From: a virus
Strand: one strand, 5' to 3'
Virus record (IMG/VR): IMGVR_UViG_3300034121_000350
Span: 1 to 38,424 of that record
Length of the DNA stretch: 38,424 bases
Position 1 is the first letter of the stretch. The number at the start of each line of letters is the position of its first letter. This document shows positions 1-38,424 of the stretch, piece after piece. The notes below the pieces were generated by a model that worked only from the letters and a program-made list of their open reading frames with translations, searched no databases and had not been told where the DNA came from. The translations under genes and the position numbers were made by a program.

Positions 1-170
1 GCCTACGGGAACATCGCCCTGCACTACTTCGACCGAAGCAATCCCACCGCAAGGGTCTTCGATGGTAGCATACGGCTCACCGTTCACTTGCACCGACAGA
101 GGATCACACGGTGCATCGTCGCACAGGTCTTCGATCGCATCCGCAATCTGTCCTGCCGTCATGCAGCCCT
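1..170. repeat. Terminal overlap with 38255-38424 (circular closure)
   Basis: Bases 44-170 equal 38298-38424 exactly over 127 bp. Bases 1-43 match 38255-38297 except at positions 7, 8, 34, 40 and 43. The coding frame is continuous across the join, so this is one locus seen twice, not two copies. Confidence 0.85.
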
Positions 171-759
171 TGATCTTCGCCCATGTCTTTGCCTCAATCA
201 ACGCACAGAAGAAGTCCGGCGTTGGTGTGCAAGGTTTAAAGCACGACGATCTACCAGTCACGCTGATGGTCACGTCAATCGCTACCAGCGTCTTGTTCGG
301 ATTCACATCCAGCCCACCGCCGAACTCCTGGTTGTAGACTCGGCTGCTCTGCACTTCGACTGATCCGCTGGAGAAATCAACCAGCATCAACTTCAGCGCA
401 GCACGAAGTACATCGTCGGTATTCCTTATCGCCGTAGCCGCCGCCCTGGTAGCATCGAACACATCGCCACAGATGTCGCGATCGATCATCGATACCAGCC
501 GCAGATTGTACGTTGCTTGGAACGCATCAAAGCAGCCAGGTGCATCTACTTCCTGCTCACGAATCGGTGACATCAAACGCCAGTAGCTGAACGTTCCAGC
601 GTTGTCGTTTGCAATCGGGTTCCAGTTGCCGTTACCAACGTAGACGTGCGGAGCGATTCCACTTCCAGTCGGCTGCTGCTCCGTCAACAGGTGACGTACT
701 GCCACCGGAAGATGCTGCGCCGCCGCCGCGTCCAACGCTTCAAGTATCTGCTGGATCAT
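1..759 (-). CDS. Tail-terminator-like domain, N-terminal part of a circular-join fibre fusion
   Basis: This frame opens at ATG 759, overlapping the upstream stop as ATGA, and runs off the window at base 1 with no stop. It continues in frame at 38254 and ends at 37433, giving a 526-residue protein once the circle is closed. Residues 1-195 look like a tail completion or terminator protein: a short helical start, then strands with 'YVGNGNWNP' and 'VAIDVTISVTGRSSC'. Its place after the neck gene fits that role. From residue 200 a helical linker starting MTAGQIADAIEDLC leads into cysteine-bearing beta repeats. The terminator call rests on position and predicted fold, not a family match. The fusion of a terminator-like domain to fibre repeats is unusual. 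Confidence 0.6.
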   Translation of the reverse strand, partial: MIQQILEALDAAAAQHLPVAVRHLLTEQQPTGSGIAPHVYVGNGNWNPIANDNAGTFSYWRLMSPIREQEVDAPGCFDAFQATYNLRLVSMIDRDICGDVFDATRAAATAIRNTDDVLRAALKLMLVDFSSGSVEVQSSRVYNQEFGGGLDVNPNKTLVAIDVTISVTGRSSCFKPCTPTPDFFCALIEAKTWAKIKGCMTAGQIADAIEDLCDDAPCDPLSVQVNGEPYATIEDPCGGIASVEVVQGDVPVG

Positions 760-1310
760 TGGCTCAAGTCGTTCACTCGTTCGTTGTAGTACTTGATCTC
801 TTCCTGACTCAGTTGAAGGAACTCGCCCTTGCTATCTGTCAGACCTTGGTACTTCGCACCGTTCTCGCCCGAAAGAACTATCAGCGTTGTTGTCGGACCA
901 GTCTCCTTCAGACTGATGTCAGACAGGTACGCCTTCCTCAATCTGCCCGTCAATTCAAACGGTGCATCTGCCCTTCCCTGCTGTTGCTTGTAGGCCAGGT
1001 AGCTGGGATACCATCCGCCCTTGATCGCAGCAGACCTGCCCTTGACTCCCTTTGGTGGTGGCCGCTTCCACAGCTTGTACGGCTTCCCCTTTCCTGTCAC
1101 CTTCTTCGGCGATGGTGGTTGGTACGCGTACAACTCGTAGTCTTCGTTGTACTTCAACGCGCTGCCGTTCGTCAACTTCCCTTGGCCCCACACGCGGTTC
1201 GCCACCTGCACCTGCGTTTCCTTGGCAGCGAAGTAAATAGAACGCCCAGTCTTCAGCTTCTCCAGCCGATCATTGACGTACTTAATCGCTTCGTCCTGAC
1301 CTTCCATCAT
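756..1310 (-). CDS. Neck / tail-completion protein (gpG-like morphogenesis)
   Basis: The 184-residue product sits between the connector gene and the tail-terminator-like gene, with ATGA overlaps at both ends. The C-terminal half reads like virion morphogenesis proteins: 'FELTGRLRKAYLS' near residue 118, then 'GAKYQGLTDSKGEF' near residue 153. The middle (residues 60-100) is rich in Pro, Lys and Gly, probably a flexible basic loop. The likely role is joining head to tail. Start is one of two adjacent ATG codons at 1310 and 1307. HK97 gp10-like and Mu gpG-like are both possible family names. Confidence 0.55.
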   Translation of the reverse strand: MMEGQDEAIKYVNDRLEKLKTGRSIYFAAKETQVQVANRVWGQGKLTNGSALKYNEDYELYAYQPPSPKKVTGKGKPYKLWKRPPPKGVKGRSAAIKGGWYPSYLAYKQQQGRADAPFELTGRLRKAYLSDISLKETGPTTTLIVLSGENGAKYQGLTDSKGEFLQLSQEEIKYYNERVNDLSQ

Positions 1311-2329
1311 GGCAGTATCACACCTGGATAGACCTGCTTATCACAGACGTAGCAATGCACATCGCTCGGCACTTGGATGTTCTTAATCAAGCCCGCCATG
1401 AACTTCGAATACAACGCTTCCAGTTCATCGCGCCTTGCTTCGATGTCTTCCTTCCGTAGATTCTGAATGCCCCAGCGATCCCAGTTGTACAGCGCAGTCG
1501 TGTGTATCTCACGGCCCAAGCAGTAGAGCAGCGGCAATGCCATCTGCGATTTGATCTCGCACAGAAATGCAAGGTGGTCGCAGCTTACGCTCACGATGAC
1601 AGACAGGCCACCAGTATTCGGTGCGCTGGTCCTGTTCATGTACACCTTCTTGTCCGTGTCAACGAAGCGAACGCTGTTCGATTCAAGCAGTCCGTTGCCC
1701 CTCTTGTAACAAGTAGGCTTGCAGCTTCCACAGCCAACGCTCATCTGAGCCTTGTAGAACGATGTCTGATCGGTCGTGATGAAGATCCTGCGCTTCGCCC
1801 GTAGGTTCTGCACCACCACATCCACGTCTTCGAAGTAGCATATCTGTCCAGCGACTGCGTTCGCCGTCAGCGTAGCAATCACGGTCCCGTCAGTAAGGTC
1901 ATATATCGTAGCGGTCACCACTCCTGTGGTCTCGCCGTAGAATTCAATCCCGGTAATGTTGATCTTCGTGTTCGATGCTGGCGAGCAGACTTCGATCATG
2001 ATGCCGTTCTCGTATCCAGCTTCAGCGGTTGTGAGACTCTCCACGTCAGGCCACACACCAAGCCTGGCGTTGTCAATCAACGTCGATGCTTTGAACGCTC
2101 CGTTGATGTTGTGAACGACATCTTGCACAACGTACTGCGTGGCGATGCGCCTACGCTCGGACATCCAGTCTTCGATGCCTTCGTTGTGCTTCGCGAGAAG
2201 TCCTGCAATGAACTTGTCCGTGATGCCGATGTCCTTCAGATACAGCCGACCATCTGTCGATGTACATCCGTTGTCCTGCCCGATCAATGAATCCAAACAG
2301 CTTGGCATCTTGGTTTGATTTGTATGCAT
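1307..2329 (-). CDS. Probable head-tail connector / structural protein
   Basis: The 340-residue protein lies directly downstream of the major capsid gene and upstream of the neck gene, where adaptor proteins usually sit. Residues 1-90 are predicted mostly helical. A beta-rich middle domain (about 95-200) follows, with many Cys residues ('CGSCKPTCYKRG' near 205), and the last 60 residues are helical with 'CYVCDKQ' near the end. I do not recognise a named family. ATG 2329 lies one base after a 9-bp hairpin; an internal ATG at 2308 would leave the hairpin outside the initiation region and may be the true start. Confidence 0.5.
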   Translation of the reverse strand: MHTNQTKMPSCLDSLIGQDNGCTSTDGRLYLKDIGITDKFIAGLLAKHNEGIEDWMSERRRIATQYVVQDVVHNINGAFKASTLIDNARLGVWPDVESLTTAEAGYENGIMIEVCSPASNTKINITGIEFYGETTGVVTATIYDLTDGTVIATLTANAVAGQICYFEDVDVVVQNLRAKRRIFITTDQTSFYKAQMSVGCGSCKPTCYKRGNGLLESNSVRFVDTDKKVYMNRTSAPNTGGLSVIVSVSCDHLAFLCEIKSQMALPLLYCLGREIHTTALYNWDRWGIQNLRKEDIEARRDELEALYSKFMAGLIKNIQVPSDVHCYVCDKQVYPGVILP

Positions 2330-2330
2330 T

Positions 2331-2353
2331 GGCGCAGAGCAGTTCTCTGCGCC
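2331..2353 (-). terminator. Perfect 9-bp hairpin after the capsid gene
   Basis: GGCGCAGAG and CTCTGCGCC pair perfectly around a 5-base loop. The element lies downstream of the capsid stop and ends one base before ATG 2329. There is no T-tract, so it is not a standard intrinsic terminator. It may be a weak terminator, an RNase barrier protecting the capsid mRNA, or a block on initiation of the next gene. Confidence 0.45.
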
Positions 2354-2371
2354 GTTGCATGGTCGTTGCTA

Positions 2372-2455
2372 TCAATGCAGGATGATCCTGCCATCGTCTT
2401 GCAGCAGCACGAACTCATCGCTGAATCCGTCACCCTGAATCAGATAGCTGCCTAA
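2372..2455 (-). other. Candidate -1 frameshift extension of the capsid protein (27 codons)
   Basis: After the capsid stop TAG (2454-2452), the -1 frame stays open for 27 codons to TGA at 2374-2372. It contains no ATG, and the frame has a stop (TAA) about 10 codons upstream of the slip point, so it can only be entered from the capsid frame or by a rare start codon. The heptamer AAACCCT at 2461-2455 fits X XXY YYZ exactly in the capsid frame (ACA AAC CCT TAG). The encoded tail ends 'FVLLQDDGRIILH', close to 'YVTLQTGGRIALH' at the end of the tail protein at 10329-11549. T7 gene 10 is the known precedent for a capsid frameshift. C-containing slippery sites are usually weak, so this is a hypothesis. 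Confidence 0.45.
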
Positions 2456-3516
2456 GGGTTTGTGATCTTCACTTTAGCAACTCCGTTGATGCCGAAGTAC
2501 TCGTCACCGCTGAAGAACTGGTCGTTCGGTACAGCAATCAACTTCGTGCTAACGGCAACAGCCAAGGTCACCTGGCCGCAGTTGTCGCTGATCGTCAGAT
2601 CCATCGGCATTCCGGTGCGAGGACCGAAGATGCTGGTGTGCGTATAGTTGGAACCAATCACGCCAGGAGCAACGCCCTCAAGCCAAGGATTCTCAACGTA
2701 GAACAGCGGCTGCACAGAACCCAAACGGTAGATCATGAACTTATCATCGGATGCGAGAGCAGCCTCAAGACGCTTGTCGTAAGCGTAACTCATACCGAAA
2801 CGGTTCATCGCGTCGATCAAGTTGATGCCATCCTGCGAGCAGCAGCCAGCCATCGAAGCATTCAGGTAGGACCATGCAGTAGTACCACCGAAGCCGATGG
2901 TATCACCCAGTCCTGCCTTCATGCGAGCGATAGACAGTTGTCCCCACGCTTCGGGATTCACACGACCATCGCTGTAACGGGTAGCCCACACGTATTCGTC
3001 GGACGTGTTGACCTGACCAGCAGCGTTGCCCGTGGCGAAGATGCCGTTGCCCCAGGTGCCAGCAAGCAGAGCGAACTCTTCAGCGTGCTGCGTTGCAACA
3101 GCCCGCTCCAGCACATCAGCGATAGCCGTGATGCGGCCCAGGATGTAGCTGCTGTTCGGACCTAAACAGCTGTTCCGCATATCGGCGTTGCTGACCGTCT
3201 CAGCATAACCAAGGTTTTGGTCAGGCATCGAATAGGTCGTAGCCAGGTTACCGTACTTGGTCTCCGTGCTGCAACGTGGATTCGCAACGTTCTCTTCCAC
3301 AACGCTTTCAGTCAGGCGTGGGGAATAGGTCACTTCGACATTGCGCTTCTTGCCGTTGCCGGGAAGGATCAGCTGCGTGATTCCGCGTTGGTTCTCTGCG
3401 CTGGTCAGCACGTCTTCCAATGGCATCATCTCCGTCACTGGTGATGCTTGCCATACTTCTTCGAGCGCGACTTGAAGGGTCGAACACTCAATCAAATTGC
3501 CTGTGTTGTAACTCAT
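2452..3516 (-). CDS. Major capsid protein
   Basis: The 354-residue protein follows the scaffold gene and has its own upstream terminator and possible promoter, as expected for the most abundant virion protein. The N-terminal 100 residues contain an extended arm followed by a mixed region; the middle has small-residue-rich stretches and a CC pair ('MAGCCSQDG' near 218); the C-terminus is beta-rich. No fold-diagnostic motif was recognised, so assignment rests on size, order (portal, MuF, small protein, scaffold, this gene, connector) and composition. Start ATG 3516 has no Shine-Dalgarno sequence. A possible -1 frameshift at its stop is listed separately. Confidence 0.75.
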   Translation of the reverse strand: MSYNTGNLIECSTLQVALEEVWQASPVTEMMPLEDVLTSAENQRGITQLILPGNGKKRNVEVTYSPRLTESVVEENVANPRCSTETKYGNLATTYSMPDQNLGYAETVSNADMRNSCLGPNSSYILGRITAIADVLERAVATQHAEEFALLAGTWGNGIFATGNAAGQVNTSDEYVWATRYSDGRVNPEAWGQLSIARMKAGLGDTIGFGGTTAWSYLNASMAGCCSQDGINLIDAMNRFGMSYAYDKRLEAALASDDKFMIYRLGSVQPLFYVENPWLEGVAPGVIGSNYTHTSIFGPRTGMPMDLTISDNCGQVTLAVAVSTKLIAVPNDQFFSGDEYFGINGVAKVKITNP

Positions 3517-3633
3517 AGCGAGTTGGGATTTAGGTTATCGAACAGATGCCTATTGGTGGGGCGGCATCCGGTAAGCCCAATCCCTCGCAATGTTCCTTGC
3601 CGCGAGGACGGCAGATACGGTAGTTCGTCAGCA

Positions 3634-3641
3634 CAAATGTA
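3634..3641 (-). promoter_or_regulatory. Possible Bacteroidetes -7 box upstream of the capsid gene
   Basis: TACATTTG matches TAnnTTTG and lies just after the terminator, 118 bases before the capsid start. The -33 position at 19-bp spacing reads CAT rather than TTG, so the match is only partial and the box could be chance. Confidence 0.3.
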
Positions 3642-3673
3642 AAAGAAAATCGCCCTGCATATGCAGAGCGATT
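3641..3673 (-). terminator. Intrinsic terminator between scaffold and capsid genes
   Basis: A 13-bp-armed hairpin with one mismatch (AATCGC-T-CTGCAT against ATGCAG-G-GCGATT, 3648-3673) is followed on the minus strand by TTTTCTTTT. It lies 25 bases after the scaffold stop. It would end scaffold transcripts and separate capsid expression from them. The 182-bp gap 3517-3698 holds this element, the possible -7 box and an untranslated leader; I see no gene in it. Confidence 0.7.
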
Positions 3674-3698
3674 CCCTTTACCCACACACACACTCTTA

Positions 3699-4532
3699 CT
3701 ATCGCTGACCAAACCTACGCGGTGCGCGAATCGCGCCTTGCGAAGATGGTGCTGCCTGTACGTTCTGCTGAATCGGCCGCTGCTGAAATGACTGCGCCAC
3801 AGGTTTACCTGCGTGAGGATTGTCCTGCAACAACTTGAACTCTTTCGCCATGTCCTTCACAGCATCCGACAGCGACATCAGTTCACCTGCCCACTTCGGG
3901 TGCTTGATGGGATTGCCGCTCGCGTCCACCATCTTCGGCTTCAACTCATCATCAAGGTCGATGCGGTATCGCTCCTTCGCAGCACTCACGAATCCTCGCT
4001 TCTTCAGATCATCAACGCCAGGATGAAACGCCACGCCCGACAAAGCTTGATCCCACTCACGGTCAATGATGCTCTTCCGTTTGGTGGTCTTCACTTCGGT
4101 GTCCAGTCCGTTGAATTTCTCCTGCCACTCAACGGCTTGTTGTTTGAAGGTCTCGCGCTCTTTCTCCGTAGACTTCAGCTTCGTCTGCCATTCCTTCACT
4201 ACGTCATCGGCTACTGCCGTCTCGGCCTTCTTCTTCCATTGGTCAATCTCGCCGACCTTCATGTTGATCGCAGGGATGAACTGGTCCAAGATGTCCAAAG
4301 GTTCCAAGCTATCGTCAACGTCTGCACCGATTGCGTTTCCAATCTTGCCCAGCTTGGTGCGGAACACGCGATTGAATTTGCCAAGAATCTTGCCGCTCAG
4401 TTCCTTGTCGTTCTGTGCCGTTTCGCGCGAAACGAATTTGCGCTCCACGGCAGTTTTGAAATCTTCCACGCTATCGAATTTCGACAGGTCGAAGTCCATG
4501 ACTTCCAACGCTTCTTCGGGTTTGATAGGCAT
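3699..4532 (-). CDS. Capsid scaffolding protein
   Basis: The 277-residue protein is charged, mostly helical and immediately precedes the capsid gene. Residues about 95-150 form a coiled coil rich in K, E and Q ('KAETAVADDVVKEWQTKLK'), as in phage scaffolds. The C-terminal 45 residues are Gln/Pro-rich and end in a basic tip ('RAPRRFGQR'), which could contact the capsid shell, as basic scaffold tails do in other phages. No protease gene was seen in the window, so the scaffold may leave intact. Confidence 0.7.
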   Translation of the reverse strand: MPIKPEEALEVMDFDLSKFDSVEDFKTAVERKFVSRETAQNDKELSGKILGKFNRVFRTKLGKIGNAIGADVDDSLEPLDILDQFIPAINMKVGEIDQWKKKAETAVADDVVKEWQTKLKSTEKERETFKQQAVEWQEKFNGLDTEVKTTKRKSIIDREWDQALSGVAFHPGVDDLKKRGFVSAAKERYRIDLDDELKPKMVDASGNPIKHPKWAGELMSLSDAVKDMAKEFKLLQDNPHAGKPVAQSFQQRPIQQNVQAAPSSQGAIRAPRRFGQR

Positions 4533-4536
4533 GGTC

Positions 4537-4770
4537 TTATTGTTTGGGTTTGCGTCCGCGACGCTTTACTTCCGGCACGTTGCTGATATGTTCGTCAATC
4601 TCTTCGACGAATGTCTCCATCATCTTCGGCAGACTAATCGGCTGCATCTCTTGCAGCACAACGCCACCTTGAATCCGAAACCCATTCGTTCGTGTCAGCC
4701 TTTCGGGGCAGGTCCGGATCAGCTTATCACCTGGTAGGCGATACCTGACCATCTTGTCTGTGGTACTCAT
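4537..4770 (-). CDS. Small head-region protein with AT-hook-like tail
   Basis: The 77-residue protein sits between the MuF-like and scaffold genes, 4 bases before the scaffold start. It begins with a short beta-like section ('RYRLPGDKLIRTCPERL') and ends with the basic 'KRRGRKPKQ', which resembles an AT-hook. Function is unknown; head location and a DNA-contacting tail are both possible. Confidence 0.6.
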   Translation of the reverse strand: MSTTDKMVRYRLPGDKLIRTCPERLTRTNGFRIQGGVVLQEMQPISLPKMMETFVEEIDEHISNVPEVKRRGRKPKQ

Positions 4771-4783
4771 GTACCAAAGGTAG

Positions 4784-5647
4784 TCAAGTGATCAGACCTT
4801 TATCACGCATTCGTTGCAGGTCTTGCGCAGCAACTTCGCTCTGCCTAACAGGAACGAGAACGTGTCGGCAGTTATATCCACCAAGGTAGCTGAAGATGGT
4901 GGTGCTGTTTGTTCCTGCCGTCTTGCCCTGCCAGTCTTCGCTCGCCCAGCTTGCAATCTCCTGCTTATGGTAGTAGTTGTTCGCCCGCTCACGGCAGAAC
5001 GGCCGGGTCGTTTTGATCGGTCTTCCTTGGTACAGAAAGAACACAGCACCTACCTGTTCTGACGCAACGTTGGTCGCTGTTCTTTCGTACACGCTGACCA
5101 GGTCATTGACCGTTGTTCTCGCGTTGCCAAGGATTGCGCCATCGCTCGTATCACCACCAGTTACGATTTGCGTGACTGCACTTACAAGGTCGCTGTATCT
5201 GCTGCCAGTTGCGATGTACGCACCCACTTCCTGCGCGATGGGATTCAGCAGGGTCTGCGAGAATGATTGTGCGTTCAGAAGGTACTCCGCACTGATCTGC
5301 TTGTACTGCGTTCGCAACGCCTTCATCAGTCCCTTGTCGATGCTTCCAATCTGTCCCACCCATTCGGTGGTATTCGCATCCAGCACATCGAAGGTCTTGA
5401 CGTATTCCTTCACCGCATCGCGCCATTGCGGATCAACGAAGTCCGATTCAATGTCGGACATCACCTGCGACAGCTTCGCGATGTTCGACTCGGTCGCTAC
5501 CAGGTTCCCGTCACGAATGTCAAGGTCCGCAAGGATGGTCCCGATGCGTGTCGCAGTTCGTCCCTGCAACGATGCCATTTCCTCAAGCAGCTTCAGCACT
5601 CCGGCATCTGCCTGTGCTTGGCCCTTCAGAAATTCAAGGAAGGTCAT
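4784..5647 (-). CDS. Minor head protein, SPP1 gp7 / MuF-like
   Basis: The 287-residue protein overlaps the portal stop and is helical for about 190 residues. The C-terminal 80 residues carry the conserved minor-head pattern: 'FLYQGRPIKTTRPFCRER', an 'EIASW' segment, then 'GGYNCRHVLVP' near residue 257. In SPP1 and Mu, proteins of this family bind the portal and enter the procapsid, where they help DNA exit or head assembly. The adjacent portal gene agrees with this. Confidence 0.8.
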   Translation of the reverse strand: MTFLEFLKGQAQADAGVLKLLEEMASLQGRTATRIGTILADLDIRDGNLVATESNIAKLSQVMSDIESDFVDPQWRDAVKEYVKTFDVLDANTTEWVGQIGSIDKGLMKALRTQYKQISAEYLLNAQSFSQTLLNPIAQEVGAYIATGSRYSDLVSAVTQIVTGGDTSDGAILGNARTTVNDLVSVYERTATNVASEQVGAVFFLYQGRPIKTTRPFCRERANNYYHKQEIASWASEDWQGKTAGTNSTTIFSYLGGYNCRHVLVPVRQSEVAAQDLQRMRDKGLIT

Positions 5648-7749
5648 ACAGCCCTGGTTTCCATCACACGCCGCAAGAAGTCGGCACGGTCAACGGTGAC
5701 TCCTTCGCGCTCAAAATTGGCAAGGCGCTCCTCTGCGCTGCGCTGCCTGTTGTTCAAGTCACCGATGCCGCGAAGGATGTCAATCACTCCTTCGATCATC
5801 TCATCGTCGTTGTCGTTCTCGCTCTCCGTTTCCTCAACGATGGTCTGTGCCATCATCTGAGCAGGACGAACGATAGGAACATTCATCGCGGTCATCTCAG
5901 ACGCGAACTGCTGCATCGCGTACTGGCGCATCGCATCAGACTTCGCGAAGATGTCCAGCGTTCTGAATGCAGGGTCTTGCATCAGCCTGTCGTACAGCCC
6001 CAATGCCTGTTGATGCAGCGCGACTTCCCATGCTTTCACTTCACCCTTTGCTTGCATCGCTGCGATCTGCTGCCAGTTCGCAGCCACCAATCGGTCTGCC
6101 TGTACGATAACAGACATCGCTTCCTGCATATACGGGTCGCTCGCGTACCGGATGTTGAAGTAGCCACGAAGTACTTCCTCAATCGCAGCAGGTGGCAGTC
6201 CTTTCGCCATCGCTTCGCCCAGCAAGTACAGGTAGTCAGCCTCAGTCCTTAGGTCGTACTGCGTTGCAGGAATGATGGTGTAGTAATCCTCCGCACTTCC
6301 GTAGCGTTCGATTGCAATCGTCTTCGCCACGAAGTCAATGGTCGCGAAGATCTGCGATGCAATCGGTGCGATGAAGTTCGCCCTTGCTTTCACGCCTACG
6401 CCGACCTGTGTCGCAGTCTCACTACTTCCTCCGCTGATACTGATGTCGCTGTGCAGGTGCAGCATCCTGCGACCTTCTGCCGTGTTCGACCTAATCTCTT
6501 CACGCAAGATGGTCGGTGTCGTAGCAGTTGGTTCAACGAAGGTCATCGCATCCTGCACCTTCACCTGCTGCCCGCCTTCCCGTGCGCTCTGCTCCTTCAC
6601 GAAGAGAACGCCAGCAGGACCAAGACGTGCAGCAACTCCGGTCCCTCTGCACGAAGGACATTTGCCCATCGCGATCAGACCTTCCTCGCCTTGGCTGTGC
6701 AGTCTTCCACCGATGCAATGCTGACCACCGCTGATGTCCTGGTAGTCGCACTCATGCCCAAGCATCACACGCATCGGATAGACGCTGTTGCTCTTGATCA
6801 TGAACAGGTTCATCGAATCCAGCAGCACCAGGTCGAAGAGATCCTTCGCGGGCAGGTAGTAGGATTCGAACATCACCGTGCCGTTCTCAATCACGGGCCT
6901 TCCCTTCAACGGCTCGGCAGGAACATAGCCACAGCCATGCGCGAAATGCAGACTGAATTGAAACGTCAGGTCGTGCGCTTTGCCGTACTGCTCAACACGC
7001 CAGCAGTTCATGTCATCCACCAGCCATAGCACCATCCCTTCGCGGACATCCTTCCCGGCCTTGCTGACGATGCTTCTTTCGTTGGTCACCAAGAGATACC
7101 ACCTGCCGTCTTCCTTGCCTACCACCTGTTCAACGGGGAAGTAGATCGGCTGCGGGTCAATCAATACGTCCGGGTCAATGACCATCGCCACTTCGCCATC
7201 GTCTGTCGTACCTTCCACAGCAGACACCTTCTTCGGCATCACACATACCACTCCCATCGGATCAAGCGTCTTGATCTTGGGAAGGATGTGCTTCATCCAG
7301 TCGGACAATGAATCGAACTGGTCAATCCGCGTGTTGATATAACTCTTGAACGCGAGCGGGTCGTTGTCCTCACCAGCAGCAGGTCCGAACTCAAATGTCC
7401 AGTTGCTCTGATGCAGCGCACCGATGATCATGTTCTCGAAGTCCACATAGTGCGGAATCGTCACCTGCTTGAAGTTCTTGCGAACGTATTCAAACTCCGC
7501 CTCTGTCTGATTCGGTGATCGGTCGTGAATCAGATGGGCAGGGAAGCTTCCGCTCTCAATGTGAACGCGCAGTTCGTCACGTTGCTTCACAGCCTTGTTG
7601 TAGCCGGGCCAAAACTCCGGCCACTTGCTTGCCCTTGCTGTGCTTACGCCGTTCCTGCCGTACTCGCGAAACGTGCCATCGACGTACCAGTTCCTCGCCT
7701 TCTTCGCGAACTCAGATACGACCAGGCTAATCTGCTCTTCCGTAAGCAT
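5644..7749 (-). CDS. Portal protein with a four-cysteine insertion
   Basis: The 701-residue protein precedes the MuF-like gene, and its size, helical C-terminal half and acidic tail fit a portal (the dodecameric DNA entry ring). Residues 1-110 contain aromatic, charged helices; a beta-rich clip/wing region spans about 180-300; the long helical crown/stem part follows about 400. Around residues 334-370 an insertion has four Cys (334, 345, 364, 367), the last two in 'CPSCRGTG', a zinc-knuckle pattern like DnaJ. That is not typical of portals. Start ATG 7749 overlaps a 29-codon frame. Confidence 0.75.
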   Translation of the reverse strand: MLTEEQISLVVSEFAKKARNWYVDGTFREYGRNGVSTARASKWPEFWPGYNKAVKQRDELRVHIESGSFPAHLIHDRSPNQTEAEFEYVRKNFKQVTIPHYVDFENMIIGALHQSNWTFEFGPAAGEDNDPLAFKSYINTRIDQFDSLSDWMKHILPKIKTLDPMGVVCVMPKKVSAVEGTTDDGEVAMVIDPDVLIDPQPIYFPVEQVVGKEDGRWYLLVTNERSIVSKAGKDVREGMVLWLVDDMNCWRVEQYGKAHDLTFQFSLHFAHGCGYVPAEPLKGRPVIENGTVMFESYYLPAKDLFDLVLLDSMNLFMIKSNSVYPMRVMLGHECDYQDISGGQHCIGGRLHSQGEEGLIAMGKCPSCRGTGVAARLGPAGVLFVKEQSAREGGQQVKVQDAMTFVEPTATTPTILREEIRSNTAEGRRMLHLHSDISISGGSSETATQVGVGVKARANFIAPIASQIFATIDFVAKTIAIERYGSAEDYYTIIPATQYDLRTEADYLYLLGEAMAKGLPPAAIEEVLRGYFNIRYASDPYMQEAMSVIVQADRLVAANWQQIAAMQAKGEVKAWEVALHQQALGLYDRLMQDPAFRTLDIFAKSDAMRQYAMQQFASEMTAMNVPIVRPAQMMAQTIVEETESENDNDDEMIEGVIDILRGIGDLNNRQRSAEERLANFEREGVTVDRADFLRRVMETRAV

Positions 7750-7838
7750 CAGGTCCGTTGCTCATGTACTGGCCCGAAGACCAATGCAAGGTTCATCCTG
7801 TACTTCGGCTTCGTCTTGGGTCTTCCGCAGCATTTCAT
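7749..7838 (-). CDS. Tiny basic Cys-Cys protein, 29 residues
   Basis: A short frame exactly fills the gap between the glycosyltransferase and portal genes: its ATG overlaps the upstream stop (ATGA) and its stop overlaps the portal start (TGATG). It begins MKCCGRPKTKPKYR and is strongly basic. The double coupling, the same pattern as elsewhere in this genome, is the main support. It may be a real protein or only a coupling leader. Confidence 0.45.
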   Translation of the reverse strand: MKCCGRPKTKPKYRMNLALVFGPVHEQRT

Positions 7839-8719
7839 TTTCTGTTCACGTATTTATCCTGCATGACGCTATGCAGGTTGTACCACATCTGTCTTCCGTG
7901 CTTACGATACAATCCACGAATGTATCGATCGTAAGATTCAAACCATGTCAGCTTGATCAGCCGATGTTGACGCAGGTCACCATACAGGCAGACGATAGGC
8001 AGATGCTTTGCAACATCGTGCAGTCCCTTGTATTCATGGCCCTGTCCGTAGAAAGACATTCGGTGATCGGGTAGTTCTATGTTAAGACATGACAGCGCAC
8101 TCGCCAAACGCAACTCGTCGGGAATGTCGTTGCCCCAAGGTTCCTTCAGATCGCTCTGCTGATAATTAACGTGCAACGCTAACTTGAATATCTGCGCTAC
8201 CTTCTTGGAAGGTTTGCGAATCCACATCCACGAACTCTGCACGCCGTAGTAGGTGGCATCGTTCTTCAGTTCACACACGCGTTTGATGGTAGCGTTCGTT
8301 GCCCACGGTGTGTATTCAATCGTATCGTGTTCGCCTCCCTTGCCTTTCACTTCAATGGCGAAGTCGTGCTTCGTCAATGCGTCAAGGTGTGGCGTGATGT
8401 CAGCAATCACCAAAGAGTCGGCATCCATGAACAGCCAATCGCCCTTGGGAAGAATCTCGTACACGTTGACCTTCAATGTCCCTGGCCCCTGCTTGTACCA
8501 TTCGGAATCCAACTGATGGACCTTCGTGAACAAAGCGTGATCTACACGCAGACCTTCACCTGCCCACAGATGGACAGGAACATTCGGTGAATGCTCACGC
8601 AGCGTCAGCGCAAGGTTCTCCGCAGCCTGTGCATATCCTCTGCGACCATACGCGAAAATGGCAATGGCAGGGGAAACTCCCCTGCCCTTTGCCTCTTCGT
8701 TGTTCACCGCGTCAATCAT
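7835..8719 (-). CDS. Glycosyltransferase with DxD motif inside the virion operon
   Basis: The 294-residue protein has a Rossmann-like start ('AIAIFAYGRRGYAQAAE', residues 18-34) and 'GDWLFMDADSLV' at 93-104, where MDAD is the metal/nucleotide-sugar DxD motif of GT-A enzymes. A later 'GQGHEYKGLHD' could form the acceptor side. It lies between the probable tail-tube and portal genes, so it may glycosylate a virion protein, though DNA or host surface sugars are also possible acceptors. The closest named family is uncertain (GT8/GT2-like). Confidence 0.65.
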   Translation of the reverse strand: MIDAVNNEEAKGRGVSPAIAIFAYGRRGYAQAAENLALTLREHSPNVPVHLWAGEGLRVDHALFTKVHQLDSEWYKQGPGTLKVNVYEILPKGDWLFMDADSLVIADITPHLDALTKHDFAIEVKGKGGEHDTIEYTPWATNATIKRVCELKNDATYYGVQSSWMWIRKPSKKVAQIFKLALHVNYQQSDLKEPWGNDIPDELRLASALSCLNIELPDHRMSFYGQGHEYKGLHDVAKHLPIVCLYGDLRQHRLIKLTWFESYDRYIRGLYRKHGRQMWYNLHSVMQDKYVNRK

Positions 8720-9270
8720 CCGAAGATGTTGCCTGGTGCATCGTATGGTACAGGGTCATCCTGCGAACGCCAAGCAATCGTTCCGGCGATCCGCTGTGCC
8801 TCGCTGTTGGTGTTTCCACCAGCGCGGTTAGCGGTCATCGTCACGTACTGGGTGACGTAGGACACACGATTCTCAGCGCACTCATAAAGCAAAGCACCAC
8901 CGAATCGCTGTGACTTGATGGTGTTGTACCACTCCACCACTTCTTTGCTGACCTTGGCATCCTCAAAGGACACGGTGCGGTCAGCGTTAATGGTGATGGT
9001 AGTACCACAGGCAGTAACAGGATCGATCGTGATGGGCGATGCGTCATCGAATCCGGCCTTGATGCCGCTGATGATGATCAGTTCGCCACTGTCGATCAGA
9101 GCCTGTACTTCCTCCGCGTCACTTGGGTCAACAAGTTCAGCACCGCATGACAGCAGTCCGATGGAACTGATGCCGCTCAGGTAGTACTCTTTCGTATCGC
9201 AGCCGCTCTGCGCCGGATACGCCTCGTAGTCGTAACAGTAGTAGGGTTTGGGGCAGTCGTTAATAGCCAT
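8716..9270 (-). CDS. Probable major tail tube protein
   Basis: The 184-residue protein is beta-rich with a central helix ('SKEVVEWYNTIKS', about 106-118) and a C-terminal strand region ('VTQYVTMTANRAGG' near 135). Size and the strand-helix-strand layout resemble siphovirus tail tube proteins. It has an unusually Cys-rich N-terminus. It sits after the fibre genes and before portal, away from the tail chaperones. A baseplate or decoration protein is an alternative. Confidence 0.45.
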   Translation of the reverse strand: MAINDCPKPYYCYDYEAYPAQSGCDTKEYYLSGISSIGLLSCGAELVDPSDAEEVQALIDSGELIIISGIKAGFDDASPITIDPVTACGTTITINADRTVSFEDAKVSKEVVEWYNTIKSQRFGGALLYECAENRVSYVTQYVTMTANRAGGNTNSEAQRIAGTIAWRSQDDPVPYDAPGNIFG

Positions 9271-9356
9271 GACGTTAGCCAGGTTTACGTGTTTAGCACC
9301 AGCATTATCTGCCCCTTGGTGCGAAACGGGCGGAACGACGAACTCTTCAAAGGTAG
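9271..9356 (-). promoter_or_regulatory. Intergenic leader before the tail-tube-like gene
   Basis: The 86-bp gap is one of the few late-region spacings. It holds TACCTTTG (9346-9353), a match to the TAnnTTTG -7 box, right after the upstream stop. No TTG lies 17-21 bp upstream, so promoter status is uncertain. Confidence 0.25.
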
Positions 9357-9836
9357 TTAAACGGTCACCAATACGTAGCGTACTGATACGGTCAACGTGA
9401 ACGGACCTGGGGCGATAGTTGTAGCTACTTCAATTGCCGCCTGTCCAGCAATGCAAATATTCGCTATCGTACCAAAACTCAAATATTCCAAGGGATTTAC
9501 GTCATTCCACGTTACTGACAGCTCATCCTGAGAGGATCCGATTTGAATGCTTGCAAGAATTCCAGTTGGTGATGCCGATTCGTACTTCGCAAACGCACCC
9601 GGAAGGAATACTGCCACCTTCCCAGCGGCAACGCTGAACATCGGGATTGTGTTCAATCCAATTACATCCGCTTCCGTGTACACGCCTTGGTGGACAAGAA
9701 CGTTCACACCGTTGACAGCACCAGCACGAATGTTGAAATCGTTCCACGTTCCAGCAATGTTGCGCTGAAAGTACAGCAGGTCTGTTGCTTGCAAGTCCCC
9801 GCCATCGGGCAGGTCTTCGATGAACTGATCAGCCAT
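9357..9836 (-). CDS. Short tail fibre / tip protein B
   Basis: The 159-residue protein starts with 'IEDLPDGGDLQATDLLYFQ' (residues 5-23), an N-terminal pattern common in phage fibre proteins (I..LP....L...D.L...). The rest is beta-rich and hydrophobic. It is a distant paralogue of the gene just upstream, whose start shares 'LQDGDLLY'. The pair probably forms short fibres or a fibre tip. Confidence 0.55.
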   Translation of the reverse strand: MADQFIEDLPDGGDLQATDLLYFQRNIAGTWNDFNIRAGAVNGVNVLVHQGVYTEADVIGLNTIPMFSVAAGKVAVFLPGAFAKYESASPTGILASIQIGSSQDELSVTWNDVNPLEYLSFGTIANICIAGQAAIEVATTIAPGPFTLTVSVRYVLVTV

Positions 9837-10317
9837 TGTGTACGCTGTAATAGACGATTACCTTCATGTCGTAATCACCAGTCGTTGGGTCAGCAAGATC
9901 TGCAGTAGAAAGATAAAGGCCCGCGCCAGCGGTAAGCGGCGCACCAAGCATAGTCATCACGTTGCCATCGCCTGACGCTCCCATTCCAATAGCTGATCCG
10001 TAGTATTGTCCAATTCCCACATCGTAAAGCCATAGGTCACCAGTCGAAAGATAGTCCGTAGTCCCGTTGATGTATTGGAAGAATACCATCACAGGCAGCA
10101 GCACCTGCGATGCCGATGGTGCGGGAACAACGATCACAGGTGTCGTGCCTATGGTGAGAACGTCAGCACTTGCAATCACGGTCTGAAAGGATTGGATTCG
10201 TCCGGCAAACGTTGCCGCGTCAATCTTGTAGTCAGTCGTTCCCCGTACAGCGTACAGCAGGTCACCGTCTTGCAGACTGGCTGCGTTCGGGAATTGGTTT
10301 ATCGCGCGATTTGGCAT
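9829..10317 (-). CDS. Short tail fibre / tip protein A
   Basis: The 162-residue protein starts MPNRAINQFPNAASLQDGDL, the fibre N-terminal pattern, followed by 'TTDYKIDAATF' near residue 28. The rest is strand-rich with glycine loops. I chose ATG 10317 because it follows the upstream stop by 11 bases and begins the conserved motif; a longer in-frame ATG at 10446 lies inside the upstream gene and gives low-complexity Arg-rich sequence. Confidence 0.6.
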   Translation of the reverse strand: MPNRAINQFPNAASLQDGDLLYAVRGTTDYKIDAATFAGRIQSFQTVIASADVLTIGTTPVIVVPAPSASQVLLPVMVFFQYINGTTDYLSTGDLWLYDVGIGQYYGSAIGMGASGDGNVMTMLGAPLTAGAGLYLSTADLADPTTGDYDMKVIVYYSVHNG

Positions 10318-10328
10318 TGTCGTTTCGG

Positions 10329-11549
10329 TTAGTGTAGTGCAATTCGTCCGCCTGTCTGCAACGTCACGTAGTCTTCGTTCGGCCCTCTGCGCTGAACCAA
10401 GAAGTTCGGTGGTGGCACGCAGCCCGCCGTGTTCTCTTCGCCGCACATCACGTTGCGGAACAACTCCTGCTTGGGTCTCACCTTCATCTCCACGCCGCCA
10501 GTTGCATCAAAGATATCGCTGTACGTGGGACTCACTTCGTCAGCATCGATGAAGTATTCCTGCTGACCGATGTAGAAGTGATTGAAGACGGGCAACGCTG
10601 CAACGAACGGCATCGCGTATTCGTTCTGCAAGTCTATCCTCAAATCGTAGATGGTCTGTCTGTCGATGTAGTGGCGCATATTCCTGCCATTGCTTCGACG
10701 CTCTTCGCTCACGTCGAACTGCCACGTAGGTCGCACCAGCTTCGCCATCGCTCTCAGCATCGGCGTGAACAACGAAGGAAAGCCCAACGCATCATTGTCG
10801 TTGCACGCTCTGAACAGCAACGTGCAGTCCGTGTTCGTGATCACCTGAAATACCTGCGAATCGAATCCAGCGGGAATGTCGCAGTCGCTCACGTTCAGAT
10901 AGAAGCAGCCCGTCACTCCGGTCTCGTCCATCGGTATCGACAGCACCACCCAGTCGTTGACGAACGTGAACCACTGCGGGTCTGTATCCCAATCCGTTTG
11001 GAATACCTGTACGCCTTGATCGTCATACATCGTGACGGTCAGGTCGTTGTTCGCCTCATACAGATTGACACCGTTGAAGAACAGACAGGCCAGCGTTTCC
11101 TCAGTCACAGGACTAATCTCAAGGCCATTGGTTCCCGTTGCTGTGAAAACAAAGAAGTGAATACCAGGCGAACTGATGAATGCTTGGAATCCACCAATCG
11201 TCACGTTCATCGTGCCGATCAGCAAACTGAAGTTCAGCCTCAGTTCGTAGCGTTCGTTGAAGATTGGCGTGAACGATATCTCTTCGAGGATGCTGCTGTA
11301 ATCTCCCGCCCCTGTGACGCAGATACCTTCCTCGCTCAACTGCCAGTTGCCGCTGTCTTTCCAGTTCCCCTGGTAGGTGGTACTGCTGAACAGCAATGGT
11401 GAATCTGCACAGGCATACGCTCTGAAGCAGACTTCGATGAAGTCGCTGTCAGCTATCAACGTCGAAGGAACCAGCGGGTCGCACAGACAGCCTTGCAGCG
11501 TGCTGCCCGTAAGGTTCACGGGTTGATTCGGAATCGTTACAATGCTCAT
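10329..11549 (-). CDS. Tail-tip / baseplate protein with jelly-roll-like domains
   Basis: The 406-residue protein is almost wholly beta-strand, with 'NWQLSEEGICV', 'YELRLNFSL' and 'TVTMYDDQGVQVF' segments typical of carbohydrate-binding jelly rolls. The final third has aromatic-rich strands. It ends 'YVTLQTGGRIALH', like the putative capsid extension at 2372. Its place after the tape measure and large tail gene suggests a tail-tip or receptor-binding role. Confidence 0.55.
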   Translation of the reverse strand: MSIVTIPNQPVNLTGSTLQGCLCDPLVPSTLIADSDFIEVCFRAYACADSPLLFSSTTYQGNWKDSGNWQLSEEGICVTGAGDYSSILEEISFTPIFNERYELRLNFSLLIGTMNVTIGGFQAFISSPGIHFFVFTATGTNGLEISPVTEETLACLFFNGVNLYEANNDLTVTMYDDQGVQVFQTDWDTDPQWFTFVNDWVVLSIPMDETGVTGCFYLNVSDCDIPAGFDSQVFQVITNTDCTLLFRACNDNDALGFPSLFTPMLRAMAKLVRPTWQFDVSEERRSNGRNMRHYIDRQTIYDLRIDLQNEYAMPFVAALPVFNHFYIGQQEYFIDADEVSPTYSDIFDATGGVEMKVRPKQELFRNVMCGEENTAGCVPPPNFLVQRRGPNEDYVTLQTGGRIALH

Positions 11550-13465
11550 GGCTGTTCAGCTATAACTTCCCACGTGCAAGCCCCTGTTGATACGTTTCGC
11601 TTCGCGTTGCCCACCCATCCGCTGGTCAGCACTTCACTCGTCGGACTGATCTCAATCGAATTCCGTGGGCCGCTCGTCAAAGATAGCCACGTCGAAAGGT
11701 CAAGGTGTCTGTCGAACGTATACTTCAGTATCGGTCCCTTGCCCAGCCCCGTGATGTAGCCACCTGCGTTGTCGAACAGCAGGATGATGTAACTCGGTTC
11801 GCGAATCGACATCGTGATTACGGGTGATTGTTCGGGTCCGCTGCCGCTTACTTCGTAGTAGGTGTTGGCCGTCATGAATCGGTACGATACGACCAGGTAG
11901 TCACCCGTATTCAGCACAGTAGCATACGGGAAGAAGATGTTGTACTGTCCGACCTGGTAGAAATAGTTGGACCCGAACGTCTGCGTGTCAATTAGTGTAG
12001 CCGTGGAATCGAATCGCTCCACCTTGTACTCAATCCTTCCTTGCAGAAAGAAGTTCGCGCCCTCACCTGCTCTGTAATTCAGATTCGAAATCACTCGCCA
12101 CGCGAAGTTGATTTCAAAGTAATAGAACGCCGTCACCGTTGACGTGTAGTTCACGAACGGTGTGAAGTACGCACTCTGCGTGTTCAACGCTGTGATTGGT
12201 ACTGAAGGACCGAAGCCCACGATGAAGTCGCTGAACGGTGTCGGTGCTGAGATGTTACTGCCCACCGGACTCTGCAAGTAGTAGCGAGAAAGGATCTCAC
12301 CATTCAGTATCTTCTCGTTGTACGGCCTTGTCACTCCCGCACCGAAGTCGAATGTCCAAGGTGTAGAGCGAGCGGAAGCAACAGCAGGAGGAACGGAATA
12401 CTGAATCATGAAGACCTTCTCTTCGTAGTCCTCGTTGTTGTTCAGGATCACGTCTTCAATCACGTTCGAATCGCTCACGAACTTGAACTTCAAACCCAGC
12501 TGCTCGCTCGTATTGCAGACTCCGCTGAAGCTATACCGCTCTTCGCCATGCGTGAGCAGCGGGATGTACGGCATCGATAACGGTGTAGCTAATACCTGCT
12601 GAATGAACTCCTCGCTGCCTATCTCCACGCCAGCGTACAGCCTGTCAGCGTCCACCGTTCTCGTCAGGTCTTGGATATCCAACTGCTGAACGCCACCGCC
12701 TGTCGAGAGGAAATAGCTTTCGGGTTCAATCCGTAGGACAGGATTGCCGGACGAATCGCGCTCCGCTGATAGCCACAGATTGTACCTGCCAGCCATGTCC
12801 ATGAACAATTCTTCCCAACTCCATACCACACGCCGTGGCGATGCCGTGAAGGTCCGCAGCATATAGCCATCCATCAGGCAGTACTGCTCCGTATCACTCA
12901 GTCCACCCACCCAGTCGCTGACCAACGTCACTTCGTTGTCGGTGATGTAGGCGATCGCGTGGTTCATTGCGTCCCACCAGTCCCACGCATCACGCGAATC
13001 GGGAAGCAGCGAACTCGTCTGCGGGTCGTGCAGCAGAATCGCGAACGTGCTGACAGGTGCAAGAGCAAGACCGTTCTTCGTCAGTTCAGCAGTCGGTGAT
13101 ATAGGTATCGCCTTGTTGTTGATCACCCTTGCACCCAGCGCATCGTCAACCACAGGAACAGCGACTTCGCACCTGGTCAGGTTCCACTCTGCATCAGCTA
13201 AGATGATCACACCGCGAGCGCAGATGTTCGTTGTGCCAGCGCAGTCCTGCAATGCCTGGTAGTTGATGATCTGACAGAATCCGTTCTGCTCGTACATCTC
13301 CTTCAGCATCTCGTAGCCCTGTCCGGTGAAGGTCAGGTCGCTGCTGTATTTCACCGATATCAGACGCTCTTTGATATCACGGTCCAACTCCTCCTCGAAG
13401 TCGCTCCATCCCAACGGCTCTTCGACCTGCGTGCCGTTGATGTAGTGGGTGATCGTGCCGTCCAT
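11546..13465 (-). CDS. Large tail-tip / distal tail protein
   Basis: The 639-residue protein overlaps the tape-measure stop by one base and is the first gene after it, the usual slot for distal tail or tail-associated hub proteins. Residues 1-75 include a charged helix ('DFEEELDRDIKERLISVKY'); residues 100-330 look like hub domains with Trp-rich helices ('DAWDWWDAMNHAIAY'); residues 400-600 are strand-rich with 'YRF' and 'YYFEINF' repeats. No enzyme motif was seen. Confidence 0.6.
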   Translation of the reverse strand: MDGTITHYINGTQVEEPLGWSDFEEELDRDIKERLISVKYSSDLTFTGQGYEMLKEMYEQNGFCQIINYQALQDCAGTTNICARGVIILADAEWNLTRCEVAVPVVDDALGARVINNKAIPISPTAELTKNGLALAPVSTFAILLHDPQTSSLLPDSRDAWDWWDAMNHAIAYITDNEVTLVSDWVGGLSDTEQYCLMDGYMLRTFTASPRRVVWSWEELFMDMAGRYNLWLSAERDSSGNPVLRIEPESYFLSTGGGVQQLDIQDLTRTVDADRLYAGVEIGSEEFIQQVLATPLSMPYIPLLTHGEERYSFSGVCNTSEQLGLKFKFVSDSNVIEDVILNNNEDYEEKVFMIQYSVPPAVASARSTPWTFDFGAGVTRPYNEKILNGEILSRYYLQSPVGSNISAPTPFSDFIVGFGPSVPITALNTQSAYFTPFVNYTSTVTAFYYFEINFAWRVISNLNYRAGEGANFFLQGRIEYKVERFDSTATLIDTQTFGSNYFYQVGQYNIFFPYATVLNTGDYLVVSYRFMTANTYYEVSGSGPEQSPVITMSIREPSYIILLFDNAGGYITGLGKGPILKYTFDRHLDLSTWLSLTSGPRNSIEISPTSEVLTSGWVGNAKRNVSTGACTWEVIAEQP

Positions 13466-15990
13466 CAGTAGTACCGTTTGTTGCTGGTCCGCGCCCGTGT
13501 GTTGTGCACCATCTCTTCAAGCAGCTTGTTCGTCCTGCGCTGCTCTCTGCTCTGCGCCATTTGGCTCTCCACGATGTTCTTGTCGAACATCCTTGGCAGC
13601 GTGATGGATGCAGCCATCCTTTGTCCCATGTCCGTCTGCACGAACTTCACAGCACGTTCGTCATCGTTGTATCGCAGAGACTCGATCGCAGGAAGGATGT
13701 AGTTGTTGTCGAGATAGCGGTCCCAGTTACCGTCTTCCATTGCTTGCATCTCGTCGTAGTACTTTGCGTTCGTCTTGCCTGTCACCACTCGCTCGCCGTA
13801 GTCCAGCCGTCGAAGGAATCCATCGCGACCACTCCACATCGGTCTGCTGCCATCGCCACCGACGAAATCATCGCCTTTGTAGTTGCCTAAGATGCTCGAC
13901 TTCACAGCGGCAAACAGCCCCTTGATAATCGCCGTAACAGCAATACCAGCGATGATACCAGCGGCAGGGTTTCCGGTCGAGAATCCCAATGCTATTGCAC
14001 CCGTCTGTGCATTGACAGCATTCAGCAAGACTATCTTTTCCACCGTGTCGAGCAATAGCACCAATAGCTGTTTAGCAGCTTCCTCTTGCAGCCCCTTTCC
14101 CTCTGCTGCTGATTGGACGAGAGTCGCAAGACTTTGTTCGGCGAAACTTTTAACCAGATCAAGATTCGCCTGTTGCAACGCTGCCCGCTGTTCCGCAGCA
14201 GCAGTCTCGGCATCGATTCGCTTCTGCTCTTCAGTAGTCACTATTGCGGTCAAGTCCTTCTGCGCCTGTTCAGTAAGCTTCCGAATCGTTTCGTTCCGCT
14301 CCTCCAGGTTCTCAATGGATTTCTCAGCCAGTTCAACGTCTGCATCCAACTTCTCCAGTATCGCTTCACGCTCCAACTCGGTATCGTCAAGAAGCGTCTT
14401 TCTTAGCTGCTCTCTGCCCTCTTCACGCTCCTTCTGCAACTCTTCCGCTGCCTTCTGCCTGACCTGGGTCAACTCTTGCTGCTTGGCCGTTTCAATCTGA
14501 ACCAAGATGTTCGCTTCCTGCTGTGCGATAGCAGCCTCAGCACCAGGTGGCGATGCTTCACGCAACTTCTGAATCCCTTCCTGTGCTACATTCTGAAGGT
14601 CTGCGTACTTCTTCTCCGTTGCCGTGATCTCCTTCTCACCATCGGTCTGCGTTCGTGCCAGTCTATCATCAGCCAGTCCGTTCAGCACGTCATCCAACTT
14701 CGCCTGTGCTTGCACTCTTTGCTCTGCGTTCTTCGCCTCCTGCTCTTCTGCTTTCTTCCTTGCCTCCCTTGCCTTCTGCCGGAGTGCTTCCTTCCTTGCC
14801 TCTTCTTGTGCGACGATGTTTTCCCTTCGTACAGCTACCTTCTCCGTTAATGCGACTGATGATGCCTCTGCATTTTCCAAAGCAACTTCAGTCGCGTTGA
14901 TCTGCTGATTGATTGCGTCACTCACTTCGCCCTTGTCAGCCTTTTCTCTTGCTGCTTGCGCCTTTAGCAATGCCAATTCAGCCGTTAGCTGAAGCCTCTT
15001 AAGGTTCAAGTTTGCGTTCTCCAACGTGGTCAACTTATCTGCAATGACCAGTCGTTCCTCTGCCGTCAAGTTCGTGTTGCGAAGTTGTGCCAGCAGCTTT
15101 GCCTGTTGCGTTTCGTTCTGCGCTACTGCCTTGTTCACGCCCAGCTGCGTTTCCTCCAGCGTGTCCTGTGTCTCAGCGACGAACTGCCCGAATCGAAATG
15201 ATTCCTTCAGATCTTCTGCGCCAATGCCCAAGCTATCCAATATCGCACCGATTGGCGTGAGACTATTAACTACGAACGTGATGCTGTCACCAATGCCGTC
15301 AACGATATCACCGATGATGGTTCCTTCACCAGCAAACGCACCAAAGAAGTCCTTCGCATTATCGAACGCCTTGGACAGACCACCGCTCAACTTGTCGAAC
15401 GCCACGCCAGCACCGATGCCCAGTCCCTGCACAGCAGTAGCACCAGCATCGAAATTCGTTATCACCTTGAACAGTCCAGCACCAACGGCAGCAGCAGCGA
15501 TGCCGACCGGACCTAACGCAGTCGCAATACCACCGATGCCTGGTATCGACTGAACCACTCCGCCGATGCTCTTCTTGATTTCTCCGAATGCTGCCGATGC
15601 ACTTTTACCTGCGCCGCTGAAGACGCTGCCGATGCCGCTGCTCAGTCCCTTGAATGACGTGAGCGACTTCCCTGCGTTGGCGATGCTCGTCTTCGCATTT
15701 GAGGCGAACGTCTTGATGCTCGCACCTGCCCGTTCGAAGAAGCTGCTGCTCTTCTTGACTTCCGTGTTCAGTTCCTCCGTTCCTTCCGCTGCTTCCTTCG
15801 CGCTCTCAGCAGCCGCGTCGAACTTGTCAGCAAGACTGCCCGTGGTATTCGACAGCTTCTGCTCCGTCTTGTCAAGGTTCTTCGCCAGTCCTTCAGCTTC
15901 CTTCAGCTTGTCGTTGTAGACTTTCACGCCCGACTCAAAGTCGGTCAGATCTGCCGTGAACTTCGTTATGATTACTTGTTCATCTGCCAT
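13465..15990 (-). CDS. Tail tape measure protein
   Basis: The 841-residue protein is the second-longest in the genome apart from none longer, and is mostly helical. Residues 140-190 are hydrophobic and Gly/Ala-rich ('GIGGIATALGPVGIAAAAVG'), as in tape measures that insert in the host membrane. Residues 270-600 form long coiled coils rich in K, E, Q and A. A second hydrophobic block lies near 660-700. It directly follows the frameshifted tail chaperones. At about 1.5 Angstrom per residue the tail would be roughly 125 nm, an inference from the family rule. Confidence 0.85.
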   Translation of the reverse strand: MADEQVIITKFTADLTDFESGVKVYNDKLKEAEGLAKNLDKTEQKLSNTTGSLADKFDAAAESAKEAAEGTEELNTEVKKSSSFFERAGASIKTFASNAKTSIANAGKSLTSFKGLSSGIGSVFSGAGKSASAAFGEIKKSIGGVVQSIPGIGGIATALGPVGIAAAAVGAGLFKVITNFDAGATAVQGLGIGAGVAFDKLSGGLSKAFDNAKDFFGAFAGEGTIIGDIVDGIGDSITFVVNSLTPIGAILDSLGIGAEDLKESFRFGQFVAETQDTLEETQLGVNKAVAQNETQQAKLLAQLRNTNLTAEERLVIADKLTTLENANLNLKRLQLTAELALLKAQAAREKADKGEVSDAINQQINATEVALENAEASSVALTEKVAVRRENIVAQEEARKEALRQKAREARKKAEEQEAKNAEQRVQAQAKLDDVLNGLADDRLARTQTDGEKEITATEKKYADLQNVAQEGIQKLREASPPGAEAAIAQQEANILVQIETAKQQELTQVRQKAAEELQKEREEGREQLRKTLLDDTELEREAILEKLDADVELAEKSIENLEERNETIRKLTEQAQKDLTAIVTTEEQKRIDAETAAAEQRAALQQANLDLVKSFAEQSLATLVQSAAEGKGLQEEAAKQLLVLLLDTVEKIVLLNAVNAQTGAIALGFSTGNPAAGIIAGIAVTAIIKGLFAAVKSSILGNYKGDDFVGGDGSRPMWSGRDGFLRRLDYGERVVTGKTNAKYYDEMQAMEDGNWDRYLDNNYILPAIESLRYNDDERAVKFVQTDMGQRMAASITLPRMFDKNIVESQMAQSREQRRTNKLLEEMVHNTRARTSNKRYY

Positions 15991-16303
15991 AGCGTGTCTT
16001 CTTATTAGCCCTGTCCTGTCGTTTCTTTTCGCTCAGTAGCTGCGTGAGATGATGCTCTGCCACCTTCCAGTAGACTCTCATCGGTCCACGCTCCAATACC
16101 TGCACGCGCTCGACATCTCCACCCGCGATCATGAAAGTGAAGTCATCGAATGCCCTCATCGCCTTTACTGCTTGGATTCGTGCATCTGTTTCACCGCCTT
16201 CATCCGTATTCGCGCCAGGGTCCAGGTCATCAACAATTCGTCGAACGCGGCTTCGGTAGTGAGCGATAAGCCGTATAGCCTGCGCCACAATGGCGCGCTG
16301 GTA
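15980..16303 (-). CDS. Tail assembly chaperone, -1 frameshift product (T-part, gpGT-like)
   Basis: This 107-codon frame has no ATG of its own: the first in-frame initiator is a GTG at 16288. It overlaps the upstream gene in the -1 frame, and a T7 run at 16309-16303 gives the slippery site GAT TTT TTT ACC. A slip there would join 166 residues of the upstream protein to 107 here, a 273-residue fusion. The frame ends at the start of the tape measure. In lambda, gpG/gpGT made this way are chaperones for the tape measure; position, frame and slippery site all match. Confidence 0.75.
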   Translation of the reverse strand, partial: YQRAIVAQAIRLIAHYRSRVRRIVDDLDPGANTDEGGETDARIQAVKAMRAFDDFTFMIAGGDVERVQVLERGPMRVYWKVAEHHLTQLLSEKKRQDRANKKTRYGR

Positions 16304-16800
16304 AAAAAATCATGGCCCGCTCTCCCGGCAGACCTAAGCACTTGGATCTTCTCCGTGTGTATCGTTGCATCGAACAGCCGTGGGTCTTCATCTTCCCGTG
16401 CTACGAACAACGCGCACAGGTCGTAAGCGATCTCCTCCGGTATCACTTCGTTCGGTCTGTTGCGTAGTTCACCGACAGCCTGTGTCGCTCTCACCAGTCT
16501 CTTGTTCCGCTCGTCCTGCTTGCTCGTCTTGACTGCCTCAAGTATGTGACCTTCGATCAAGGTGCATAGATCGTCCAGCGTCTTCTGCCCGATGCCAGCA
16601 TCAACCATCCTGTTGCACCGTTCAACGTGCTTCTGTCTGATTGCCGGGAAGTCTGCAAGGTCTTCCCACGTGTAGTACTTCACGCCCTGCCAGGTGTAGG
16701 CCAGCTTCATCCCATCGAATCCCTTTGGCCGAAGCTTCTGCGAATCAATGAAGCTGTGCAGTTGCTTGCCGAACAGCACGAAGAGAATGCGCCCTATCAT
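16165..16800 (-). CDS. Tail assembly chaperone (gpG-like)
   Basis: The 211-residue protein starts at ATG 16800, overlapping the stop of the small membrane protein gene by 4 bases. It is helical, with 'GMKLAYTWQGVKYYTWEDLADF' content near residues 30-50 (a beta hairpin then helix). The next frame begins in its 3' end and is reached by slipping at 16303-16309. Ribosomes that do not slip would make this full product. The gene sits just before the tape measure, as in lambda-type tails. Confidence 0.65.
   Translation of the reverse strand: MIGRILFVLFGKQLHSFIDSQKLRPKGFDGMKLAYTWQGVKYYTWEDLADFPAIRQKHVERCNRMVDAGIGQKTLDDLCTLIEGHILEAVKTSKQDERNKRLVRATQAVGELRNRPNEVIPEEIAYDLCALFVAREDEDPRLFDATIHTEKIQVLRSAGRAGHDFFTSAPLWRRLYGLSLTTEAAFDELLMTWTLARIRMKAVKQMHESKQ
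16303..16309 (-). promoter_or_regulatory. Slippery heptamer TTTTTTT for -1 frameshifting
   Basis: Seven T on the minus strand, aligned as GA[T TTT TTT] in the zero frame, satisfy X XXY YYZ. They are the only such run in the overlap of the two tail chaperone frames. Confidence 0.75.
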
Positions 16801-17063
16801 TGGGTCACGACTGCGTTGATGCCAGCCGCAGCCAGCAAGTAGACAGGCAGTAGCATTGGTTCACATCCAAGCACTAACGCTGTCGGCACGCCCCACACGC
16901 TCACCATGCACACCGGACAGGTGAACGTTGGTTTATGGAAGAACGTAGGCAGCTTCATCCACGCCTTCGTCAGGACGTGCAGTATCATGCCTTCCTGCTG
17001 CGAGGCATACGCACCTTGCGCAACCATCGCCATCAACGCTGCTATCAGTAGATGGTCAACCAT
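16797..17063 (-). CDS. Small membrane protein in the tail region
   Basis: The 88-residue protein has hydrophobic segments at about residues 3-20 and 50-86, with 'FTCPVCMVSVWG' between (residues 47-58). The CPVC pattern recalls DUF1360-type small membrane proteins, but that is weak. Function is unknown; membrane proteins are rare inside tail operons. Confidence 0.55.
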   Translation of the reverse strand: MVDHLLIAALMAMVAQGAYASQQEGMILHVLTKAWMKLPTFFHKPTFTCPVCMVSVWGVPTALVLGCEPMLLPVYLLAAAGINAVVTQ

Positions 17064-17434
17064 TGGTCGGTGTTGGTGTAGTAGCTGGTCCGTGGCGTGA
17101 TGATTCCTGCGAACGATACCACCACCTGGCTGTAGTCCTCCGTGGCTAACTCAATGTCGCAGCCCTCCATCACATACGGTGTGAACGGCACAGGAACGCC
17201 AAGGTTCAGCAACTGGACCGCGTAGCTGTGGAACTCATTGATGCCAAGGTCGGAAGCGAGAATGTAGTGTTCATCCCCGATTGCTTCAGCGTCAATGTGA
17301 ATCACTCGCCCCGTTGCAAGGTCAGTGAACTGCACGACCAGGTTCACGCATTCGGACATTCCGATGTAGATGATCGCGTCATCTTCCGCGCATAGACGCA
17401 GACTGTACGCTAATGCTTGGTCGTTGCAGAGCAT
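17045..17434 (-). CDS. Beta-rich protein of unknown function, tail region
   Basis: The 129-residue protein overlaps the terminase end by 56 bases if ATG 17434 is used; ATG 17359 would avoid this. Most of it is strand ('CVNLVVQFTDLATGRVIHI', 'YSQVVVSFAGIIT'). It lies just before the tail chaperones, so it may be structural. No family recognised. Confidence 0.55.
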   Translation of the reverse strand: MLCNDQALAYSLRLCAEDDAIIYIGMSECVNLVVQFTDLATGRVIHIDAEAIGDEHYILASDLGINEFHSYAVQLLNLGVPVPFTPYVMEGCDIELATEDYSQVVVSFAGIITPRTSYYTNTDQWLTIY

Positions 17435-18758
17435 TGGTCTTACGGTGTGTTTGAATCCACTTGTAAAGGTACGTGTTGATCACATAGCGCATCACGTCCA
17501 ACTTGTCCGCCCGCTGGTTTGCTTTGCTCCTGTCGCTCTTAATGATGTGCAGGTCAGCGTCTACTTCGACAGACTCCAGGTCATAGATCAGACCTGTGCA
17601 GCTTGGGTCCACTCTGAAGTCCGCATGGTGATGGTGAACGTATGCCACCTGCTCCCTGCTCTCCTTGTGCGTTGGGTTCGCTGGCAGCTTCAGTTGTGAT
17701 TCCCTCGCTCTGATTGCCGTCATGAAATCATCCCACATCGACGCAGTAGACTTCATCTGTATTCGACGTGCCGTCCCCGTATGGTCACCCGTGTATTGAT
17801 GGAACATGATGTTCGGTGCAATCGCTGTGATGCGCTCCACCATCTCTTCGATGCTGCCACCTTTGATGTCGATCTCGTGCGAGATACCGAACGTCTTCCC
17901 CTGCTCCTGACAGATCAGAGCGCAGAACGGGTCCACGTTGAAGTCGATGCCGATGATTACAGGAAGTCTGTTGTCAAGGACGAACGGGCGAACGTGCTTC
18001 CTCCTGTCGAATGCGAACGCGAACGGACGCTCGGCCTTGGGTCGTGCTGACCAATCGCCATCCAGCAGACGCGCCCTGTCGTAGTGGTCAAGGTGCATCA
18101 ACGTGCTGATGTATTGGTCTCGTAACGCTTCGTCGGGATTGTCTCTGATGGTAAACAGCACCCTTCCCCTGTGCTTCGGTAGCGTAACAAGGTCCGCGTT
18201 GTGGTCCAGCACGAACTGGTCTTTGATCCACGATTCACCTGGGTTGCCCGTGTACAGGATTTCGGGCGTGATATTGTACCTGCTGTGACCGTATCGCAGT
18301 CGTGATAGCAATACCTGACAGGCGCGGGCATCCACTTCGGGTGCTTCATCCACGAACGCATCGGTGTATTCCGTCGATCCGAATCTGTTGTAGTCCGGGT
18401 CGCTCGGCATATGCCTCATGTATCTGAAGTGCTGCTCGCTACCAGGCCACTCCGCGCTGCCGTTCTTCCAGTAGATCGAATGCTCCTGCCCGTTGTAGGT
18501 GTAGTGTTCAATCGACCTGTAGCCTAACTCCGAAAGGATCTGAAAGTAGGTCTTCATCGTACTATCACGCATCGCCGTGAAGTCCTCACGCCCGATGAAC
18601 CCACGCGTACCTGGGTAGGCGGTCCTTCGATAGATCTGCCGGAGACATCCAAGGTAACTCTTGCCGCCACCTGCTCCGCCACCTGCGAAGACTTCGATTA
18701 TCTCAGGTCTGTCGAGCAGCTTCCAAGCTTGCTTCTGCTTCTGCGATAGCGCGATCAT
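17379..18758 (-). CDS. terL: Terminase large subunit
   Basis: The 459-residue packaging motor has an ATPase with Walker A 'GGGAGGGKS' at 26-34 and Walker B 'AFVDEA' at 134-139. The coupling segment 'ILYTGNPGE' is near 168-176. The nuclease domain has 'IIGIDFNVDP' at 268-277, whose first Asp (272) is the usual metal ligand of the RNase H fold. The start overlaps the small subunit stop (ATGA). Ends of the packaged genome were not seen, so pac or cos mode stays open; circular permutation in the assembly would favour headful packaging. Confidence 0.93.
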   Translation of the reverse strand: MIALSQKQKQAWKLLDRPEIIEVFAGGGAGGGKSYLGCLRQIYRRTAYPGTRGFIGREDFTAMRDSTMKTYFQILSELGYRSIEHYTYNGQEHSIYWKNGSAEWPGSEQHFRYMRHMPSDPDYNRFGSTEYTDAFVDEAPEVDARACQVLLSRLRYGHSRYNITPEILYTGNPGESWIKDQFVLDHNADLVTLPKHRGRVLFTIRDNPDEALRDQYISTLMHLDHYDRARLLDGDWSARPKAERPFAFAFDRRKHVRPFVLDNRLPVIIGIDFNVDPFCALICQEQGKTFGISHEIDIKGGSIEEMVERITAIAPNIMFHQYTGDHTGTARRIQMKSTASMWDDFMTAIRARESQLKLPANPTHKESREQVAYVHHHHADFRVDPSCTGLIYDLESVEVDADLHIIKSDRSKANQRADKLDVMRYVINTYLYKWIQTHRKTNALQRPSISVQSASMRGR

Positions 18759-19063
18759 TCATCCTTGGGCATGATAATCGTCGGGATGGGAACGGGATTG
18801 CCGCCGCTGGTGAAGTCCATCTGCTGCTTCGCTTTGCCGTATGCTCGGTCCAGCAATATCTCAGCAGCCCGGATGTTGCCAGCCGCTGCCATTGCTCTCA
18901 GCTTGCGAAGGATTGCGTCTGCTGCCGTGATGCCATCCTTCTCCTCCCCAAGTACATCGGCCAGCAGCTTGTCGATTTCCGGCAGCTTCTTGGGCCTTCC
19001 TTTGGGGTTGCCGGACTTCCCTTTTGGGAACTTGTGGGGTTCTATTCCTGCCGTCTTACTCAC
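18755..19063 (-). CDS. Terminase small subunit-like (DUF5681-type)
   Basis: The 102-residue protein begins with a basic, Gly/Pro-rich segment 'FPKGKSGNPKGRPKK' (residues 13-27), a DUF5681-type signature, followed by helices ('AADAILRKLRAMAAAGNIRAA'-like, about 47-67, and an 'AEILLDRAYGKAKQ' end). Similar proteins lie directly upstream of large terminases in many phages, and the next gene here is TerL with a 4-base overlap. Confidence 0.75.
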   Translation of the reverse strand: MSKTAGIEPHKFPKGKSGNPKGRPKKLPEIDKLLADVLGEEKDGITAADAILRKLRAMAAAGNIRAAEILLDRAYGKAKQQMDFTSGGNPVPIPTIIMPKDE

Positions 19064-19091
19064 GCTGTTCTACCGCTGTTTAAGCGTCTTT

Positions 19092-19805
19092 TTACAGGTT
19101 TAGCTGTATTGTGTATGCGCCCGCCTCTCTCTTTGCCATTCGTACCATGCCGGGGTGGTCCTTCCGAAGCATTGCGATCGCCTCTTCTTCCATCTTCATC
19201 GTTCGGTAGTCCTTGCATCCCCCATTGGTCCCCCAATGCTCATTTTCCCAATGCATATATCGAACGCCTAACAATCCGCCGCGCTCTTTGATATGCCGCA
19301 GGCAAATATCGTAGTCCTCTTTGACAAGGTACTCCTCATTGAACCGGTAGCTTCCGTCGTTCACGATGCCCATGCACGATGCTGTTGCGTAGGTTCTGAA
19401 TAGGAACGGCTTGTATGGGTATGTGGAGCGTCGTGCGCTTTCACTTTTGAGGCCCCATATCTTGTAGTCCATCTGATCGCACAGGTCAAACCATTTTGCG
19501 AACTCTTGCTCCCATACCTTTCCGTCCGTGACCTTCACGTATTTGGCCCGTGTTCCAAGCTGTATGTAGCCTGCCGACTTTACATCATCGTCGATGAATA
19601 CCACCCTGCTGTCATTTGCATTTTCCAGGATCCAATTTCTTGTCGTCGTTATACCCTTGACAGAGTTAGGCACACCGACCACATTAGGACAGTAGTTCCT
19701 ATACTGATGCACCTCACTTTCAGGCACGAACATCTTGGCCCCTTTCAGGATCTTGTCAGACTTAGTCGAACCCGCTCGGCCCTTACTCGGTATCGCGATC
19801 AGCAT
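19092..19805 (-). CDS. Glycosyltransferase of the TET-associated (TAGT) type
   Basis: The 237-residue protein starts 'MLIAIPSKGRAGST', then 'TTTRNWILENA' (53-63) and 'VVFIDDDVKS' (68-77), where IDDD is the DxD site of a GT-A fold. A late acidic 'KEDYD' (162-166) fits the base or acceptor region. The S.GRA start and spacing recall phage glycosyltransferases described beside TET/JBP oxygenases. No TET gene is seen here. It overlaps the ParB-like gene by 23 bases, and a compact C5-methyltransferase-like gene lies 2 kb upstream. DNA base glycosylation is plausible but not shown. Confidence 0.65.
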   Translation of the reverse strand: MLIAIPSKGRAGSTKSDKILKGAKMFVPESEVHQYRNYCPNVVGVPNSVKGITTTRNWILENANDSRVVFIDDDVKSAGYIQLGTRAKYVKVTDGKVWEQEFAKWFDLCDQMDYKIWGLKSESARRSTYPYKPFLFRTYATASCMGIVNDGSYRFNEEYLVKEDYDICLRHIKERGGLLGVRYMHWENEHWGTNGGCKDYRTMKMEEEAIAMLRKDHPGMVRMAKREAGAYTIQLNL

Positions 19806-20415
19806 TTTCCTTCATTCTTTCTTTCATCCCCTGAAATGTCAGCACCCTTTCCAGCCCCAATGCATCGAAAGCACTCCCCTCCTTGTACCCCCCTCGTCTC
19901 ACCATTTTTAGTCCCAGCGTCTGTTTCATCTCTTCCCATTCCTCGCTGTTAGGTTCCGCCATTATTAACACGTATTCCATTTGTGGGCGAACTTGCAATG
20001 AAGCGTCCTCGAACTTCAATGGCACATCTTGGTCATCTTCACCCGATGCTGGTAGGTCCAGCCCCCACGCCTCCAACTTGCCAGCGTCCCATTCGTTCGC
20101 CAGTTGGTCCCAGTCCCATTCACCGAAGCCCACGTTGTCCTTGATGATGAACTCACGCCGCTGCTCTTCGGTCCATTCGTCGGCCAGGATGATTGGCACT
20201 TCCTTCAGCTTCAGATCTTGACAGGCCCGCAGCCTCATGTTGCCACCGATTACCATGTACTTGCCATCGGTGTCGGTCACGGCCACGATAGGCCGCTTGT
20301 TCAGCATATCCGGAAACGATTCAATGCTCGCCTTCAGCTTCAAGAACTTCTCGTCTCGAAGGATTCTCGGGTTTGACGGGTTCGGTTTCAGCTTCCCTGT
20401 TGGTACTTTCATCAC
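19783..20415 (-). CDS. ParB/Srx-fold nuclease-like protein
   Basis: The 210-residue protein has the ParB-like core: 'NPSNPR' near 12-17, 'KASIESF' at 28-34, 'PIVAV' at 42-46 and 'VIGGNMRLRA' at 55-64, in which GG..R..A is the conserved NTP-binding motif. In phages such proteins often accompany DNA methylases and base-modifying enzymes and may act as nucleases or CTP/ATP-using DNA binders. The C-terminal half is acidic and unrecognised. Its neighbours are two modification-type genes. Confidence 0.8.
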   Translation of the reverse strand: MMKVPTGKLKPNPSNPRILRDEKFLKLKASIESFPDMLNKRPIVAVTDTDGKYMVIGGNMRLRACQDLKLKEVPIILADEWTEEQRREFIIKDNVGFGEWDWDQLANEWDAGKLEAWGLDLPASGEDDQDVPLKFEDASLQVRPQMEYVLIMAEPNSEEWEEMKQTLGLKMVRRGGYKEGSAFDALGLERVLTFQGMKERMKENADRDTE

Positions 20416-20852
20416 TTCCGAAGTATTGATACTTTCTCAATCGCCCATTCGACTCCTTCGTCTCCTCCCCATGCGTCCCACATCAGACCACCACATCCCT
20501 GCTCGTATGGTACTTCGCTGTTCTGCTTGTGTCGGACGAACGCTGCCATGCGTTGAATGGTCTGAAGACTGATCGCCTCCCTGTTAGCAAGTTGGTTCGC
20601 CCTGGCCCACCCTACTGGTGTCCCGCAGTCCCTTGGGTTCCCGCTCTGCTCTCTGAACTTCAATGCCCTCTTGGCGTTGTTGCTTGCTGCCTGTGGATAG
20701 TCATCGAAGGTCTCATCAGATGCGTAGACGTTGTCCGCACAGATAGCGTACCGCTGGTTCTCGGTGTACTCATCTACCATTGTCGCGTCAGCCATGCAGC
20801 GTTTCATGAACGCATCGGGCGTTTCGTTTCGCTCACGCTTGGGTATCGGCAT
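20412..20852 (-). CDS. Conserved phage protein with NAKRAL/CGTPVGW motifs
   Basis: The 146-residue protein has a conserved block: 'YPQAASNNAKRALKFREQ' (residues 53-70), 'CGTPVGWARANQLANRE' (76-92), 'TIQRMAAFVRHK' (97-108) and 'CGGLMWDAWGGD' (119-130). I recognise this arrangement from uncharacterised phage proteins near packaging or head genes, sometimes joined to protease domains. The function is unknown. It lies in the modification island, 3 bases into the next ParB-like gene. Confidence 0.65.
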   Translation of the reverse strand: MPIPKRERNETPDAFMKRCMADATMVDEYTENQRYAICADNVYASDETFDDYPQAASNNAKRALKFREQSGNPRDCGTPVGWARANQLANREAISLQTIQRMAAFVRHKQNSEVPYEQGCGGLMWDAWGGDEGVEWAIEKVSILRK

Positions 20853-21000
20853 CGCTCTTCTTGGGTTTGCTCATCTCCGCCATTCCTGCCGCAATTAGCA
20901 GCAAGATGCCAGCCGATGCGATGAACGGTAGTGCGGGCATCAAGACGATCACGCCTATTACAGCGATGATAATAGCCAGCGTTGCTGTGACCTTCCTCAT
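20833..21000 (-). CDS. Small membrane protein, 55 residues
   Basis: The protein has two hydrophobic helices (about residues 5-22 and 26-45) and a charged end ('MSKPKKSDADTQA'). Start ATG 21000 overlaps the stop of the preceding gene as ATGA; an in-frame ATG at 21012 is the alternative. It may be a membrane anchor or an accessory to the sugar-related genes. No family recognised. Confidence 0.55.
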   Translation of the reverse strand: MRKVTATLAIIIAVIGVIVLMPALPFIASAGILLLIAAGMAEMSKPKKSDADTQA

Positions 21001-21728
21001 AATTTTTTCCATGTCTGATGCTGTCCGTGTAACTGCCAAACTCCGCTCGTATGCCCACGATAGAGGACAGGCCATATGCCCGTGTTCCCTGTCGTGATCA
21101 ACAGCTTCTTAGCCTGGCCCAACGCCCACAACATTGCGTTGAACTTAATAGCGAAGGTACTACGATTCACGGGCATCACGTACCTGTCATGGTTCTTGTG
21201 GATCCTCGGCAGTTCGTCGGTGTAGCCCGTGTTCGGGTGTGACTTAAGGAATGCTTCAAGGAACTCTTGCTCATCCGTCTGAACGAAGTAGGGTCCGCCT
21301 ATCGCTGATGCTGCTTCGATCACCGTGCTGTAGTCAACAGGTGTGATCTCCTTCGCCTTGTCGTTGCCCCTGTAGATGACGCAGGTCGCATCGCCGATGT
21401 TGTTCCTGTACTCTGCTGCCTGTGCGAGAACTTCCTTGGACGGTCGGCAGACATCCATCGCGATACGTGAAAGGTTTGGCAGGTCAATATCGTCGTACCA
21501 TCCGTACTGCCAGCCGTGGTCGTAGTCCGTTGGGTTGATGGTCGGCTGCTTGTAGTCACCAAGAAGGAGCGTATCAATCCGATCTGATGGGTTGACCTTG
21601 TAGATGTCAAACTGCCCTCTGCTGTCGATCTCAGTAGGCCAGTAGCCGTGATACCTTGCGTAGGTGTGTGCATCGTGCAGCCTGACCGATAGGCATGACG
21701 TCAGTCCGGTCCCTGTTGTTACTATCAT
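20997..21728 (-). CDS. Glycosyltransferase-like, fucosyltransferase-type C-terminal half
   Basis: The 243-residue protein has 'CVIYRGNDKAKEITPVDY', matching the RRGD-like donor site layout of GT-B fucosyltransferases, then 'GGPYFVQTDEQEFLEAF', the 'TDE' segment of the same families. An extended tail ends in 'GNTGIWPVLYRGH'. I chose ATG 21728 because it gives the ATGA overlap with the small Cys-rich gene; a longer frame to 21815 lies inside that gene. Acceptor unknown. Confidence 0.5.
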   Translation of the reverse strand: MIVTTGTGLTSCLSVRLHDAHTYARYHGYWPTEIDSRGQFDIYKVNPSDRIDTLLLGDYKQPTINPTDYDHGWQYGWYDDIDLPNLSRIAMDVCRPSKEVLAQAAEYRNNIGDATCVIYRGNDKAKEITPVDYSTVIEAASAIGGPYFVQTDEQEFLEAFLKSHPNTGYTDELPRIHKNHDRYVMPVNRSTFAIKFNAMLWALGQAKKLLITTGNTGIWPVLYRGHTSGVWQLHGQHQTWKKL

Positions 21729-21916
21729 CGCGGTGGCTTTGCGTACATAATTCCATCTGCTTCCATGTAGATGTACGGCTGCCCATCTTCGGTCTCGCTG
21801 TGCGGTCCTGGGCAATCGCAGCAGCCGTCAAACTCCGCGCACTGCGGACACGGCTGATCGCCATCTTCCCCAAACTCAAAAGAGAAGACCACTCGCTTCC
21901 ATTCGTTGTGCTTCAT
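21725..21916 (-). CDS. Small Cys-rich zinc-ribbon-like protein
   Basis: The 63-residue protein contains 'CPQCAEFDGCCDCPGPH' (residues 23-39), four to five Cys and a His that could hold a zinc ion. It overlaps the 3' end of the methyltransferase-like gene by 41 bases in another frame. It may be an adaptor for the neighbouring enzyme; function unknown. Confidence 0.55.
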   Translation of the reverse strand: MKHNEWKRVVFSFEFGEDGDQPCPQCAEFDGCCDCPGPHSETEDGQPYIYMEADGIMYAKPPR

Positions 21917-22511
21917 CAGTCCCCCATTGTTGTGCCATTGCGTTGGCGATTCCTTGAAAGGTCTTGTTGCGTACTATCGCCCTCTGTGCAGGAGGAAGGT
22001 TCAACGCATCGTTGTACCACTTCGGAAGACTCTTGCCGCTCTTGGTAACATGGCGTTCTCCCTTGTCTACCACATTCGTATGCCTAAGTAATGGTAGACC
22101 TTTCAGCCATAGACAGGTAGTCTTAGTGAACGGGTCTCCGTGTTGGTATGGCTGTATTATCTGGTCCGGCTTGCGATAGATTGAAGACATGATGCCAACC
22201 GGATTCTCAATCGCCACGCGTGGGCATTTGAGTTTCGTGAACAGCATGAAGAAGTCGATGCCCTCCTGTTGCCTTCCGTCTGCCCGCTTCTTCGCGAAGT
22301 GCTTGGCCCCGCTGACTGCAAGGTGTGTGCATGGAGGAAACGCAATGACGGCATCCCAAGGTTCGTCCAATAGGTCTCTCACGTCACCTTGGTAGTGTGG
22401 TCCACCATTGTCCGAAGGAAGTAGGTCACACGATAGTGCATCGTGTCCTAATGCGCAAAACGCATCGCGCACCGTTCCAGAATGCTCGCAAGCTAAAAGT
22501 ACTTTCATCAT
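21876..22511 (-). CDS. Compact C5-cytosine methyltransferase-like protein
   Basis: The 211-residue protein resembles a C5-cytosine DNA methyltransferase shorn of its target-recognition domain. Visible are a motif I-like 'LLACEHSGTVRDAF' (5-18), 'GHDALSCDL' (22-30), 'AFPPCTHLAVSG' (57-68) with the motif IV PPC catalytic Cys at 61, 'IENP' (101-104, motif VI) and 'GIANAMAQQW' (187-196, motif X). Full C5 enzymes exceed 300 residues, so specificity must come from elsewhere or be relaxed. It starts at two adjacent ATG codons, overlapping the upstream stop. Confidence 0.7.
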   Translation of the reverse strand: MMKVLLACEHSGTVRDAFCALGHDALSCDLLPSDNGGPHYQGDVRDLLDEPWDAVIAFPPCTHLAVSGAKHFAKKRADGRQQEGIDFFMLFTKLKCPRVAIENPVGIMSSIYRKPDQIIQPYQHGDPFTKTTCLWLKGLPLLRHTNVVDKGERHVTKSGKSLPKWYNDALNLPPAQRAIVRNKTFQGIANAMAQQWGTDEAQRMEASGLLF

Positions 22512-23086
22512 TTGATGCCGAACTTCTTCTTGATGGGTTCGTGCTTATAGCGGTAGATGTACAGCACCTGGTCAACGTAGACTTCCTTCTTCAGCAGCCC
22601 TGATGCTTTCAGCCTGTCGCTGTAGTTGTGATCCTCCGCGAAGCGCATATCCTGGTAGCCGATCTTCAACGCGTGTTCACGCAGGACAGGGTTCTTGTGG
22701 TAAATCGTCCGAACGTAGTCGTAGCCTTCGACCTTCTCGCCCCATCGCTCCCATCGATTCGATGCGCTCGCGTACTTCCTCCGCCCCATCCCGTTCACTT
22801 CGACCTTGAATCCGATGCAGTCGGGTGTTGTCAAGGTAGCTTGCAGAATCTCTTCGACGTAGTTGTCCGGCACCCAATCATCGTCATCAATGAAGACAAC
22901 GTAGTCACCGCTTGCCGCTTCGATCAGTCGCTGTCTTTTGGCTCCGATGCTCATCACCTGCTTGTCGCTGGCATCGTAGATGATCTCCACAGGTAGTCCA
23001 GCACTCTGCCGCCATAGGTGCGCCATCAGCTTCCCGAACAGATGCTCTCTGCCAGGTATCGTCGCGATGCAGATGGATAGCTTCAT
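22508..23086 (-). CDS. Family 2 glycosyltransferase
   Basis: The 192-residue protein has the GT2 start 'LSICIATIPGREHLFGKL' (3-20), 'GAKRQRLIEAASGDYVVFI' (48-66) and 'DDDDW' (67-71), the nucleotide-sugar DxD site. 'RFAEDHNYSDRLK' near 150 is the family's ED acceptor-base motif. I chose ATG 23086 for its ATGA overlap; the extra upstream frame lies in the FkbM gene. The length is near the minimum for a GT-A domain. Confidence 0.8.
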   Translation of the reverse strand: MKLSICIATIPGREHLFGKLMAHLWRQSAGLPVEIIYDASDKQVMSIGAKRQRLIEAASGDYVVFIDDDDWVPDNYVEEILQATLTTPDCIGFKVEVNGMGRRKYASASNRWERWGEKVEGYDYVRTIYHKNPVLREHALKIGYQDMRFAEDHNYSDRLKASGLLKKEVYVDQVLYIYRYKHEPIKKKFGIK

Positions 23087-23682
23087 CGAATCATGATCAA
23101 GTTCTGATGGTTCCTTGCGTACTTCTTCATGCCATACGATCTGCAATACTCCAGCATCTCGACTTCGTTGGCGTGTTCGTGTTCGATGATCAACATCCTG
23201 CAACCGATTTGAAGAAGGTCGATCTGCTTGAGGATGTTCATGTCCACTCCCTCTGCGTCGATGCTGATCAGTTCCGCCCGTTCGATGTTCACTTCCTTGA
23301 GCAGTTGCGCGAACGTGATGACACGAACGTCAACGCTCTCAAAGGCGCAGCCCCACTTGTGCGTGTGTTCGATTTCTAAGGTAGACAGAAGAGCAGTATC
23401 ACCTACGTTTAGATGCTCGCCCGAATCATACAGCGTCTGCGTTCCTGCCTTGTCGTTGATTGCTGCTTGAACGCATTGCACATCCAGGCCATTCATGTTC
23501 GTCACCAGCTTGGCGAACGCCGATGGTGATGGTTCTACCATGACTCCCTTCCAGCCACGCTGCGCTGCCGCATACGTGTTCGATAATGTGATACCATCGT
23601 TCGCACCGATGTCGATGAACGTTCCGACCTTGGTTCCGAAGTAGTACTTCACCAATGCCTCTTCGTTGTTCTGCGATCTCAT
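23083..23682 (-). CDS. FkbM-family SAM-dependent methyltransferase
   Basis: The 199-residue protein has motif I 'TFIDIGANDGI' (21-31), the acidic end of strand beta2 'GVMVEPSP' (46-53) and 'ISIDAEGVDMNIL' (139-151), the FkbM signature. These enzymes methylate hydroxyl or sugar positions on polysaccharides and small molecules. It lies between two glycosyltransferases, with 4-base overlaps, so it probably modifies a sugar that those enzymes add. Confidence 0.85.
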   Translation of the reverse strand: MRSQNNEEALVKYYFGTKVGTFIDIGANDGITLSNTYAAAQRGWKGVMVEPSPSAFAKLVTNMNGLDVQCVQAAINDKAGTQTLYDSGEHLNVGDTALLSTLEIEHTHKWGCAFESVDVRVITFAQLLKEVNIERAELISIDAEGVDMNILKQIDLLQIGCRMLIIEHEHANEVEMLEYCRSYGMKKYARNHQNLIMIR

Positions 23683-24326
23683 GTGAATCCCTTTCGTTTG
23701 CGTTGCTCGTAGACTCTCCGGTCGGCGTGATAGAACTTGTTGTTCCGTCTGTACAACTCATCGCCCCGCTGGTTGCCTCCCCAGTCAGGTGACTCGTTCT
23801 TGATGATGCATTCCTGCACGAAGGTCAGCTTTCCGTCTCGAAGTCCTACGTCAGTCGCTTCGTTGTCGCACCACAGACTGGTGTAGGCCGGATGATAAAT
23901 GTAGCCAAGGTGGTCGTATCTCTTTCGTCCTAAACATTGAATCGTGTTGATCCTGTCCTGACGGCCGTCATACAGCCATAACTCCCCATCGGTATCGGGA
24001 TGGTGCTTCGCGAACTGCTCTCGAATCTTGGTATCATAGCCTTGTACCTGCGGGATCATGTCATCGCTGACCAGCAGAAGGATGTCCCATTCGCTCTGCG
24101 CCTTGTCAATATCGGCGTTGATAGCTTGCACCTTGCTCCTGTTCCTTCCGTAGTGAATCGATGTCATGTGACCGTACTGCGCCATCGTGCTGTCATCGAT
24201 GTCGCAGCTGATCACTACTTCAGCCAGGTCAGGTCGGTCCAGCTTGAACACGTATTCGTTCAAGGTCTCCACGAACTGCTCCGGCCTTGCTCGTGTTGGG
24301 TACTTCAGCAGTAGTCGGTAGTTCAT
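23679..24326 (-). CDS. Glycosyltransferase (GT-A-like)
   Basis: The 215-residue protein starts MNYRLLLKYPTRARPEQF and has 'WDILLLVSDDM' (80-90), where SDDM is the DxD-type site, followed by 'GYIYHPAYTSLWCDNEATDVG', an acceptor-side pattern. ATG 24326 overlaps the nuclease stop by 4 bases. This looks like a sugar-nucleotide-utilising phage enzyme. Its product may be taken up by the adjacent FkbM enzyme. Confidence 0.7.
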   Translation of the reverse strand: MNYRLLLKYPTRARPEQFVETLNEYVFKLDRPDLAEVVISCDIDDSTMAQYGHMTSIHYGRNRSKVQAINADIDKAQSEWDILLLVSDDMIPQVQGYDTKIREQFAKHHPDTDGELWLYDGRQDRINTIQCLGRKRYDHLGYIYHPAYTSLWCDNEATDVGLRDGKLTFVQECIIKNESPDWGGNQRGDELYRRNNKFYHADRRVYEQRKRKGFT

Positions 24327-24799
24327 GCGTGTTGCAGGTCTTGCTTGAATTTCCGAAGCTGCTGTTGGGTCAATGCGTACGTTGGCCCGTAGCCCAAGTC
24401 CTTCAAGTTCTCCGGCTGTACCAGGTCTGTCTTGAATGCCCATCCGACAAGTTCCACGTGGAACGGATGAAGAATTGCGAGAACGTAGATGTCGATGTCC
24501 GGATTATCCTTCCACTCCGGCAGCAACAGCTTACCCATTGGATGGTTGGTAGACTTCACATCTACTCTGTGTTCGTTGAACACGCAGTCGTAGCCGTTCT
24601 TTCTTTGCTCTGTAGATAGGTCAGGATAGATGTTCATCGCCTTGCAGAAAGCCACTTCGCCCATCACGCCTTCGAAGGTCTGCTGTTCCTGCGTTTTGTT
24701 GCTGACCTTGTCGTGATTGATGTGCGTGTTCTGCCTGTCGCGCATCTGTGCGATCATGCGACATACTTCAATCTCGCCTTCTGTCAATGTGACTATCAT
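24323..24799 (-). CDS. Putative PD-(D/E)XK nuclease
   Basis: The 158-residue protein shows a nuclease-like core: 'FEGVMGEVAFCKAM' (about 42-55, acidic helix), 'NGYDCVFNEHRVDVKST' (about 68-84) whose 'YD...VDVKS' gives the D...D-x-K triad, then helices. ATG 24799 overlaps the NinG-like stop. It may process replication or recombination intermediates or act in host DNA breakdown. The family name is uncertain. Confidence 0.65.
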   Translation of the reverse strand: MIVTLTEGEIEVCRMIAQMRDRQNTHINHDKVSNKTQEQQTFEGVMGEVAFCKAMNIYPDLSTEQRKNGYDCVFNEHRVDVKSTNHPMGKLLLPEWKDNPDIDIYVLAILHPFHVELVGWAFKTDLVQPENLKDLGYGPTYALTQQQLRKFKQDLQHA

Positions 24800-25188
24800 C
24801 GTGTGTACTTGTTTGGGTTCTGTCCTTTGATTTCCATCACCTTCGCCTTGTAGGTCTCGGCCAGGTACTTGAAGTCGTGAATCGTTCGCGGGCATCGCAT
24901 CATTCCCTTTCGAATCAACTCCTCCGCTGTGCCAGGTCCATGTATCTCGTTGATGCGTAGACCGTGTTCGGGGAAATGCCCACCCTGGAATCTGTTATGT
25001 CCCTTGCTCTGAGCGTGGCAGTTGCGTTCGTCGTATCGCGTTGACTGCTTCGCCCTGCTGACGTAGTGTCCACAATCCAAATCGCGCCAATGCATTCGCC
25101 GTCCGCTGGTCACGCAGGTCGCGATGCCTTCATCGTCGCTGTCGCGCAGACGGATGAACTCGCTAAACCACTTGTCCGCTTGGCCCAT
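24796..25188 (-). CDS. NinG/Rap-like recombination endonuclease
   Basis: The 130-residue protein contains 'CVTSGRRMHWRDLDCGHYVS' (about 26-45), the Cys/His signature of NinG (lambda Rap) proteins, followed by 'TRYDERNCHAQSKGHNRFQG'. In lambda, Rap is a structure-specific recombination endonuclease. I chose ATG 25188; the longer frame to 25284 runs through a small gene in another frame. Neighbouring RecT, YqaJ and nuclease genes fit a recombination role. Confidence 0.8.
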   Translation of the reverse strand: MGQADKWFSEFIRLRDSDDEGIATCVTSGRRMHWRDLDCGHYVSRAKQSTRYDERNCHAQSKGHNRFQGGHFPEHGLRINEIHGPGTAEELIRKGMMRCPRTIHDFKYLAETYKAKVMEIKGQNPNKYTR

Positions 25189-25204
25189 CCAATAGGTCTT
25201 GGTC

Positions 25205-25366
25205 CTAATCGTCGTAGTTGTTCGCATACCTGCCGTGGTTGAATCCTCTGTCCCACTCCATCGCGTCAATGCTGCCCTGTGCATATGGATTCAGCCACTC
25301 GATATCGTCGATGCTTCCACGCATTGCGACTCCCATCTTGCGGCCCTGCCAGTACGCTTCGCTCAT
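25205..25366 (-). CDS. Small RMF/CrpP-like protein, 53 residues
   Basis: The frame opens at ATG 25366 (TGATG overlap) and ends at TAG 25205. The residues 'YWQGRKMGVAMRG', 'NPY' near 26-28 and 'WDRGFNHGRY' follow the G..A...G....NPY.....W..GF..G pattern of ribosome modulation factor-like domains, also seen in other phage proteins. If real, it may bind ribosomes or nucleic acid. It is too short for standard calling limits but has no alternative gene in its space. Confidence 0.6.
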   Translation of the reverse strand: MSEAYWQGRKMGVAMRGSIDDIEWLNPYAQGSIDAMEWDRGFNHGRYANNYDD

Positions 25367-25632
25367 CAGTTGCTTGAATCTGAAGGTTTGAATCCGTCAG
25401 CTTCGGCATCAGAGAGAGAGGGAATGCCTATCTGTGTTGTCTGTCCTACGCGATTGCCGAACTCAATGCGAAGGAGCCGCAGATCATCCACCAGCTGCTG
25501 TATCAACTCGGCGTCCTTGGCGCGGGCAGCTTCGTAGATGTCGCGTATCATCTTGGCCCCAATCGGTATCACCAGCTTCGGGTCATTGATGTCCTCATCA
25601 CTCAACAGCGGCTCTCGTTTCGTATTGCTCAT
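25366..25632 (-). CDS. Small helical protein of unknown function
   Basis: The 88-residue protein is helical ('IRDIYEAARAKDAELIQQLV' near 29-48, 'DDLRLLRIEF' after). It ends in a Ser/Asp tail. It lies in the early operon between a membrane protein and the RMF-like gene. No family recognised. Confidence 0.6.
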   Translation of the reverse strand: MSNTKREPLLSDEDINDPKLVIPIGAKMIRDIYEAARAKDAELIQQLVDDLRLLRIEFGNRVGQTTQIGIPSLSDAEADGFKPSDSSN

Positions 25633-25859
25633 CGCGTCTGCTTGTAGTTGACGTAAGACATCCCAAAGAGAACAGCTTCAATCGCTGCGGCCATGATGAA
25701 CGCCACCCATCCAGCTTCGTCGATGGTCGCTGCTCCTGCTGATATCATCGCGATCACCATTGATTGAATCAACGCGAACGCCACCCATGACGTGCGACCG
25801 AATCCCGTTGGACGCGTCAGGTACTGGAAGAAGGTTTCATTCTGCTTCATGTTGGTCAT
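25629..25859 (-). CDS. Small membrane protein with two TM helices
   Basis: The 76-residue protein has two hydrophobic spans (about residues 25-45, 'WVAFALIQSMVIAMISAGA', and 50-68). Such early-region membrane proteins can act in superinfection exclusion, but nothing here shows it. Overlaps its neighbours by 4 bases at both ends. Confidence 0.6.
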   Translation of the reverse strand: MTNMKQNETFFQYLTRPTGFGRTSWVAFALIQSMVIAMISAGAATIDEAGWVAFIMAAAIEAVLFGMSYVNYKQTR

Positions 25860-26122
25860 GTTGTTTGTGCGAGTTCCGAAACGGGCAGCAGCATCTTCAG
25901 TCTCTCAAGGTGTGAAGACATCACGATCAATCGCACATCGTCTTCATGCGCCTTGCACCAGTCCTTCACGCGATCGTCGTTAGCCACCGGATAGCTGTGC
26001 AGGAACTGCTGCGCTCTGATCAGTGCAACGTTCAATCTTGCCGCGTCCTTCCTCTTGCTGTAGCCCTGCGTGATAGCCCTCTGACGCTGCTGTACTGCGT
26101 CACTCAGCTGTTTCCTCAACAT
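25856..26122 (-). CDS. Small basic helical protein
   Basis: The 88-residue protein starts 'MLRKQLSDAVQQRQRAITQ' and is helical and charged throughout. No motif was recognised. It overlaps the upstream gene's 3' end by 23 bases. Confidence 0.55.
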   Translation of the reverse strand: MLRKQLSDAVQQRQRAITQGYSKRKDAARLNVALIRAQQFLHSYPVANDDRVKDWCKAHEDDVRLIVMSSHLERLKMLLPVSELAQTT

Positions 26123-26294
26123 CGTTCTTCGGTGTTTGTAGCTTACCTGCCAGCAGTTGGTGCGCCCGTTCGATGTCGTTCGTCCATACTTCGCGACCGT
26201 CCTTCTTGGTTACGACGAATCGCAACTTGGAACCAGTATCGACCATCTCAATCATGCCGTTCTCGTCTGCGTAGATCAGTTCGTCTTCCATCAT
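26100..26294 (-). CDS. Small protein of unknown function, 64 residues
   Basis: ATG 26294 (MMEDELIYADENG) overlaps the exported-protein stop as ATGA, which is why I prefer it to the longer frame from 26342. The protein is strand-rich early ('MIEMVDTGSKLRFVVTKKDG') with a short helical end. No family recognised. Confidence 0.55.
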   Translation of the reverse strand: MMEDELIYADENGMIEMVDTGSKLRFVVTKKDGREVWTNDIERAHQLLAGKLQTPKNDVEETAE

Positions 26295-26725
26295 TTCGAA
26301 AGTAGTGTGACGCTGTTTCCTTTCTGCTTCATTGACAAACAAAGCACGATCGTATCACCGTTCACCAGGAACTGGTCGTGTACCTTGACCGATGCCTGAT
26401 CAAGACGCAGCATCACAGACATGGCTTCATAGTCCGTCATTGATACAACGCTCTTCGGAAGCACCACCTTGTTTACCGATCTCCCAAGGTGCTTGTGATC
26501 TCTCTGCATCATAACCATCAAGTTCGACCAGGTTCCCAGGCAGTCAGCGGTTCCTACGATGCTGGTTGGGTAAGGCTTGAATGCGTGGCCGTCTGAGAGA
26601 TAGAACGCCTCGTCGTTCATCGGCTTAGTGCTGGTCGCTTCATGGTAACTCTCAAGAAGTTCCTTGACCTGTCCGTGTGCCATCTGTGTAAAGAGAATGG
26701 CGATTGCTACTGCTACGTGTTTCAT
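26291..26725 (-). CDS. Exported protein of unknown function in the early region
   Basis: The 144-residue protein starts MKHVAVAIAILFTQMAHGQ, a cleavable signal peptide with a likely AHG/Q site. The mature part has no cysteine pair beyond C62-type singles and no motif I know. ATG 26725 follows an AACACACACAC leader, one of the (AC)n leaders of this genome. An exported early protein suggests periplasmic or surface action, perhaps superinfection exclusion. Confidence 0.6.
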   Translation of the reverse strand: MKHVAVAIAILFTQMAHGQVKELLESYHEATSTKPMNDEAFYLSDGHAFKPYPTSIVGTADCLGTWSNLMVMMQRDHKHLGRSVNKVVLPKSVVSMTDYEAMSVMLRLDQASVKVHDQFLVNGDTIVLCLSMKQKGNSVTLLSK

Positions 26726-26735
26726 GTGTGTGTGT

Positions 26736-28016
26736 TTAGAATGGTGCGTGATTCTTGTCCGGGTGTGGTATTGTGAACTCGTCATCGGGTTGCGCCCAGC
26801 TTGGCGGGCTGCTCCTGCCGACGATGCCGTAACGCATCATGCAAGGTGTAGTGATCTTACCTGGTCTTCCGTTCCGATTCTTAAGAACATCAATGGTCAT
26901 CTGATCAGCATCGCGCGACAGGTGTATCCTGACGTGGGCATCTTTCTCAAACTGAATCGTGCCGTGGTCTTCACCCTGCTTGTTGACGTGGACGATCAAA
27001 AGAATTGGAACGTTCAGCTTCCTCGCTGTTGACCGAATGCCCATCGATATGGCTTCCAGTTCCTGCACCTTGTTGGTGTATAGCTTTCGGTCTGCGCTCA
27101 TCAGCTGTGCGTAGTCCACGACTATTAGACCTGCTCCGTTCTTCACTCTGTTCTCCGCCTTGGCTGCGAACTCGTCAATGGTCATGCTGCCACTATCGTC
27201 TATGTCGAGCGTGCCAAGGATGTCACCGTAGTTCGATGCCGCCTGTGCCAGCCTGTTGCGCTCCTGTGCCGTCATCCGGTCTACCATCACCGACTGAATG
27301 TCCACCATTGCGATCTGACATAACGCTCGCTTGATCAGTTCATCAGCGGGCATCTCCAGCGAGACAAACCACGGTTTGATTCTTGGCATCAGGTTGAGAA
27401 CCACCGACAGAACGAACGCCGTCTTGCCCACTCCAGGGTCTGCACGAATCGCCACCACATTGCCGGGAAGAATCCACACCAGCGAATCCAAACCTGCCAC
27501 CTGTAGGTATGTCGGTGAAGGTCTGTCGCTGCTGTTCATCAATTCGAACGCTCGTGTTCCTGCGTTCACGTCCGGCTTGTCTTCCGCCATTGATGCCTTC
27601 GCCAATGCCCGCGTTGCAGGTGCGATCAGTTCGGTGTATTCCTTCCCTTCGATGGTCCCGCGAACAAGTTGCTCACCAGCATCCTTCAAGATTCTTGAAG
27701 CGTAGCACTCACGGATGATTGCAGCGTGTGCTTCGAAGTTCCTTGGTGCTGAAACTCTGAGCGTCCATCCGACCATCTTCGCCATCGTCTCGCCGATTCC
27801 TGCGCTCTGCTCTCGCTGTAACTGCACAGCGATGGTCAGCAGGTCCACGCCTGTTCCTCCGCGCCATACCGAAAGACAGGCTTCGTATGCTTCGCGGCAT
27901 TCGTCATTCCCGAAATGTTCTGCTCTGAGTATCTGTGCAGCAGTAGACATCACCGCGTGGTCCAGCAATATCTGCCCGATCACTATCTGTTCAACGTCTG
28001 TTGGTATCAGTTCCAT
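26736..28016 (-). CDS. Replicative DNA helicase, DnaB family
   Basis: The 426-residue helicase has Walker A 'DPGVGKTA' (193-200), 'SLEMP' (219-223), Walker B 'LIVVDYAQLM' (297-306) and arginine-finger-side 'HLSRDADQMTIDVLKNRNG'. An N-terminal helical domain (1-150) is present, as in full DnaB. It unwinds DNA 5' to 3' at forks. It starts 2 bases after the initiator gene, whose product likely loads it. Confidence 0.93.
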   Translation of the reverse strand: MELIPTDVEQIVIGQILLDHAVMSTAAQILRAEHFGNDECREAYEACLSVWRGGTGVDLLTIAVQLQREQSAGIGETMAKMVGWTLRVSAPRNFEAHAAIIRECYASRILKDAGEQLVRGTIEGKEYTELIAPATRALAKASMAEDKPDVNAGTRAFELMNSSDRPSPTYLQVAGLDSLVWILPGNVVAIRADPGVGKTAFVLSVVLNLMPRIKPWFVSLEMPADELIKRALCQIAMVDIQSVMVDRMTAQERNRLAQAASNYGDILGTLDIDDSGSMTIDEFAAKAENRVKNGAGLIVVDYAQLMSADRKLYTNKVQELEAISMGIRSTARKLNVPILLIVHVNKQGEDHGTIQFEKDAHVRIHLSRDADQMTIDVLKNRNGRPGKITTPCMMRYGIVGRSSPPSWAQPDDEFTIPHPDKNHAPF

Positions 28017-28018
28017 CT

Positions 28019-28798
28019 TCAGATCATTTTATCCATGCCCATGACTGCCCATTGCTCACGGGGGACCATGTCTTTCGTTATCGGTCCACCTGGTTCGATG
28101 CCGTACTTCGATTCGATCTCCAGCCGGATTCTCTTCTGCTCGCTCATCTTGTCTTCCGGTGCTATTTCGAATGGCTTGCCGTTCTTCGGTGCAAGGTCTT
28201 TCGGGTCAACCGGGAATCTCCATCCCTTTGCCATTGCAAGGTTAAGACCGTCAAAGCATTCTTCGCCCTTCGTGTAGTACTTCGCAAGAAGGTTCACCGC
28301 GTGCTGCTCTGTGCTGTCCGACTTGTACTTGGCCCGATGCGTTGTGAGTCGGTACGCCTTGAACTCTTTCCAAGTCTTCAAGACGTTTGGACCTGCCCAT
28401 GCGGGCCACTCAATTCCACTACGTGCATTCTCATTCTCATTCTCATTTACATTAACATTTACATTGGGGGTTCGCTTGGGGTTTCGCTGGGGTTTCTTTG
28501 GGGTTTCATCTTGTATCCCCTGTGGGGTTTCGGTGGGGTTTCCTTGGGGTTTCTTTGGTCTTCCTCCCTTGCCTCCGTGCTGCGCTCCCTTCTGCCCGTT
28601 CTCCCACTTACGATAGTTGGCATCCACGTTAGGCTTGATCAGTTGCCACACGACCTGTGCGATGCCATGCAGCTTCGGCTCTTCCTGGTTCAGACCGTAG
28701 TGGATGATCGCTTCGTACAGCGCGACCTTCACATCAGCGTCAAGTTCCTTGATCGCCTCGTACCAGCTGCGGTAGATGATTATGCTATCTCGCGTCAT
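28019..28798 (-). CDS. DUF6291-like replication protein containing the candidate origin
   Basis: The 259-residue protein has an N-terminal helical domain ('YRSWYEAIKELDADVKVALY', about 9-28, and 'VVWQLIKPNVDANYRKWENG'), then Lys/Pro repeats (about 78-108), an NVNVNVNENENENA tract (about 112-125), and a C-terminal helical domain. It is next to DnaB, so it is probably a replication initiator or helicase loader, resembling DnaD-type organisers. Its middle contains iterons that are conserved as DNA in all three frames, listed separately. The start is ATG 28798; the 117-bp space upstream holds promoter P4 and a possible 31-codon frame. Confidence 0.7.
   Translation of the reverse strand: MTRDSIIIYRSWYEAIKELDADVKVALYEAIIHYGLNQEEPKLHGIAQVVWQLIKPNVDANYRKWENGQKGAQHGGKGGRPKKPQGNPTETPQGIQDETPKKPQRNPKRTPNVNVNVNENENENARSGIEWPAWAGPNVLKTWKEFKAYRLTTHRAKYKSDSTEQHAVNLLAKYYTKGEECFDGLNLAMAKGWRFPVDPKDLAPKNGKPFEIAPEDKMSEQKRIRLEIESKYGIEPGGPITKDMVPREQWAVMGMDKMI
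28428..28466 (-). repeat. AT-rich hexamer array, candidate unwinding element
   Basis: Seven AATGNN units run in frame (AATGTA, AATGTT, AATGTA, then AATGAG repeated), encoding the NV/NE tract. The block is AT-rich and sits directly beside the GAAACCCC iterons, as a DNA unwinding element would. Confidence 0.55.
28467..28553 (-). repeat. Seven 11-bp iterons (GAAACCCC), candidate replication origin
   Basis: GGGGTTTC on the plus strand occurs at 28478, 28489, 28500 and, after a gap, at 28524, 28535, 28546, with a degenerate copy at 28467. Spacing within each block is exactly 11 bp, so the copies lie on one DNA face. Because 11 is not a multiple of three, the copies are read in all three frames (ETP, KKP, RNP), so the protein sequence cannot explain the conservation. 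Iterons inside the initiator gene are the lambda O arrangement. Confidence 0.7.
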
Positions 28799-28880
28799 GG
28801 CAAACGAAACGCCCCGCAGGTACTCGCGTCCGTGCCAGCGGATGCTTTCCCATTGGGGCGGTATGTTGGTTGTTCTTCAT
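28785..28880 (-). CDS. Possible 31-residue leader frame
   Basis: An ATG at 28880 opens 31 codons overlapping the DUF6291-like start by 14 bases. It is basic and has no recognised motif; it may be a leader peptide or chance. Confidence 0.3.
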   Translation of the reverse strand: MKNNQHTAPMGKHPLARTRVPAGRFVCHDAR

Positions 28881-28915
28881 CGCTGTCTGGCACCAGCGGT
28901 CACTTGCGTGACGCG

Positions 28916-29323
28916 TTAAAGATAGAAGTTTCTGATTCTCGTCCAACGTCTGCTCACAGCACCAATGCTTCTGTTCAACTGGCCCGCGATGATCTCCCAC
29001 ATATGGCCTTGGCGGTACAGGTACATGATAGCCTGGTCCTCCGCTAACGACCACGGCAGTTCCTCTTTCAGCGTTTGACGCTGCGTCTTTCCGGGTCGCT
29101 GGTCAAACAAATCCCAGCCACCGTGAGCTTCGTGATAGACCGTTGCTGCCTGTGCGTACTGCTCGTAGGTCTGATATCCAACGCGCTCACCTGCCTGTCT
29201 CTCTTCGTCGGACAAGGTGTGTATCTCACCGTTCAACTGGTAGGTGTATAGACGTGGTGGATAGGTGGATTCGAACGCATCGTCCTCGTTCATCTTCGAC
29301 GGAAGTACCATGACGCTGCTCAT
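28916..29323 (-). CDS. Myb/SANT-like DNA-binding protein
   Basis: The 135-residue protein ends with a three-helix domain: 'LPWSLAEDQAIMYLYRQG', then 'MWEIIAGQLNRSIGAVSRRW' (about 107-126), with the W-spaced Myb pattern. The N-terminal half is acidic and unrecognised. It may control the origin or the adjacent promoter. Its stop lies within promoter P4. Confidence 0.65.
   Translation of the reverse strand: MSSVMVLPSKMNEDDAFESTYPPRLYTYQLNGEIHTLSDEERQAGERVGYQTYEQYAQAATVYHEAHGGWDLFDQRPGKTQRQTLKEELPWSLAEDQAIMYLYRQGHMWEIIAGQLNRSIGAVSRRWTRIRNFYL
28917..28946 (-). promoter_or_regulatory. Promoter P4 upstream of the initiator gene
   Basis: TTG at 28946-28944, a 19-bp spacer and TATCTTTA (28924-28917) match the Bacteroidetes -33/-7 pattern except for the last base. 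It lies within the end of the Myb-like gene, 118 bases before the initiator start, and would also drive the helicase. It lacks the ATGTTAAA element of P1-P3. Confidence 0.5.
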
Positions 29324-29658
29324 GGCTTTGGGTATTTACGAAGTAGTTCATTTGTAACATCCCACGCCTTTTGAACCAAATCAACAGTATCGATTACAAC
29401 GTATTCAGGAGGGTTGTCATCCTGCATCAATACGCGCTCGGATATCCATGCAACCAATAGCATTTGCAGCGCATCCCGTAACTCATCCCGCTGTTCTGCG
29501 ATTGGCTGTGCTACTTCTTCAATGGCGGCAAAGTAGGCTTCCTTGTGTATCACGTAGGCGTGTCTCTTTTCGGCTGCGTCATCGCCAAAAAAGAAAGTAT
29601 CCACATATTCGTTAGACCGCTTCGTGGCCAGTTCTTCGGCGTTTAGTTTGCTGCTCAT
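29320..29658 (-). CDS. Helical protein of unknown function
   Basis: The 112-residue protein is helical and acidic ('EVAQPIAEQRDELRDALQML', about 48-67). It overlaps the YqaJ stop and Myb start by 4 bases each. No motif recognised. Confidence 0.6.
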   Translation of the reverse strand: MSSKLNAEELATKRSNEYVDTFFFGDDAAEKRHAYVIHKEAYFAAIEEVAQPIAEQRDELRDALQMLLVAWISERVLMQDDNPPEYVVIDTVDLVQKAWDVTNELLRKYPKP

Positions 29659-30431
29659 TGTATCATCGCTTTAAGACGTTCCACCTGCCGATCACATTCC
29701 TCGTTCGCCCTTGCCAAAGTTGAAAGCAACTGAATCGTAATCTCGTCAGTCCTTTCGAATCGCTTCGCAGCGAAGTAGTAGCCGTCTGAATCGAACGTGT
29801 ACGACCAAGGGTAAAGAGACTCCTGGCTGTGCAGTTCCGCCCGTTGGTCGATGAGACTCTGCACTTCTTCTCGCTCGTCTTCTTCGAACTTGCGAATCGA
29901 AAGACGGTCGGTAAAGTAGACCAGCCAGCAGGTGTTCAGTTCGCAGCAAAGGCTCTGCGTCATGATCTGCCATGCGTAGTCCTTGTCCCACGCAAGCAAC
30001 GATTCCCACGAGCCGTCTTGAACTTCATCCTGGAACAGAAGCACATCGGCTGCGTTCATTGGACACTTCAAATCCATCGTGGCGGTCCCTTGATCAACCA
30101 GGCCATCCGGTGTCGCACCGATGAAGGAATTAAACTCTTGCCACGTTGTGACATCAACGTTCCGCCAATGCCTGTTCAAGAGATGCAGAGCAGCAGGTTC
30201 AAGCAGTAGGCCACGGCGCATCGCTTCCACTTCGCTGCCCCGTATGTACTGACCTGTCAGCCGTTCGATTGCTTTGATCTTGATCAGCTTCATGGCTGTC
30301 GCTGACCATCCACCAGCTTCGCGGTCTGCTTTGCTTCTTGGCGATGTCATCAACTGCCCGATGGTGCTGGCCGTGAACTTCCCCACCCGGGTCTGCTTCC
30401 ATGCCACGTCTTGTGCCGTTAGCGCGATCAT
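29655..30431 (-). CDS. YqaJ-type exonuclease
   Basis: The 258-residue lambda-exonuclease-fold protein has 'RRGLLLEPAAL' (72-82, catalytic Glu78), 'GATPDGLV' (105-112, Asp109) and 'MDLKCP' (119-124, D-x-K). These residues form the metal site of the PD-(D/E)XK fold. It degrades 5' ends of duplex DNA to give a 3' strand for the RecT annealase encoded just upstream. Confidence 0.9.
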   Translation of the reverse strand: MIALTAQDVAWKQTRVGKFTASTIGQLMTSPRSKADREAGGWSATAMKLIKIKAIERLTGQYIRGSEVEAMRRGLLLEPAALHLLNRHWRNVDVTTWQEFNSFIGATPDGLVDQGTATMDLKCPMNAADVLLFQDEVQDGSWESLLAWDKDYAWQIMTQSLCCELNTCWLVYFTDRLSIRKFEEDEREEVQSLIDQRAELHSQESLYPWSYTFDSDGYYFAAKRFERTDEITIQLLSTLARANEECDRQVERLKAMIQ

Positions 30432-31192
30432 GCTCCCTGTGCTTGAAACGTGAATGTCGCTACGATGTCACGCTGGTCCTGCACCAGGTTCGGGTACTGC
30501 TCCAAGATCTCATCTGCGCTCACGCGTCCAATCACTTCGACCTGGAACTTGCACTCATCCATCTGCTTCTGCGTCCATCTGATAGACTGCTGCACCGTTG
30601 GCTTCGTCGGTGTAATGTCCTGCACTTCTTCTGCCGTGAGCAGTCCCATGCTGATCTCAGGTGCATAGGTCCGTACCCAAAAGCCCGCAGCCCGATACTT
30701 GAACATCTGCCCCGGCATCGTCAGCCACTTGCTGCCAGTTTTCTTCGACCATCCTTCCTGCTCGACCATTGCCCAAGTGATCCACGTTCCGTTTAGTCGT
30801 TCACCACTCGCTTTCTCCGTTGCCCATGCACGAACTGCGTAGTCCTTCGATCCTTCAACGCCACGCTCCTCGTAGCGCAATGCCGTGTACTTGCCGCAAT
30901 GGTTGACAGATGCAATGAGAAAGGTGCTGCTCCATCCTGGTCGGCCCTGCACAACGTACAGGTTCTGCATCACCAGCATCGGGTTCGCCCCGATGCGATA
31001 CGCCATGTCCAATGCAATCAAGCAGTTGCCAAGGTTGTTCACGCCTTGGTAGTCCTTGGGCACCAGCGTCGATTTGCACAACGCCATCGCCTGTCGCTGC
31101 GCCAGTTCGAATGCATCCTTGGTTCCGAATCCTGGCATCGTGTTGTTGCCAAGGTTTCCATCGTGGTTCAAGATCAGTTCTTCGTTCTCCAT
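30428..31192 (-). CDS. recT: RecT-family single-strand annealing protein
   Basis: The 254-residue protein has 'DAFELAQRQAMALCKSTLVP' (27-46), 'NCLIALDMAYRIGANPMLVM' (56-75), 'VVQGRPGWSSTFLI' (79-92) and 'GSKWLTMPGQMFKYRAAGFW' (146-165), the RecT core. It anneals the ends exposed by YqaJ. The leader is an (AC)n tract, and promoter P3 lies 20-70 bases upstream. Confidence 0.9.
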   Translation of the reverse strand: MENEELILNHDGNLGNNTMPGFGTKDAFELAQRQAMALCKSTLVPKDYQGVNNLGNCLIALDMAYRIGANPMLVMQNLYVVQGRPGWSSTFLIASVNHCGKYTALRYEERGVEGSKDYAVRAWATEKASGERLNGTWITWAMVEQEGWSKKTGSKWLTMPGQMFKYRAAGFWVRTYAPEISMGLLTAEEVQDITPTKPTVQQSIRWTQKQMDECKFQVEVIGRVSADEILEQYPNLVQDQRDIVATFTFQAQGA

Positions 31193-31211
31193 TGTGTGTG
31201 TGTGTGTTGTC

Positions 31212-31263
31212 GAAAGATAACAGTCAATGCACTCTTGCTAACATCGTTAGCATCATTTAACAT
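31212..31263 (-). promoter_or_regulatory. Promoter P3 upstream of recT
   Basis: ATGTTAAA (31263-31256), 14 bp, TTA (31241-31239), 19 bp, TATCTTTC (31219-31212). All three spacings equal those of P1 and P2, but the core boxes are weaker. The 7+3+7 palindrome TGCTAAC-GAT-GTTAGCA (31252-31236) covers the -33 box and may be an operator. Confidence 0.65.
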
Positions 31264-31507
31264 CCTGCCCTAACGGCTCGTAGCCCTTTGCTTCCAACGC
31301 TCGTTCCATTTGATCAAGGACTGGTTCCCATGCCGGACAAATCCTGCCGTTGCAGATAGCGCGAACGTGTTCCTTCGCCTTCGCCGTGTTCTGCGCCGAT
31401 GTGATGTACGGGATGTCTTCGAACAGCCACATATATCCTGGCCCTGTGCAGAGTCGTTTAATCCCGCTCTGCAAACGGAAGAGCCGTATCGTTACTTCGC
31501 TGTTCAT
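31253..31507 (-). CDS. Small protein of unknown function, 84 residues
   Basis: The protein has a strand-rich start ('SEVTIRLFRLQSGIKRL') and a helical second half ('AKAKEHVRAICNGRICP'). No motif recognised. Its last codons contain the ATGTTAAA element of P3. Confidence 0.55.
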   Translation of the reverse strand: MNSEVTIRLFRLQSGIKRLCTGPGYMWLFEDIPYITSAQNTAKAKEHVRAICNGRICPAWEPVLDQMERALEAKGYEPLGQDVK

Positions 31508-31992
31508 TTGTGATCGTTGATTTGTGCCGGGGCCAGGTTAGCCAGCAACGAAGCAGCAATACACACAGCTTCAGCGTCTGTCAGCTTCGCCTTCATCAAC
31601 GCGTCAGCACGCACCATCATGATCTCTCCTGCCTTGACCTGCACGCTGGTGTTGTCCTTCGACGTGAGCGTACTGCTTCGGGTCCGTGCAATCACAATAG
31701 ACTTCTTCAACTCTGCCCACAGCAGGTCGAACGGGTCCATAGCGTTCACCATGTCGGTCAGGTACTCATACGCCTTGTAGCTTTCTTCTGCACTTGCCGC
31801 GTGGATCTCAATCACCTGGTCCACGATGGTGATGCCGTACACGAAGACCGTGTCACCATCCGGACACGCACCTTCCCATTCGGTGTCCGTCTGTGTGTGC
31901 AAGGTCTTGATGTCATTGATCTGTGCTGCGCTCGTCGTGATTGTATGTCCGTAGTGCTTCATGGTTGGTTGGGTGTTACAGATGGTGTTCAT
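31504..31992 (-). CDS. Early protein of unknown function, 162 residues
   Basis: ATG 31992 overlaps the preceding stop as ATGA. An alternative ATG at 31962 follows an AC-rich stretch resembling the leaders of this genome, so the first ten residues are uncertain. The body is mixed, with 'DTVFVYGITIVDQVIEIHAA' and 'LWAELKKSIVIARTR', and ends in a helix with 'DAEAVCIAASLL'. No family recognised. Confidence 0.6.
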   Translation of the reverse strand: MNTICNTQPTMKHYGHTITTSAAQINDIKTLHTQTDTEWEGACPDGDTVFVYGITIVDQVIEIHAASAEESYKAYEYLTDMVNAMDPFDLLWAELKKSIVIARTRSSTLTSKDNTSVQVKAGEIMMVRADALMKAKLTDAEAVCIAASLLANLAPAQINDHK

Positions 31993-32246
31993 GGCTTGGT
32001 TGCTTTGGCGATGGCGGCGCGGGCCTTTACCATGTTCGCTGCGGACCACATATTTACAAGGTCTTCCAACGCCTCCAGCAACTCCGGGGCGGCAGCGATG
32101 AGGCGGGCGTTGGCAGCTTCCTCTTCAGTGGGCATTTCAATACCCATCGTGCAAATGATGGTGTCATCTGTGCGGACATCGTAGTTGACGAATGCCGGGT
32201 CTCGGACATCAGTGCGCCAAGGTCCGGGTGTGTGTTTCGTGTTCAT
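31989..32246 (-). CDS. Conserved phage protein of the HTPGPW/ANARLIAAAP type
   Basis: The 85-residue protein has 'KHTPGPWRTD' at 4-13 and 'EEEAANARLIAAAPELLEAL' at 41-60, a pattern I recognise from small proteins in many phages of unrelated hosts. The function is unknown. Confidence 0.75.
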   Translation of the reverse strand: MNTKHTPGPWRTDVRDPAFVNYDVRTDDTIICTMGIEMPTEEEAANARLIAAAPELLEALEDLVNMWSAANMVKARAAIAKATKP

Positions 32247-32249
32247 CGT

Positions 32250-32633
32250 TTAGTTGGTTTCGTTGAGATCGTACTTCTCCTTTAGCATCGCCTCGTCTTC
32301 TTGCGACAGCAGCGACATATCATGCGCCAGTCGTGCATCTTCTTCGTTCATCTCATCGGCAGAAATGAACTCCCACGTGTAGCCGTCATCGTGGTAACTC
32401 ATCTCCCCCAGCGTGAAGATCACAGCGTTGCCGTAGGTGATGCTCTTGTTATCGTCGCTCCACAGGTAGTCATCGCACTCGTCTGTCAGGTAGCCCATCA
32501 GCTTCAGACTGGCTTGTTCTGCGGTCCCGTCGAAGAAGCGACAGGCGATTCGTCGGCGGTGCTTGAACTTCGCGTTCCGTGCTGCCTGGTAGTAGTTCGT
32601 CTCACCGAATAGGTAGTAGGTCTTGCGTTCCAT
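32250..32633 (-). CDS. Acidic protein of unknown function
   Basis: The 127-residue protein starts after a long (AC)n leader and a GC-rich hairpin. The first half is basic and aromatic ('YYLFGETNYYQAARNAKFKH'), the second acidic ('EMNEEDARLAHDMSLLSQED'). No motif recognised. Confidence 0.6.
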   Translation of the reverse strand: MERKTYYLFGETNYYQAARNAKFKHRRRIACRFFDGTAEQASLKLMGYLTDECDDYLWSDDNKSITYGNAVIFTLGEMSYHDDGYTWEFISADEMNEEDARLAHDMSLLSQEDEAMLKEKYDLNETN

Positions 32634-32667
32634 TGTCGTGTGTGTGTTGTGTGTGTGTGTGTGATTA

Positions 32668-32720
32668 GGTCCGGCCCGCGCCCTTGCAACTTAAGGAACT
32701 ATGGGGGCGCGGGTCCGGCC
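32668..32720 (-). other. Strong GC-rich hairpin in a 5' leader
   Basis: CCCGCGCCC and GGGCGCGGG pair over 9 bp around a 21-base loop, with further pairing past a one-base bulge. GGTCCGGCC is present at both ends as a direct repeat. No T-tract follows, so it is not a typical terminator; the (AC)n leader and ATG of the next gene follow at once. Confidence 0.6.
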
Positions 32721-32729
32721 TGTGTGTTG

Positions 32730-33101
32730 TTAGTCCTTGGCGTGTACGCTCTTAGCCGTATAGAGCCACATCTTCCCCTTCGACGAACGCCACTTGATGA
32801 ACTCCAGTGGCTCGCCTTCGGCATCTGCCTTTGCCTCGCGAAGTTCCCGCAGAATTTCGCGGCCTTCGTGCGTGATGGCGTGGTAGTGGAAGTCGACTGC
32901 CTTCATTCCGTTGAACGGTGCTGGTACTTGCTTCGCGGATGCCTTCGCCCTTTCAAGTGATACCAATCGGGCGCGCAGCGATGGAGTCCATCCGTAATTA
33001 TGAGCGATGCGCTTCACTTCGCTTATGGCATAATCAAAGTCTGAAGCATCGCAGCACTGGTTTGCTTTGTAGACTTTGCTGAGTTCGGTGGTGGCGTTCA
33101 T
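32730..33101 (-). CDS. Early protein of unknown function, 123 residues
   Basis: ATG 33101 (MNATTELSKVYK) follows an AACACACACACGCC leader; the longer frame to 33212 covers promoter P2 and so is rejected. The protein is mainly helical ('DYAISEVKRIAHNYGWT') with an aromatic strand near the end. No family recognised. Confidence 0.6.
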   Translation of the reverse strand: MNATTELSKVYKANQCCDASDFDYAISEVKRIAHNYGWTPSLRARLVSLERAKASAKQVPAPFNGMKAVDFHYHAITHEGREILRELREAKADAEGEPLEFIKWRSSKGKMWLYTAKSVHAKD

Positions 33102-33130
33102 GGCGTGTGTGTGTTTCGTTGTTGCTGGGT

Positions 33131-33182
33131 CAAAGATAGGAGCGTTTCCGGTATTGTCAACAGCAGAGTGAAAATTTAACAT
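33131..33182 (-). promoter_or_regulatory. Promoter P2
   Basis: ATGTTAAA (33182-33175), 14 bp, TTG (33160-33158), 19 bp, TATCTTTG (33138-33131). The boxes match the Bacteroidetes consensus TTG/TAnnTTTG. The next ATG lies 30 bases downstream of the -7 box. Bases around -33 read GCTGTTGACAA, as in P1. Confidence 0.8.
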
Positions 33183-33193
33183 TTGGCGTTGCT

Positions 33194-33239
33194 CTGACAA
33201 TATGTATAGCAAACGCCCGTTTCCTATACACGTTATCAG
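33194..33239. promoter_or_regulatory. 46-bp imperfect palindrome upstream of P2
   Basis: Arms CTGA...TGTATAG.AAACG and CGTTT.CTATACA...TCAG are symmetric about 33216.5, with 36 of 46 bases matched. It lies after the ParB-like stop and 12 bases before the ATGTTAAA element. It may be a terminator for upstream transcripts or an operator; there is no T-tract. Confidence 0.6.
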
Positions 33240-33529
33240 AATGTGAGCACCTGTGCGCTGTACGCATCGTCGCAGATTTCGGAGATCGATATCTGCTCAC
33301 CATCGTCCATCACTATCATCTCGTCGCTGTAGTCCATCTCTTCGATCACCGGAGTCAGTCCCAACGCATTGGCAGCACGCAGTCGGTGACAGCCCTCCAT
33401 CGCCACCCACATCTGCCAGGTCTCCATCCATACTGCTTTGATTGTCGGTGCGCCCAAGGTCTGCATCTGTTCGGTCACGGATGCCAGGTGGTCTTCGTTG
33501 TAGTGGCGATGGAGCAGAGCGACTTTCAT
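33236..33529 (-). CDS. Minimal ParB-like protein
   Basis: The 97-residue protein has 'WVAMEGCHRLRAANALG', where the GCHRLRAA segment matches the GxHRLRAA motif of ParB/Srx folds. It lacks the HTH and C-terminal domains of plasmid ParB. ATG 33529 (MKVALLHRHYNED) follows an AACACACGCC leader. It follows the PAPS-reductase-like gene, a pairing seen in other phages. Confidence 0.75.
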   Translation of the reverse strand: MKVALLHRHYNEDHLASVTEQMQTLGAPTIKAVWMETWQMWVAMEGCHRLRAANALGLTPVIEEMDYSDEMIVMDDGEQISISEICDDAYSAQVLTF

Positions 33530-33537
33530 GGCGTGTG

Positions 33538-34359
33538 TTAGTCTGTGCAATATCCGGCATCACATCCTGCTCCTGTGCCGAACATGAAGCCTTGTTGGAT
33601 GCCGATGGTCTTGACCTGGTCGTAAGTGATGCCGTCCTTGAACGATGCACCACACGCCCTTTCCTGTCCTGCGAACCACTCCATCTTCTCCGGCTCTTCG
33701 TCCCAGTTTTTTCTCAGCTGCTGAACGGGCTTCCAGAAGCAGCCAACGCAGTTGCTGTCTGCCGGGAAAGGAAGATTCGTTGAACGCGCCCACATCGCGA
33801 CCTGATAGTGGTCTACTGCATCGTCAATCAACGGGCAGCGAACGTTTCTCCATTCGACTATCTCCCACCTGTTCAGCTTGCCACGCTTTCCCACTACGCC
33901 CTTAAATGATGTGGTCAGCTTCGCGGCACGCTCCATTTCGTCGTGACGGATGCCGATACGCATCTCCACCTTTTGACCAATAGATCTGTGCCACCAGTCA
34001 AACATGGGTCGCATCTTCATATCGGTCGTGCATTGCCTCCAGCTTTTATTCGGCACACGCACCGCTCTGCCGTCCTTTGTTTTGTTGATACGGTCGAATG
34101 ACGGCCCGTGAACCCACGTCACGGCCCTGCCTGTCAACTGCTCCAAGTCCAGCACAACGCGAAGGGTCGCATCCCGCTCTGCCGTGGCAATGAAGTCCAT
34201 ACCCAGCTTGTCGCTCACGGCACGGATCAAGCCCTCGTCTTTCGGGGCGCATGACGGGTCATCGATTAGCACACAGGCGAACACGTCATGGTCTGCCGGA
34301 TAGTGTACAGCCATGAACGCCGATGTCTTTCCCCCCGATATGCTGTTGACCGTAATCAT
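33538..34359 (-). CDS. PAPS reductase-like PP-loop protein
   Basis: The 273-residue protein has the PP-loop 'SISGGKTSAF' (6-15), 'RQCTTDMKMRPM' (108-119) and 'SNCVGCFWKP' (202-211), the phage phosphoadenosine-phosphosulfate-reductase-like pattern with Cys at 110, 204 and 207. PP-loop ATP pyrophosphatases activate substrates with ATP; phage members may act in DNA or nucleotide modification rather than sulfate reduction. It overlaps a 40-residue gene by 4 bases. Confidence 0.8.
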   Translation of the reverse strand: MITVNSISGGKTSAFMAVHYPADHDVFACVLIDDPSCAPKDEGLIRAVSDKLGMDFIATAERDATLRVVLDLEQLTGRAVTWVHGPSFDRINKTKDGRAVRVPNKSWRQCTTDMKMRPMFDWWHRSIGQKVEMRIGIRHDEMERAAKLTTSFKGVVGKRGKLNRWEIVEWRNVRCPLIDDAVDHYQVAMWARSTNLPFPADSNCVGCFWKPVQQLRKNWDEEPEKMEWFAGQERACGASFKDGITYDQVKTIGIQQGFMFGTGAGCDAGYCTD

Positions 34360-34478
34360 TTCTTTGCCTTGGATGCGTAGATGGCGCGAAGTTCTGCACG
34401 CGCTTCGGCGCAGTAAGATGCACGGCGCATCAGGTCCATCTTGGCAATCCGTGCTTGGGTTCTTTCTGACTTAGTCAT
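34356..34478 (-). CDS. Small basic helical protein, 40 residues
   Basis: This is the first gene after promoter P1, 28 bases from its -7 box. The protein is a single long basic helix (MTKSERTQARIAKMDLMRR start). It ends in an ATGA overlap with the PP-loop gene. The coupling and promoter support it as real; function unknown. Confidence 0.55.
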   Translation of the reverse strand: MTKSERTQARIAKMDLMRRASYCAEARAELRAIYASKAKK

Positions 34479-34506
34479 CGTGGTAGGTGTTGCGTTGATT
34501 GTTTGA

Positions 34507-34558
34507 CAAATATAGCTGTCTTTCCGCTGTTGTCAACAGCATTAACAAATTTTAACAT
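34507..34558 (-). promoter_or_regulatory. Promoter P1
   Basis: ATGTTAAA (34558-34551), 14 bp, TTG (34536-34534), 19 bp, TATATTTG (34514-34507): a full match to the Bacteroidetes consensus and to the spacing of P2 and P3. A perfect 15-bp palindrome GCTGTT-GAC-AACAGC (34540-34526) overlaps the -33 box and may be an operator. The first gene is 34356-34478. Confidence 0.85.
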
Positions 34559-34564
34559 TTCACC

Positions 34565-34936
34565 CTAACGCATCAGATACCAGGTCAGAACAGCCATGAA
34601 CACTATACCTTCCGCGCAGTAGGCCAGGATGCCCCCTGCCTTGGCGCTGCCACCCAGCTTGATCCACGCGGCATCGTACCAGTTCGAATCGCTGATGTAG
34701 TACCAGGTCAGACCACGGGCAGCGTTCAACTCCAGTCTGAATGCAGCGGAGAACAGACCAGCACAGCCGACAGACATCCACGGAACTTCCATCGCAATGC
34801 AGGTGATTACCATCACCGATGCGCGAATCATCCACCAGGTTCGATGATGGATTGGTTTACCTTCAATGATACGTCCGGCATCGTACTCCGCGCACCATGC
34901 AGCCATCATGAGGCAGACCATGATCGCGATGCCCAT
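34565..34936 (-). CDS. Membrane protein of the lysis region
   Basis: The 123-residue protein starts at ATG 34936, overlapping the u-spanin stop as TGATG; a longer frame to 35011 would lie inside u-spanin. Hydrophobic spans are at about 1-14, 35-60 and 102-122, with 'EGKPIHHRTWWMIRAS' between. It ends just before promoter P1. A role in lysis or membrane insertion is inferred only from position. Confidence 0.55.
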   Translation of the reverse strand: MGIAIMVCLMMAAWCAEYDAGRIIEGKPIHHRTWWMIRASVMVITCIAMEVPWMSVGCAGLFSAAFRLELNAARGLTWYYISDSNWYDAAWIKLGGSAKAGGILAYCAEGIVFMAVLTWYLMR

Positions 34937-35373
34937 CACTCCACTCTTGGTCGCATCAGGATCAACGCCAAGACAAGGATTGCGAGAATCATCGCAGCCG
35001 TTCGCCACCACTCGCTGACGCTCTTCGTTGGACAGGGAACTATCCTATCCACAGGTACGCTGATCTCGCGATAAATAGTATCAGCCTTGATCACGCCCAT
35101 CACGTCCAGCTTGATCTGTGCAGTATCGCAGATGCTTCCCGTTGGAACTCGCACTATCTGTATCACCTGCCTTTCGTTCTCGACTCTCAGCGTGTCGAAG
35201 GAACGTAGCTGCACCACTCGCACAATGGTATCACCTGCAATCACAATGGTGTCGTGAACCACCAAGGTATCAACTCTGCTCAACTCCGGATGTCTGTCAA
35301 GCAGCCGCTGTAATCGACGCTCCGCGCTGCACGATGTCAGCATGATGACCAACAGCAGCAGAGCGTACTTCAT
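34936..35373 (-). CDS. u-spanin (lipoprotein with C-terminal TM)
   Basis: The 145-residue protein starts with a lipobox signal (MKYALLLLVIMLTSC, Cys15) and ends with one TM helix at 124-140 and a short tail. An outer-membrane lipid anchor plus inner-membrane helix in one chain is the unimolecular spanin layout, which bridges and fuses the envelope membranes in lysis. The linker is strand-rich. It sits with holin and lysin genes. Confidence 0.8.
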   Translation of the reverse strand: MKYALLLLVIMLTSCSAERRLQRLLDRHPELSRVDTLVVHDTIVIAGDTIVRVVQLRSFDTLRVENERQVIQIVRVPTGSICDTAQIKLDVMGVIKADTIYREISVPVDRIVPCPTKSVSEWWRTAAMILAILVLALILMRPRVE

Positions 35374-35549
35374 CGCTTCACGGTCTCAGGAAACAACCGC
35401 ATCGCCATCTTCTCCGCGTGCGCCTTGTTCTTGTACAACTCTCCACTGATCGCGATTCTCTTGCCGTTCGCAGCGATGTATCGCCACCCCCATTGACCAG
35501 GTACTTTCTTTGACTGGTAGATTACCACCTTGTCCTTCTTGTTTGCCAT
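35370..35549 (-). CDS. DUF1508-like small protein, 59 residues
   Basis: ATG 35549, 3 bases after the lysin stop, opens a 59-codon frame ending in an ATGA overlap with u-spanin. The residues 'KKVPGQWGWRYIAANGKRIA' followed by 'SGELYKNKAHAEKMA' match the DUF1508 (YegP) pattern of strand-strand-helix. The function is unknown. Confidence 0.65.
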   Translation of the reverse strand: MANKKDKVVIYQSKKVPGQWGWRYIAANGKRIAISGELYKNKAHAEKMAMRLFPETVKR

Positions 35550-35552
35550 CGG

Positions 35553-35927
35553 TTATGGTATTACGCGAAGCACCTTCACTCCGCTGTCCACCACCAAGTT
35601 ACGAACCGCCCGCGATACAATGATGCATCCATGCGATGCGCTGTTGTCTTTCTTGGCGTTGTCCCCGTGAATCAGAAACGCCGAACGCCCGTAGGTATTC
35701 GTTCCAAGCACAGCCTTCAGAGGGATTGCATACGGTCCCACGTTCTTCGAATTGTACGGACTGCCCATCACCCAAAAGCCCTGCGGAATAGGACCGACGG
35801 CCTTGACGTGCTGCATCTCGCAGTTGTTCAGACCTGCTCCGTTGCCGCTGTATCCCACAGCTACGACACGTCCTGTCGGGTCCGTTAGCTTACCCGTTCC
35901 CTGGCTATACGTCCACTCGTTCGTCAT
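35553..35927 (-). CDS. L,D-transpeptidase-fold endolysin (DUF2778-like)
   Basis: The 124-residue protein has 'GYSGNGAGLN' (25-34), 'GPIPQGFWVMGSP' (45-57), 'GRSAFLIHGD' (80-89) and 'SASHGCIIVS' (96-105), the HxD and SxHGCI motifs of L,D-transpeptidase/carboxypeptidase folds, with catalytic Cys101. It sits between holin and u-spanin and should cut or exchange peptidoglycan peptides. I chose ATG 35927 over an upstream GTG at 35945. Confidence 0.8.
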   Translation of the reverse strand: MTNEWTYSQGTGKLTDPTGRVVAVGYSGNGAGLNNCEMQHVKAVGPIPQGFWVMGSPYNSKNVGPYAIPLKAVLGTNTYGRSAFLIHGDNAKKDNSASHGCIIVSRAVRNLVVDSGVKVLRVIP

Positions 35928-36369
35928 CGGTAGCGATGTATCCACCTAATTTCTTTTCAAGCCACTTGATCAGCTTGCTGCCTGTCAGCACTCCGTACTT
36001 TCTCGCAACGTCAAGCAGAGCAGTCAGACCAACGAACGAAGCAACAGCGATAAACAAAGGTGTCTCAGGTATCCACGTCACGTTGGGTATCATCGTATCC
36101 ACTATCGACGCGACGAACAGCATCGCTGCCGTCAGCGCGAACTTCTTCAAGGGTCCAAACGTGAAATGCTTGACGTTGAATCTGATGCCCTTCCGCATCG
36201 CAACGTTCGCGCCCATGAACGCGTCAATGATCAGCAAGATGAAGTAGAGAAAGATGCTCATGCCGATGACCTGCAAGTTGCCCCACAGGACCACCAATGC
36301 ACTCAGCAGAATCTTCGCACCTACTTCAGCAGGTGTTCCTCCGATCACATCACGAATCATGTCCTTCAT
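35905..36369 (-). CDS. Holin
   Basis: The 154-residue protein has about four hydrophobic spans (residues 18-33, 34-52, 78-95, 103-122), with 'LLIIDAFMGANVAMRKG' between the second and third, as in the toxin-secretion/phage-lysis holin family. The C-terminus is charged. Its position before the lysin gene fits. It would form the lesion that releases the lysin. Confidence 0.75.
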   Translation of the reverse strand: MKDMIRDVIGGTPAEVGAKILLSALVVLWGNLQVIGMSIFLYFILLIIDAFMGANVAMRKGIRFNVKHFTFGPLKKFALTAAMLFVASIVDTMIPNVTWIPETPLFIAVASFVGLTALLDVARKYGVLTGSKLIKWLEKKLGGYIATDDERVDV

Positions 36370-36494
36370 CGTAGTATCTCTTCAATCTTCTCAAGACGTT
36401 CTTTGATTTCATCGCGCTCACGCTGCGCCTTGCGATCAACCAGGTATCGCCAAACGATGATTACTCCGTACATCGATATCGCGACTGCCGTCAT
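36366..36494 (-). CDS. Tiny membrane protein, 42 residues
   Basis: The frame from ATG 36494 has ATGA overlaps at both ends. It has one TM span ('AISMYGVIIVWRYL') and a charged coiled coil ('DRKAQRERDEIKERLEKIEE'). It is a shorter paralogue of the gene just upstream. Such proteins could be antiholins or accessory holins; it is too short for standard callers. Confidence 0.7.
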   Translation of the reverse strand: MTAVAISMYGVIIVWRYLVDRKAQRERDEIKERLEKIEEILR

Positions 36495-36694
36495 TGCTTG
36501 GTTGAGTTGCTGTAGACATACGGATAGGTCACGAACGGTGATGCTGCGATCGCATCCTGCATCTCTCTGATCTGATGCTCGTGAACTTCCAGCTTCGCGA
36601 AGATGGCATCGCGCTCACGCTTCGACTTGCGGTCGATGTCCATGCGCCATACAACGAAGCAGATAGCCGTCAGTATCAGCACCGCAGCAATCAT
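36491..36694 (-). CDS. Small membrane protein, 67 residues
   Basis: From ATG 36694 the protein has a TM span ('AAVLILTAICFVVW') and a coiled coil ('DRKSKRERDAIFAKLEVHEHQ'), sharing VVWR...DRK..RERD.I with its downstream neighbour. I reject the longer frame to 36937, which overlaps the fibre gene. The role is probably in lysis timing. Confidence 0.65.
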   Translation of the reverse strand: MIAAVLILTAICFVVWRMDIDRKSKRERDAIFAKLEVHEHQIREMQDAIAASPFVTYPYVYSNSTKQ

Positions 36695-36749
36695 GGCAGA
36701 AGTTCTTGCGGCCAGTCGGGCGGCTGTGCATTGATCGGTCGCATTTCGA

Positions 36750-37436
36750 TTAGAACTTAAGCCACTCAATCGTTGATCCAGCCAGGACTGTGGCAGCGGA
36801 TGCGTCGGTCGTGTTTTGCGCCCATTGCAATTCAAGGTTGCCCGCATTGGCTCCGTTCTCGACGGTGAAGTTGAGCTGGCCGCGAATGATGAAGGTGGCC
36901 CCTGCTGTCTGCGCCAAGTCACTGGTATCATAAGCACTCGCTATCCTGTTGGATGGAGTACCGGCTGAGTTGAAGAAGACCTGCGCTAAGAACACTCTCG
37001 TCGGGCTTGCTGGTCCTGTTATTCGACTCTTGAAGTCTCCGCCTGATGATGCCGATACGTAGAGGGTGATGGTGCCGCTGTAGTTGGTGTTGGCTGCCAT
37101 TGGCAACACGAGATAAGGATCAGCGGCCAACGTGTTGTTAGTCCTCGCTGTCGACGTGGGCTTGGTCAAGATGTTCCAGCCATCCGACGCCAGTCTGTAG
37201 CGTGCGTCGGCATCGGTGATGGTTGGCACATCGGTCGCTCCTGTCCCTGTGTTGACCAGCGCAGCCGTCCCTTGCGCATAGGCCAGGGCTGTCCATGCCT
37301 GCGTGCCATTGCCTATCTTCATGCGCTTCGTATCGCTCTCAATACCTATCTCGCCAGCAAGCAGGGTCGGGTTGTTAGATGTCCAGTTGGCAGCCGTGTC
37401 GCGCCTCAGTTGTACCGTTGCCGTTATAGTGCTCAT
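36750..37436 (-). CDS. Tail fibre with Mtd/hyaluronidase-type N-terminal domain
   Basis: The 228-residue protein starts 'ATVQLRRDTAANWTSNNPTL' (6-25) then 'GEIGIESDTKRMKIGNGTQA' (28-47), the virion-attachment motif found at the start of many fibres and phage hyaluronidases. The rest is beta-rich, ending in a jelly-roll-like domain ('FIIRGQLNFTVENG'). ATG 37436 overlaps the stop of the join-spanning fibre fusion. It probably binds a host surface structure. Confidence 0.8.
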   Translation of the reverse strand: MSTITATVQLRRDTAANWTSNNPTLLAGEIGIESDTKRMKIGNGTQAWTALAYAQGTAALVNTGTGATDVPTITDADARYRLASDGWNILTKPTSTARTNNTLAADPYLVLPMAANTNYSGTITLYVSASSGGDFKSRITGPASPTRVFLAQVFFNSAGTPSNRIASAYDTSDLAQTAGATFIIRGQLNFTVENGANAGNLELQWAQNTTDASAATVLAGSTIEWLKF

Positions 37437-38424
37437 GGCTGTATGATGTTATTCGTGTAGGTCGTATTGCTCACGCCGCCATCGATGCCGCTCACCACGA
37501 TGACAACGTATGTGCCGCCAGCCACCACGGTGTCGATCTGATTGCCGTCCTGATCATCAATGATGGTATCCGGTATCACCCATGCGCCTCCGACCAGACT
37601 GCCCACAGGGTTGCCGTTGCTATCCTCCACATCGACATCGGCTGTCGCACCGCAAGGGTTTGCCACCGTGCCGTAGGTCGTGCCGTTAATGTCGATGGTC
37701 AGGTCTGCACACGGCTCAATGTTGCCGCCGCAGTACTGGCTAATGGTTCCTTCGTCCACAGCAATACCAGTCCCGGTCCAGTTCGCCAGCCACGGATAGG
37801 TCTCGTTACCCAACGCAGCTTGATGGTCGCTGCCGGGTCTGATCAGCACCCACCTGGTGCCGCTGTATTCGAACGCATGGTTCGCGTTCTTCTGATACCG
37901 CGTCTTGCCTCCGGCTGTGCCGCTGATGTAGTAGATGCCGTTATCACCACTTCCTCCCAGCGTGACGTGCGCCGATTCAATGTTGCTTCCGCAGTCAAGG
38001 TTTCCCGTATCACCGCATGGAATCGTCAGCACAGGCAGACCATCGAAGGTCACTTCAGCGTCTTCGCATTCCGGAACCACCCACTCCGTGCCGTTCCAGC
38101 TTCCAACTTCAACGCCACCTTGTGTTACTGCAATCGCCACGCTCTCACCACAGGGATTCGGCACGATGATCACACCATCCTCCGCGTTGATGCTGATAGT
38201 CAAATCATCGCATGGCGGGCATTCGGGAACCACCCATTGACCACCTATCAACTCGCCTACTTGAACATCGCCCTGCACTACTTCGACAGAAGCGATGCCA
38301 CCGCAAGGGTCTTCGATGGTAGCATACGGCTCACCGTTCACTTGCACCGACAGAGGATCACACGGTGCATCGTCGCACAGGTCTTCGATCGCATCCGCAA
38401 TCTGTCCTGCCGTCATGCAGCCCT
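37433..38424 (-). CDS. Fibre repeat part of the join-spanning fusion protein (C-terminal)
   Basis: The frame is open to the window end and, once circularised, is the continuation of 1-759. In full-protein numbering, three related beta modules lie near 221-266, 271-316 and 436-482, each with a 'NPCG...V....VG...G.WVVPEC'-like pattern; the copies near 266 and 316 end 'WVVPEC'. Between them, residues about 345-420 hold a domain with 'GIYYISGTAGGKTRYQ' and 'ALGNETYPWLANWTG', a pattern seen in fibre tips. It is probably receptor-binding. Confidence 0.7.
   Translation of the reverse strand, partial: GCMTAGQIADAIEDLCDDAPCDPLSVQVNGEPYATIEDPCGGIASVEVVQGDVQVGELIGGQWVVPECPPCDDLTISINAEDGVIIVPNPCGESVAIAVTQGGVEVGSWNGTEWVVPECEDAEVTFDGLPVLTIPCGDTGNLDCGSNIESAHVTLGGSGDNGIYYISGTAGGKTRYQKNANHAFEYSGTRWVLIRPGSDHQAALGNETYPWLANWTGTGIAVDEGTISQYCGGNIEPCADLTIDINGTTYGTVANPCGATADVDVEDSNGNPVGSLVGGAWVIPDTIIDDQDGNQIDTVVAGGTYVVIVVSGIDGGVSNTTYTNNIIQP
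38255..38424. repeat. Terminal overlap with 1-170 (circular closure)
   Basis: This is the mate of 1-170. The five differences in the first 43 bases are three synonymous third-base changes and one P/Q codon change (positions 7-8), as expected from strain variation and not from sequencing noise. Confidence 0.85.

Follow-up and report, generated by a model that had tools for sequence, protein, structure and literature searches.

An exchangeable phage cassette pairing ParB with putative DNA-modifying enzymes lies beside a separate set of sugar genes

The TET/JBP-associated glycosyltransferases (TAGT, PF20691) take part in DNA hypermodification, and the TAGT of phage T6, a beta-glucosyl-HMC-alpha-glucosyltransferase (phrog_842), is a DNA-sugar glucosyltransferase (PMC13216743, PMC13390438) that requires glucosyl-hmC as its acceptor (PMC13216743). 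TAGTs described so far act on an existing sugar or hydroxymethyl group, although solitary TAGTs have been flagged as potentially novel transferases (PMC13216743). In a separate line of work, ParB domains have been found next to, or fused with, phage DNA-modifying enzymes such as DNA methyltransferases, and ParBc has been found next to CmoX, but the role of these domains is described as unknown (PMC12783734), and proteins combining a GNAT with an ABC ATPase have been predicted to acylate DNA (PMC7824862). Here, we examined a phage gene island in which a TAGT and a ParB-like protein lie next to several other sugar and methyl genes. We find that the island consists of two unrelated parts side by side, a four-gene sugar-building set and an exchangeable cassette of ParB plus a DNA-modification-type enzyme, which here carries a glycosyltransferase without the oxidase after which it is named. 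This suggests that phages use ParB as a plug-in adaptor for many DNA-modifying enzymes.

The sequence analysed, referred to as the window, is a whole IMG/VR virus record of 38,424 bases (IMGVR_UViG_3300034121_000350), with all main genes on the minus strand. The parts of interest are the following:
17379..18758 (-), terminase large subunit, anchor of the ParB slot
18755..19063 (-), DUF5681 protein, between the slot and the terminase
19025..20056 (-), exchangeable segment, consisting of the ParB tail and the enzyme gene
19092..19805 (-), TAGT-family (PF20691) GT-A glycosyltransferase, the enzyme of the ParB slot
19783..20415 (-), ParB-like protein, with a core of about 120 aa (20415-20056) and an enzyme-specific C-terminal tail (20055-19783)
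20412..20852 (-), 146-aa protein with a phrog_2859 domain
20997..21728 (-), protein with a predicted fucosyltransferase fold (GT-B, FUT8/NodZ-like), last gene of the glycan cassette
21729..22511 (-), inserted block, with a compact C5-methyltransferase-like gene (21876-22511) and a Cys-rich 63-aa ORF (21725-21916)
22508..23086 (-; the upper coordinate is approximate), GT2 glycosyltransferase of the glycan cassette
23083..23682 (-), FkbM methyltransferase of the glycan cassette
23679..24326 (-), glycosyltransferase with a predicted GT-A fold, first gene of the glycan cassette

The first-pass annotation had described these sugar and methyl genes as one overlapping operon lacking a visible oxidase, and in this respect its observation is confirmed: all the named genes are present, joined by short start/stop overlaps. 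In Pfam searches, TAGT (PF20691, 1e-17, 65.2 bits against a cut-off of 27.5), ParB_N (PF02195, 6e-8, 33 bits against 26.3), GT2 (PF00535, 7e-10) and FkbM (PF05050, 2e-20, 73.8 bits against 22.7) all pass their cut-offs. The TAGT also matches phrog_842 (7e-22), and its GT-A acidic motif, DDD at residues 72-74, is invariant in alignments of 16 and 10 sequences. DUF5681 was identified by PF18932 (5e-17), and the terminase by PF04466 and by tblastn to Bacteroides and Flavobacterium phage terminases. No ParA-type domain, the expected partner of a partition ParB, was found among the Pfam hits of the window proteins scanned. The compact C5-methyltransferase-like protein matches phrog_757 (2e-65) but gives no Pfam hit up to an E value of 1, and a profile-profile comparison with PF00145 aligns the PPC and EN motifs only weakly (E 0.03); within its own alignment of 15 sequences, P60, C61, E102 and N103 are invariant and P59 is nearly so. 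The product of the 23679 gene has no Pfam hit, but matches phrog_14945 (6e-15), and its AlphaFold model (pLDDT 88) is a GT-A fold, with WrtF and PcManGT as Foldseek matches. Sequence searches of the PDB with the TAGT and the C5-methyltransferase-like protein returned nothing, and a scan of genome contigs for TAGT gave only two metagenome-assembled contigs and no named host.

The same annotation reasoned that sugar attachment to C5-modified bases would require a TET-type oxidase or hydroxymethylated nucleotides, and proposed that the product of 20412 or 20997 might supply this step, or else that the sugars go to proteins or to the host surface. This interpretation is partly supported. It is right that no oxidase is recognisable and that at least some of the sugar genes probably do not act on DNA, but it is wrong in treating the island as one pathway, the glycan cassette, the C5-methyltransferase-like gene and the ParB–TAGT pair having separate histories, and in its choice of oxidase candidates. 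The 20997 product (243 aa from its likely start at 21728), which was counted as an unknown gene, is itself the fucosyltransferase-like protein. It has no Pfam or PHROG family, but its AlphaFold model (pLDDT 87, pTM 0.86) matches FUT8 (Z 14.7) and NodZ (Z 14.0), with the best non-fucosyltransferase row at Z 7.1, the best viral Foldseek match is a phage fucosyltransferase, and a Y119-RGNDKA motif is invariant in its alignment. The 20412 product contains a single histidine in 146 aa and cannot hold the HxD...H triad of a 2-oxoglutarate oxygenase; it is related to part of a larger phage protein family, phrog_2859. A motif scan for HxD...H over the entire window gave only scattered hits in identified or structural genes.

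To establish whether the absence of an oxidase is particular to this island, we searched the window and its relatives with profiles of the candidate families. Tet_JBP gives no match in the window or in 39 TAGT records, whereas the same search detects TET in five sibling loci (retrieved loci are numbered with the prefix L), namely L182, L187 and L230, in which ParB is followed by TAGT and then TET, and L214 and L220, in which ParB is followed by FkbM and then TET, and in none of the other 44 records of that search. A phrog_6059 ("queuine tRNA-ribosyltransferase") match in L182, L187 and L214, which could be read as a DpdA-type enzyme, is Tet_JBP according to Pfam. Likewise, 2OG-FeII_Oxy_3, PhyH and thymidylate synthase (PF00303, for which the control search was positive in 9 genomes) give no match in the window or in the long TAGT records, although PF20691 is detected in all 23 virus records tested. 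The window and most relatives are contigs of unproven completeness, and a remote oxidase could lack Pfam similarity, but the cultured Microbacterium phage Pulchra (53,312 bp, annotated as complete) carries HTH–ParB–TAGT–UDP-glucose dehydrogenase and likewise has no Tet_JBP, 2OG-FeII_Oxy_3, PhyH or thymidylate synthase hit. The TAGT relatives found by tblastn include 56 Microbacterium phage records, and one locus, L234, has a UDP-galactopyranose mutase after TAGT, which hints at tailored sugar donors. TET-less ParB–TAGT is thus common, and the lack of an oxidase is a property of most ParB–TAGT loci rather than of this island.

We next asked whether the genes of the island share a history, by retrieving close relatives with the fucosyltransferase-like, FkbM and GT genes. 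In L136, L137, L139, L143, L145 and L164, the order GT–FkbM–GT2–fucosyltransferase is constant, L135 shows the same four genes, L142 shows the last three, and the more distant L163 and L165 keep FkbM–GT2–fucosyltransferase. This cassette keeps its order with every type of ParB partner and also without ParB. In the relatives, GT2 and the fucosyltransferase-like gene overlap by ATGA, whereas in the window 783 bp holding the C5-methyltransferase-like gene and the 63-aa Cys-rich ORF sit exactly between them (blastn gap 22507/21728), an arrangement seen only in this phage. None of the 80 loci retrieved with the C5-methyltransferase-like protein shows a TAGT hit, and no locus retrieved with TAGT shows that protein, so that it constitutes an independent insertion.

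TAGT, in contrast, belongs with ParB: 48 of 54 TAGT loci have ParB directly upstream, and the remaining six are cut by the contig end at the TAGT. In the closest relatives of the window, however, the gene after ParB is instead a C5-methylase (L136), a divergent TAGT (L137), Mom (L139, L142), a P-loop/ABC + GNAT protein (L141, L163) or a fused N6/N4-methylase (L143). An independent search anchored on ParB gave 80 loci, comprising 29 with TAGT, 22 with fused N6/N4-methylases plus L212, 14 with Mom, 4 with C5-methylases, 4 with ABC-GNAT, 1 with a DpdA-like gene followed by QueC and, further on, QueE (L196), 2 with FkbM (followed by TET), 1 with a gene that matches no known family convincingly (L211), and 2 with a short ParB. 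Direct phmmer hits alone place a modification-type enzyme in the slot, or in a domain fused to ParB, in 68 of the 80 loci, against 7 of 640 other ORFs of 100 aa or more, and with assignments by Pfam, PHROG or close identity the count is about 77 (78 if L211 is included, which is the value used for a Fisher test, p about 1e-93). A tree of the ParB core (127 columns, many forks unresolved) requires at least 33 changes of enzyme, and the ParBs nearest to that of the window, up to 93% identical, carry C5-methylase, Mom and ABC-GNAT.

In blastn comparisons with seven relatives (L136, L137, L139, L141, L142, L143 and L163), DNA homology to the window stops at 20056 (20047-20056), which is ParB codon 120, and resumes at about 19080-19011, near or inside DUF5681. 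The exchanged unit is therefore the ParB tail plus the enzyme, and the tails match the enzymes. At ParB-core identity of 95% or more, 49 of 53 same-enzyme pairs but 0 of 19 different-enzyme pairs have similar tails, and at core identity below 40% the corresponding counts are 724 of 977 and 0 of 567. Single-linkage tail families are almost pure by enzyme: that of the window has 67 members, all TAGT, one family joins the TAGT–TET and FkbM–TET loci, as if the tail followed TET, and one C5 family also holds the DpdA locus. No homology between tail families was detectable by hhalign, so a common origin of the tails is neither shown nor excluded.

Taken together, we consider it reasonably likely that the island comprises two functional modules and a recent insertion. 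In this view, ParB–TAGT is one version of an exchangeable phage DNA-modification cassette anchored just upstream of the terminase, the conserved ParB core engages phage DNA, and its enzyme-matched tail brings the partner enzyme, here TAGT, to that DNA, where TAGT adds a sugar. While the gene arrangement, the swapping and its borders, the match between tail and enzyme, and the absence of a recognisable oxidase follow directly from the sequence comparisons, the activity on DNA and the role of ParB as recruiter are inferred, from the DNA-base-directed enzymes that otherwise occupy the slot, from the activity of T6 TAGT on modified DNA, and from a tail family exclusive to TAGT, and a benefit in restriction evasion is likewise only inferred; the analysis identifies neither the sugar nor an acceptor group. 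The inference is weaker for the four-gene cassette, which, being independent of the slot type, may build a short, possibly fucosylated, O-methylated glycan on a different target, most likely a virion protein or a host surface glycan; GDP-fucose as a donor would be by analogy with NodZ, and sugar methylation by analogy with FkbM sugar methylases such as NoeI. The compact C5-methyltransferase-like protein would be a separate, inserted DNA methylase and not the first step of a TET-type pathway.

Two alternatives remain possible, although we hold each only tentatively. First, TAGT could depend on a hydroxylated or otherwise pre-modified base made by the host, by a gene missing from these contigs, or by an oxygenase too remote to recognise. 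The three sibling loci with TET directly after TAGT and the requirement of T6 TAGT for glucosyl-hmC speak for this, whereas the dozens of TET-less ParB–TAGT loci, including Pulchra, in which the oxygenase and thymidylate synthase searches find nothing, speak against it. Second, tail and enzyme could travel together merely through physical linkage, without any recruiting role for the tail, since the tail lies between the core and the enzyme gene, and a single recombination at the core, a natural recombination site, would carry both. Linkage could explain part of the pattern, but the persistence of recognisable tails within an enzyme class when the cores are under 40% identical, and the tail family kept with TET although the middle gene is TAGT or FkbM (few loci), argue for function without proving it. 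One could also speculate that phage ParB-like proteins are interchangeable adaptors loading many unrelated DNA-modification enzymes onto phage DNA, and that in TET-less loci such as this one TAGT glycosylates an otherwise unmodified base in one step, without oxidase or hydroxymethylase; such a reaction would be new, and we regard this combined reading as unlikely. That TAGT here modifies a virion protein or the host surface, with ParB only a neighbour, is also unlikely: although the lack of a visible hydroxyl-making step speaks for it, TAGT occupies the position otherwise held by enzymes acting on DNA bases, beside ParB in all loci not cut by a contig end, and has its own ParB tail family. Least likely is a joint pathway in which the C5-methyltransferase-like protein makes 5mC, an unrecognised enzyme oxidises it, and TAGT, the other glycosyltransferases and FkbM build a methylated glycan on DNA, since, although the genes are adjacent and FkbM can sit next to TET in ParB slots (L214, L220), the C5-methyltransferase-like gene is an insertion unique to this phage with no TAGT co-occurrence in the loci retrieved, the glycan cassette occurs with Mom, methylase or ABC-GNAT slots or no ParB, and no oxidase is found.

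The swap pattern links two puzzles, the role of ParB beside modification enzymes and the solitary TAGTs, and gives a rule, that the ParB tail predicts the partner enzyme, which is testable in cultured Microbacterium and Leptospira phages. It also turns the ParB slot into a place to look for new DNA-modification enzymes, L211 being one candidate. In the literature examined, from which key older papers were absent so that priority is unproven, we found neither the swap of tail with enzyme nor the placing of TET-less TAGT in this slot.

Compared with TET-dependent C5 hypermodification, the window shares the TAGT family with its GT-A DDD motif, and some siblings have TET right after TAGT, but TET is absent here and in most relatives, TAGT is paired with ParB, and the nearby C5-methyltransferase-like gene is an unrelated insertion. 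The T6 enzyme belongs to the same profile families, but acts after hydroxymethylation and alpha-glucosylation, and neither step is found here. The NodZ/FUT8 fucosyltransferases share the predicted fold of the 20997 product at about 11% identity. The predicted GNAT + ABC ATPase DNA acylation enzymes fill the same ParB slot in L141 and L163, but are not in the window. Finally, as in the ParB-domain methyltransferase pairs and fusions and in ParBc next to CmoX, ParB_N lies beside or is fused to a DNA-modification-type enzyme, but here the partner is TAGT, and the ParB tail is shown to change with the partner.

In three of the ParB-anchored sibling loci, the PHROG family phrog_6059, which carries the name 'queuine tRNA-ribosyltransferase', scores on genes that Pfam identifies as Tet_JBP above cut-off (L182, positions 1991-2782; L187, positions 7310-8125; and L214, positions 2535-3344), and the PHROG label looks wrong for these genes. 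A protein of 310 aa occupies the ParB slot of another such locus (L211, positions 1629-2561), and showed no convincing Pfam or PHROG family. It looks GT-B-like to the eye, and we consider the protein a candidate for a new DNA-modification enzyme.

The domain of the phrog_2859 type encoded at positions 20412-20852 of the window recurs just upstream of ParB in several phages, being found in this position also in the loci L196, L203, L209 and L240. Outside the island, the window encodes a protein with a Major tropism determinant N-terminal domain (PF18454) at positions 36750-37436, as well as a protein with a Tlde1/L,D-transpeptidase-type domain at positions 35553-35945. The latter is unusual as a phage gene, and is a possible lysis or peptidoglycan enzyme.

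In one ParB-TAGT locus (L234, positions 1266-3258), the pair is followed by a UDP-galactopyranose mutase (PF03275, 6e-67), which points to a possible galactofuranose donor for TAGT. In the cultured Microbacterium phage Pulchra (L246, positions 3070-5475), the order is HTH-ParB-TAGT-UDP-glucose dehydrogenase, and these genes lie near the end of the linear genome, whose start carries the terminase genes. In L196 (positions 6001-8917), ParB is followed by a DpdA/TGT-like gene, a QueC-like gene and, after a small ORF, a QueE-like gene, which on sequence similarity alone we read as deazaguanine DNA modification in the ParB slot. Finally, in Leptospira phage LE3 (L249, positions 2959-4580), ParB is followed, upstream of the terminase, by a gene of 1,101 bp annotated as GNAT acetyltransferase, a cultured example of what is likely the ABC-GNAT version of the slot.

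Follow-up and report, generated by a model that had tools for sequence, protein, structure and literature searches.

The DUF6291 gene of this phage is very likely its replication initiator, with the origin lying inside the gene. We put the probability of this reading at roughly 0.87; binding, melting and origin firing are all inferred, as there are no experimental data. What we show is that the gene contains phased repeats selected as DNA, that these lie beside the weakest duplex of the genome, that the gene adjoins a helicase gene, and that the repeat sequence is tied to a short arm of the encoded protein. The window, meaning the whole stretch of DNA analyzed, is a complete IMG/VR virus record of 38,424 bp. 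Within it, the DUF6291 gene (28019..28798, minus strand) encodes a 259-aa protein whose residues 5-82 match Pfam PF19808 with 80.4 bits against a cut-off of 27.2 (E 1.1e-22), and its origin layout is common to 170 homologues. The next gene downstream, across a 2-bp gap, encodes a DnaB-like replicative helicase (26736..28016, minus strand; Pfam DnaB_C E 5.9e-31, DnaB N E 1.6e-13), and a YqaJ-like exonuclease and a RecT-like annealing protein are encoded upstream. The gene immediately upstream in this early replication cluster (28916-29323) gave a weak Myb/SANT-like match under the Pfam cut-off (E 3e-4).

The repeat GAAACCCC occurs in six exact copies in the 38.4-kb window, all inside the DUF6291 gene and all on the minus strand, compared to 0.54 copies expected and with six reached in none of 100 shuffles. 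These iterons form two blocks at 11-bp spacing: block 1 (28524..28553, minus strand) has copies at 28546, 28535 and 28524, and block 2 (28467..28507, minus strand) has copies at 28500, 28489 and 28478, extended by a degenerate seventh copy, CGAACCCC, at 28467-28474. The blocks are separated by 24 bp and therefore share no common 11-bp register. Between them lies an inverted degenerate iteron, GTATCCCC (28513..28520, plus strand, identified by sequence), which forms CCCC-ACA-GGGG with the last block 1 copy; similar CCCCnnnGGGG pairs are present in homologues L022, L043 and L031. The copies are read in three frames, as K-K-P, G-N-P and T-E-T-P in block 1 and as E-T-P, K-K-P and R-N-P in block 2, and lag-11 identity in the window's linker DNA stands 5.1 standard deviations over synonymous-codon shuffles. 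Two contigs with triple GAAACCCC (L010 and L012) had no DUF6291 gene in the stretch, and we set them aside as apparently unrelated repeats.

Scans of viral and genome contigs recovered 147 distinct DUF6291 proteins, and addition of a blind scan brought the collection to 170 array-bearing genes from phages and prophages. Phase-folded information across these 170 genes was 0.69 bits at period 11 and no more than 0.50 at all other periods from 7 to 20, making 11 bp the dominant period despite several iteron sequences and differing linker peptides. Because the period persists in homologues while both repeat sequence and peptide change, selection very likely acts on the DNA, with the linker peptide largely a by-product. 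Lag-11 z-scores against synonymous shuffles averaged 3.0 over 112 linkers, and in 125 of 139 homologues the iteron cores fell in all three reading frames. Successive cores were spaced by exactly 11 bp in 287 cases, with 31 cases for the runner-up value. Phased triple cores were present in 90 of 111 DUF6291 genes, and none was found outside these genes in 564 kb of flanking DNA, upstream regions included. The blind scan of IMG/VR for (AATGNN)6, which used no protein reference, gave a sample of 77 ORFs, 62 of them DUF6291 genes. Neither iterons nor hexamers were found in the fetched stretches of a chromosomal Bacteroidales clade in which DUF6291 is joined to DUF7833 (iteron-less, DUF7833-tailed members L024, L027, L117, L131, L134, L139, L152 and L156), indicating that not every DUF6291 member works as an intragenic-origin initiator.

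Immediately beside the iterons, 1 bp past the last CCCC and thus past the degenerate copy ending block 2, begins an array of AATGNN hexamers (28426..28465, minus strand; seven AATG at 6-bp spacing, 25% GC), which we propose as the DNA unwinding element based on its stability, codon use and conservation. The same 1 bp is the commonest distance from last core to first AATG among homologues. Of all 40-bp stretches in the window the array has the least stable duplex (rank 1 of 38,385), and its counterparts in 156 loci have a median duplex weakness at the 99.4th percentile. All seven Asn codons in the window array are AAT, against 71 AAT and 256 AAC in 20 window genes. For homologues we defined N-x-N-x runs by protein, avoiding the circularity of arrays found through AATG: in 76 diverse homologues such runs contained 613 AAT and 6 AAC codons compared to 646 AAT and 551 AAC in the rest of the same genes, an AAT share of 99% versus 54%. 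Of 543 residues that follow Asn, 466 are of the kind with a GNN codon (V, D, E, A or G), as AATGNN demands, and the array is read N-x-N-x in every homologue that has one.

Most of the preliminary description of this region is borne out by these results. Its two blocks of 11-bp-spaced repeats in three frames were confirmed with six exact copies, as were the block 2 readings ETP, KKP and RNP, and its claim that selection acts on DNA and not on protein held both in homologues and against synonymous shuffles. Persistence of the 11-bp phase in homologues with changed linkers, a test set beforehand, was met across the 170 genes, and an AT-rich hexamer array beside the repeats with DnaB next was likewise correct.

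The array has drifted in some loci. In L120, L123, L143, L145 and L297 the hexamer has become RATGNN (GATGTA and similar, peptide VDVD), keeping an ATG every 6 bp with Asn changed to Asp. In a Bacteroidales DUF6291 gene with AAGC iterons (L174:3190-3460), (GATAGG)n replaces the AATGNN array and encodes RDRDRDR.

We modeled the protein with AlphaFold2. The DUF6291 domain (residues 1-69; 28592..28798, minus strand), which we propose binds the iterons, an inference, is predicted at a mean pLDDT of 89.7 to have three helices (10-16, 21-37 and 45-69) followed by a flexible basic arm. Searches of the PDB by Foldseek, VIA-align and sequence yielded nothing convincing for this fold, which leaves a kinship with the winged-helix Rep initiators of iteron plasmids neither supported nor excluded. 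In a viral library the best matches were other DUF6291 proteins, and a few of these carry the annotation replisome organizer or DnaD protein. The C-terminal part (28022..28425, minus strand), a putative contact for the helicase or its loader, matches phrog_18589, of unknown function, over residues 127-202. C-terminal halves vary among DUF6291 members: a DnaB_2/DnaD domain occupies this part in 11 of 88 and Phg_2220_C in one, and no DnaB_2 domain was found in the window protein. One locus (L173:2998-3831) has a luxR-type helix-turn-helix after the DUF6291 arm and before the array, and its repeat, AAAACTAG, is a different one.

Similarity over the whole N-domain predicted iteron class poorly (58/144), and we therefore examined the arm as a predictor. 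The variable basic arm starts directly after the invariant Gly-68; in the window it is NGQKGAQHGGKGGRPK (residues 67-82; 28553..28600, minus strand), of the insertion plus GGRP type. Among 118 representatives with less than 80% N-domain identity by position, short GGRP arms accompany AACC iterons (31 genes, plus 6 to 8 with inverted AACCnnnGGTT and a few with AAGC), and GGRP with a seven-residue insertion of the GAEHGKK type accompanies ACCCC. A GGAPxGN arm is paired with CAACC, the insertion together with GGAPxGN is paired with CAACCCC, and arms without GGRP go with AAGC. The associations between arm type and iteron class gave Fisher p values of 1e-18, 3e-17 and 9e-13. When the insertion was scored by length, there were no departures from CCCC among genes with an insertion and an assignable iteron; L031 and L100, which have only two iteron copies and fall under the count threshold, both show ACCCC. 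The weakest rule is the one leading from absence of GGRP to AAGC, as 14 genes without GGRP have other iterons (e.g. TAGCAAA and CAACG types) and AAGC iterons also occur in a few GGRP genes.

For an out-of-sample set we took new loci from other queries and three named records, filtered by BLAST. This left 20 array-bearing genes with less than 80% N-domain identity to the training genes and to each other, 19 of them with an assignable iteron. The arm rule was correct in all 19 of these diverged genes, compared to 17 in the best of 20,000 permutations, with the limit that the GGRP-AACC type makes up most of them. A tree of the N-domain (66 columns) was poorly resolved and placed only 1 to 2 pairs of joint arm-iteron changes on supported branches. 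It is likely, without binding data, that each phage has its own matched initiator-origin pair in which arm and iteron change together. The covariation is indirect evidence, and so far the only evidence, that the initiator binds the repeats, a point on which the preliminary description had asked for a test.

Identities of the gene after DUF6291 were obtained by Pfam search in 64 loci, as the window's own DnaB used as query missed most of them. This gene encodes DnaB in 19, a G39P-type loader in 5, a Toprim protein in 5 and IstB/DnaC in 3, and about half of the downstream genes have no recognized replication domain. The arrangement also occurs in a circular 51-kb Bacteroides finegoldii plasmid record with phage genes, in which DUF6291, ACCCC iterons and hexamers are followed by dnaB. 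The same intragenic layout is found in Clostridia, other Bacillota and Nitratiruptor phages. The preliminary description's origin type for a Bacteroidetes phage thus failed in part, being no speciality of that group, and its expected GC-skew minimum at the repeats was not found: cumulative skew drops steadily across the window with no extremum at the array, and after detrending the extrema lie at 20.7 and 12.4 kb.

Based on these observations we propose a mechanism in which the N-terminal three-helix domain and basic arm bind the 11-bp iterons, an inference that the arm-iteron covariation supports. One protomer would bind per helical turn, and since 11 bp is close to one turn, protomers would line up along the same face of the helix. 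The AATGNN array, whose weak duplex and conservation are shown, lies in phase with the iterons; the initiator complex is inferred to melt this array and may grip one of its strands through the hexamers. The C-terminal domain would then bring the DnaB-type helicase of the adjacent gene, or its loader, to the bubble; the gene order is shown and the interaction inferred. The strictness of the hexamer raises the possibility, speculative and by analogy with the DnaA-trio, that some protein recognizes the sequence of the opened strand. Points that count against this reading include the absence of a skew extremum, the lack of a PDB match for the fold, which leaves DNA binding by the domain inferred, the share of downstream genes without a recognized replication domain and, for the family as a whole, the Bacteroidales clade without iterons or hexamers.

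The alternative that survives best concerns the arm-iteron code and not the origin itself. Arm and iterons might match through linkage only, as parts of one short recombining cassette, with another part of the protein or another protein binding the iterons. In its favor, the two are no more than about 100 bp apart, close enough to be passed on together, and our N-domain tree leaves independent joint changes unresolved. We consider it unlikely because the arm's two features mix freely, each predicting a separate part of the iteron: the insertion gives CC to CCCC, GGAPxGN gives AA to CAA, and both give CAACCCC. Whole N-domain similarity is also a poor predictor, and the arm rule made no mismatch in the 19 new genes.

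A second alternative is that the iterons are operator or partition sites, with DUF6291 a repressor or ParB-like protein acting in autoregulation or segregation and the true origin elsewhere. Initiator iterons can also serve autoregulation; covariation suggests cognate recognition and is silent on its purpose; and the site has no skew extremum. We regard this explanation as very unlikely, as a conserved array of weak-duplex hexamers adjoins the iterons, DnaB, a helicase loader or a primase-like protein is often encoded next, some members have C-terminal DnaD-type domains, and flanking DNA, upstream regions included, has no phased triple cores. A third, that the repeats are a protein feature, a flexible Pro/Asn-rich linker with chance codon repetition, can draw on the segment being always in frame and joining two protein parts and on the constant N-x-N-x reading of the array, but is all but excluded by iterons in all three frames in most genes, an 11-bp spacing impossible as a peptide period, lag-11 identity above synonymous shuffles and the near-exclusive use of AAT in arrays, and a fixed frame is expected anyway, as the other AATGNN frames give Cys, Trp or stop.

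Returning to an initiator with an internal origin, the plan resembles known phage systems. In lambda the origin is made up of iterons and an AT-rich region and sits midway along gene O, and O binds A- and T-rich single strands (PMC7466680). Lambda O/ori-lambda and the lambdoid Stx phages share with DUF6291 a mid-gene origin in which iterons are followed by an AT-rich element, and the lambda O/ori plan in a different family, as first suggested, is supported by the order of N-terminal domain, iterons, AT-rich element, C-terminal domain and helicase or loader gene. DUF6291 differs from lambda O in its short iterons, six or more and 11 bp apart, in having a strict AATGNN array as the AT-rich element, in an iteron that varies with the protein arm, and in that DnaB itself is often the next gene. 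No lambda O model was among the Pfam matches of the window protein up to E = 1, a search that included no profile-profile comparison.

In SPP1, oriL, with direct repeats and an AT-rich unwinding element, lies inside gene 38, and gp38 binds the oriL repeats and works with the loader gp39 and helicase gp40 (PMC6316719). The G39P-type loader genes that follow DUF6291 in 5 of the 64 loci recall this Bacillus phage. SPP1 has a second origin, oriR, whereas we found a single array in the DUF6291 system; DUF6291 is a separate Pfam domain and no gp38-family match was found, in a comparison that covered gene order only. Clostridial-type DUF6291 proteins have a C-terminal DnaB_2, DnaD-like domain resembling those of the Lactococcus phiLC3 and Geobacillus E2 replisome organizers, but the N-terminal domain differs and the window protein has no recognized DnaB_2. 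At bacterial oriC, the DnaA-trio is a short unwinding-element repeat directly beside double-strand binding sites (PMC10797057), much as the hexamers lie directly beside the iterons; the DUF6291 units are 6-bp AATGNN in place of 3 bp, there is no AAA+ domain, and single-strand binding to the hexamers remains speculative.

We infer, without binding data, that DUF6291 follows the organization of lambda O and SPP1 gp38 but binds DNA through a different domain. We do not place it in either family, as no homology was detected, although no sensitive profile comparison was made. Convergence is possible, since we detected no kinship with either family and know of no structural relative of the domain. 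What is new is the proposed initiator domain with its own origin grammar; the intragenic-origin plan itself is already known from lambda and SPP1. Those two were the systems found in the literature on intragenic phage origins, with no DUF6291 family among them, and DUF6291 was unmentioned in the literature searched; subscription papers were mostly outside the scope of both searches.

These results propose a function for a widespread phage family annotated as unknown, and for hundreds of phages and prophages (of Bacteroidota, Bacillota and other bacteria) they predict exactly where the replication origin lies. The arm-iteron code offers a testable system for joint specificity change of initiator and origin, and would aid replicon building for gut bacteria. 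A bolder reading, which we would no sooner back than reject, is that DUF6291 represents a novel type of origin-binding domain whose short basic arm determines the iteron by a modular code (insertion, CC to CCCC; GGAPxGN, AA to CAA; AAGC in the absence of GGRP). The domain would be coupled to a track of strict 6-bp AATGNN units for single-strand loading, the phage counterpart of the DnaA-trio. If true, the origin and incompatibility type of hundreds of uncultured phages could be read from protein sequence alone.

Two further sets of loci are of interest. Three loci (L194, L196 and L199) have AATGNN arrays in phage proteins that do not match DUF6291; these may belong to other initiator families that use the same unwinding element. 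In six loci (L040:3001-3300, L106:3001-3320, L110:2029-2340, L160, L166 and L213:3878-4300) the DUF6291 frame is broken near the invariant Asn-Gly, and iterons, hexamers and the C-terminal part carry on in another frame. A split gene, a programmed frameshift or decay could each account for this break, and in several of the six an ATG overlaps AATGG in the next frame.
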